From Phormidium tenue FACHB-1050 (GTDB taxonomy: Bacteria; Cyanobacteriota; Cyanobacteriia; Pseudanabaenales; Pseudanabaenaceae): 38,267 nucleotides of DNA. The stretch spans positions 1-38,267 of the forward strand of contig NZ_JACJQY010000050.1 of assembly GCF_014696925.1 (NCBI RefSeq). The letters run 5' to 3'. Every line of letters begins with the position of its first letter. Positions within the stretch are counted from its first letter, which is position 1. Position numbers and translations under genes: made by a program. The notes beneath the pieces were generated by a model. The model was given only the letters and a program-made list of their open reading frames with translations. It had not been told where the DNA came from and made no database searches. Positions 1 through 38,267 of this stretch are shown one piece after another.

Positions 1-36
1 ATTTGCCTCGATAAATTCTTGCAGTTCTTCGGTCAT
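1..36 (-). CDS. N-terminus of a probable IS630-family transposase (partial)
   Basis: An ATG at 36 opens a frame MTEELQEFIEAN that runs off the left edge. It is preceded by a purine-rich GAAGAG about 6 bases upstream and sits about 65 bp inside a putative IS terminus. The first residues resemble helix-turn-helix IS630-type transposases of cyanobacteria, which often begin with a short Glu-rich segment before the HTH. Only twelve codons are visible, so the family call rests mainly on the adjacent terminus and its TA target. Confidence 0.45.
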   Translation of the reverse strand, partial: MTEELQEFIEAN

Positions 37-101
37 GTTTTTCTCTTCTAAAATTATTTTCCTGATTTCTACTTTCTCACAACTCATTTAGGATTGCTAT
101 A
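1..101 (-). mobile_element. End of an IS630/Tc1-type insertion element, cut by the window edge
   Basis: On the minus strand the DNA from 101 down to 75 reads TATAGCAATCCTAAATGAG and on into GTTGTGAGA, which looks like an IS terminus, and a transposase start follows at 36. The element begins at a TA inside the Tyr codon of the Pro-Asp-Tyr motif that the paralogous CHAT genes continue through, so it interrupts the pseudogene at 84-1878. TA targeting is typical of the IS630/Tc1 group. The far end lies outside the window, so size and target duplication cannot be checked. Confidence 0.6.
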
Positions 102-1878
102 GTCGGGTATCTTGTTGATTTCTGATTTGGGAAGTTGTTGAATCTGTTTAGCAAGTTGACTATTGATTTCTTTGCTATTGTCATAGCTAACCGCTAACAA
201 CTTATCGCTAATCGCTTTCTCTGGTTCTAAAAGTTGGACACCTTGCACCGATCTGTCACTACCTTTGATATTTTTGAGATAATCTTCGAGTTCTTGGACT
301 TTAAGGAGGTCGAGGACTTGGAGGGCTTCCATAATCCGTCCTTGTTTGAGCAGAAGATCCGCAAGATTGCGATAGCTACTTGCAATGGTATTGGTAAAAG
401 ACTGCTGTTCTTCTTCTTTAAGTTCCTTGAGGCTTTGGCGAATAGACTCAAATACATTAACAGATTGCTTATAAAAGAGAATCGAGATTTCAGTCTGACC
501 AAGTTGATTAAAATTGAAACCCAAATTATTTAGGGATGTTGCCTCACCTTGTCGATCGCCAATTTGCTTTTCGATTGCCAAGGACTGCTGATGTAAATTA
601 ATTGCTCTTTGATACTGTCTAAGATTTGTGTAGACAATACCCAAATTATTAAGTGTCTTAGCCTCGCCTTGGCGATCGCCGATTTTCTCCTGCATTTCTA
701 AAGCTTGTCGATAGAAGTCAATAGCCTTTTGATATTGTCCAAGCCTGTCATATGCTGCACCCAAATTATTGAGTGATCTTGCTTCAATACTGCTCTCACC
801 GATTTGCTTAGCGATCGCTACGGACTGCTGATAAAAATCAATTGCCTTCTGGTACTGTCCCAGATAGTCATATACAAGTCCCAAATTATTGAGTGACGTT
901 GCTTCACCATCACGATCACCAATTTGCTTTTTGATCGCTAAGGATTGCTGATAGAAGTCTATTGCTTTCTGGTATTGCCCTAGATTTTTGTATATAGCTC
1001 CCAAATTATTGAGTGATCTTGCCACACCATTGCGATCGCCAATTTGCGTTTGGATTGCTAAGGCTTGTTGATAAAAAACAATAGCTTTCTGGGCACTGGC
1101 TCACTAATTAGTGATATCAATCTGTAATCTATACCTGATAGCGCTCCTAGGCTTTAGCTGCGATTTGCTTGTAAAGCCTCGCCAATCAACGACTTCATCG
1201 GTCTATCACTAATTAGCTATCCAGAGCCGCTTTCTGATACTGACCAAGATTGTCAGACGCAAGTCCTAAATTATTGAGTGATATTGATTCCCCTTCACGA
1301 TCGTCGATTTGCGTTTGGATTGCTAAGGCTTGCTGATAAAATTCTATTGCTTTCTGATACTGTCCAATATTGTTATAAGCTAATCCCAAATTATTGAGTG
1401 ACGTTGCTTCTCCATAGCGATGACCAATTTGTTTTTGGATCGCTAGGGCTTGCTGATAGAAATCTATTGCTTTCTGATACTGTCCGAGACTATCGTATGC
1501 GCCACCTAAATTACTGAGTGCCATTGCTTCCCCTTTGCGATCGCTGATTTGGGTTGTGATCGCTAGAGATTGTTGATAGAAATCAATGGCTTTCTGATAT
1601 TGTCCAAAGCTTTCGTAGGCAGTACCTAAATTATTGAATATAGTTGCTTCACCTTTACGATCTTTGATTGTGCGATAGATTTCTAAAGCTAGTTGCCATG
1701 TTTGAATGGCTTCTCGATAACGACTAGCTTGATATAACTGATTTCCTTGCCTTAATAGTCGAGTTGCTTCTGCTTTGGAGTCTTGTGTTGTTTGAGCTTG
1801 GATACTTTCAATGATTGTGATTGACATCGGCAAACAAGACAAACAAGCCAACATTACAATACCGATCACCTTATTCAT
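84..1878 (-). pseudogene. TPR-CHAT gene broken twice: TPRs split by a 137-bp element, CHAT domain lost to an IS
   Basis: The N-terminal half (1878 to about 1229) begins with an exported leader (MNKVIGIVMLACLSCLP, ending near AQ) and four TPR units, then runs into an inserted element and stops as ALDS. The C-terminal half (about 1091 to 84) resumes in the same TPR unit and continues through five more units and the conserved linker that precedes CHAT domains (ALQVLDLLKVQELEDYLKN), but ends at KIPDYSNPK where an IS630-type terminus begins. Removing 1092-1228 plus one copy of the 8-bp duplication restores an uninterrupted frame across the break, GQYQKAIVFYQQ. The ATG at 1878 is chosen because paralogues start at the equivalent place behind a similar ribosome site (GAGG, 9 bases upstream). 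No CHAT catalytic residues remain in the window, so the gene is almost certainly non-functional. Confidence 0.9.
1092..1228. mobile_element. 137-bp non-autonomous inverted-repeat element with 8-bp target duplication
   Basis: The element starts GGCACTGGCTCACTAATTAG at 1092 and, read from the other end on the minus strand, starts GGCTCTGGATAGCTAATTAG at 1228; after these both ends continue TGATA. The ends match at about 20 of 25 positions. The direct repeat GCTTTCTG flanks it at 1084-1091 and 1229-1236. It has no coding capacity. GGC-beginning ends with 8-bp duplications are known for the IS1595 group, so it may be a derivative of such an IS; that assignment is inference. Confidence 0.85.
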
Positions 1879-1998
1879 CGCCGACATCCTCACATTTACA
1901 TCAAAACCCGCAGTAGCACACCAGCCAGCATAAAGCGATATTCCCCAAAACAGGCGATCGTTACAAAAAACATAACCAAAATCCACCAATTCTCCGTA

Positions 1999-2064
1999 GG
2001 GGCGTAGCATTACCGCCACCATCTACGCATATCATCGAGATCCTCAAACGGTGATGCTACGCCC
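1999..2064. repeat. Imperfect palindrome between TPR-CHAT paralogues (copy 1)
   Basis: The arms GGGGCGTAGCATTACCG (1999-2015) and CGGTGATGCTACGCCC (2049-2064) pair with one G-T wobble. A second copy lies at 9482-9547, where the central pair of the arm differs (GCGAAGC with GCTTCGC instead of GCGTAGC with GCTACGC), so both arms have changed together. Conserved DNA continues past each copy (CCCAAACCTCACAACGCAG) towards the 3' end of the next paralogue. The stretch 1888-2153 holds no other gene that I can see. Confidence 0.8.
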
Positions 2065-2153
2065 AAACCTCACAACGCAGCCACAATTTATCGGCGAGAG
2101 CGAAGAGGGTTTAGCATTTGCGGCTCGAGTCGTGATGATGGTGTAAATACTGT

Positions 2154-5100
2154 CTACAATCCATTACCGATCGCAAAGAATGCTGACCAGTAATTAGGAT
2201 GATTGAAGTTAGATGATTTAATCAGAGAAACTTGCGCTCGGCGTAATGCTTCTGTAACCGTGACATCACCTTTTTGTAACTCTTGATAAAACGCTGCCAT
2301 CAGAGCCTGTGTACCAGCATCATCGACTTTCCAGAGAGAAGCGATCGCCTGTTTTGCACCTGCCTTCTGGACTTGATAACCAAAACCAAGAATTTCTATC
2401 CCATTGTCTAACTTCCCTGTCCCAGTTTGGCAAGCACTAAGGACGATTAACTCTACATTAGGAATTTGCCAATCGGTAATTTCATTCAAACCAATTTTAT
2501 CGCCATTGCCAAAGATGATGAAGGAGTTTTCAGGCGTACCAATATTAAATTCGGCATGGGTGGCAAGGTGCAGAATATTGTAATTTTTGAGCCGAGATTC
2601 GATTGCTTGGCGGCTAAATTGTTCTTCTGTGAGCGTAGTTGAATTTTGGAAAGAATTGGCGATCGCTTGGACTTCTTTGAGGGTAGCTGGCAATCCAGAT
2701 TGCCCAAATTTGCGCTCATCGCCTTTGCCGCCAAACGCTCCAGCTAGAATACTGGGTGAGGTTTGAGGCTTAGCGACAAAGTCACTGAGACTATAGGAGA
2801 TGAGATTGCTAAGGCGATACTTCTCAACTAGCCATTGCTTGCCATCATAGAGCGCGGCAAGGGGAACATAACGTAATTGTCCATCGGGAGCATAGAGAAT
2901 AGTTTGCGCCTTGGCTTGGATGAGTTCCTTTTCGATTGGTTTAATCAACAAGTTATATAGTTCTGTCGCTGGTTCTAGCACATCCTCAGAACCCGCATCT
3001 AATAATCCTGTTTTAAAATCAATGATTAATTCTTCGAGTTTAGCTTGGGATATTTTGCTAGTACGGCTAATCGGTAGATTTTGGATGAGTTCCTTTTCGA
3101 TTGGTTTAATCAACAAGTTATATAGTTCTGTCGCTGGTTCTAGCACATCCTCAGAACCCGCATCTAATAATCCTGTTTTAAAATCAATGATTAATTCTTC
3201 GAGTTTAGCTTGGGATATTTTGCTAGTACGGCTAATCGGTAGATTGTTGGCAGAAAAGAGAATTAATTCTAGGCGATCGCTCAGACTTAAAGGATAAATT
3301 AATACGACTCCTTGGGGTAGCTTTTGCAAATACTCAGGAACCTTGTTGATCTCTGACTTAGGCAGTTGTTGGATCTGCTGGGCTAGCTGACGATTAAGCT
3401 CAGGGATTTTATCAAAGTTCATTGCTAATAGCTGTGAGCTAACTGCTTGCTCTGGCGCTAAAATTCTAATTCCCTCCGCAGTTCGCTCATTCCCTTTAAC
3501 ATTTTTGAAATAGTCTTCTAACTCTTGGATTTTGAGCAGATCGATAATTTGTAAGGCTTCCATTACTCTTCCTTGCTGAAGCAGTAAATCAGCGAGACGA
3601 CGGTAGGTTTGGGCTACGGTATTTAAATAAGTCTTTTGTTCTTCTTTACCTAAGCTCTTGATATCTTTGCGAATGGACTCCGTAACATTAATTGATTGTT
3701 TATAGAAGACGATCGCCGCTTCAGGTTGGGCTTGATAGGCTAGCAAGGCTCCTAGATTATTGAGAATTTCCCTTTCGCCTTCACGATTGCCAATTTTTCT
3801 AGAGACTGCTAAAGCTTTTTGATAGAAGTCAAGGGACTCTTGAGGTTTTTTGAGCGCACCGTAGGCAACTCCTAGGTAGCTCAGGGCATTCCCTTCATCT
3901 TTACGATTACTAATTTGTTGAGCTATTTCTAGAGCTTTGACAAAGAAGTTGATGCTTTCTTGGTGCTTACCAATATCGTTGTAAATCAGTCCCAAGTTAT
4001 TGAGAGCGTTACCTTCGCCGTTACGATTACCAATTTGTCTAGCGATGATCAAGGCTTGCTGATAGGATTCTGTTGCCTTCTGATACTGTTTTAAACTGCG
4101 ATAGGCAATGCCAAGATTGTTAAGAGTATTACCTTCACCACTACGATCGCCAATAGTTTGAAAAATGGTTAAGGCGGGCTGAAAGAAGTCGAGCGCTTTT
4201 TGGTACTGCCCTAAGTTACTGTACACCAATCCTAAATTGCCTAACATATTGGCTTCACCATTGCGATCGCCGATTTGTTTTAAGACCGTTAGAGATTGCT
4301 GATAAAAATTAATTGCTTTTTGGTACTGTCCTAAATAGTAGTAATTCCCTCCAAGGTTGCCCAATAAAGTTCCTTCTCCATTGCGATCGCCAATCTCTTT
4401 AGCAATTGCTAAAGATTTTTCATGGAAGTCGATCGCTTTGGCATAGTCACCGAGGCTGCTATAGGCATTCCCTAAGTTCCCTAATGTACCGCTTTCACTG
4501 CGGCGATCTCCAATACGTTTCGCAATGACTAGAGCCTGTTGATGAAATTCAATGGACTTTTGGTATTGACCAAGATTGCTATAGACCAAACCAATATTAC
4601 TTAGAGAATTACTGACACCTTGGAAATCTCCGATGCGCTTAGAAATTTCTACCGCCTGCTGATGAAATTCTAAGGATTTTTGATACTGCCCTAGAGAACC
4701 ATAGGCAAGCCCCAAATTTCCCAAAGCATTACCTTCTGCAAGCATATTCTTATATTGTTTGGCGATCGCTAAGGCTTGTTCAAATAGACCAATGGACTTT
4801 TGGTACTGCCCCAAAAAATAGTAGGCATTACCCATATTATTCAGGGTTGAGCTTTCACCATTGCGATCGCCAAGTTGTTTTTTGATGATCAAATCCTGTT
4901 GTAAAAATTCAATCGCTTTTGGATACTGACCAAGATTGACATAGGTGTTGCCTAAATTGTTAAGTGCGGATGATTGATTATAGAGATTACCAATTTGCTT
5001 AGCGATTGCTAAGCCTTCCTGTAATGCAGTAATTGCTGACTGATATTGCCCTAAGTTTTTGTAAGCTACCGCCAAATTAATGATGGTTGTGCTTTCACCA

Positions 5101-5816
5101 ATTTGATCCTTAAGCTGTTTAAAAATCACTAAAGACTGTTGATAGAATTCAATCGCCTGTGGATATTTCTGTAACGAATAATAAGTAAGTCCTAGATTTG
5201 ATAAGGCATTGGCTTCATTTTGCCGATCGCCTAATTCTCTAGAAACGGTAACGACCCGTTCATATAAGGAAATATTTTCTTGGTATTTGCCTAGAGCTTG
5301 ATAAATCCCAATTAATCCCCCAAGAGTAGTTCTCTCATTATTGCGATCGCCAATTTGCTGCCGAATAGTTAGGGCTTGCTTGTAAAAGTCAATCGCCTTG
5401 TCGTACTGTCTTAAGGCGGCATAGGCAAGCCCCAGATTGTTATAGGAATTACTTTGTCCTTGACGGTCGTTAATTTGCGTTCTGATTGCTAGAGACTGCT
5501 CGTGAAAGGCGATCGCTTGTTGGTACTGTCCGAGATAGTTATGGGCTAGTCCGATGTTACCAAGGAGCCGCGCTTCATCTATGGGGCTTTTGAGAACTCG
5601 AAATAACTCTAGGGACTTTTGCCAAGTGGCGATTGCTTCAGGATATTTCTTTTGGAGATATAGCTGGGTTCCCTGTTCTAGTAACTGTGTGGCTTGGGCT
5701 TTGCGGTCGATGGTGGCTTGGGCAAAGCTGCGATCGCTAAGAGCGATCTGCACAGGAAGGCAAGCTAAAAAAGTGATTAAGGCGATTTGTCCTGCCGAAC
5801 CCAGATGTTTATCCAT
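2154..5816 (-). CDS. Exported TPR-CHAT (caspase-like) protein, 1220 aa, with internal duplication
   Basis: Residues 1-38 form a hydrophobic leader ending near SFAQA, predicting export to or beyond the inner membrane. About 17 TPR units of 40 residues follow (consensus GQYQKAIDFYQQSLAI, then a Gly-Asp-Arg turn), up to about residue 770, then the helical linker ALQIIDLLKIQELEDYF. The C-terminal CHAT domain keeps both caspase-clan residues: His1087 in HLATHAEF and Cys1129 in SACQTG. It ends in HPNYWSAFFAIGNGL, as the paralogues do. CHAT proteins are peptidases or peptidase-like effectors of clan CD; the substrate here is unknown. Residues about 858-967 are a perfect 55-residue tandem duplication. 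The ATG at 5816 is preferred over an upstream TTG at 5849 because it matches the paralogues. The next paralogue upstream ends only 74 bp away, so co-transcription is possible. Confidence 0.9.
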   Translation of the reverse strand: MDKHLGSAGQIALITFLACLPVQIALSDRSFAQATIDRKAQATQLLEQGTQLYLQKKYPEAIATWQKSLELFRVLKSPIDEARLLGNIGLAHNYLGQYQQAIAFHEQSLAIRTQINDRQGQSNSYNNLGLAYAALRQYDKAIDFYKQALTIRQQIGDRNNERTTLGGLIGIYQALGKYQENISLYERVVTVSRELGDRQNEANALSNLGLTYYSLQKYPQAIEFYQQSLVIFKQLKDQIGESTTIINLAVAYKNLGQYQSAITALQEGLAIAKQIGNLYNQSSALNNLGNTYVNLGQYPKAIEFLQQDLIIKKQLGDRNGESSTLNNMGNAYYFLGQYQKSIGLFEQALAIAKQYKNMLAEGNALGNLGLAYGSLGQYQKSLEFHQQAVEISKRIGDFQGVSNSLSNIGLVYSNLGQYQKSIEFHQQALVIAKRIGDRRSESGTLGNLGNAYSSLGDYAKAIDFHEKSLAIAKEIGDRNGEGTLLGNLGGNYYYLGQYQKAINFYQQSLTVLKQIGDRNGEANMLGNLGLVYSNLGQYQKALDFFQPALTIFQTIGDRSGEGNTLNNLGIAYRSLKQYQKATESYQQALIIARQIGNRNGEGNALNNLGLIYNDIGKHQESINFFVKALEIAQQISNRKDEGNALSYLGVAYGALKKPQESLDFYQKALAVSRKIGNREGEREILNNLGALLAYQAQPEAAIVFYKQSINVTESIRKDIKSLGKEEQKTYLNTVAQTYRRLADLLLQQGRVMEALQIIDLLKIQELEDYFKNVKGNERTAEGIRILAPEQAVSSQLLAMNFDKIPELNRQLAQQIQQLPKSEINKVPEYLQKLPQGVVLIYPLSLSDRLELILFSANNLPISRTSKISQAKLEELIIDFKTGLLDAGSEDVLEPATELYNLLIKPIEKELIQNLPISRTSKISQAKLEELIIDFKTGLLDAGSEDVLEPATELYNLLIKPIEKELIQAKAQTILYAPDGQLRYVPLAALYDGKQWLVEKYRLSNLISYSLSDFVAKPQTSPSILAGAFGGKGDERKFGQSGLPATLKEVQAIANSFQNSTTLTEEQFSRQAIESRLKNYNILHLATHAEFNIGTPENSFIIFGNGDKIGLNEITDWQIPNVELIVLSACQTGTGKLDNGIEILGFGYQVQKAGAKQAIASLWKVDDAGTQALMAAFYQELQKGDVTVTEALRRAQVSLIKSSNFNHPNYWSAFFAIGNGL
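2916..3245. repeat. Perfect 165-bp tandem duplication inside a CHAT gene
   Basis: Bases 2916-3080 and 3081-3245 are identical by eye over the full 165 bp. The unit is 55 codons, so the frame is kept. Each copy encodes NLPISRTSKISQ through LLIKPIEKELIQ, the segment just before the TILYAPDGQLRYVP strand of the CHAT region. The three other intact paralogues have this segment once. The perfect identity means either a very recent event or an assembly error. Confidence 0.95.
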
Positions 5817-5890
5817 AGCCGCCACTTTGTCCTGAATTACAAAACTCAATCCAGCTTAACAACAGATGTCCTAAACCGTATCCGTCAAAT

Positions 5891-8800
5891 CTACAATCCA
5901 TTGCCGATCGCAAAGAATGCTGACCAGTAGAAGGGATGATTGTAATTCTTTGATTTGATCAGTGACATCTGAGCGCGTCGCAATGCTTCGGTGACAGTGA
6001 CATCACCTTTGCGTAGTTCTGCATAAAAAGCTGACATCAGCACACCTGTTTCATCATCTTTTACTGACCAGAGAGAAGCGATCGCTTGTTTTGCGCCAGC
6101 CTTTTGGACTTGATAGCCAAATCCTAAGATTTCTACACCACTGCCGAGTTTGCCTACTCCTGTCTGACAGGCACTCAAGATAATCAAATCGATGTTCGGA
6201 ATCTGCCAGTCGGTGATTTCATTGAGGCGGATTTTGTCGCCATTGCCGAAGATGATGAAGGAGTTGTCTGGCGCACCAGTGTTAAATTCGGCATGGGTGG
6301 CAAGATGGAGAATATTATGGTTTTTAAATTTGGACTCAATGGCTTTACGACTAAATTGTTCTTCGATGAGGGTGACTGAGTTTTGGAAAGAGTTGGCGAT
6401 CGCTTGAACTTCTTTAACGGTTGCGGGTAAGGCTGTTTGTCCAAATTTTTTCTCTCCAGCTTTACCGCCAAAGGCTCCTGCGAGGATGTTGGGTGGATTT
6501 TGGGGTTGGGGTGTAAAGTCGGAGAGGGTGTAGGCAATGAGGTTGCTAATCTGGTATTTCTCAACTAACAATTGTTTGCCATCGTAGAGTGCGGCGATGG
6601 GAATGTAGCGTAGTTGTCCATCGGGTGCATAGAGAATTGTTTTGGTGTTGAATTGAACGAGTTCGGCTTCGATGGGTTTAATCAGGAGGTTATAGAGTTG
6701 AAGTGATGGCTCTCTGAAGTCTTCGGAACTAGGATCAAGGAGTCCTGTCCTAAAATCAACAATTAAGGTTTCTAGTTGAGCTTGGGAGATTTTGGTGGTG
6801 CGGCGGATGGGGAGGTTGTTGGGGGAGAAGAGGATGATTTCGAGGCGATCGCCTAAAATAAATGGATAGAGTAGTACTGTTCCCATTGGGATTTGATTGA
6901 GATAGTCAGGAACTTTGTTGATTTCGGTTTTGGGAAGTTGCTGGATTTGATTTGCAAGTTGTCGATTAAGTTCTGGAGCATTATCAAAGCTAACCGCTAG
7001 CAGCTTATCGCTAAGAGCTAACTCTGGTGCTAATAGTCTGACTCCCTGTGCGGATCTGTCGCTGCCTTTGATATTTTTGAGGTAGTCTTCGAGTTCTTGG
7101 ACTTTGAGGAGGTCGAGGACTTGCAGGGCTTCGATGATGCGGTTTTGTTGAAGGAGGGTGTCGGCGAGGTCGCGGTAGGTCTTTTCGACTGTGGCTAAAT
7201 AGGATTGTTGGAGGTCTTTGTCGAGTTTTTTGATATCTTTGCGGATTGCTTCGCGGACGTTGATCGATTGCTTGTAAAAGAGAATTGCTAGTTCTATCTG
7301 GTTCAGAGCTTTGAAGGCAACACCTAGATTATTGAGAGACAATCCTTCACGCTCACGATCGCCTATTTTCTTAAAAATTTCTAAGGATTGCTGATAAAAA
7401 TTAATTGCTTTTTGAGTTTGTCCAATCATATTATAGGCAATACCGAGATTAGAGAGCAAAGATGCCTGACCATTGAGATCGCCGATTTGTTTGAAGATTT
7501 CTAATGACTGCTGGTAAAAGTCAATTGCCTTCTGGGATTGTCCAAAGCTGTCATGAACAATCCCAAGATTACCGAGTAAAGCTCCTTCACCCTCACGGTT
7601 ACCGATTTGCTTTGTGATTGTTAGAGACTGCTGATAAAAATCAATTGCTTTTTGATATTTTCCAATTTTCCTGTAAGCTTCTCCGAGATTACCTAGAGAA
7701 GTTGATTCACCCTTGCGGTTACCAATTTGCCTTGTGATTGCTAATGACTGCTGATGGAAGTCAATTGCTTTTTGGTATTGTCCAAGGTTTTCATAGGCAA
7801 GTCCGAGATTATTTAGAGAACTTGATTCACCCTCGCGGTCACCGATTTGCCTTTTAATAGCTAATGACTGCTGACTGAAGTCAATTGCTTTTTGGTATTG
7901 TCCAAGTCTATAGTAAGTACTAGCTAGATTACTTAAAGAATTCCCTTCCCCTCTAAGATTGCCAATTTGCCTGTCGATTCCAAGAGACTGCTGATAGAAA
8001 TCAATTGCTTTTTGGTATTGTCCGAGTCTATCATAGGCATTGCCTAGATTATTTAGAGAATTTGATTCACCTTTGCGATCGCCAATCTGCCTTTTGATTT
8101 CTAATGATTGCTGACTGAAGTCAATTGCTTTTTGATATTGTCCAAGATTACTGTAGGCATTGCCTAGATTATTTAGAGAATTTGATACACCATTCTGATC
8201 GCCAATTTGCCTTGAAATTGCTAGGGACTGCTGATGGGATTCAATTGCTCTTTGATATTGCCCAAGACTGTTATAGGCATTGCCTAGATTATTAAGCGAA
8301 GATGCTTCACCTTTGCGATCACTAATTTGCATAAAGACTTCTAATGACCGATCATAGAATTCAATTGCCTTTTGATATTGTCCAAGATTACTGTAGGCAC
8401 TGCCTAGATTATTGATTGCAATTGCTTCACCTTTGCGATCCCCTGATTCTTTATCGATCACTAGTGACTGCTGATAAAAATCAATTGCCTTTTGATATTG
8501 TCCAAGATTACTGTAGGCACTGCCTAGATTTCCGAGCGCATTTCCCTCACCCTGTCGATCTTTGATTTCCCTTGCGATCGCTAAACTTTGCAACTGAAAC
8601 TCAATTGCTTTGTCATATTTGCCGAGAGAATTATAAGCATTTGCCAGATTTCCGAGTGACTGTCCCTCTCCCCGTCGATCTTTGATTTCCCTAGAAACTG
8701 ATAAGCTTTGCAACTGAAACTCAATTGCTTTGTCATATTTGCCGAGAGAATAGTAAGCAATTCCCAGATTTCCCAGCACATTTCCCTCAGCAAGGCGATT

Positions 8801-9304
8801 TTTGATTTCTCTTGAGATTTTTAGACTTTGTAGATAATATTCAATCGCCTTTTCGTATTGCCCAAGCGAATCATAAGCAAGTCCAAGACCGTTAAAAGCA
8901 TCAACCTTACATTCAGAGTATCTAATTTCTTGACAGATAGCTAAAGCCTTCAAATCAAGTTGAATTGAATTGTTATAGTCATTAGCCCTTCTCCTTTCAC
9001 TTCCCTGCTGTAATAGTCGATCTGCTTCAGCTTTGCGAGATTGAATTATTTGCGAGGTATCAGGAATTACTAAAGATGGAATTCTAATAGGAATATCTCC
9101 GTTCGATGGAGATATAGGGATATCTCCATCATCAGACATATCGATGGGAATATCACCATCATCTGGTACTTTCTGAGCTATCTCCGCATTACCCTCTCGT
9201 CTTACTTGCGCTTGCACTACCTCAGCCCCACCAACAAGGCAAAGAGCAAAAGGCAAAAGGTAAAAGTGAGCGAGTTTCGATGATTTCTTGCGATGGGGCA
9301 TCAT
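5891..9304 (-). CDS. Exported TPR-CHAT (caspase-like) protein, 1137 aa
   Basis: The protein has a leader (MMPHRKKSSKLAHFYLLPF to about VVQAQ), then an unusual acidic linker with three GDIPI motifs (residues about 49-74) not found in the neighbours. About 15 TPR units follow, many nearly identical (LGQYQKAIDFYQQSL). The CHAT domain has His1004 (HLATHAEF) and Cys1046 (SACQTG). In the SLWSVKDDET stretch it differs from the SLWKVDDAGT of the paralogues, but the catalytic pair is intact. The ATG pair at 9304/9301 is preferred; the frame remains open upstream only through a low-complexity AAAGGCAAAAGG repeat and begins there with a TTG. It lies 74 bp upstream of the 5816 gene on the same strand. 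Target and trigger are unknown. Confidence 0.88.
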   Translation of the reverse strand: MMPHRKKSSKLAHFYLLPFALCLVGGAEVVQAQVRREGNAEIAQKVPDDGDIPIDMSDDGDIPISPSNGDIPIRIPSLVIPDTSQIIQSRKAEADRLLQQGSERRRANDYNNSIQLDLKALAICQEIRYSECKVDAFNGLGLAYDSLGQYEKAIEYYLQSLKISREIKNRLAEGNVLGNLGIAYYSLGKYDKAIEFQLQSLSVSREIKDRRGEGQSLGNLANAYNSLGKYDKAIEFQLQSLAIAREIKDRQGEGNALGNLGSAYSNLGQYQKAIDFYQQSLVIDKESGDRKGEAIAINNLGSAYSNLGQYQKAIEFYDRSLEVFMQISDRKGEASSLNNLGNAYNSLGQYQRAIESHQQSLAISRQIGDQNGVSNSLNNLGNAYSNLGQYQKAIDFSQQSLEIKRQIGDRKGESNSLNNLGNAYDRLGQYQKAIDFYQQSLGIDRQIGNLRGEGNSLSNLASTYYRLGQYQKAIDFSQQSLAIKRQIGDREGESSSLNNLGLAYENLGQYQKAIDFHQQSLAITRQIGNRKGESTSLGNLGEAYRKIGKYQKAIDFYQQSLTITKQIGNREGEGALLGNLGIVHDSFGQSQKAIDFYQQSLEIFKQIGDLNGQASLLSNLGIAYNMIGQTQKAINFYQQSLEIFKKIGDREREGLSLNNLGVAFKALNQIELAILFYKQSINVREAIRKDIKKLDKDLQQSYLATVEKTYRDLADTLLQQNRIIEALQVLDLLKVQELEDYLKNIKGSDRSAQGVRLLAPELALSDKLLAVSFDNAPELNRQLANQIQQLPKTEINKVPDYLNQIPMGTVLLYPFILGDRLEIILFSPNNLPIRRTTKISQAQLETLIVDFRTGLLDPSSEDFREPSLQLYNLLIKPIEAELVQFNTKTILYAPDGQLRYIPIAALYDGKQLLVEKYQISNLIAYTLSDFTPQPQNPPNILAGAFGGKAGEKKFGQTALPATVKEVQAIANSFQNSVTLIEEQFSRKAIESKFKNHNILHLATHAEFNTGAPDNSFIIFGNGDKIRLNEITDWQIPNIDLIILSACQTGVGKLGSGVEILGFGYQVQKAGAKQAIASLWSVKDDETGVLMSAFYAELRKGDVTVTEALRRAQMSLIKSKNYNHPFYWSAFFAIGNGL

Positions 9305-9481
9305 AATTTGACAAGGAAAAAGTAGAAAGGCAAAAGGCAAAAGTGGGGGATTTTTGGGGCTTTTGGGCGCGATTACATCCCAAATTCTACGATCCGCACA
9401 GCCAATATATCACTAAATTTTCTTGTAACCCCATCTCCCCGATTCTTTTAAGCATTCATCAGAAACAAACAAAGTCCCGTA

Positions 9482-9547
9482 GGGGCGAAGCATTACCGCC
9501 ACCATTTAGGCATTTCACCACAACATCCAAACGGTAATGCTTCGCCC
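9482..9547. repeat. Imperfect palindrome between TPR-CHAT paralogues (copy 2)
   Basis: The arms GGGGCGAAGCATTACCG (9482-9498) and CGGTAATGCTTCGCCC (9532-9547) pair, and the DNA after them matches the copy at 1999-2064 up to GGGTTTAGCATTTGC (9590-9604). That last 15-mer returns in inverted orientation at 9643-9657, forming a second potential hairpin. The stretch 9305-9593 has no gene that I can support. Confidence 0.75.
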
Positions 9548-9593
9548 AAACCTCACAACGCAGAGACAAGCGATCGGCGAGAGCAAAGAGGGT

Positions 9594-9896
9594 TTAGCAT
9601 TTGCAGATCGAGATTTTTTGTGAGGAGTTTGAATATTGTGGCGCAAATGCTAAACCCCTTGTTTTCTTGAGATCACCTAACGTAAACATCGCCTCAACCT
9701 CCTCTCGAATCACTTGGGGAAACTTATACAGCAAAACTGTCTCAATAAATTCTATCATCCTCTCGCGATCGCCTTGCCCCACCCGTTCAGCTAACTGATG
9801 GGCTAAGGCTATGCTTTCCTTCTTGGGCGCAACGATCAACTTTACAAGTCCCAAACTCAATGACTCAGACTCTGGCAATTCATCCAGATAGTTTAG
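9594..9896 (-). pseudogene. C-terminal fragment of a DUF2887/Rpn-type PD-(D/E)XK nuclease-like protein
   Basis: The frame reads LNYLDELPESESLSLGLVKL, then IVAPKKESIALAHQL and ETVLLYKFPQVIREEVEAMF, resembling the C-terminal half of the DUF2887/Rpn-type (recombination-promoting nuclease-like) proteins common in cyanobacteria. A stop immediately precedes it at 9899-9897, no ATG start is present, and the PD-(D/E)XK catalytic half is absent. The 3' end runs into an intergenic palindrome that supplies the stop. It sits between the shared 3'-flank repeat and the end of the next CHAT gene; the equivalent place near 2135 lacks it. I judge it a decayed remnant. Confidence 0.65.
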
Positions 9897-9941
9897 TCAA
9901 GGAAACAGTTTTTATGTCGTGATGATGGCAGTAAATACTGT

Positions 9942-12479
9942 CTAAAATCCATTGCCGATCGCAAAAAATGCTGACCAGTAATTAGGATGATCATAGGCTT
10001 GAGAACGAATGAGTGATATTTGCGCTCGGCGTAAAGCTTCGGCAATAGTGACATCACCTTTTTGTAACTCTTTATAAAACGCTGCCATCAAAGTCTGTGT
10101 ACCAGCATCATCAACCTTCCAGAGCGAGGCGATCGCTTGTTTTGCACCTGCTTTCTGGACTTGATAGCCAAAACCCAAAATCTCTACTCCATCTCCAAGC
10201 TTCCCAACTCCTGTCTGACAGGCACTTAGGACAATTAGATCTACATTCGGGATTTTCCAATCGTTGATTTCATTGAGACGGATTTTGTCGCCATTGCCAA
10301 AAATAATGAAGGAATTCTCTGGGCTACCGATATTAAACTCCGCATGGGTGGCAAGGTGGATAATATTGTGATTTTTGAATTTTGATTCGATAGCTTGGCG
10401 GCTAAAGTTTTCTTCAGTTAAAGTAACTGAGTTTTGGAAAGAATTAGCGATCGCTTGAACTTCCTTAATGGTTGCAGGTAAAGCAGTTTGTCCAAATTTT
10501 TGCTCTCCTGCTTTACCACCAAAGGCTCCTGCGAGAATGCTAGGCTGTGCTTTAGATTGTTGCCCAAAGTCAGAGAGAATATAGGCAATCAGATTACTGA
10601 CTCGATATTTTTCGATTAGCCACTGCTTGCCATCGTATAGCGCCGCTAAAGGAACATATCGCAATTTTCCATCGGTTGCGTAGAGAATTGTTTCCGCTTT
10701 GGCTTGTGCAAGTTCAGTTTCGACAGGTTTAATCAACAAATTGTATAGTTCTCTCGCAGATTCTTGGACATCTTCAGAGCCAGCATCAAGGAGTCCACTT
10801 CTATATTCAGCAATTAATTTTTCTAGTTTTTCTTGAGAGATTTCAACAGTACGATTAACGGGAATATTGTTGTTAGAGAAGAGGATTAACTCTAAGCGAT
10901 CGCGTAAAATTAGAGGATAAAGTAAGACCTTGCCTTGGGGGATTTGTTTTAGATAATCAGGAACTCGATTGATCTCTGATTTGGGAAGCTGTTGGATTTT
11001 GCTAGCAAGTTGGCTGTTAATTTCATGACTATTCTCAAAGCTAACCGCTAATAGCTTATCGCTAGTAGATTTCTCTGGCTCTAACATCCTCACGCCTTGG
11101 GCAGTTCGGTCATTACCCTTAATGTTTTTGAGATAGTCTTCTAGTTCTTGGACTTTGAGTAAATCTAGAACTTGGAGAGCTTCAATAACACGCCCTTGAT
11201 TGAGCAGGAGATCTGCGAGATGGCGATAGCGATCGGCGACTGTTTGTAAATAGGATTGACGATCTTCTTTACCTAGACTCCGAATATCTTTACGGATGGA
11301 TTCTGTAATCCCAATGGAAGACTTATAGAAGGCGATCGCTAAGCTAGTCTGATTGAGATTAACTAGGGTAGCCGCAATCGCAGCATTGGCATTTGCTTCA
11401 CCTTTGCGTTCACCTATTTGGCGGACAACTACAAGGTGCTGCCGATATAAATCTAGAGCCTTTTCATATTGTTTGAGCGCATAGTAAGCATTACCCAGAT
11501 TCCCTAATGTTGCACCTTCCGCTTGACGATCTTTAATAGTTTGGACAATCTCTAAGGTCTGCTGCAAATAATCAATGGCTTTTTGATGTTGCCCGATCGC
11601 ATTAAATGCATTGCCCAGATTACCTAAAGCCGTTGCTTCTCCATTGCGATCGCCGATTTGCTGATAGATTACTAGAGCCTGTTGATAAACCTCAATCGCT
11701 TGCTGGTATTTGCTTAAATAGGCATAGGCATTACCGAGATTTTCCAGAGCCTTGCCTTCTCCACGGCGATCGCCGATCGCTCTGACCAGAGTTAAGCTTT
11801 GCTGGAGCCAGTCTACAGCTTTTTGGTACTGACCTAAATAGGCGTAGGTGTTACCAATATTGCCCAGTGCATAGGCTTCTCCTTGACGATCGCGGATATC
11901 TTTGGTCGCTGCTAGGTATTGTTGATAGAAGTCTAAAGCTTTTTGATATTGCCCCAGAGCCACGTAGTCATTACCTAATAGCCCAAGAATCAGACTTTCA
12001 CCTTGGCGATCGGCTAGGTTACGAGCAAGGGCTAGTCCCCTTTGATGCTGGTCAATAGCCTTTTGATATTGTCCTAAAGCAAAATAAGCAGCTCCTAAAT
12101 TGTTGAGAAGTTTCACTTCTAAATTAGGAATTCCCAATTGCTTAGCAATTTCCAGACTTTTGCTGAAAGTATTAATGGCGTTATCGTATTGACCAAAAAT
12201 TAAGTAGACATTACCAATCAAAAGTTGAGTATTAGCTTGACTGGGATAGTCACCGATTTCTTGGTAAATCTGTAATGCTTGTTCGGCAAATTGCAAGGCT
12301 TCATGGAACTGACTCAATTGAGCTTGTTGCAGCCCTTGATTGAACAGACGATCTGCTTCAAATTTGCGAGATTGCATGGGCTGGGCTTGGGTAAGTATAG
12401 GTGTGAAAGTTAGATCAGTAGCTAATCCCACAAACCCAGTTAAAGCAAAAATTGCGATCGCATATAACCGTGAAGCCAT
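9942..12479 (-). CDS. Exported TPR-CHAT (caspase-like) protein, 845 aa
   Basis: The protein has a leader (MASRLYAIAIFALTGFVGLA to about TQAQ), about nine TPR units, the linker ALQVLDLLKVQELEDYLKN and a CHAT domain with His712 (HLATHAEF) and Cys754 (SACQTG). It ends HPNYWSAFFAIGNGF. The ATG at 12479 is chosen: AAAGGTGA lies 4-5 bases upstream, whereas the longer frame opens with a TTG inside a hairpin repeat. Its last 70 bases and 3' flank closely match those of the 2154-5816 gene, showing recent duplication or conversion. It has the fewest TPR units of the four intact copies, so repeat number differs almost two-fold within the array. Confidence 0.9.
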   Translation of the reverse strand: MASRLYAIAIFALTGFVGLATDLTFTPILTQAQPMQSRKFEADRLFNQGLQQAQLSQFHEALQFAEQALQIYQEIGDYPSQANTQLLIGNVYLIFGQYDNAINTFSKSLEIAKQLGIPNLEVKLLNNLGAAYFALGQYQKAIDQHQRGLALARNLADRQGESLILGLLGNDYVALGQYQKALDFYQQYLAATKDIRDRQGEAYALGNIGNTYAYLGQYQKAVDWLQQSLTLVRAIGDRRGEGKALENLGNAYAYLSKYQQAIEVYQQALVIYQQIGDRNGEATALGNLGNAFNAIGQHQKAIDYLQQTLEIVQTIKDRQAEGATLGNLGNAYYALKQYEKALDLYRQHLVVVRQIGERKGEANANAAIAATLVNLNQTSLAIAFYKSSIGITESIRKDIRSLGKEDRQSYLQTVADRYRHLADLLLNQGRVIEALQVLDLLKVQELEDYLKNIKGNDRTAQGVRMLEPEKSTSDKLLAVSFENSHEINSQLASKIQQLPKSEINRVPDYLKQIPQGKVLLYPLILRDRLELILFSNNNIPVNRTVEISQEKLEKLIAEYRSGLLDAGSEDVQESARELYNLLIKPVETELAQAKAETILYATDGKLRYVPLAALYDGKQWLIEKYRVSNLIAYILSDFGQQSKAQPSILAGAFGGKAGEQKFGQTALPATIKEVQAIANSFQNSVTLTEENFSRQAIESKFKNHNIIHLATHAEFNIGSPENSFIIFGNGDKIRLNEINDWKIPNVDLIVLSACQTGVGKLGDGVEILGFGYQVQKAGAKQAIASLWKVDDAGTQTLMAAFYKELQKGDVTIAEALRRAQISLIRSQAYDHPNYWSAFFAIGNGF

Positions 12480-12522
12480 AACATCACCTTTGAAGTTACT
12501 AAATAATTGTATAGCGAAATCC

Positions 12523-12600
12523 AAACCCCAGAAGTGAATAGTGCAGCTCTACGCCGCCATTCACTTCTGGGGTTTATGTCCAGACTGGCGACAGCCATAC
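12523..12600. repeat. Hairpin repeat between two CHAT genes, with a family-A end
   Basis: AAACCCCAGAAGTGAAT (12523-12539) pairs with ATTCACTTCTGGGGTTT (12559-12575). The loop is longer and less symmetrical than in the other hairpins. After the right arm comes ATGTCCAGACTGGCGACAG, the same type of end as the family-A elements at 19673, 28009 and 32303. The left end is missing or diverged, so this is a partial copy. It may also end transcription, although no T-run follows the stem. Confidence 0.7.
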
Positions 12601-12604
12601 ATTT

Positions 12605-15268
12605 TTAGGAACCACTCCCAAGCACAAAAAAGGCTGACCAATAATTGGGATGGTTGTATTGTGGTGATTTGATCAGTGATACTTGCGCTCGGCGTAAAGC
12701 CTCAGCAATAGACACATCATCCTTTTGTATTTCTCTATAAAAGGCTTCCATTAAGACTTGTGTACCAACATCATCGACTTTCCAGAGGGAGGCGATCGCT
12801 GATTTTGCACCAGCCTTTTTAACTTGATAGCCAAAACCTAAAATCTCCACCCCATCGCCCAGTTTGCCCACTCCTGTCTGACAAGCACTGAGGATGATTA
12901 GCTCAACATTTGGGAGTTGCCAATCACTAATTTCATTTAGTCTAATTTTGTCACCGTTACCAAAAACGATAAATGAGGTTTCAGGCGCACCAACATTAAA
13001 CTCAGCATGGGTTGCCAAGTGGATAATATTATGATTTTCAAGTAGAGCCTCCACAGCTTGGCGGCTAAACTTTTCCTCTTGAAGTGTAACTGAGTCCTGA
13101 AAGGAACTAGCGATCGTTTGGACTTCTTTAATCGTGGCAGGCAATCCTGACTGCCCAAATCTTCTCTCACCGCCTTTGCCCCCAAATGCACCAGCGAGAA
13201 CACTGAATTCAGCCTTTGATTTAGGAGTAAAGTCACTCAGACTATAGGCGATGAGATAGCTGATGCGATATTTTTCAATTAACCAATGTTTACCATCGTT
13301 AGCCTCTGGATCGTATAAAGCCGAAAGGGGAACATAGCGCAACATCCCGTCAGGAGCATAGAGAATTGTATCCGCTTTCGCTTGCTTCAGTTCTGATTCG
13401 ATTGGTTTAATCAAGATGTTATAAAGCTTTGATGCAGGCTCCTTAAAGTCTTCAGAACTAAGATCTAGCAATTCTACTTTGAACTCTTCAATTAAAGTCT
13501 TTAGCTCATCTTGTGTGATATTTACAGTACGACTAATTGGTAGATTTCCCTGAGAAAAAAGCACCAATTCTAGACGATTTTCCAGAATGAGTGGATAAAA
13601 TAGGACTGTGCCTTGGGGGATTTTCTGGAGATAGTCAGGCACTTTATTAAGTTCTGATTTAGGGATTTGTTGAATCTGATTAGCTAATTTGCTGTTTAAC
13701 TCAGACATCTGCTCAAAATTAATCACTGAGAAATTCTTCATAAAAGCTTTCTCGACTTCTAAAAGCCTTACTCCCTGAGATGTGCGATCAGTTCCCTTGA
13801 TGTTTTTGAGATAGTCTTCTAGCTCTTGAACTTTTAACAAATCAATAACTTGCAATGCTTCCATAACCCGTCCTTGGGTTAGCAAGAGGTCAGCCAGACG
13901 GCGATAGGATTTCTCAATAGTCGATAGATATGATTTCTGAGATTCTTTGCTGAGTCCACTAATATTTTTGCGAATAGATTCTCGAACATTAATCGATCGC
14001 TTATAAAAAAGAATCGCTAGTTCGGGTTGATTTTGTTGGGAGAAGAAAATACCAAGATTATTTAATAAACGTCCCTCCCCAGCCCGATTACTAATTTGGA
14101 TAGCAACAGCCAAAGATTGCTGGTAATAATCAATTGCTTTTTGAAATTGTCCGAGTGAATTGTAGGCGATCGCTAAACTGTTGAGTGAACCGCTTTCTCC
14201 ATCACGATCACCTATTTGTTTGGCAATTTCTAGAGCTTGTTGGTAATTGACGATCGCTGTTTGAGTATCTCCCAGAGAACGATAAGCTCCACCAAGATTA
14301 TTGAGGGCGCGTCCTTCTGTATTACGATAGCCGATTTGCCGAGCAATCACTAAGGCTTGTTGAAAATATCCGATCGCTTTGGGATATTGTTTAAGGGTAT
14401 TGTACACATTGCCAAGGTTATTGAGAGCGTCGGCTTCGCCACTCCGAGCGCCTACTTGCTTTTTGAGATCTAATGATTGCTGATAATAATCAATTGCCTT
14501 TTGATTCTCGCCAAGAACGCTATAGGCTGCACCAAGAGTATTCAAGGCATCAGCTTCACCATTGCGATCGCCGATTTCCTTTTTGATGGCTAAAGATTTC
14601 TGATATTGCTCAATGGCAGTTTGATACTTACCAAGTCCATCATAGGCAATACCAAGGGCAATATACAAATCTGATTCTCCGTCGCGATCGTCGATTTCTC
14701 TCAAAATCGGCAAACACTTCTGATAGTATTCAACGGCTTTGTTATACTGTCCAAGCAGATTGTAGGCATTGCCAAGATTGCCTAGCGAACGTCCTTCACC
14801 GTAGCGATCGCCGATTTGTTGTTTAAGAGCCAAAGCCTGTTCATGGTACTCAATAGCCTTAGTGTACTGTCCGATCGCATAGTAGACATTGCCTAAATTC
14901 CCTAAGGAATTTCCTTGATTATCGCGATCGCCAAGTTTTTTAGCAACAGCTAGCGACTGCTGATGATATTCAATTGATTTTGGATAATTTCCCAGTGAGT
15001 TATATGTATTGCCAATATTGTTGAGTGCATTCCCTTCACCTTTAAGATTTTTGATTTCACGATAAATCTGTAGCGATTTCTCAAATACTCGCAATGCTTC
15101 TCGAAATTGGCTAACTCGATTTAACTGGTTTCCTCTTTCTAAAAGCCGATCTGCTTCAGCTTGGCGATCTACTGCTGTTTGAGCTTGAATGCTTTCACTG
15201 ATCACAATCTGCAATGGCAAGCAAGATAAAAAAGTTAACATTGCCACCCCAATCGCCATATTCTTCAT
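12605..15268 (-). CDS. Exported TPR-CHAT (caspase-like) protein, 887 aa
   Basis: This is the first gene of the array in the direction of transcription. It has a leader (MKNMAIGVAMLTFLSCLPLQ to about IQAQ), about ten TPR units, the ALQVIDLLKVQELEDYLKN linker and a CHAT domain with His754 (HLATHAEF) and Cys796 (SACQTG). It ends NYWSAFFVLGSGS, the most diverged tail of the four, and has a short extra loop (DPEANDGKHW) before the LIEKYR motif. The ATG at 15268 follows GAGG by 8 bases and matches the start chosen for the paralogues; an in-frame ATG 21 bases upstream has no better site. The promoter for the array would have to lie in 15269-15370, which is free of hairpins. The role is unknown; CHAT proteins act as proteases in some bacterial immune and cell-death systems. 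Confidence 0.9.
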   Translation of the reverse strand: MKNMAIGVAMLTFLSCLPLQIVISESIQAQTAVDRQAEADRLLERGNQLNRVSQFREALRVFEKSLQIYREIKNLKGEGNALNNIGNTYNSLGNYPKSIEYHQQSLAVAKKLGDRDNQGNSLGNLGNVYYAIGQYTKAIEYHEQALALKQQIGDRYGEGRSLGNLGNAYNLLGQYNKAVEYYQKCLPILREIDDRDGESDLYIALGIAYDGLGKYQTAIEQYQKSLAIKKEIGDRNGEADALNTLGAAYSVLGENQKAIDYYQQSLDLKKQVGARSGEADALNNLGNVYNTLKQYPKAIGYFQQALVIARQIGYRNTEGRALNNLGGAYRSLGDTQTAIVNYQQALEIAKQIGDRDGESGSLNSLAIAYNSLGQFQKAIDYYQQSLAVAIQISNRAGEGRLLNNLGIFFSQQNQPELAILFYKRSINVRESIRKNISGLSKESQKSYLSTIEKSYRRLADLLLTQGRVMEALQVIDLLKVQELEDYLKNIKGTDRTSQGVRLLEVEKAFMKNFSVINFEQMSELNSKLANQIQQIPKSELNKVPDYLQKIPQGTVLFYPLILENRLELVLFSQGNLPISRTVNITQDELKTLIEEFKVELLDLSSEDFKEPASKLYNILIKPIESELKQAKADTILYAPDGMLRYVPLSALYDPEANDGKHWLIEKYRISYLIAYSLSDFTPKSKAEFSVLAGAFGGKGGERRFGQSGLPATIKEVQTIASSFQDSVTLQEEKFSRQAVEALLENHNIIHLATHAEFNVGAPETSFIVFGNGDKIRLNEISDWQLPNVELIILSACQTGVGKLGDGVEILGFGYQVKKAGAKSAIASLWKVDDVGTQVLMEAFYREIQKDDVSIAEALRRAQVSLIKSPQYNHPNYWSAFFVLGSGS

Positions 15269-15379
15269 AGCCGAAACCTCGTATTTCATCTAGCTATTTA
15301 GCATAAATGTAGTCAGGGCAAAAATAGGGTTGGTTACAAATTTAATAACAGAAAGGGATGTTTCATCGCAAAAAAGATT

Positions 15380-15479
15380 TATAGCAAAGCAAGTTTTGCT
15401 TAGGATATAAAACCCAAGAATCGAGTGGCGGCGCGAAGCGCCGCCACTCGATTCTTGGGTTTTGGTTTGTACTAGCTAA
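15380..15479. mobile_element. Family-B hairpin element, right end incomplete
   Basis: The left end TATAGCAAAGCAAGTTTTGC leads into a perfect 55-nt hairpin at 15409-15463 (outer stem AAAACCCAAG, core GGCGGCGCGAAGCGCCGCC). The right side, TTGTACTAGCTAA, matches the inside of the right end of the copy at 32187-32302 but then breaks off into other repeats. The 55-nt hairpin differs from the one at 32219-32273 at a single base. Confidence 0.8.
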
Positions 15480-15495
15480 GGAATGAAAATTAATT

Positions 15496-15548
15496 AAAAC
15501 CAAAATTTGTAGTGGCGGGCTTCGCCCGCCACTACAAATTTTGGTTTT
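15496..15548. repeat. Perfect 53-nt hairpin (GGCGGG-CTTCG-CCCGCC core)
   Basis: Arms of 24 nt beginning AAAACCAAAATTTGTAGTGG pair perfectly around the loop CTTCG. TTAATTAA lies on both sides of it (about 15490-15497 and 15560-15567), suggesting that the hairpin and its GCACAAG tail were inserted into an older inverted repeat. Confidence 0.85.
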
Positions 15549-15559
15549 AATTGCACAAG

Positions 15560-15739
15560 TTAATTAACTGATGTTACGTGGAAGGAATTCCTGCGACCCT
15601 CAAGGTTGGGGGCTGGCACGGGGGCGCAGCCCCTACTAGTTCTAAATTGTACAGGTAGGGGCAATGCCCCCGTGCTTGCCCTGTCACGCTAGCAGTAGGA
15701 AATTCATCATCTGCGTTCCACGTAACGTCAGTTAATTAA
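15560..15739. mobile_element. Family-T element, about 180 bp (copy A)
   Basis: The ends TTAATTAACTGATGTTACGT (from 15560) and the same sequence with ACGT in place of ATGT on the minus strand (from 15739) are near-perfect inverted repeats, continuing GGAA. The interior holds an arm pair around GGCACGGGGGCGCAGCCCC and GGGGCAATGCCCCCGTGC. Homologous interiors occur in copy C (28001-28281). It has no coding capacity. Confidence 0.85.
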
Positions 15740-15753
15740 TTTTCATTTCTAAG

Positions 15754-18393
15754 CTAATTTCTATAGAGATCACTATATCTCAAGGGAATAGTGATTATAC
15801 ATGTTGTTCCTTGGCTAACTTCGCTATTAATAGCAATATTTCCTTGATGCAAATCCACACATTTTTTGACGACAACTAAGCCTAAGCCAGTACCAGATAT
15901 GGTTTTGACATTTTTACCTCGGTAAAATGGTTCAAACAATTGTTTTTGATCTTCTGATGAAATACCAATCCCGCGATCTTGAACTTTGATTATGAGATCA
16001 TTTAATTGAAATTCTAGAGAAAGAGAGATACTGCCACCCTGTGGAGAATATTTAATAGCGTTGGAGAGTAAGTTAGAGAGCATTGATCGCAATAATTTTT
16101 CATCCAGACAAACATGCTGCGATTTACCGTAACAAGTAAAATTAAGTTGGTGTTGAGTACCTGCACTGAGTTGCATCTCTTCAATAAAATGACGACAGTA
16201 TGCCTCTAATGCTAAAGATTTGGGATTAAATGCAAGTTTGCCTGTCTCAGCGCGATTGATTGTCAAAATATCGTCAAGTAACTGCACCATATTTCTAACA
16301 GAATCTTGAATACGATGTAGATTGCGTAATCGTTTTTCGGTATTGTCCCATTGATGTTGAGAATTCTCAAGAACCTGTGCTGCCGCTAAAGCCGTACTTA
16401 GGGGGGTACGAAACTCATGGGATGCCATAGAGAAAAAGCGCGTTTTGAGAGCGCTAAGTTCTTTTTCCCGTTCTAAGGCAAGTCGAATTTCATCAAGACG
16501 TTTGCGTTCGGTGATATCGCGAGCATTCACCATCATCCGCAGAATGTCGGTACTATCTACAAAGGGTTGACTGATGGCTTCAAGAATCCGCCAAGTTCCA
16601 TCTTGATGGCGATGCCGAAACTCAATCGGTCGTTGCAATTCAGATGATGCTGGATTAGTTAAGCGATCGCTAGTGATTGTCCAATCTTCTAAATGGATAA
16701 AATCCTTTATATTTTTGTCCAATAGATCGACAACACCATAACCTAAGACCTTTTCAACCGATGGGCTAACATAGCCAATTGTGCCATTTATCTCAAGAAT
16801 CATAATGATATCTAAGGCATTTTCGATTAGCGATCGGAAGCGTTGCTCACTATGTCGCATGGCTTGTTCAACTTTTTTGCGCTCTGTTGTATCGCGCTGC
16901 ACCGCAATCCAATGAGTATAAAAGCCCTTAGCATCAGCCACAGGAACCAAACTAAATTCATTCCAAAATTCTGAACCGTCTTTGCGATAGTTGATCACTT
17001 CAATCGTAACGGATTTCCAAAGAGATAAAGCTTTTCGGACTTTATGAAGTTCTGCTTGATCGGTCTTAGCACCTTGTAAAATTCGTGGAGTCTGACCTAA
17101 TACTTCGTGGGGTTGATAGCCAGTAATTCTTGTAAACGCTTCGTTTACATAGATAATGCGAGGTCCTGGAGCATCTATGGGTTCTGCTTCAGTGATAATG
17201 ATTGCGTCATTTGTATTGATCACAACCGATTGTAGTAAACGGACTTGTTCAGCTTGAAGTTTCTGCTCAGTAATATCAGCGATCACAGCAACGATGCCAT
17301 TAATATGTCCATTGTTATCAGTTAGAGGAGCAGCCGAAAAGATGATATCGATCGCTGAGCCATCTTTTCTATGGCGAGTCATTTCCACTCTTGTATATGT
17401 TTTGCCCTGAAGCACACTATTTTGCAGTGTTGTACAATCTTCTAATTGATCATCCAATAGAATTGGACTAAGATAATCGACCACCTCATCTTCCTTCCAA
17501 CCAAACATTTGTTCAGCAGCAGGGTTCCAGATCTTTACTATCCCTTCTATATCCAGCATAAAAATAGCACGAGGAGAAGCGCTGACAAGAGCTTGTAATG
17601 TTTCATTGGTGTGACGTAGTGCAAGTTCAGTACGCTGTCGTTCAGAAATTTCTGTCATCAGAGAAGCGTTAGCCTTAGCGAGTTCGGCTGTGCGCTGTTG
17701 GACTCGTTGTTCTAGTTGTGTATTAAGCTGCTGAAGTTGTTTACAAAGTTCTGATTGTTGAATCGCGATCGCAACTTGGGTTGCTAGTTGCTTCATTAGT
17801 TCCACTTCCCAATCTTCCCATTGCCGAGGATAATTGCATTGATGAGCTATTAGTAATCCCCATAAATAGGTCTGAGAAGTGTCTAAATTGCCGCTTTCAC
17901 GATTTTCTTGAATAATTGGTACAACTAATTTAGCGTGAACACCAAACTGTTTTACGAAGTCAGCCAGACAAGATTCTACATTTTCTTGTTCAACATTAAC
18001 AATGGAGCGAACTTTCCCCAAGGAGTAGGCTTGATGGTATTTTTTGGGAAAAACTTCTTCGGGAAATACTTGACCTAAAATACTGGGATAGGGCGGTAAA
18101 ACAGTTTCATAAATAGCGCTACCAGTACCATCGTCCCAAAGTCGATAGATTAAGACCCGATCAGCTTGCAAGAACTCCTGAACCTCCTTTACAGTGGTTG
18201 CTAGAACTTGTTCCAGATCAAGGGATTGCCGAATTTGTAGCGCTATCTGTGTGACCAATCGTTCGCGATTGCTTTGCTGTCTCAATAAATTTTCTATCCG
18301 CCGACAACGTTTTCTTTCTCTTACTACCAAGAAAGAACTTACCAATAGCAGTAGGAGAATTAGAAAAACAACAATCGCAGAAACACTGGTCAT
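15754..18393 (-). CDS. ccaS: Membrane-anchored GAF-PAS3 sensor histidine kinase, CcaS-like cyanobacteriochrome
   Basis: The protein has 879 aa: one N-terminal membrane helix (about 3-24), a phytochrome/CBCR-type GAF domain (about 43-215), a coiled linker (ELCKQLQQLNTQLEQRVQQR), three PAS domains (about 260-380, 385-505, 515-630), a HisKA domain with phospho-acceptor His659 (FSMASHEFRTP) and an ATPase domain with N-box (NLLSNAIKYSPQGG) and G-boxes (DRGIGIS, GTGLGL). Cys142, in VESCLADFVKQFGVHAKLVV, sits exactly where cyanobacteriochromes attach the bilin; the usual following His is Leu. The ATG at 18393 is preferred over a TTG two codons earlier. The neighbours are a cpcL-type linker and an OmpR-type regulator, as in known ccaS-cpcG2-ccaR clusters. 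Synechocystis CcaS has two PAS domains, so one more here is a variation. Expected role: a green/red light sensor that phosphorylates CcaR. Confidence 0.82.
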   Translation of the reverse strand: MTSVSAIVVFLILLLLLVSSFLVVRERKRCRRIENLLRQQSNRERLVTQIALQIRQSLDLEQVLATTVKEVQEFLQADRVLIYRLWDDGTGSAIYETVLPPYPSILGQVFPEEVFPKKYHQAYSLGKVRSIVNVEQENVESCLADFVKQFGVHAKLVVPIIQENRESGNLDTSQTYLWGLLIAHQCNYPRQWEDWEVELMKQLATQVAIAIQQSELCKQLQQLNTQLEQRVQQRTAELAKANASLMTEISERQRTELALRHTNETLQALVSASPRAIFMLDIEGIVKIWNPAAEQMFGWKEDEVVDYLSPILLDDQLEDCTTLQNSVLQGKTYTRVEMTRHRKDGSAIDIIFSAAPLTDNNGHINGIVAVIADITEQKLQAEQVRLLQSVVINTNDAIIITEAEPIDAPGPRIIYVNEAFTRITGYQPHEVLGQTPRILQGAKTDQAELHKVRKALSLWKSVTIEVINYRKDGSEFWNEFSLVPVADAKGFYTHWIAVQRDTTERKKVEQAMRHSEQRFRSLIENALDIIMILEINGTIGYVSPSVEKVLGYGVVDLLDKNIKDFIHLEDWTITSDRLTNPASSELQRPIEFRHRHQDGTWRILEAISQPFVDSTDILRMMVNARDITERKRLDEIRLALEREKELSALKTRFFSMASHEFRTPLSTALAAAQVLENSQHQWDNTEKRLRNLHRIQDSVRNMVQLLDDILTINRAETGKLAFNPKSLALEAYCRHFIEEMQLSAGTQHQLNFTCYGKSQHVCLDEKLLRSMLSNLLSNAIKYSPQGGSISLSLEFQLNDLIIKVQDRGIGISSEDQKQLFEPFYRGKNVKTISGTGLGLVVVKKCVDLHQGNIAINSEVSQGTTCIITIPLRYSDLYRN

Positions 18394-18526
18394 AAGCAAC
18401 TATTCCTACAAGTATAAAGCGATAAGTACTATATACTAGAGCGATTTTCATATTAACATTGGCTATTCTAAAAGCCGCAAAAAAAGAATAAAACCCAAAA
18501 GATTAAGAGCCAAAGCCTTTTTAGGA

Positions 18527-18589
18527 AATAAAGGAACTGATTGTTGATGGTGCGGCTTCACTACGCCATCAACAATCAGTTCCTTTATT
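18527..18589. repeat. Hairpin repeat between cpcL and ccaS
   Basis: AATAAAGGAACTGATTGTTG (from 18527) continues ATGG and pairs perfectly over 24 nt with 18566-18589, leaving a 15-nt loop. It lies downstream of cpcL and upstream of ccaS (both minus strand), where it could limit read-through. A family-C motif (AAGGGTTTT with TAGCTACGCCATTT) follows at about 18605-18642. Nothing else is visible in 18394-18666. Confidence 0.8.
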
Positions 18590-18666
18590 AAATTGCAGAA
18601 CTCTTAAGGGTTTTAAAAATGCAAAATAGCTACGCCATTTGGAGTTTGGGGATGATTTTACAGAAA

Positions 18667-19404
18667 CTATAATCCAAGTAAGACTAAGGATATTAGGAGG
18701 CAAACAAAGACAGCCCCGCCAATAGTAATTCCTGCTCCAATCTTGCCAACAATAGCAGGTGGGTTCTTTTGCCATTCCCAACGCACATAATCCAATTTTG
18801 CCGCACCTTTATTGCCAGTGAAGACCTGTTTGGGCAAGCGATCGCGATAATCAGCACCATAACGCGCTATGTGAGCAAAGGTGACTTCGCCTCTAGTGCG
18901 ATGAGGCAAAATGCGCCGACGTTGATAGGGAACAATGTTATCGCCAAAGTTATTTAGATATTCTTCACTATTTAACAGTTCATCAACAAAAGCTTGGAGT
19001 CCTTTAGTTGCAATTACAATCGACCATGCAATCTTTTCGCGATCGCTATAGACATTACGACCAAGAATTCGCTGGATGCAAATCTCGACAAAGCGATAGT
19101 TATTATTACAGTCAAACGTCAGTCGTCTGAAGGAATCAGACAATACCAAGCCGCGAATGAATCCTCTAACTGTAATTAGCCCTGATCGTAGCTGAGATTC
19201 TAAATTCAGTTGACGATGATTTTCGAGCATCTGCTGCTCATTACAGATTTGACGATAAGCTGCCCTGATTAAAAGATCTAGCTCAAAGCCAGATAGCAAA
19301 CTGTCGGCACTATAAATCCGAGGTTGCTCATCACTCGCGACTTCAAAACCAGCAACACGCTGGTTTTGAGATAAGGGTTTGTACTCTAATAATGGAAGCG
19401 ACAC
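18667..19404 (-). CDS. cpcL: Phycobilisome rod linker with C-terminal membrane helix (CpcL/CpcG2)
   Basis: The protein has 245 aa. Its start, MSLPLLEYKPLSQNQRVAGF, is typical of CpcG-type linkers, and residues about 20-180 form the PBS linker domain (NNNYRFVEICIQRILGR, IAWSIVIATKGLQAFVDELL, NSEEYLNNFGDNIVPYQRRR). Residues about 217-243 (GKIGAGITIGGAVFVCLLIS...) form a hydrophobic helix. That tail distinguishes CpcL (CpcG2) from core-binding CpcG1; it anchors a rod-only phycobilisome to the thylakoid membrane, feeding photosystem I. Translation starts at a GTG 6 bases after AGGAGA. A G-box-like direct repeat lies about 170 bp upstream. Together with the kinase and regulator on either side this predicts green-light induction. 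A cpcG1 role is less likely because of the tail. Confidence 0.92.
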   Translation of the reverse strand: MSLPLLEYKPLSQNQRVAGFEVASDEQPRIYSADSLLSGFELDLLIRAAYRQICNEQQMLENHRQLNLESQLRSGLITVRGFIRGLVLSDSFRRLTFDCNNNYRFVEICIQRILGRNVYSDREKIAWSIVIATKGLQAFVDELLNSEEYLNNFGDNIVPYQRRRILPHRTRGEVTFAHIARYGADYRDRLPKQVFTGNKGAAKLDYVRWEWQKNPPAIVGKIGAGITIGGAVFVCLLISLVLLGL

Positions 19405-19576
19405 AAATATTCTCCTAAAAGTGGTTTAAATTGACCGAACAAATAACTTAAAATTTTATTAAAAAAATTGTTGGTGTCTTTAGATCTGAGATGCTTCAAG
19501 TGCAGCATCGGGAGATGGATTTGGTCTATCTCACTGCCTAGATAGTCCCATATCAAAAGTAAGGAAACTGATCAGG

Positions 19577-19598
19577 AAATTGTAAAGAAAACGGAAAG
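19577..19598 (-). promoter_or_regulatory. G-box: tandem CcaR-binding repeat upstream of cpcL
   Basis: On the minus strand two 11-mers lie head to tail, CTTTCCGTTTT (19598-19588) and CTTTACAATTT (19587-19577). The second fits the published CcaR box CTTTNCNATTT exactly; the first misses one base (T for A). The tandem 11-bp spacing is that of the G-box at cpcG2 promoters. It lies about 173 bp before the cpcL start, leaving room for a promoter and leader. Confidence 0.8.
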
Positions 19599-19672
19599 AA
19601 TGATTGAAAGCAACAAATCTTGATTTTCGGTAATATATATTTGAAGTAGTTAGTCCGATTTTATGATATGGC

Positions 19673-19780
19673 TATAGCTACCTGTATTAGGACAAATCAA
19701 AATCCAAATAGTGTGAGGCGGCGCTTCGCGCCGCCTCACACTATTTGGGGTTCATGTCTTAACAAGAATGGCGACAGCTA
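19673..19780. mobile_element. Family-A hairpin element in the cpcL-ccaR intergenic region
   Basis: The left end is TATAGCTACCTGTATTAGGA and the right end, read on the minus strand, is TAGCTGTCGCCATTCTTGTT. Between them is a 45-nt hairpin (19704-19748) with 21-nt perfect arms around TTC. The element lies between the linker promoter and ccaR. The whole gap 19405-20001 otherwise shows only the G-box and the next hairpin. Confidence 0.85.
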
Positions 19781-19794
19781 ACTGAGGTTTTGTA

Positions 19795-19827
19795 TGAAGG
19801 AAGTGATGCTTAGCACCACTTCCTTCA
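19795..19827. repeat. 33-nt hairpin upstream of ccaR
   Basis: TGAAGGAAGTG and CACTTCCTTCA (with one further pair) enclose ATGCTTAGCAC. The sequence CTTTTGGGTTTTGAG follows, echoing the GGGTTTT edges of the other hairpin repeats. No recognised regulatory function. Confidence 0.6.
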
Positions 19828-20001
19828 AATCTTTTGGGTTTTGAGAAAACACAAAGCGCTGTAATAGACTTGGCGATAGCTGTGTATCACAACTCCAATC
19901 CTAGCGACAATAGAATTTTGGGACAAACTTTTGTAAAATCAGGGGATAAGTAATCATGTCTCCCCCAAAAATAAATTCCCAAAACAAGGTTTTCCAACGC
20001 T

Positions 20002-20706
20002 ATGAGGATTCTTCTAGTTGAAGATGATGTTCGCCTTGCCGAAACCTTGGCTGAAGCTCTAATCGATGCACGTTACGTTGTTGATATTGCCACTGATGGC
20101 GAATCTGCGTGGTATCAAGCTCAGTCTCTAGAATATGATTTGATGCTACTGGATTTAATGTTGCCAGAATTAGATGGTATTAGTCTTTGTCATCGCTTGC
20201 GATCGCATGGTTACAGCTTACCAATCCTCATGCTCACCGCTTGCGATACGATCAATGATGAAATTAACGGGCTAGATGTAGGAGCCGATGACTATATTGT
20301 TAAACCCGTCGATTTACAAAAGCTGTTTGCACGGATTCGGGCTTTGCTACGTCGAGGCAGTCTGAGTGCCTCACCAGTTTTAGAGTGGGGTGAATTGTAT
20401 CTTAATCCAAGCACTTGCGAAGTAGGCTATGGGATCAATCCTATCCATTTAACACCCAAGGAATATGCACTTTTAGAATTGCTATTACGCAATGGTAGAC
20501 GAGTTTTGAGCCGCAGCGTGATGATCGAACATGTTTGGTCTTTGGAATCACCTCCAGAAGAACATACAGTAAAGGTTCATATTCGTGGGTTACGCCAAAA
20601 GCTGAAAGCCGCAGGAGCTAACGAAGATTTAATCGAGACTGTTCACAGTATGGGCTATCGTCTCAATCGAATTTACAGCAATTTCCGATCAAACGAACCA
20701 CAATAA
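20002..20706 (+). CDS. ccaR: OmpR/PhoB-type response regulator, CcaR-like
   Basis: The protein has 234 aa. The receiver domain (1-120) has the acidic pair Asp8/Asp9, phospho-acceptor Asp51 (LMLLDLMLPELDG) and Lys101 (YIVKPVD). A winged-helix DNA-binding domain follows (about 130-225; LTPKEYALLELLLRNGRRVL, KVHIRGLRQKLK, TVHSMGYRLN). It is divergent from cpcL and near the ccaS-like kinase, so its probable job is to bind the G-box at 19577-19598 when phosphorylated. Other OmpR regulators share the fold, so the name rests on context. The last residues, SNFRSNEPQ, are encoded by a 29-bp sequence repeated at 29250-29278, so the tail seems to come from a repeat. Confidence 0.8.
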   Translation: MRILLVEDDVRLAETLAEALIDARYVVDIATDGESAWYQAQSLEYDLMLLDLMLPELDGISLCHRLRSHGYSLPILMLTACDTINDEINGLDVGADDYIVKPVDLQKLFARIRALLRRGSLSASPVLEWGELYLNPSTCEVGYGINPIHLTPKEYALLELLLRNGRRVLSRSVMIEHVWSLESPPEEHTVKVHIRGLRQKLKAAGANEDLIETVHSMGYRLNRIYSNFRSNEPQ

Positions 20707-20712
20707 ATTTTC

Positions 20713-20831
20713 TATAGCAATGTAAGTTTTGCTTAGGACATCAAAACCCAAAAGATGAGTGGCGGCGCGAAGCGCCGCCACTCATCTTTTGGGTTTTGAT
20801 TTTTGTCCGAGCTATCTCTTACATTGCTATA
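20713..20831. mobile_element. Family-B hairpin element after ccaR
   Basis: The ends TATAGCAATGTAAG (20713) and CTTACATTGCTATA (to 20831) are perfect inverted repeats. The central 55-nt perfect hairpin is at 20743-20797, with middle stem AAAGATGAGT. The element begins 6 bases after the ccaR stop and could act as its terminator. Confidence 0.88.
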
Positions 20832-20893
20832 AAAGGGTTTTCACAACACAAAAATGGCGTAGCCATTTTGTGTTGTTGTATTACATTGCTATA
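20832..20893. repeat. Family-C hairpin (ATGGCGTAGCCAT core) abutting a family-B end
   Basis: AAAGGGTTTTCA precedes a hairpin CAACACAAAAATGGC / GCCATTTTGTGTTG (20844-20875, one bulged A), followed by TTACATTGCTATA, a further copy of the family-B end. The same AAGGGTTTTCA plus ATGGCGTAGCCAT layout recurs at 25538-25581. Confidence 0.75.
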
Positions 20894-20976
20894 GGATTAG
20901 GGAAAAGGTAAAAAACATAGAGATATTGCTAGAATGAATTCCTAGAGTCACTTTGTTAGCTTAAGGTATTGATCAA

Positions 20977-23900
20977 ATGACCAGCCTGTTTCTGGAACGT
21001 CTTCACAGCAGCGATCGCCCCGTCATCGTCTTTGATGGTGCGATGGGTACAAATTTGCAAGTCCAAAACCTGACCGCCGAAGACTTCGGTGGTGCAGAGT
21101 ATGAGGGTTGCAACGAGTATCTGGTGATGACGAAACCTGAAGCAGTGGCGACGGTGCATCGTGACTTTTTGGCGGCGGGGGCGGATGTGATCGAGACGGA
21201 TACCTTTGGCGGTACATCGATCGTCTTAAACGAATATAATTTGGGGCATCTCGCCTATGAACTTAGCAAAAAGGCTACCGAGTTAGCCAAGTCCGTAGCT
21301 GCCGAATTTTCTACCCCTGAGAAACCCCGTTTTGTAGCAGGTTCGATCGGTCCAACCACCAAGTTACCGACCCTGCTCCATATCGATTTCGATACGATGA
21401 AGCAGTCATTTATCGAGCAGATCGAAGGACTGTATGATGGCGGTGCAGATTTACTCTTAATTGAAACCTGTCAGGATGTTCTGCAAATTAAGGTAGCCCT
21501 GAATGCGATCGCGGAATTTTTTGATAAGAAAACCGCTGAAGGCAAGCCACGCATCCCAGTCATGGTTTCCGTAACGATGGAAACTACTGGCACAATGCTG
21601 GTTGGTTCCGACATTTCCGCAGTGGTGACTATTCTTGAACCCTATCCCATCGATATCTTAGGGCTGAACTGCGCGACGGGTCCCGACCTGATGAAGGAGC
21701 ATATGCAGTATTTGAGTGCCCATTCTCCCTTTGTGGTGTCATGTGTGCCAAATGCGGGGTTACCTGAAAATGTGGGTGGACAAGCTTTTTATCGCCTTAC
21801 TCCTGATGATCTTAAAGGGCATCTAGCGCACTTTGTTGAAGATTTAGGGGTGCAGATTATCGGTGGTTGTTGTGGCACAAGACCATCGCACATCAAGGCT
21901 TTAGCCGATGCCGCGAAGACTCTCAAACCGAAAAAGCGCGAACCTCTAGTCACTCCTTCGGCGGCTTCTATTTATAGCTCTCAACCCTATATTCAAGATA
22001 ATTCATTCCTCATTGTGGGTGAGAGATTAAATGCCAGTGGCTCTAAGAAAACTCGCGATTTGCTCAATGCTGAGGATTGGGATGGGCTAGTGGCGATCGC
22101 TAGGTCACAAGTTAAGGAAGGCGCACATGTCCTCGATGTCAACGTGGACTATGTGGGACGCGATGGCGTGCGCGATATGCATGAACTAGTCTCGCGCCTC
22201 GTCACTAACGTCACTTTGCCCCTGATGCTGGACTCCACTGAATGGGAAAAGATGGAAGCAGGGCTGAAAGTTGCGGGTGGTAAATGTATTCTCAATTCCA
22301 CTAATTATGAGGATGGAGAAGAACGCTTCTGTAAAGTCGTGAGCCTTGCCAAGCAATACGGCGCAGGCATCGTCATCGGTACGATTGATGAAGAGGGCAT
22401 GGCGCGAACTGCTGACAAAAAGTTCCACATTGCTTCCCGTGCTTACAAACAGGCGACGGAAGAATTAGGAATGCCAGCCAGTGAGATTTTCTTTGATACG
22501 CTCGCTTTGCCGATTTCTACAGGGATCGAAGAGGATCGTCAGAATGCTGCTGCTACCATCGAATCAATTCGCCGCATCAAGGAAGCGATGCCCGAAACCC
22601 ATGTATTGCTAGGTGTTTCCAATGTTTCCTTTGGTCTAAATCCTGCTTCTCGCATCGTCCTCAATTCGGTGTTTTTGCATGAAGCGATGAAAGTCGGGAT
22701 GGATTCATCGATTGTTCATGCTAGTAAGATTGTGCCACTGAATCGCATTCCTGAAAGGGAATTAGAAGTAGCCCGTCAATTGATCTTCGATCAGCGCCAA
22801 TTCGATGGTGATATCTGCACCTACGATCCCCTTGGTGAATTTACGAAACTCTTTGAAGGGGTTTCCGCCAAGCGTATTAAAGTCGTTGATGATAATCTCA
22901 CGATTGAGGAGAAACTTAAAAATCATATTATTGATGGCGATCGCATTGGTTTAGATGATGCACTCACCGAAGCTCTTAAAACCTACGAACCACTCACGAT
23001 CATTAACCAATTCCTGCTTGATGGTATGAAAGTCGTTGGTGAACTCTTTGGCTCAGGACAGATGCAACTTCCCTTTGTACTGCAATCTGCCGAAACTATG
23101 AAATCCGCCGTTGCTTTCCTAGAGAAGTTTATGGAGAAGGAAGAGGGCGCAAATAAAGGCGTATTCCTGATTGCCACTGTCAAAGGCGATGTCCATGATA
23201 TTGGTAAAAATCTGGTCGATATCATTCTCTCCAACAACGGCTACAAAGTCGTAAACATCGGCATCAAGCAATCGGTGGAGAATATTATCAAAGCCTATGA
23301 AGAATGCAACGCTGATTGCATTGCCATGAGCGGCTTATTGGTCAAATCCACTGCCTTCATGAAGGATAACTTGCAAGAATTTAATAATCGTGGCATCAGC
23401 GTTCCCGTCATTCTCGGTGGTGCGGCGCTGACTCCAAAATTTGTCTATACCGATTGTCAGAATGTCTATAACGGCAAGGTAATCTACGGTAAAGATGCCT
23501 TCTCTGACCTCAACTTCATGGACAAATATATGCCCGCCAAGTCTGAGGGTAAATGGGAAGATGCTAAAGGCTTCTTGGATGAAGAATTAGCCGTTGTTAT
23601 TGATACTACTGAGAAAGACTTAACAACTGCGGCTGAGGATAAGGCTAAAAAAGAAGCGTCTCTTGCAGAGCGCTATTTAGATATTGAGCGATCGGATTCA
23701 GTAGATACTAATATCCCCCGTCCCAATCCTCCTTACTGGGGAACCAAGATTCTCCAAGGTGCAGATATTCCCATTGAGGAACTATTTTGGAATCTAGATT
23801 TGCAAGCTCTCTTTGCTGGTCAATGGCAATTCCGCAAGCCTCAAGGACAGTCTCGTGAGGAGTACGATCTATTCCTGCAAGAAACCGTTTATCCGATTCT

Positions 23901-24537
23901 GGAAACATGGAAAGAACGGGTAATTAAGGAGAAGTTGCTAGAACCAACCCTAGTCTATGGGTATTTTCCTGTATTGGCGGAAGGTAATACGGTTTATGTG
24001 TACGATCCTAAAGATATCGACAACATCAAGAATGCTGAGCCAATCAATTCCTTTGTGTTCCCCCGCCAAAAATCCCAACGTCGTCTCTGTATCGCTGATT
24101 TCTTCTCGCCAAAGGATTCGGGAATCATTGATGTATTGCCACTGCAAGCCGTCACAGTTGGACATATTGCCACTGAGTTTGCTCAAGGGCTATTCAAGGC
24201 AAATCAATATACTGATTACCTCTATTTTCATGGCTTAGCGGTGCAGATGGCGGAGGCGATCGCGGAGTGGTCACATACGCGCATTCGCCATGAGCTAGGC
24301 TTCGGCGGCGAAGATCCTGATAATATCCGCGATATTCTCGCCCAGCGTTATCATGGTTCTCGCTACAGTTTTGGCTATCCCGCCTGTCCAAACATGCAGG
24401 ATCAGTACAAGCTTCTCGATCTGCTCGACGCGAAGCGAGTTGGGCTAGAGATGGATGAGAGCGAGCAACTCTATCCCGAGCAGTCAACAACTGCGTTGAT
24501 TGTGCATCATCCTATAGCTAAGTACTTCAGTGCTTAA
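20977..24537 (+). CDS. metH: Cobalamin-dependent methionine synthase
   Basis: The protein has 1186 aa and transfers the methyl group of 5-methyltetrahydrofolate to homocysteine through cobalamin. The homocysteine domain (about 1-315) has zinc ligands Cys232 (GLNCATGP), Cys298 and Cys299 (GGCCGT). The pterin domain spans about 340-600 ([27 protein letters not shown]). The cobalamin module (about 640-890) has the DxHxxG motif in [11 protein letters not shown] with axial His740. The C-terminal activation domain (about 950-1186) has the AdoMet-binding motif [10 protein letters not shown], so the enzyme should be able to reactivate itself. The length is slightly shorter than the E. coli enzyme (about 1227) but all four modules are present. 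The ATG at 20977 begins directly in the first conserved segment. Activation by flavodoxin or another reductase is expected from the family. Confidence 0.97.
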
Positions 24538-24574
24538 ATGGATTAAAAGTCATAAGTAGGAAGTCTTAATCACT

Positions 24575-24652
24575 TGTAGGATGCGTTAATGTAATGTAAC
24601 CCATCTATACAGTTAAAGATGATGGGTTACGCGATCTCTAACCCGTCCTACA
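24575..24652. repeat. Inverted repeat after metH, possible terminator
   Basis: TGTAGGATGCGTTA (24575) pairs with TAACCCGTCCTACA (to 24652) with mismatches, and inside it GTAACCCATC (24596-24605) pairs exactly with GATGGGTTAC (24621-24630). It starts 37 bp after the metH stop. The TGTAGGNTGCGTTA end type is common in cyanobacterial intergenic repeats. Confidence 0.6.
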
Positions 24653-24695
24653 TGTAATTACTGCTAAATATCTCAGTGCTTAATTGATATTACTT

Positions 24696-24994
24696 ACTGA
24701 TGTTACGTGGGAGTTTCTAAGACCCTCACCCCTAGCCCCTCTCCCAAAGGGAGCTACCGTGTACACACAAGTCTAGATTTTGTCTGCACACATCAAGAAC
24801 GCCCTGCACTCAAGTGCGGGCTAAGAGCTAAAACCCGTTAAAACGGGTTGATTTTGTTCAGTCATTTTCAGTCATCTTTAGATGACTTTAGCTTTTAGCC
24901 AAGAACTTGAGTTCTTGGTGACTTGTGTGTACACGGTAGCTCTGGGAGAGGGGGCTGTGGGGTGAGGGCAATCTTCATTCCACGTAACGTCAGT
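24696..24994. mobile_element. Family-T element (copy B) containing three further nested inverted repeats
   Basis: The outer ends are ACTGATGTTACGTGG (24696-24710) and CCACGTAACGTCAGT (24980-24994). Inside, CCCTCACCCCTAGCCCCTCT (from 24723) pairs with GGGAGAGGGGGCTGTGGGG (from 24944). Inside that, AGCTACCGTGTACACACAAG (24752-24773 with TC) pairs perfectly over 22 bp with 24920-24941. At the centre is a four-hairpin cassette (24800-24919). The space 24538-25035 holds no gene. Confidence 0.85.
24800..24919 (-). repeat. Four-palindrome cassette (copy 1, reversed)
   Basis: In plus-strand order: GCACTCAAGTGC (24806-24817), AACCCGTTAAAACGGGTT (24832-24849), AGTCATCTTTAGATGACT (24870-24887) and AAGAACTTGAGTTCTT (24901-24916). 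These are the same four palindromes, in reverse order, as at 35331-35441, with the third stem changed on both arms. Confidence 0.8.
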
Positions 24995-25003
24995 TACTTA
25001 AAG

Positions 25004-25046
25004 AAATATTTTAAAAGCGTTGCAAAGCATCGCTTTTAAAATATTT
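25004..25046. repeat. Hairpin overlapping the 3' end of the cyclotransferase-like gene
   Basis: AAATATTTTAAAAGCG (25004-25019) pairs perfectly with 25031-25046 around TTGCAAAGCAT. The stop codon of the neighbouring minus-strand gene (25036-25038) lies in the arm, so the hairpin probably forms at the end of its transcript and may act as terminator. Confidence 0.65.
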
Positions 25047-25458
25047 CGTGGTTCTGAGTCCACAAGCCATCAGGTTGAGCGATACCTACAAATTTGGTGA
25101 CTTGTGCTAATTCCATAAAATATGCCCATGCCATTCCAAGAGATTCGTCTTGCAAATCAAAAACTTCTATCAGTCGTCGATCATATAAATTCTCATGAGA
25201 TGCCCGATCGCTTTGATAATCCTCTAACTCATCCAATGACTCTAAAATACTTGCATCAGGAAAAGAGAGCAGATATCCATGCACTTGAGCTTTACCGACA
25301 GTCATCGCAGGATAACCCATTGGCAGCGCAAATAATTCACCATAGGCGATCGCTTGTTGCTGAGCGATCGCTTTACCCGCACAATATTCTGCATAATTGG
25401 CTTCATTGGGCTTGAGTGTGCCGTAGACAAAAACATTACATAGAGACGCATTTTTCAT
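25036..25458 (-). CDS. Gamma-glutamylcyclotransferase-fold (AIG2-like) protein
   Basis: The protein has about 140 aa with the family's glycine loop VFVYGTLKPNE (residues 9-19), the substrate-pocket strand YGELFALPMGYPAM and the acidic motif LDELEDY, in which Glu77 or Glu79 would be the catalytic base. Members cyclise gamma-glutamyl amines or peptides to release 5-oxoproline; the exact substrate cannot be read from sequence. The ATG at 25458 is preferred: an upstream GTG at 25494 would put the start inside a 34-bp palindrome and add twelve residues before the fold. The gene stands alone, between metH and the AAA gene, convergent to metH. Confidence 0.82.
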   Translation of the reverse strand: MKNASLCNVFVYGTLKPNEANYAEYCAGKAIAQQQAIAYGELFALPMGYPAMTVGKAQVHGYLLSFPDASILESLDELEDYQSDRASHENLYDRRLIEVFDLQDESLGMAWAYFMELAQVTKFVGIAQPDGLWTQNHEIF

Positions 25459-25487
25459 ATTTGAGATCACAATATTTGTGTAATACC

Positions 25488-25521
25488 AATTCACAAAAGT
25501 GTGATCACACTTTTGTGAATT
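25488..25521. repeat. 34-bp perfect palindrome
   Basis: AATTCACAAAAGTGTGA followed by its exact reverse complement, with no loop. It lies 29 bp upstream of the cyclotransferase-like start. The flanks AATACC (before) and GGTATAAGT (at 25581) suggest that it is one end of a larger inverted-repeat element that also includes the hairpin at 25547. Confidence 0.8.
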
Positions 25522-25537
25522 AAAAACTAAACCGATT

Positions 25538-25581
25538 AAGGGTTTTCAAGATAAGAAATGGCGTAGCCATTTCTTATCTTG
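25538..25581. repeat. Family-C hairpin (ATGGCGTAGCCAT core)
   Basis: AAGGGTTTTCA is followed by CAAGATAAGAAATGGC and its perfect complement (25547-25581) around GTA. It shares lead-in and core with the hairpin at 20844-20875, while the stem between them differs. Confidence 0.75.
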
Positions 25582-25676
25582 GTATAAGTAGAGAGCCGCT
25601 TAGCATCTCCCTCTACTTTATGCTGATGCGATCGCCCCTAAATCAGAGTTAGAATCAGCGTTGACATATAGCTGCG

Positions 25677-25715
25677 TAGAGAGAGTTGCGGCGCGAAGCG
25701 CCGCAACTCTCTCTA
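25677..25715. repeat. Perfect hairpin in the 5' region of the twin-AAA gene
   Basis: TAGAGAGAGTTGCGGCGC pairs exactly with its complement around GAA. It ends 24 bases before the ATG at 25740, and an AGGA at about 25728 lies between. If transcribed, it would be a very stable structure just upstream of the ribosome-binding site. Confidence 0.8.
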
Positions 25716-25739
25716 GATGATCAATAGGAACTAGCATCG

Positions 25740-27629
25740 ATGAGTAATGACAAAGATAGTTTTAAGGACAAATTTGCTTTCAAAGTGGAAGGCTTTGAAT
25801 CTTTAGTGGATGATGTTAAGCAATTACTGAATCTTGATCAACTCATCGATCTTGCCCAAAAACTGGATGAGAAGCAGAAATCTGGCGAAATTCATACTGA
25901 GGTAAATGTTACTTCCCGTCCATTATCCAGCATTCCCCGTCGCGGTAATATTCCCCGATCGCCTCGTGCTGCTACAGCAACAGGTGGAAGCAGCGAAGTC
26001 ACTTCCCCTGATGTGGTCAAACCTGAAAAAGATAATTCTCCAACCGAAAAACCACAGGCGATCGCGGAACTAGTGGGCGGATTGGGCGATACCCTAGCGC
26101 AGTTGCGTGATTTAGTCGAAATTCCCCTAAAGCGTCCTGATATTTTGGCTAAATTAGGGCTAGAACCACCTAAAGGCGTTCTGCTCGTTGGTCCTCCAGG
26201 CACTGGCAAAACTCTAACGGCGCGATCGCTTGCAACTCTGTTGGGCGTAAATTACATTGCGATCGTGGGGCCAGAAATCATTAGTAAATACTATGGTGAA
26301 GCCGAAACTCGGTTACGACAGGTATTTGAGAAAGCGGCGAAATCTTCACCCTGTTTGATTTTTATCGACGAAATTGATGCTCTCGTTCCTAATAGGGCAA
26401 ATGTAGAAGGAGAAGTGGAAAAGCGTCTAGTAGCACAATTGCTAGGCTTAATGGATGGATTTGCCGAGACTAAGGGCGTAATCGTGTTAGCCGCTACCAA
26501 TCGCCCCGATGCGATCGATCCTGCCCTCCGTCGTCCAGGAAGATTCGATCGCGAGATTATTTTCCCCATACCCGATCGCCATGCGCGGCGTGAAATTCTA
26601 GAAATCCATACGCGATCAATGCCTTTGACTGGTGATGTGGATTTAGATGATATTGCCGATCGCGCCTATGGTTATGTGGGAGCAGATATTAAGGGACTTT
26701 GCCAAGTAGCGGCGACTAATGCTTTGCGGCGACAAGTAACCAGTGTGGCGGATATTCCTGAAAACCTTGATGTGAATCGTGCAGATTTTGAATTTGCTTT
26801 AAAGCAGGTTCACCCAGCCGTGTTGCGATCGCTGCAAATTCAAGTTCCTACTGTGCAATGGTCTGAAATCGGTGGACTAGCGAAAGTTAAGCAAACTCTT
26901 CAGGAAGCAGTAGCAGGCGCATTAGTTGATCCCGCACTCTATGCCCATACCCGCGCTAAGGCAACCCGTGGAGTCCTCCTCTATGGACCGCCAGGGACTG
27001 GCAAGACTTTACTCGCTAAAGCGATCGCCACTCAAGCCCAAGCAAATTTTATTGCCGTTGCGGGTTCGGAATTGCTAACTAAATGGGTTGGAGCTTCCGA
27101 ACAATCAATTAGACAGTTATTTGCTCAAGCGCGGCAGGCGGCTCCCTGCGTGATATTTATTGATGAGATCGATACCCTTGCACCTGCGAGAGGTAGCTAT
27201 CAAGGCGACAGTGGTGTAAGCGATCGCGTGATTGGTCAGTTACTAACGGAACTCGATGGTCTGCAATCTGCTGAAGGACTATTGGTGATTGGGGCAACCA
27301 ATCGCCGTGATTTTATCGATCCTGCGCTATTGCGATCGGGGCGCATCGAATTACATATGATGGTAGATTTACCCGATCACGATAGCCGTAGTTCGATTTT
27401 AGAAGTACATAATCGCGATCGCCCCCTTGACGATCATCTCAATTTAGATGTTTGGGCTGACCGTACCGAGAATTGGAATGGAGCCGATCTTGCTTTTCTA
27501 AGTAATCGCGCCGCCATTTTTGCGATCCGTCGTCATCAGCGTGATGCTTCTAATCTGCTTGAAAATCTCAAGATTACCAGTGAAGATTTTGAGCAAGCTT
27601 TTGCCGAACTTCTCGAACAACGAAACTAA
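25740..27629 (+). CDS. CDC48/VAT-like ATPase with two AAA domains
   Basis: The protein has 629 aa. The first AAA domain has Walker A GPPGTGKT (151-158), Walker B LIFIDEID and the arginine-finger segment RRPGRFD. The second has Walker A GPPGTGKT (416-423), Walker B VIFIDEID and RSGRIE. Both look catalytically complete. Residues 1-105 lack the double-psi barrel substrate domain of true CDC48 and are instead a short acidic segment followed by a Ser/Pro-rich linker. Such twin-AAA proteins form hexamers that unfold or extract proteins; the substrate here is unknown. The ATG at 25740 follows AGGAACT by about 7 bases. The stop overlaps the convergent neighbour by four bases. Confidence 0.88.
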   Translation: MSNDKDSFKDKFAFKVEGFESLVDDVKQLLNLDQLIDLAQKLDEKQKSGEIHTEVNVTSRPLSSIPRRGNIPRSPRAATATGGSSEVTSPDVVKPEKDNSPTEKPQAIAELVGGLGDTLAQLRDLVEIPLKRPDILAKLGLEPPKGVLLVGPPGTGKTLTARSLATLLGVNYIAIVGPEIISKYYGEAETRLRQVFEKAAKSSPCLIFIDEIDALVPNRANVEGEVEKRLVAQLLGLMDGFAETKGVIVLAATNRPDAIDPALRRPGRFDREIIFPIPDRHARREILEIHTRSMPLTGDVDLDDIADRAYGYVGADIKGLCQVAATNALRRQVTSVADIPENLDVNRADFEFALKQVHPAVLRSLQIQVPTVQWSEIGGLAKVKQTLQEAVAGALVDPALYAHTRAKATRGVLLYGPPGTGKTLLAKAIATQAQANFIAVAGSELLTKWVGASEQSIRQLFAQARQAAPCVIFIDEIDTLAPARGSYQGDSGVSDRVIGQLLTELDGLQSAEGLLVIGATNRRDFIDPALLRSGRIELHMMVDLPDHDSRSSILEVHNRDRPLDDHLNLDVWADRTENWNGADLAFLSNRAAIFAIRRHQRDASNLLENLKITSEDFEQAFAELLEQRN

Positions 27630-27916
27630 TATTCAAAAGTCCAAATCGCCCACCCTTTGGAAATAACCGTAATTACATAAGCTGAGGAAAGTCGGCTAGT
27701 GATTTTTTGGACTTCAGCCCAGTCAAAACTAGTGCGAAATAGACTATAGGTAAAGCCGTTATAAGCGATCGCCGCTACGGGTTTATCCAAATCTTCAACT
27801 TTAATATGGTGATAGCGAATTTCCGCAGGCACAATTACAAAGTTTGTTGTTTTCCCTCCCAACCGAAATAGCTCATCTTCATCTAAAGTATCGTTTTCAT
27901 TTTTGTAGTCGTTCAT
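27626..27916 (-). CDS. Small conserved-looking protein of unknown function, 96 aa
   Basis: I do not recognise a named domain. The protein is soluble with an acidic N-terminus (MNDYKNENDTLDEDELFRLG), then KTTNFVIVPAEIRYHHIKVE and mixed strand/helix sequence (AAIAYNGFTYSLFR, AYVITVISKGWAIWTFEY) with many aromatics. No signal peptide or membrane helix. ATG start. The last codons overlap the stop of the convergent ATPase gene (shared 27626-27629), leaving no room for a terminator between them. The composition is that of a real gene rather than a shadow frame. Confidence 0.65.
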   Translation of the reverse strand: MNDYKNENDTLDEDELFRLGGKTTNFVIVPAEIRYHHIKVEDLDKPVAAIAYNGFTYSLFRTSFDWAEVQKITSRLSSAYVITVISKGWAIWTFEY

Positions 27917-28000
27917 AAAAGCATCTAGCGGCTTAAAAATATTCTCTTACTTTAACTTACTGTACTTTGTACTGAGATATAGCTGTCACCACCAGTATTA

Positions 28001-28281
28001 ACTCATGTTATAGCTACCGTCGATTGTGCTAGTACAAAATCAAAACCCAAGAAGAGAATGGCGGCGCTTCGCGCCGCCATTCTCTTCTTGGGTTTTATGT
28101 CCTCATACACTTGGCGACAGCTATACATAGAACTCTGATGATGAATCTCTTGCTGCTAGCAAAGCAGGGCAACCACGGGGGGATTGCCCCTACTCCAATA
28201 ATTTAGATTTTGTAGGGGCTACGCCCCCGTGCCAGCCCTTGATTTCTATTATCGCAGGCATTCCTTCCATATAATATCAGT
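28001..28281. mobile_element. Family-T element (copy C) interrupted by a family-A element
   Basis: Read on the minus strand from 28281 it starts ACTGATATTATATGGAAGGA and continues with the GGCACGGGGG and TAGCCCCTAC interior of copy A. The other end is split: ACTCATGTTA (28001-28010), then the family-A insert, then CATAGAACTCTGATGATGAA (from 28126). Taking out the insert and one TA gives a 37-bp stretch matching the copy A end at 30 positions. A solo family-A-like end lies just before at 27978. The gap 27917-28334 has no gene. Confidence 0.8.
28009..28125. mobile_element. Family-A hairpin element with TA target duplication
   Basis: TA at 28009-28010 and 28124-28125 flank a 113-bp element with ends TAGCTACCGTCG and TAGCTGTCGCCA (minus strand). 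The centre is a perfect 55-nt hairpin (28042-28096), outer stem AAAACCCAAG, middle AAGAGAAT, core GGCGGCGC around TTC. The TA duplication is shown by comparison with intact family-T ends. Confidence 0.88.
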
Positions 28282-28284
28282 ATT

Positions 28285-28333
28285 ACCCCAAAAGCGTGAG
28301 GTGTTGCCCTGCTCTGCCTCATGCTTTTGGGGT
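28285..28333. repeat. Hairpin at the 3' end of the membrane-protein gene
   Basis: ACCCCAAAAGCGTGAGG (28285-28301) pairs with CCTCATGCTTTTGGGGT (28317-28333) with one G-T. The minus-strand stop codon at 28335-28337 is two bases away, so this is a plausible terminator for that gene, although no U-tract follows. Confidence 0.65.
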
Positions 28334-28334
28334 T

Positions 28335-29174
28335 TTATGGAAGATCTGAAGTGAATTCTTGTAATTCTGTCATCGCTTTCTGGACATCGATCGCAATTTG
28401 CAAAGTCGTATCAAAAATACGTCCATATTCCTTAGCTCGATTATTGATCTGGATCGCTTCAAAAGCATTTAAATCAATATCAAAGCGATCAGGATGAAAA
28501 TCGGGATGCTCCCGTAAAATTCGTTCAGTTTTGAGGGCGCGGACAATGTCATTGCGAGTCATTCTTAAGGCTGCGATCGCGGATTCCCTAGACTCTAATT
28601 TGATTGGATTGCCTGCATCTTGTAATTGATCAAATACATCAATGTCACGGATCGTCTTATTGCATTTGTCAACTTCCGTAAATAGGCGCAAAATAACTTT
28701 GGGAATCCCTTTTTGGCGATGTAAATTTTTTGACATTCGCCATTGCTGCATAATTAATCTTGTGAGCAATAAAGCAATAATTCCGCTAACGATCGCCAAG
28801 CCAAGGTATAGCAAAATCATCCCTAATGGCGCTCCTATCAGAACATAAAGCGAATAAATAGCTGCACCTAAAGCCACACAAAAGAAAAGTACAGTTACTT
28901 CCACAAATTCGATCGCTAAACTCAATGCCCCCAATAGCAAACTAATCAAAAATATCATTCCCGCAATTCGTAGCGGCGGCAAAAAGATACTAGCAAAGGA
29001 GATAAAGTTAATCGCGGTAACCCCTAAGGCGATCGCGCGTTGGATTTTGATCTGTCGTGAAGTCAACTGTAGTGATGGCAAAATCTGTTGGCGATCGAAA
29101 CCTGTCAATTCCAATAGCTCTGCTTCCGAAATCAATAACCTTTCTAAATCGGTTCTCATACTTGTCGCCGCCAT
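28335..29174 (-). CDS. Membrane protein of unknown function with four central helices
   Basis: About 279 aa. An N-terminal cytoplasmic helix (MRTDLERLLISEAELLELTG) is followed by about four membrane segments (residues about 45-140: AIALGVTAINFISFASIFL, IAGMIFLISLLLGALSLAI, VTVLFFCVALGAAIYSLYVL, GMILLYLGLAIVSGIIALLL) and a long charged helical C-terminal part (about 150-279). No recognised domain. The ATG at 29174 (or 29159) is chosen; a longer frame opens with a GTG at 29276 that lies in a repeat shared with ccaR and passes through another hairpin, so the extra 34 residues are unlikely. Same strand as the DUF3386 gene upstream, with hairpins between. Confidence 0.65.
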   Translation of the reverse strand: MAATSMRTDLERLLISEAELLELTGFDRQQILPSLQLTSRQIKIQRAIALGVTAINFISFASIFLPPLRIAGMIFLISLLLGALSLAIEFVEVTVLFFCVALGAAIYSLYVLIGAPLGMILLYLGLAIVSGIIALLLTRLIMQQWRMSKNLHRQKGIPKVILRLFTEVDKCNKTIRDIDVFDQLQDAGNPIKLESRESAIAALRMTRNDIVRALKTERILREHPDFHPDRFDIDLNAFEAIQINNRAKEYGRIFDTTLQIAIDVQKAMTELQEFTSDLP

Positions 29175-29224
29175 CAATTTTGTGAAGACTGGCAAGGGAC
29201 TTAAGCCCCTTGTTCTTTGTTGTG

Positions 29225-29290
29225 AATAACTTTGCCTTGCAAAGTTATTACAGCAATTTCCGATCAAACAAACCACAAGAGATTGTGGTT
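29225..29290. repeat. Two hairpins and a 29-bp sequence shared with the ccaR 3' end
   Basis: AATAACTTTGC / GCAAAGTTATT (29225-29249) and AACCACAA / TTGTGGTT (29271-29290) are hairpins downstream of the DUF3386 gene; on the minus strand the second is followed by TGTTTGAT and may be its terminator. ACAGCAATTTCCGATCAAAC and the next 9 bases (29250-29278) match 20675-20703 with one mismatch. Confidence 0.75.
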
Positions 29291-29327
29291 CGGTTTACAG
29301 CGCTTTGCGCTGCAACCCGAACACACT

Positions 29328-30044
29328 CTAGCCGAGTAGCTGAATATCACTAAAGATAATTTCGTAGTTTTTGGTTTGACCTTGCTCGTTAGATTGCACG
29401 ATTTGTTTGGACATCACATAGTAATTACCAAGCTTTTCGTAGATATCTTCAAAACGAGCTTGACGCACGATTTCATCATTCATTGGATTGCGGAACACCG
29501 CAGTATAAAGAGATGAAATATAACCTTCGCCAGTATCCAAGTGACCAAGGTGATTAATTACAAATCCAATCCGTCCCATTACACGGCTGACCATTGAGAT
29601 CTCTTTGCCACGGACTTTGTAGTTTGATCCCATTGAGTCACCAGTAACCAAGATTTCTACGGCTCCCGACTCATCGGTTGCGCCAAGGTTAAAGGATGAT
29701 TTGCCGTGGGCTTCGTCAAAGGTTTTGCGCTTGCGATGGGTCACCACATCGCGCAGTTGGTTATATAGCCATTCTTGACCTTCATCCACAGAAACTGTCT
29801 TTTCTTCGCCACTAGGGGTGCGGGTGGTGCGTTCAATCAGTTGTGGTTCGTCCATGCTTACTTCAACGGTCAAGTCTGGCGCAATCTTTGCCTTGCCAGT
29901 ACGGGCTACGCCATCGATCGCTACGGATACATTGGCAGTTAAGCCTGGAAAATTATGATCCCATGTATAGCGATTTTCGTAAGCAGCCTGAAATAGGTCA
30001 CGGGCGCTAGTATCAGATTGAGTATTAGGTGCTGCTGTAACCAT
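29328..30044 (-). CDS. DUF3386 family protein
   Basis: The protein has 238 aa. The N-terminal RDLFQAAYENRYTWDHNFPG and the rest (VVTHRKRKTFDEAHGKSSF, YKVRGKEISMVSRVMGRIGF, KNYEIIFSDIQLLG) match what I know of the cyanobacterial and plastid DUF3386 family. No signal peptide or membrane helix; predominantly beta. Function is not established for the family. ATG start directly after an A/T-rich leader. Its 3' side carries two hairpins before the next minus-strand gene. Confidence 0.8.
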   Translation of the reverse strand: MVTAAPNTQSDTSARDLFQAAYENRYTWDHNFPGLTANVSVAIDGVARTGKAKIAPDLTVEVSMDEPQLIERTTRTPSGEEKTVSVDEGQEWLYNQLRDVVTHRKRKTFDEAHGKSSFNLGATDESGAVEILVTGDSMGSNYKVRGKEISMVSRVMGRIGFVINHLGHLDTGEGYISSLYTAVFRNPMNDEIVRQARFEDIYEKLGNYYVMSKQIVQSNEQGQTKNYEIIFSDIQLLG

Positions 30045-30118
30045 TTTTTGTTAAAGGTATTAAGGATTTTTATATTTTGATTGCATAGCTAATATAGCAA
30101 TCTCAGCTATACAATCAT

Positions 30119-30164
30119 CAAAAAAATGTAGTGGCAATTCATGAATTGCCACTACATTTTTTTG
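30119..30164. repeat. 46-bp perfect palindrome
   Basis: CAAAAAAATGTAGTGGCAAT and its exact complement around TCATGA. It is directly followed (no gap) by the inverted-repeat element at 30165. It lies upstream of the DUF3386 gene. Confidence 0.85.
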
Positions 30165-30270
30165 AGATATACTCCCTTTCCAGCGAAGAAATAGACATAT
30201 AAAACCAAGAAATAGCGTTGCGGGGCGAAGCCCCGCAACGCTATTTCTTGACTGGGAAGGGAGTATATCT
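30165..30270. mobile_element. 106-bp inverted-repeat element with inner hairpin, touching the DUF3352 stop
   Basis: The ends AGATATACTCCCTTTCCAG (30165-30183) and CTGGGAAGGGAGTATATCT (30252-30270) pair with one mismatch. Inside is a 45-nt perfect hairpin (30206-30250) with arms CAAGAAATAGCGTTGCGGGG plus C around GAA. The stop codon of the minus-strand gene (30269-30271) overlaps the element's last bases. Confidence 0.8.
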
Positions 30271-31987
30271 AATTACCAGGGGTGGGCTTCAGCGTAAATA
30301 AGAAATCTAGGCGGGTAGTTTTGGCATCGACATTGGTGGAAGTTACGGCAATGCCGTTAATGGCATCAAGCACAGACCGAATTTCGGTAAAACTAGGATT
30401 AGATTTGACTTCAGGTGGCAAGAGGCGATCGGCAAGGGAAAGCGCCGTAGTCATATTCAGATAGAAATAGCCGCCATTGGATTTAGGAATGTCGGTAGTG
30501 AGAATTTTGAAAGAACTACTTTGTGGCAAATTATTAGCAGGAGTCGGCACAAATGTATCGGCAAGATCGCCCATAGACCAGAACACAAAGTTATTATCTA
30601 ACGTGCCGCGTGTTGCCACATTGGTATTGCCGATCGCCCAAGTAATCACCGATTTATCACCAATTTGCTTGGGTTTGAGATCAACTCCTTTCGGCAGTAA
30701 CCCGCCAGAATTTGTTTGGGCAACCTTATCAATTTTGTCAAGGGCTGTCTTAGCAGCATTTTGATCGCTGGCTTGAGCGATCGCCACAAATCCAAACCCT
30801 GGATTCGCTAAGATCCCTTGATTATTAGGAATAGCAGCGATCGCAAATTCACCATTCATCCATTTAAGAATATCCTGATCGAGATCGAGTTTAGTACTAT
30901 CCTTTACGGCTTTACGAATCTGCTCAATCAGTTGTGCGGAACTGGAGTTACCCTTGGCTTGGGCAACTAGCGATTGCCATGACTGATAGAGATTTACGCC
31001 CGAAACTAATAAAAAGGTTTCCTGTGGTAAGAGATTGAGAACCTTGGCTTCGTTATTGGCAAGGGGATTAGAATTATCATTTTTGAGATAGGTATTAATC
31101 TCAAACCGCAAGCCTTCTTTCTGCGTACCACCCGTCAAAGTCATGGCATCTAGCTCTCGCTTTGACTGTGCGATCGCTGCTTCGTTGAGATTGAGATTAG
31201 CTTGAGAGCCAATAAACTCAAGGGCAACTTCCCCATCGAGATAAACTTGCACTAATGGCTCAACCAGTTTAGTTTGATTGGTTGCCCCATAAATCTTGGC
31301 AAAGATCGGTTTCTTGGCAAGGGATGGATTGCTGCCTTTGTAGGTATCGATCGCCTGTTGGATCAATTTTGGGCTAGTGGCGATCGCCACATACTGTCCA
31401 CCAATGTCTGCCGTCACCACACTGTTGTTTGGGTCGCGTGTGGGTGACTCGTAATAGGTGACATCCTTATATTGCTTAGCGGTAAATTTTGCCCCTTGTT
31501 GGGCTAAGGCTTCACGGTATTTTGACAAAAAAGCATCGGACTTGCTGCGATCGCGGGTTGGGGCAATCACTAAAGTTGCCGCAGGTGCTTGTGGCTGCGC
31601 CGCATTTGGGACAAGCGCCGTAATGATATAACCCTCTAACCAAGGCTGCACATCGCGACTATATTCAGTTTTGCTCTGGACTAGCAACGAATTTAACGGA
31701 GACTTAGTAATACTTTCACTGATCAGCTTTTGGGAGGCGGGTGTGCCAAATTGCGCCAGTTTATTCCAAGGCTCAACTTTGGTATTAAAAGCCATCACCA
31801 CTTGTGCTTCTTGAGGGATCGCCGCCGCCGCACCTAAAATCCCTTTAATCGCCTGTGCTTTCTGCGTAAAATAGAAATACGCACCCCCTGCTCCTGCGGC
31901 AATCACAGCCGCCCCAATGCCGATATACATCAGCATTGCTGATTGCTTTTGTTTAGCAGATTTGTTGGTTCTAGATGACTTCGACAT
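30269..31987 (-). CDS. DUF3352 domain protein, membrane-anchored
   Basis: The protein has 572 aa. A Lys/Ser/Thr-rich N-tail precedes one membrane helix (about 16-40: LMYIGIGAAVIAAGAGGAYF), then a long extracytoplasmic DUF3352-type region (AAAIPQEAQVVMAFNTKVEP, LEFIGSQANLNLNEAAIAQS, FEINTYLKNDNSNPLANNEA). Members are lipid- or membrane-attached proteins of unknown role, common in cyanobacteria. The TAG stop is partly formed by the edge of an inverted-repeat element (30165-30270), so the C-terminus TLKPTPGN may be changed from the ancestral one. ATG start; no strong ribosome site is visible. Confidence 0.8.
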   Translation of the reverse strand: MSKSSRTNKSAKQKQSAMLMYIGIGAAVIAAGAGGAYFYFTQKAQAIKGILGAAAAIPQEAQVVMAFNTKVEPWNKLAQFGTPASQKLISESITKSPLNSLLVQSKTEYSRDVQPWLEGYIITALVPNAAQPQAPAATLVIAPTRDRSKSDAFLSKYREALAQQGAKFTAKQYKDVTYYESPTRDPNNSVVTADIGGQYVAIATSPKLIQQAIDTYKGSNPSLAKKPIFAKIYGATNQTKLVEPLVQVYLDGEVALEFIGSQANLNLNEAAIAQSKRELDAMTLTGGTQKEGLRFEINTYLKNDNSNPLANNEAKVLNLLPQETFLLVSGVNLYQSWQSLVAQAKGNSSSAQLIEQIRKAVKDSTKLDLDQDILKWMNGEFAIAAIPNNQGILANPGFGFVAIAQASDQNAAKTALDKIDKVAQTNSGGLLPKGVDLKPKQIGDKSVITWAIGNTNVATRGTLDNNFVFWSMGDLADTFVPTPANNLPQSSSFKILTTDIPKSNGGYFYLNMTTALSLADRLLPPEVKSNPSFTEIRSVLDAINGIAVTSTNVDAKTTRLDFLFTLKPTPGN

Positions 31988-32116
31988 GGGTATGGAATAA
32001 ACCTAAAAGTTGTAAGATGTTAAGCTCCAAGTCTCAATCAAGATACTACAGAATCGGACACAAATCGTCAGAGTACTAATCGCTACATATATATAGTGGC
32101 ATAATTGAAACCCAGT

Positions 32117-32161
32117 GCTAAAACCTATGATGCACGCTGTGCGTGCGTCATGGGTTTTAGC
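32117..32161. repeat. Imperfect hairpin upstream of the DUF3352 gene
   Basis: GCTAAAACCTATGATGCACGC and its near-complement (two mismatches) around TGT. It is the first of three hairpin elements in the gene-free stretch 31988-32688. Confidence 0.7.
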
Positions 32162-32186
32162 GTTTTCTATTAATCGCCTAGCTACC

Positions 32187-32302
32187 TATAGCAAAAAAAG
32201 AGTTAGCTAGTACAACCCAAAACCCAAGAATCGAGTGGCGGCGCGAAGTGCCGCCACTCGATTCTTGGGTTTTGGGTCCTAAGCAAAACTTGCTTTGCTA
32301 TA
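32187..32302. mobile_element. Family-B hairpin element
   Basis: The ends TATAGCAAAAAAAGAG and, on the minus strand, TATAGCAAAGCAAGTTTTGC. The central hairpin (32216-32276) contains a 55-nt unit differing by one base (AAGTG for AAGCG) from that at 15409-15463; that change unpairs one position of the core. Confidence 0.85.
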
Positions 32303-32418
32303 TGTAGCTGTCGCCATTCTTGTTAGGACATAAAACCGAAATAGTGTGAGGCGGCGCGAAGCGCCGCCTCACACTATTTCGGTTTTGATTTGTCCTGATA
32401 CAGGTGGCGATAGCTATA
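32303..32418. mobile_element. Family-A hairpin element, abutting the family-B element
   Basis: The ends TAGCTGTCGCCATTCTTG (32305) and TAGCTATCGCCACCTGTA (minus strand, from 32416). The perfect 55-nt hairpin at 32332-32386 shares its middle stem AATAGTGTGA with the hairpin at 19704-19748 but has GAA rather than TTC in the loop. Confidence 0.85.
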
Positions 32419-32500
32419 AAAACAATTTCTGATAAAAATCTGTCTTTGGTATATTTTTACCAAAATTGCTGTGTTTTTTCAATTCTTGTAATGCTAAGCG

Positions 32501-32560
32501 ATTTGATAATGAGAATTGCCAAATGAAACCTCAAAAATCGACTTGATAATGAGAATTACT
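32501..32560 (+). promoter_or_regulatory. Two Fur-box-like repeats upstream of the PatA-like gene
   Basis: TTGATAATGAGAATT occurs at 32503-32517 and again at 32543-32557, preceded by CGAT or CGAC. The GATAATGAGAAT unit resembles the 6-mer arrays of ferric uptake regulator (Fur) boxes. They lie about 130-190 bp before the ATG at 32689. A T-rich inverted repeat (GAAAAAAAGCTTTT with AAAAGCAGCTTTTTTTC, about 32586-32640) lies between and could be an attenuator; this is tentative. Confidence 0.4.
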
Positions 32561-32688
32561 GTATTCTTTTGAATATAGTTTTATCGAAAAAAAGCTTTTA
32601 ATAGCAAGCTCATCTTGTTTTTGAAAAGCAGCTTTTTTTCTATCCTTGAAACTAGATAGCTCAATTTCATAGGACGTATAGATGACAC

Positions 32689-33936
32689 ATGGATACAGAT
32701 AATCTAGCCGTTTATAGCCTTGTTGAACAGTTACGTGGCTATGGTCGCAAGCAGTTTACTGGCAAGCTGGAACTTCATAGTGTCAAAGATTACAAATGGA
32801 GTATCTACTACTGTCATGGAAGGCTGGTGTGGGCTTCGGGGGGAGCGCATAATTATCGCCGTTGGCGAAGACTAATGGGCCAGTATAAACTACAGATAGA
32901 CTTCAATAAAATTTCTTTTCGCACTATAGATGAGATTCGACTTTGGGACTATCAAGTATTGGTAATCCTGATGAAACGCATGGTTTTAACCCGTGAGCAA
33001 ATTACACCGATTATTGAAGGGTTTGTTCAGGAGGTATTGTTTGACATTATCCAATGTGCGGCTAATGAAAAGATCAACTATTACTGTGATTTTGAAGATG
33101 AGATTACCCCTGTGATTGCATTGATCCATGCGGAACATGCAATTGACCAAGCTCACCAAGAATGGTTAACATGGCGCAAAGCGGGAATTGCAGATTTTTC
33201 ACCCAATCTTGCACCTTGGATTAAGCGCCCATCACAACTTAAGGAAGAAGCGTCCGAACTCACTTATAAAACTTTGATTACAATCCTTGATGGGAGGCGA
33301 TCGCTGCGGGAGTTAGCGACATGGATGAAGAAAGACCTGCTTAACCTCGTACAGTCATTGATGGCATATTATCATCGCGGTATGGTCGGGTTAGTGGAAG
33401 TTCAGGATATCGAATCTCCGATTGCGGCTCTTTCTCTAAGTGCGACAAGAAATGAATCAGCCCAGTTGTCAGAGAGTAGCCCACCTCAGAAAAAAATCGA
33501 CCTGATGGCTCGCCCTCTTATTGCCTGTGTCGATGACAGCAATCAAGTATGTGCAACTATCGAACAGATAGTTACAGTCTTTGGATTTGGGTTTCTAGGG
33601 ATTCGGGATTCTATTAATGTATTGCCATTATTAGTGGAAATGAGACCAGAGATGATTATTTTAGATTTGGTGATGCCGATTGTTGGTGGTTATGAACTCT
33701 GCACGCAAATTCGCCGCATACCAGAGTTTAAAGATACGCCTATCTTGATTTTGACTAGCAATGATACGTTGTTCGATCGCCTGAGATCTAAATTTGTTGG
33801 TGCTACGGCTTTTATATCCAAAACTGCGGGTAATGAAAAGATTGGCGAACAAATCCAGAAATATTTAATTCCTTCTAACAATGAGAACAAAGAACCTTCA
33901 CCCATTAATTTAAATTCGTCAGAAACTTCTAGTTAG
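32689..33936 (+). CDS. PatA-like response regulator (DUF4388/PATAN region plus C-terminal receiver)
   Basis: The protein has 415 aa. Residues 1-115 resemble the PATAN/DUF4388-type N-terminal region of PatA-like regulators (LRGYGRKQFTGKLELH, YYCHGRLVWASGGAHNYRRW). A helical middle (about 185-240, ILDGRRSLRELATWMKKDLL) follows, then a receiver domain (277-395) with Asp282/Asp283, phospho-acceptor Asp326 (IILDLVMP) and Lys378 in FISKTAG. There is no DNA-binding domain; PatA-type regulators act through protein contacts in motility, phototaxis or cell differentiation. No chemotaxis genes follow; the next gene, 11 bp on, is a pRiA4b ORF-3-like gene, probably co-transcribed. The ribosome site is weak. 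Confidence 0.82.
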   Translation: MDTDNLAVYSLVEQLRGYGRKQFTGKLELHSVKDYKWSIYYCHGRLVWASGGAHNYRRWRRLMGQYKLQIDFNKISFRTIDEIRLWDYQVLVILMKRMVLTREQITPIIEGFVQEVLFDIIQCAANEKINYYCDFEDEITPVIALIHAEHAIDQAHQEWLTWRKAGIADFSPNLAPWIKRPSQLKEEASELTYKTLITILDGRRSLRELATWMKKDLLNLVQSLMAYYHRGMVGLVEVQDIESPIAALSLSATRNESAQLSESSPPQKKIDLMARPLIACVDDSNQVCATIEQIVTVFGFGFLGIRDSINVLPLLVEMRPEMIILDLVMPIVGGYELCTQIRRIPEFKDTPILILTSNDTLFDRLRSKFVGATAFISKTAGNEKIGEQIQKYLIPSNNENKEPSPINLNSSETSS

Positions 33937-33947
33937 GATAGAAACCT

Positions 33948-35324
33948 ATGTTTAAGTCGTTAAGTCTCTTCCCAATTGACAATACCACCAAAGAAACTCT
34001 ATCTGACTCATCAAAACGGTTGTTAAGCCAACAGTTTTTTACAACTAATCAACCCAATGCAATTGTGCAGGATTTTGAGACGTTTATCGAGTTTCTACAA
34101 CTTCACAAAGTCGAAGTAAGCGCCAATCAACATGCGATCGCTCCAAAATATCTCACAGATCTCAATGAAAGGCTCAGTCACCCAACCAAAATCGACTTTC
34201 AGCGCCCTAGCCAAAAATCTTACCCATATATTCACGGACTCTATCTATTATTGCGAGGCTCAGCGATCGCGCAGGTACAACTAGACAAAAAGAAAAATAT
34301 ACTGCACGTTGATCCGCAAGTTCTGCAATCATGGCAGCGATTAAGCGTAATTGAGAAGTATTTTAATCTCCTTGCTACATGGATCTATTATGCCACTGAA
34401 GACATTATGGGTGATGGTAGACGGCTTATTCCTGAATGGTTTTCTGTGTTTCATAGTTGGAGAGATTTAGCTAAAGGAGATTTGAATTTTACGGATGGTT
34501 CTAAAAATAACAATTGGCTGAATTATGCGAAACTGCATAACTTGGCTTTGTTAAATCTGTTTGGATTTGTGGAATTAAAAGATGCGGAACCTCTTGCGGG
34601 TAAAGGTTGGCGGGTAACTAAGGTAAAAGCATTACCATTTGGGACAGCCATGATGGAGCTATTGGACAAAACTAATTGGAAAAAGGGAATGTTGAGTGAA
34701 TCTGGAGATGATATTTCAGATTTATTTATAGAAAAGCCATCTTCATCGCCTAAACTCGATATAGTCGTGCAGAATTTAACTCCAACAGAGATATTGCAAG
34801 AAGAATTTCAAGCGCTTGAGCTATTTCCCACATGGGAGAATAATTTACAATTGCCTGAGCCTGAAGCCCAAGATGGGATCTTTACTTTTAAAGTGTCCAT
34901 TCAAATCCATATCCAAAAATCTAAGGATAAATTTTCTACAGAAACCATATGGCGTAAGATTGCCATTCCTTCTCATCTCACACTCTATGATTTCAGTTCC
35001 GCAATTCTCAAAGCCTTTGATTTTGCAAACGATCATCTACATCAATTCATCTACAAAGATCGCCAAGGCTTCATCAAAAGCACTTATCATCCTGATACTC
35101 AATATGAAGAAGATGCCATTTTTACCGATAAAGTTTTGCTGAGAGATTGGCAAATTAATATCGGCGATCGCATTACCTATGTGTTTGATTTTGGCGACTG
35201 GTGGGAGTTTAATGTGGTCTTAGAAAGTATTGATGAACCTGATCCTAAGCTCAAAAAGGCAAAAGTAATCGATAAAAAAGGCAAGGCTCCAGAACAATAT
35301 CCTGACTATGACGATGATGAATAA
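33948..35324 (+). CDS. Protein with C-terminal pRiA4b ORF-3-like domain
   Basis: The protein has 458 aa. Residues about 310-450 match the plasmid pRiA4b ORF-3-like domain (TIWRKIAIPSHLTLYDFSSA, FANDHLHQFIYKD, ITYVFDFGDWWEFNVVLE, ending in an acidic tail YPDYDDDE). The N-terminal 300 residues are mostly helical (LTDLNERLSHPTKIDFQRPS, IEKYFNLLATWIYYATEDIM) and not recognised. The family is widespread, often near mobile DNA, with no settled function. It starts 11 bp after the PatA-like gene, so one transcript is likely; a four-palindrome cassette after the stop may terminate it. Confidence 0.78.
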   Translation: MFKSLSLFPIDNTTKETLSDSSKRLLSQQFFTTNQPNAIVQDFETFIEFLQLHKVEVSANQHAIAPKYLTDLNERLSHPTKIDFQRPSQKSYPYIHGLYLLLRGSAIAQVQLDKKKNILHVDPQVLQSWQRLSVIEKYFNLLATWIYYATEDIMGDGRRLIPEWFSVFHSWRDLAKGDLNFTDGSKNNNWLNYAKLHNLALLNLFGFVELKDAEPLAGKGWRVTKVKALPFGTAMMELLDKTNWKKGMLSESGDDISDLFIEKPSSSPKLDIVVQNLTPTEILQEEFQALELFPTWENNLQLPEPEAQDGIFTFKVSIQIHIQKSKDKFSTETIWRKIAIPSHLTLYDFSSAILKAFDFANDHLHQFIYKDRQGFIKSTYHPDTQYEEDAIFTDKVLLRDWQINIGDRITYVFDFGDWWEFNVVLESIDEPDPKLKKAKVIDKKGKAPEQYPDYDDDE

Positions 35325-35330
35325 AAATAA

Positions 35331-35441
35331 GCCAAGAACTCAAGTTCTTGGCTAAAAGCTCAAGTCTGCTAAAGCAGACTAAATAATAATAGCAACCCGT
35401 TTCAACGGGTTTTAGCTTTCAGCCTGCACTTGAGTGCAAGG
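35331..35441 (+). repeat. Four-palindrome cassette (copy 2), between convergent genes
   Basis: GCCAAGAACTCAAGTTCTTG (35331-35352, ending GC), AGTCTGCTAAAGCAGACT (35363-35380), AACCCGTTTCAACGGGTT (35394-35411) and TGCACTTGAGTGCA (35425-35438). It fills the space between the pRiA4b-like gene and proS, which converge, and may end both transcripts. Confidence 0.8.
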
Positions 35442-35449
35442 CTGTTATT

Positions 35450-37240
35450 TTACTTGAGTTCGTTCTGTAGATACTCCACCACTGACTCAATCTCTACCAA
35501 AGTTGCCACCTTCGTCGCCCGATTGACGATTTCGACTTTGCCATCAGCGATCGCCTTACCTGTAACCACCCGATAGGGAATACCCACAAGATCAGCATCC
35601 TTGAACTTGACACCAGCCCGTTCATCGCGATCATCTAGCAATACCTCTACACCTGCCGCATCAAGGGCAGTGTAAAGCCTCTCGCCTACATCCATTTGCT
35701 TAGCATCACCCACATTCGGCACAGTGACAATCACATGGTAAGGCGCGATCGCTTTATTCCAGATGATGCCGTCTTTGTCGTAGGACTGCTCAACGGCAGC
35801 TTGGGCGAGGCGCGAGACACCTAAACCATAGCAACCCATGACTAAGGGCAGTTCTTCGCCTTGCTCATTGGTGAAGGTCGCCTTCATTGCTTGCGAGTAT
35901 TTGGTTCCCAATTGGAAGATATGACCAACTTCAATGCCTCTGGCAGTTTGCAAGATTTGGGAAGGATCATGAACTGCGCGATCGCCTGCTTTGGCTTTAT
36001 CAAGATTTACAACTGTGGGTAATGTAAATTCCTTACCCCAATTTGCGCCGACAACGTGATAATCAGCTTCATCTGCACCCGTGACAAAATTTTGTAGATG
36101 CTCAACAGTGCGATCGGCTAAGCGCAGAAACTTTTGAGAAACTGTGGAACTCTTGTCAATATAGGAATCATCCAGACTTGGTGAGATAAATCCGACAGGA
36201 AGTTTGGAATGCGCCCATTTTTGCTGAGATTCTGGATCAGCAACTTGGAGGTTTATAACAGCTTTCCCACCATAGTTACTTGCTAGTTTCGTCAGTTCAT
36301 TTTGGAGTTTTACTTCATTAACATCGCGATCGCCGCGAATGCTAACTAATACTAAAACTGTTGTGCCATTATCATAAACAACTTGATAAAGAACCTGTTT
36401 CACAACTTGGGTGGGGTCGCATTTCAGCAACTTGCATACAGTTTCAATAGTTCCCTTTTTGGGAGTATGCACTTTCTCAAACTTGTCGAAAAGCGAAGGC
36501 ACAGCCTCAGGTGGTAAAGATACAGCCTTCTCCACATTGGCGGCATAGCTGCTATCTTCGGTAAAGAGAATATCATCTTCACCAGCTTCCGCTAGCACCA
36601 TAAACTCCTGCGAACCCGAACCACCGATCGCGCCCGAATCTGCCTCTACTGCTCTGAATTTCAGACCACAGCGATCGAACATCTTGCGATAGGCGCGATC
36701 CATTTCGTAATAGGTTTCTTTGAGGCTCTCTTCATTTTCATGGAACGAGTAGCCATCCTTCATGATGAACTCACGACCACGCATCAAGCCAAAACGAGGA
36801 CGAATCTCATCGCGGAATTTGGTTTGGATTTGATATAAATGCTGTGGCAATTGACGATAGGAGCGAATCGTATCTCTAGCGATCGCTGTAATAATTTCTT
36901 CGTGGGTAGGACCCAGCCCGACTTCACGATTAGCGCGATCGGTGAGGGCAAACATAATCCCTTCGGCTTTAGTATAGGTATCCCAGCGTCCTGACTCTTG
37001 CCATAGTTCCGCAGGTTGCAGTTGCGTTAATAGGCATTCTTGCGCCCCTGTGTCGTTCATCTCTTCGCGGACGATCGCCGATATCTTTTGCAAAACGCGC
37101 CACATGAGCGGCAAGTATACATACAAGCCTGAACCTACGCGCCTGATGTAGCCTGCACGCAGTAAGAGTTTGTGACTTGTGAGTTCTGCTTCGGCGGGAT
37201 CTTCACGCAGAGTGACCCAGAGCATTTGAGATAGACGCAT
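35450..37240 (-). CDS. proS: Prolyl-tRNA synthetase, bacterial type with editing insertion
   Basis: The protein has 596 aa. The class II core has the PTHEE loop (111-115), motif 2 (142-161, [20 protein letters not shown]) and motif 3 ([18 protein letters not shown]). Between motifs 2 and 3, residues about 225-400 are the YbaK-like editing insertion that hydrolyses Ala-tRNA(Pro) ([20 protein letters not shown]). The anticodon-binding domain covers about 470-596 ([31 protein letters not shown]). The length is in the bacterial ProS range. ATG at 37240. Single gene. Confidence 0.97.
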
Positions 37241-37391
37241 ATTGCTGGAGGTATTCGCTGATGTTCGCTAGGGATTTTCGCTAGAATTTCGTTGATCTGT
37301 TAACGGTGATTCTGCCTGACGATCATATCAGGACTTGTAGCCTTGGTGTTGTAGGCGTATGCGATCGCTTACAATTCAGTACTTGGTAGCT

Positions 37392-37796
37392 TTACCAAAT
37401 AGTTTGAATAACTGATAGGTCTCTAATTTTGTGATCTTTTGTCACTAGAGGCAAACCAAGATATAGAGCAGTTGCAGCAATAATGCGATCAGGCATCTCA
37501 GGAACAATTGTTCGATCAATCTGTTGGATAGTCAAGGCAATTTGATAATCGAGAGGTATTACTTCGATTACTGAGTCTTTTTGGCTCAAGGCTAACTTGA
37601 TTCTTTCAAGAACTATTGGAGAGATTCTGCCTTTTTCAGTGAGATAGCATATCTCAACCATGGAAATAGATGAGAGAAATATGGGATATTCCTCGTTAGA
37701 TGTATTCTCAAGAGCAGCGTAAGCTTCAGTCGAAAGATAATTGGGCTTAGTGATATACCAAATTAGGGTATGTGTATCTGCAACAATTGCACTCAT
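37392..37796 (-). CDS. vapC: PIN-domain ribonuclease, VapC-type toxin
   Basis: The protein has 134 aa. The four acidic metal-binding positions of PIN nucleases are present: Asp7 (IVADTHTLIWY), Glu48 (SMVEICYL), Asp103 (MPDRIIAATA) and Asp121 (LVTKDHKI). VapC toxins cut tRNA or rRNA when released from their antitoxin. The start codon overlaps the stop of the upstream small gene as ATGA, the usual translational coupling of these pairs. The gap 37241-37391 shows no gene. Confidence 0.88.
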   Translation of the reverse strand: MSAIVADTHTLIWYITKPNYLSTEAYAALENTSNEEYPIFLSSISMVEICYLTEKGRISPIVLERIKLALSQKDSVIEVIPLDYQIALTIQQIDRTIVPEMPDRIIAATALYLGLPLVTKDHKIRDLSVIQTIW

Positions 37797-38032
37797 AGTT
37801 CAATATCTTTAGGGAAATTACCCCACATTTCTTGTCTTGCTGTTCTAATATCTTCTTCAGTAATATCAATATTTAGATCAGCACACAAACCTTTGATACT
37901 TTTACGTGGTCGCTTAACCATAGCTTTGGCTTGTAAAAACTCTGCAAAATCGAGTAATTCTTGTTGCTTGTCTGGTGGTAAGGTTCGTAACACTGAAATT
38001 ACAGCATCTTCTACTTTTAAAAGTGTCTGCAT
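37793..38032 (-). CDS. Antitoxin partner of VapC (DUF2281-like)
   Basis: The protein has 79 aa: MQTLLKVEDAVISVLRTLPP, then KQQELLDFAEFLQAKAM and an acidic C-terminal half (DLNIDITEEDIRTARQEMWG). The middle LLDFAEFL pattern is that of DUF2281-type antitoxins that pair with PIN toxins in cyanobacteria. The C-terminal part would bind and block VapC. The stop overlaps the vapC start by 4 bases. Autoregulation of the pair is usual, but no operator is obvious in 38033-38230. Confidence 0.78.
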   Translation of the reverse strand: MQTLLKVEDAVISVLRTLPPDKQQELLDFAEFLQAKAMVKRPRKSIKGLCADLNIDITEEDIRTARQEMWGNFPKDIEL

Positions 38033-38230
38033 TTTTAATTACCTGCTCAATCTGCTTATTTTATGTTAGCAAAAAGTTAACTATCATATTGACACAGAAC
38101 TCATATTGCAATCGCATTCTTCGATGACTTGCTCAGAAATCAGAACTTTAAATAGCCCAAGTTCTTATACCAAAACACAAAGAAGAGGCAACAGATGATA
38201 TAAGAGAAAAAGGAGAAAGAGGATAAAAAA

Positions 38231-38267
38231 ATGGCAGGGGTATATAGATTAGAAATAAGTGAAAGCG
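38231..38267 (+). CDS. N-terminus of a second IS630-type transposase (partial)
   Basis: An ATG at 38231, after GAGAAAGAGGAT, opens MAGVYRLEISES and runs off the right edge. This start resembles the HTH-first subunits of cyanobacterial IS630 transposases. CTTATACCAAAACACAAAG at about 38165 could be the element's outer end; CTTATACC also appears next to the hairpin at 25581 (minus strand). It is different from the transposase at the left edge. Only twelve codons can be seen. Confidence 0.5.
   Translation, partial: MAGVYRLEISES

Follow-up and report, generated by a model that had tools for sequence, protein, structure and literature searches.

A probable MITE nested at a TA within an older MITE of a Pseudanabaena genome, and mirrored changes in hairpins

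IS630/Tc1-mariner elements have inverted ends and use a TA target that is duplicated upon insertion, and IS200/IS605 elements are not known to have either terminal inverted repeats or a TA on both sides. According to a review of prokaryotic MITEs (PMC10969869), such elements are short, carry terminal inverted repeats, are bordered by a target duplication and occur in many copies; the reference list of the review includes an entry on Nezha, a MITE of cyanobacteria. The two elements described here, A and T, have the same four features. In contrast to the MITEs as presented in that review, A has a long palindromic core whose sequence differs from copy to copy, and no autonomous partner of A or T was found in the loci examined. 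Among the papers listed in literature searches, none on Pseudanabaena MITEs was seen.

Template switching has been described previously for yeast and rRNA genes (PMC8794818, PMC8604942). The rRNA survey gives the combination of a stem change with a loop inversion as extremely rare (six cases) and describes rRNA loops as constrained, so that stem co-changes and loop inversions are hard to count there (PMC8794818). Paired stem changes and loop inversion, which occurs on perfect arms as well, are common to the published template-switch hairpins and to those analyzed here. The two papers, as far as the material considered here goes, treat rRNA/microRNA and yeast coding sequence, whereas the present hairpins belong to cyanobacterial MITEs and intergenic regions (PMC8794818, PMC8604942).

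The nested site and its empty counterparts in congeners

The window, as the whole analyzed stretch of 38,267 nucleotides is called here, contains a T copy that is interrupted by A (Table 1). Element A, with a length of 113 bp, sits inside the terminal repeat of T, and the interrupted T measures 164 bp (28002-28280 minus A). The junctions read ...TATTAA/CTCATGT-TA-(TAGCTACCG...GGCGACAGCTA)-TA-CATAGAACTCTGATG..., where the slash marks the left border of T. The flanks of this T copy form an imperfect 6-bp repeat, which was read by eye.

According to the preliminary description, excision of 28011-28125 rejoins the end of T and restores 30 of 37 matches to an intact copy, and gapless alignment bears this out. 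From position 27997 on, the joined end was aligned without gaps to the intact T (15568-15731), read as its reverse complement; 40 of 49 positions match, and 30 of these matches fall within the first 37 positions. The 15 bases to the left of the junction lift the alignment score from 37 to 53 (+16), and the score of 53 was reached by one of 2000 shuffles of these bases. The nesting of A in T is real, although as an event the nesting of MITEs is nothing unusual. The nested site fixes the ends of A. Formally, the same sequence would result from a 113-bp element that duplicated the TA and from 115 bp inserted with no duplication.

Table 1. Features of the nested site, its flanks and the intact T copy in the window
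Feature	Positions	Strand	Basis or remarks
Intact T copy, 164 bp	15568..15731	+	Bordered left and right by TTAATTAA (15560-15567, 15732-15739)
Left flanking ORF, 96 aa	27626..27916	-	No Pfam match; orthology anchor
Target repeat of T, left copy TATTAA (imperfect, 6 bp)	27996..28001		By eye
Family T, short left piece of terminal repeat	28002..28010	-	Alignment and orthologues
TA target, left copy	28009..28010		Sequence and orthologous sites
Family A element, MITE-like, 113 bp	28011..28123	+	Imperfect terminal inverted repeats TAGCTRCCGTCG... / TAGCTGTCGCCA...; absent from the orthologous sites of G010 and G005
Perfect 26+3+26 palindrome (hairpin) of A	28042..28096		Loop TTC at 28068-28070
TA target, right copy (duplication)	28124..28125		Sequence and orthologous sites
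Family T, remaining piece	28126..28280	-	Matches to other T copies
Target repeat of T, right copy TATTAC	28281..28286		By eye
Right flanking ORF, 313 aa	28335..29276	-	No Pfam match; gene of the tree and anchor for orthology

Elsewhere in the window, four large minus-strand ORFs with 120-base repeats stand in a row (2154-15289). According to Pfam, the ORF at 12605-15289 (minus strand) contains TPR and CHAT.

Orthologous loci were searched with the query 27626-29276 in 26 genomes of the genus, including the own genome (G000), and matches were detected in all 26. The preliminary description had called for strains with the empty site, and such sites were found in two congeners, G010 (L119) and G005 (L121). 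Both share the left flank and the T tip, lack A and have a single TA. The matches to the left part (query to 385) and to the T part (query from 499) abut there and overlap by two bases, the TA. The site of G005, AACTCATGTTACATAGAACTCTGATGATGAATC, is exactly the empty site predicted by removal of A and one TA from the window, and that of G010, AACTCATGTTACATGGAACTCTGATGATGAATC, differs from it in one base. The empty site is visible at the left T tip only; neither G005 nor G010 keeps T whole. The T copy of G010 (L119/L120, contigs C23 and C236) is interrupted by another element with the ends CCCACATTCCGCTC and TTCTAT on both sides and is spread across two contigs. In G005 (L121/L122, C1 at 2.457 and 2.376 Mb), the right tip of T is split by an IS-like end, CCTACATTCAGCAGG, and the rest of the T tip together with the right gene lies at a distance of about 81 kb in inverted orientation.

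Both flanking genes are present within one locus in 11 further congeners (L123-L131, L135, L136), and the T query gave no match in the loci of the more distant congeners (L123-L136). The FastTree phylogeny of the right-hand gene, constructed for 19 genomes, grouped G005 with the pair of G000 and G010 with a support of 1.0, the pair itself having a support of 0.974. T is common to all three members of this clade, and no basal congener with A at this TA was seen among the orthologous loci examined. The two empty sites and the gene tree thus place T first and A later, as the preliminary description had proposed. T entered this intergenic region in the ancestor that G000, G005 and G010 share, and A was inserted later, in the G000 lineage only, after the G010 split; a single T insertion on the stem of the clade and a single A insertion on the branch of G000 account for the observed states.

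Cut-and-paste elements can also excise, and the sequence alone does not forbid that A was ancestral and was lost precisely from G005 and G010, leaving one TA in each. Such a history is very improbable, since the tree demands two separate precise excisions for it versus one insertion, and since G005 has exactly the predicted site. Read as an insertion in the G000 lineage, the nested site is polarised and indicates that A was still mobile after the G000/G010 split.

Copies of T and repeated hits on the same place

In the own genome, 40 of 78 T candidates were scored, and 30 of the 78 loci were fetched for a survey of T. Its copies are approximately 164 bp long with the tips CTGATGTTACGTGGA, and 19 of the 30 loci have two uninterrupted tips. 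The script for flanking repeats, in which the ends could slide by one base, so that longer repeats may count letters of the element, and which took a wrong left tip in L039, found exact repeats of 6-8 bp in 13 of these 19 copies, of 9 bp in two and of 4 bp in one, and none in three. These repeats are AT-rich and mostly 6-8 bp in length. The MITE features of T are thus inverted ends, a target duplication and multiple copies. The T tip CTGATGTTACGTGGAA was also found in congeners on several short elements with other cores (L167-L196), many of which have 136-151 bp between the tips.

Among the 11 loci without two uninterrupted tips, one is the window copy (L052), and another (L059) has an element of a different A subfamily at the same place in the opposite orientation. 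Of the remaining nine, L038 was the one locus where the script search detected an A-like tip, which immediately adjoins the intact left T tip. At this locus (G000:C16:23492), an A-like core follows the truncated right T tip; as judged from its sequence, L038 is possibly a case of converse nesting, with T in an A-type element.

These copies bear on whether A could simply belong to the interior of some T elements, which would then form a longer T subfamily. In favor of such a subfamily, an A-type element occupies the same place in the T copy of L059/L377 and in its G005 orthologue L375. However, this element belongs to another subfamily and has the opposite orientation, both tips are uninterrupted in 19 of 30 T copies, copies of A occur at many places outside T, and for the window copy the orthologous empty sites refute the proposal, so that a longer T is hardly credible. 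Other T copies with the same A at the same place, which the preliminary description had named as the finding that would speak against nesting, were not seen among the 30 T loci. The intact T copies and the different A subfamily in L059 therefore show that T does not normally contain A.

A search for a T tip passing directly into an A tip, with at most one mismatch, gave nine rows in five of the 26 genomes, and four of the nine rows do not continue into T. T was found on both sides of A in the window copy and in the orthologous pair G000:C40 / G005:C2, which has one extra base, A, at the right junction. This pair (L059/L377, G000:C40:28947; L375, G005:C2:204270) represents a second, older nested A-type insertion, present in two species. 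At least two insertions, of opposite orientation, have occurred at the same place in the T tip, one preceding and one following the G000/G005 split. In L378 (G024:C272:3621), to which two of the nine rows belong, an A-like element lies between the T-tip-like sequences ACTGATGTTA and TAACATCAAT; to judge by its arrangement, it is possibly a composite element.

Family A and its possible route of movement

The 26+3+26 palindrome of A lies between ends that form imperfect inverted repeats, TAGCTRCCGTCGATTGTGTTAGGACA and TAGCTGTCGCCAAGTGTATGAGGACA. From 99 raw hits, overlapping rows and copies that agreed in flanks and ends were removed, which merged some orthologues (such as L023 with L300) and left 73 distinct A or A-like copies of full length; the count covers copies that are complete and at least 30 bases from the locus end. 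The preliminary description regarded the nested site as proof of TA-specific insertion. A single site does not prove such specificity, but it is supported by the flanks of the copies: 66 of the 73 have TA on both sides and the other seven have TA on one side, at a TA dinucleotide frequency in the window of 0.064.

In the own genome, 40 of 637 first-look A candidates were scored, and all were located at distinct places. Matches of the size of A were also found in several of the 25 congeners. In GTDB species genomes, the A pattern was detected in at least 65 stretches; among the matches listed, 62 belonged to Pseudanabaena and three to other cyanobacterial MAGs. Six plasmid records, all of Pseudanabaena, contained A, whereas no match was found in 50,697 phage records, nor in IMG/VR searched with one exact pattern.

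A is short (below approximately 500 bp), has no room for a transposase gene, carries terminal inverted repeats, and is multi-copy and dispersed, with a constant target duplication and known empty sites (G005, G010). With these features, A is very probably a non-autonomous MITE-type DNA transposon, inserted at a TA within the terminal inverted repeat of the older, unrelated MITE T. An A-like element at 32305-32418 of the window (L264) adjoins the end of a B-type MITE (ends TATAGCAATG..). It is absent from the G010 orthologue, and there are two extra bases at the left junction.

As for the enzyme, A entered a TA dinucleotide within the older T, with TA on both sides afterwards, and its movement may be due to a trans-acting DDE transposase with TA specificity, of the IS630/Tc1-mariner type. 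We infer this enzyme class from the TA target and the inverted repeats; the TA target, its duplication and the inverted ends are common to A and IS630/Tc1-mariner elements. By contrast, none of the eight PF13358 loci of the own genome has an A tip within two substitutions, six of these loci lying at contig ends, where the outer end is invisible. Since no enzyme with A or T ends was found in the loci examined and six of the eight loci are cut in this way, A was not assigned to IS630.

PF01609 gave 317 matches in seven genomes, and no pair of A or T tips was seen at 49 loci covering part of these matches (30 returned loci and 19 chosen stretches), which showed at most single tip-like matches. 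In addition, 382 loci (1.41 Mb, overlaps included) were scanned for tips 500-3000 bp apart around an ORF of at least 120 aa, and tip pairs were listed at 11 of them. The longest ORFs at ten of the 11 (all but L141) were analyzed in Pfam at 1e-5: nine belonged to non-transposase families and one had no match. Tip patterns without the MITE core gave more short elements, among which no transposase was recognized. Two loci were considered as sources of a T partner and rejected: L233 carries a T-like tip, yet other inverted ends, TAATTAACGTGAGTTCGGGATAAG, enclose its transposase, and at L236 an IS whose ends are different adjoins a T-like tip.

The lack of a DDE partner in the loci examined would also fit a movement of A without a DDE transposase, by a single-strand IS200/IS605-like or a REP/RAYT-like route, and A has a long perfect hairpin of the sort often present in such elements. 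A route of this kind is nevertheless unlikely, as inverted repeats form the extreme ends of A and a TA lies on either side of it, two features that IS200/IS605 elements are not known to have.

Mirrored changes in hairpin arms and inverted loops

A comparison of 41 A copies with the consensus revealed nine mirrored cells (seven distinct changes) and ten one-sided ones. The number of mirrored cells expected under independence is 0.06; column shuffles, which leave shared descent between the copies in place, gave a mean of 0.36 and a maximum of 3 in 2000. A first count of paralogues (43 copies, 15 mirrored cells) included six mirrored cells in two copies of a sister subfamily (L156, L372); omission of these two copies gives the 41. 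In fixed orientation, the loops of A are TTC (21 copies), GAA (17), AAA (two) and TTT (one).

Orthologous hairpins were matched by their 80-base flanks, and pairs from different genomes with both flanks at 88% or more were accepted; hairpins with more than two mismatches never entered, which favors paired states. The 14 pairs so obtained, two further pairs with unlike loops being left out, contain four mirrored positions (0.11 expected), 11 one-sided and one other. Their loops are the same in seven cases (one of them the self-complementary CATG), inverted in six and otherwise different in one. A looser count of 20 pairs, from which three pairs with unlike loop length were left out, gave 15 mirrored (0.47 expected), 18 one-sided and two other positions, with 11 loops the same, seven inverted and two other. 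The weak pairs in this count are L279/L352 (matched via MITE ends), L167/L190 (one genome) and L007/L253 (indel).

Mirrored changes exceed the chance expectation both among the A copies and between orthologous loci. A mirrored change was found in L023/L300, and L030/L291 and L144/L147 combine a mirrored change with an inverted loop. In L020/L284, the loop has changed from AAA to TTT with the arms unchanged, and the window hairpin at 19694-19752 has an inverted loop relative to L247. An inverted loop with a mirrored change was also seen by eye in L375/L377.

In template switching, a change in one arm would be copied into the other and the loop would be inverted in place, and orthologous hairpins would stay nearly perfect while their sequence drifts. 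The palindromic cores of the MITEs and many other intergenic hairpins of Pseudanabaena may thus have been reshaped by inter-strand template switching during replication. We hold this at slightly better than even confidence, lowered a little because the orthologous pairs contain more one-sided than mirrored changes and because part of the first mirrored count reflects shared subfamily history. The loop inversions favor DNA template switching over selection for RNA pairing alone. Gene conversion from other copies may also lie behind the changes in the MITE hairpins. Here, a stem change together with a loop inversion was found in two of the 14 orthologous pairs and an inverted loop in six of the 14; for the former combination, the rRNA survey gives six cases (PMC8794818).

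If template switching is indeed the cause, nested and orthologous MITE copies would serve as a natural bacterial assay of the process. Many near-identical palindromes have known orthologues, and co-changes of the stem and inversions of the loop can be counted in them. Further orthologous hairpins in the set with mirrored changes or flipped loops are L029/L286 and L091/L264.
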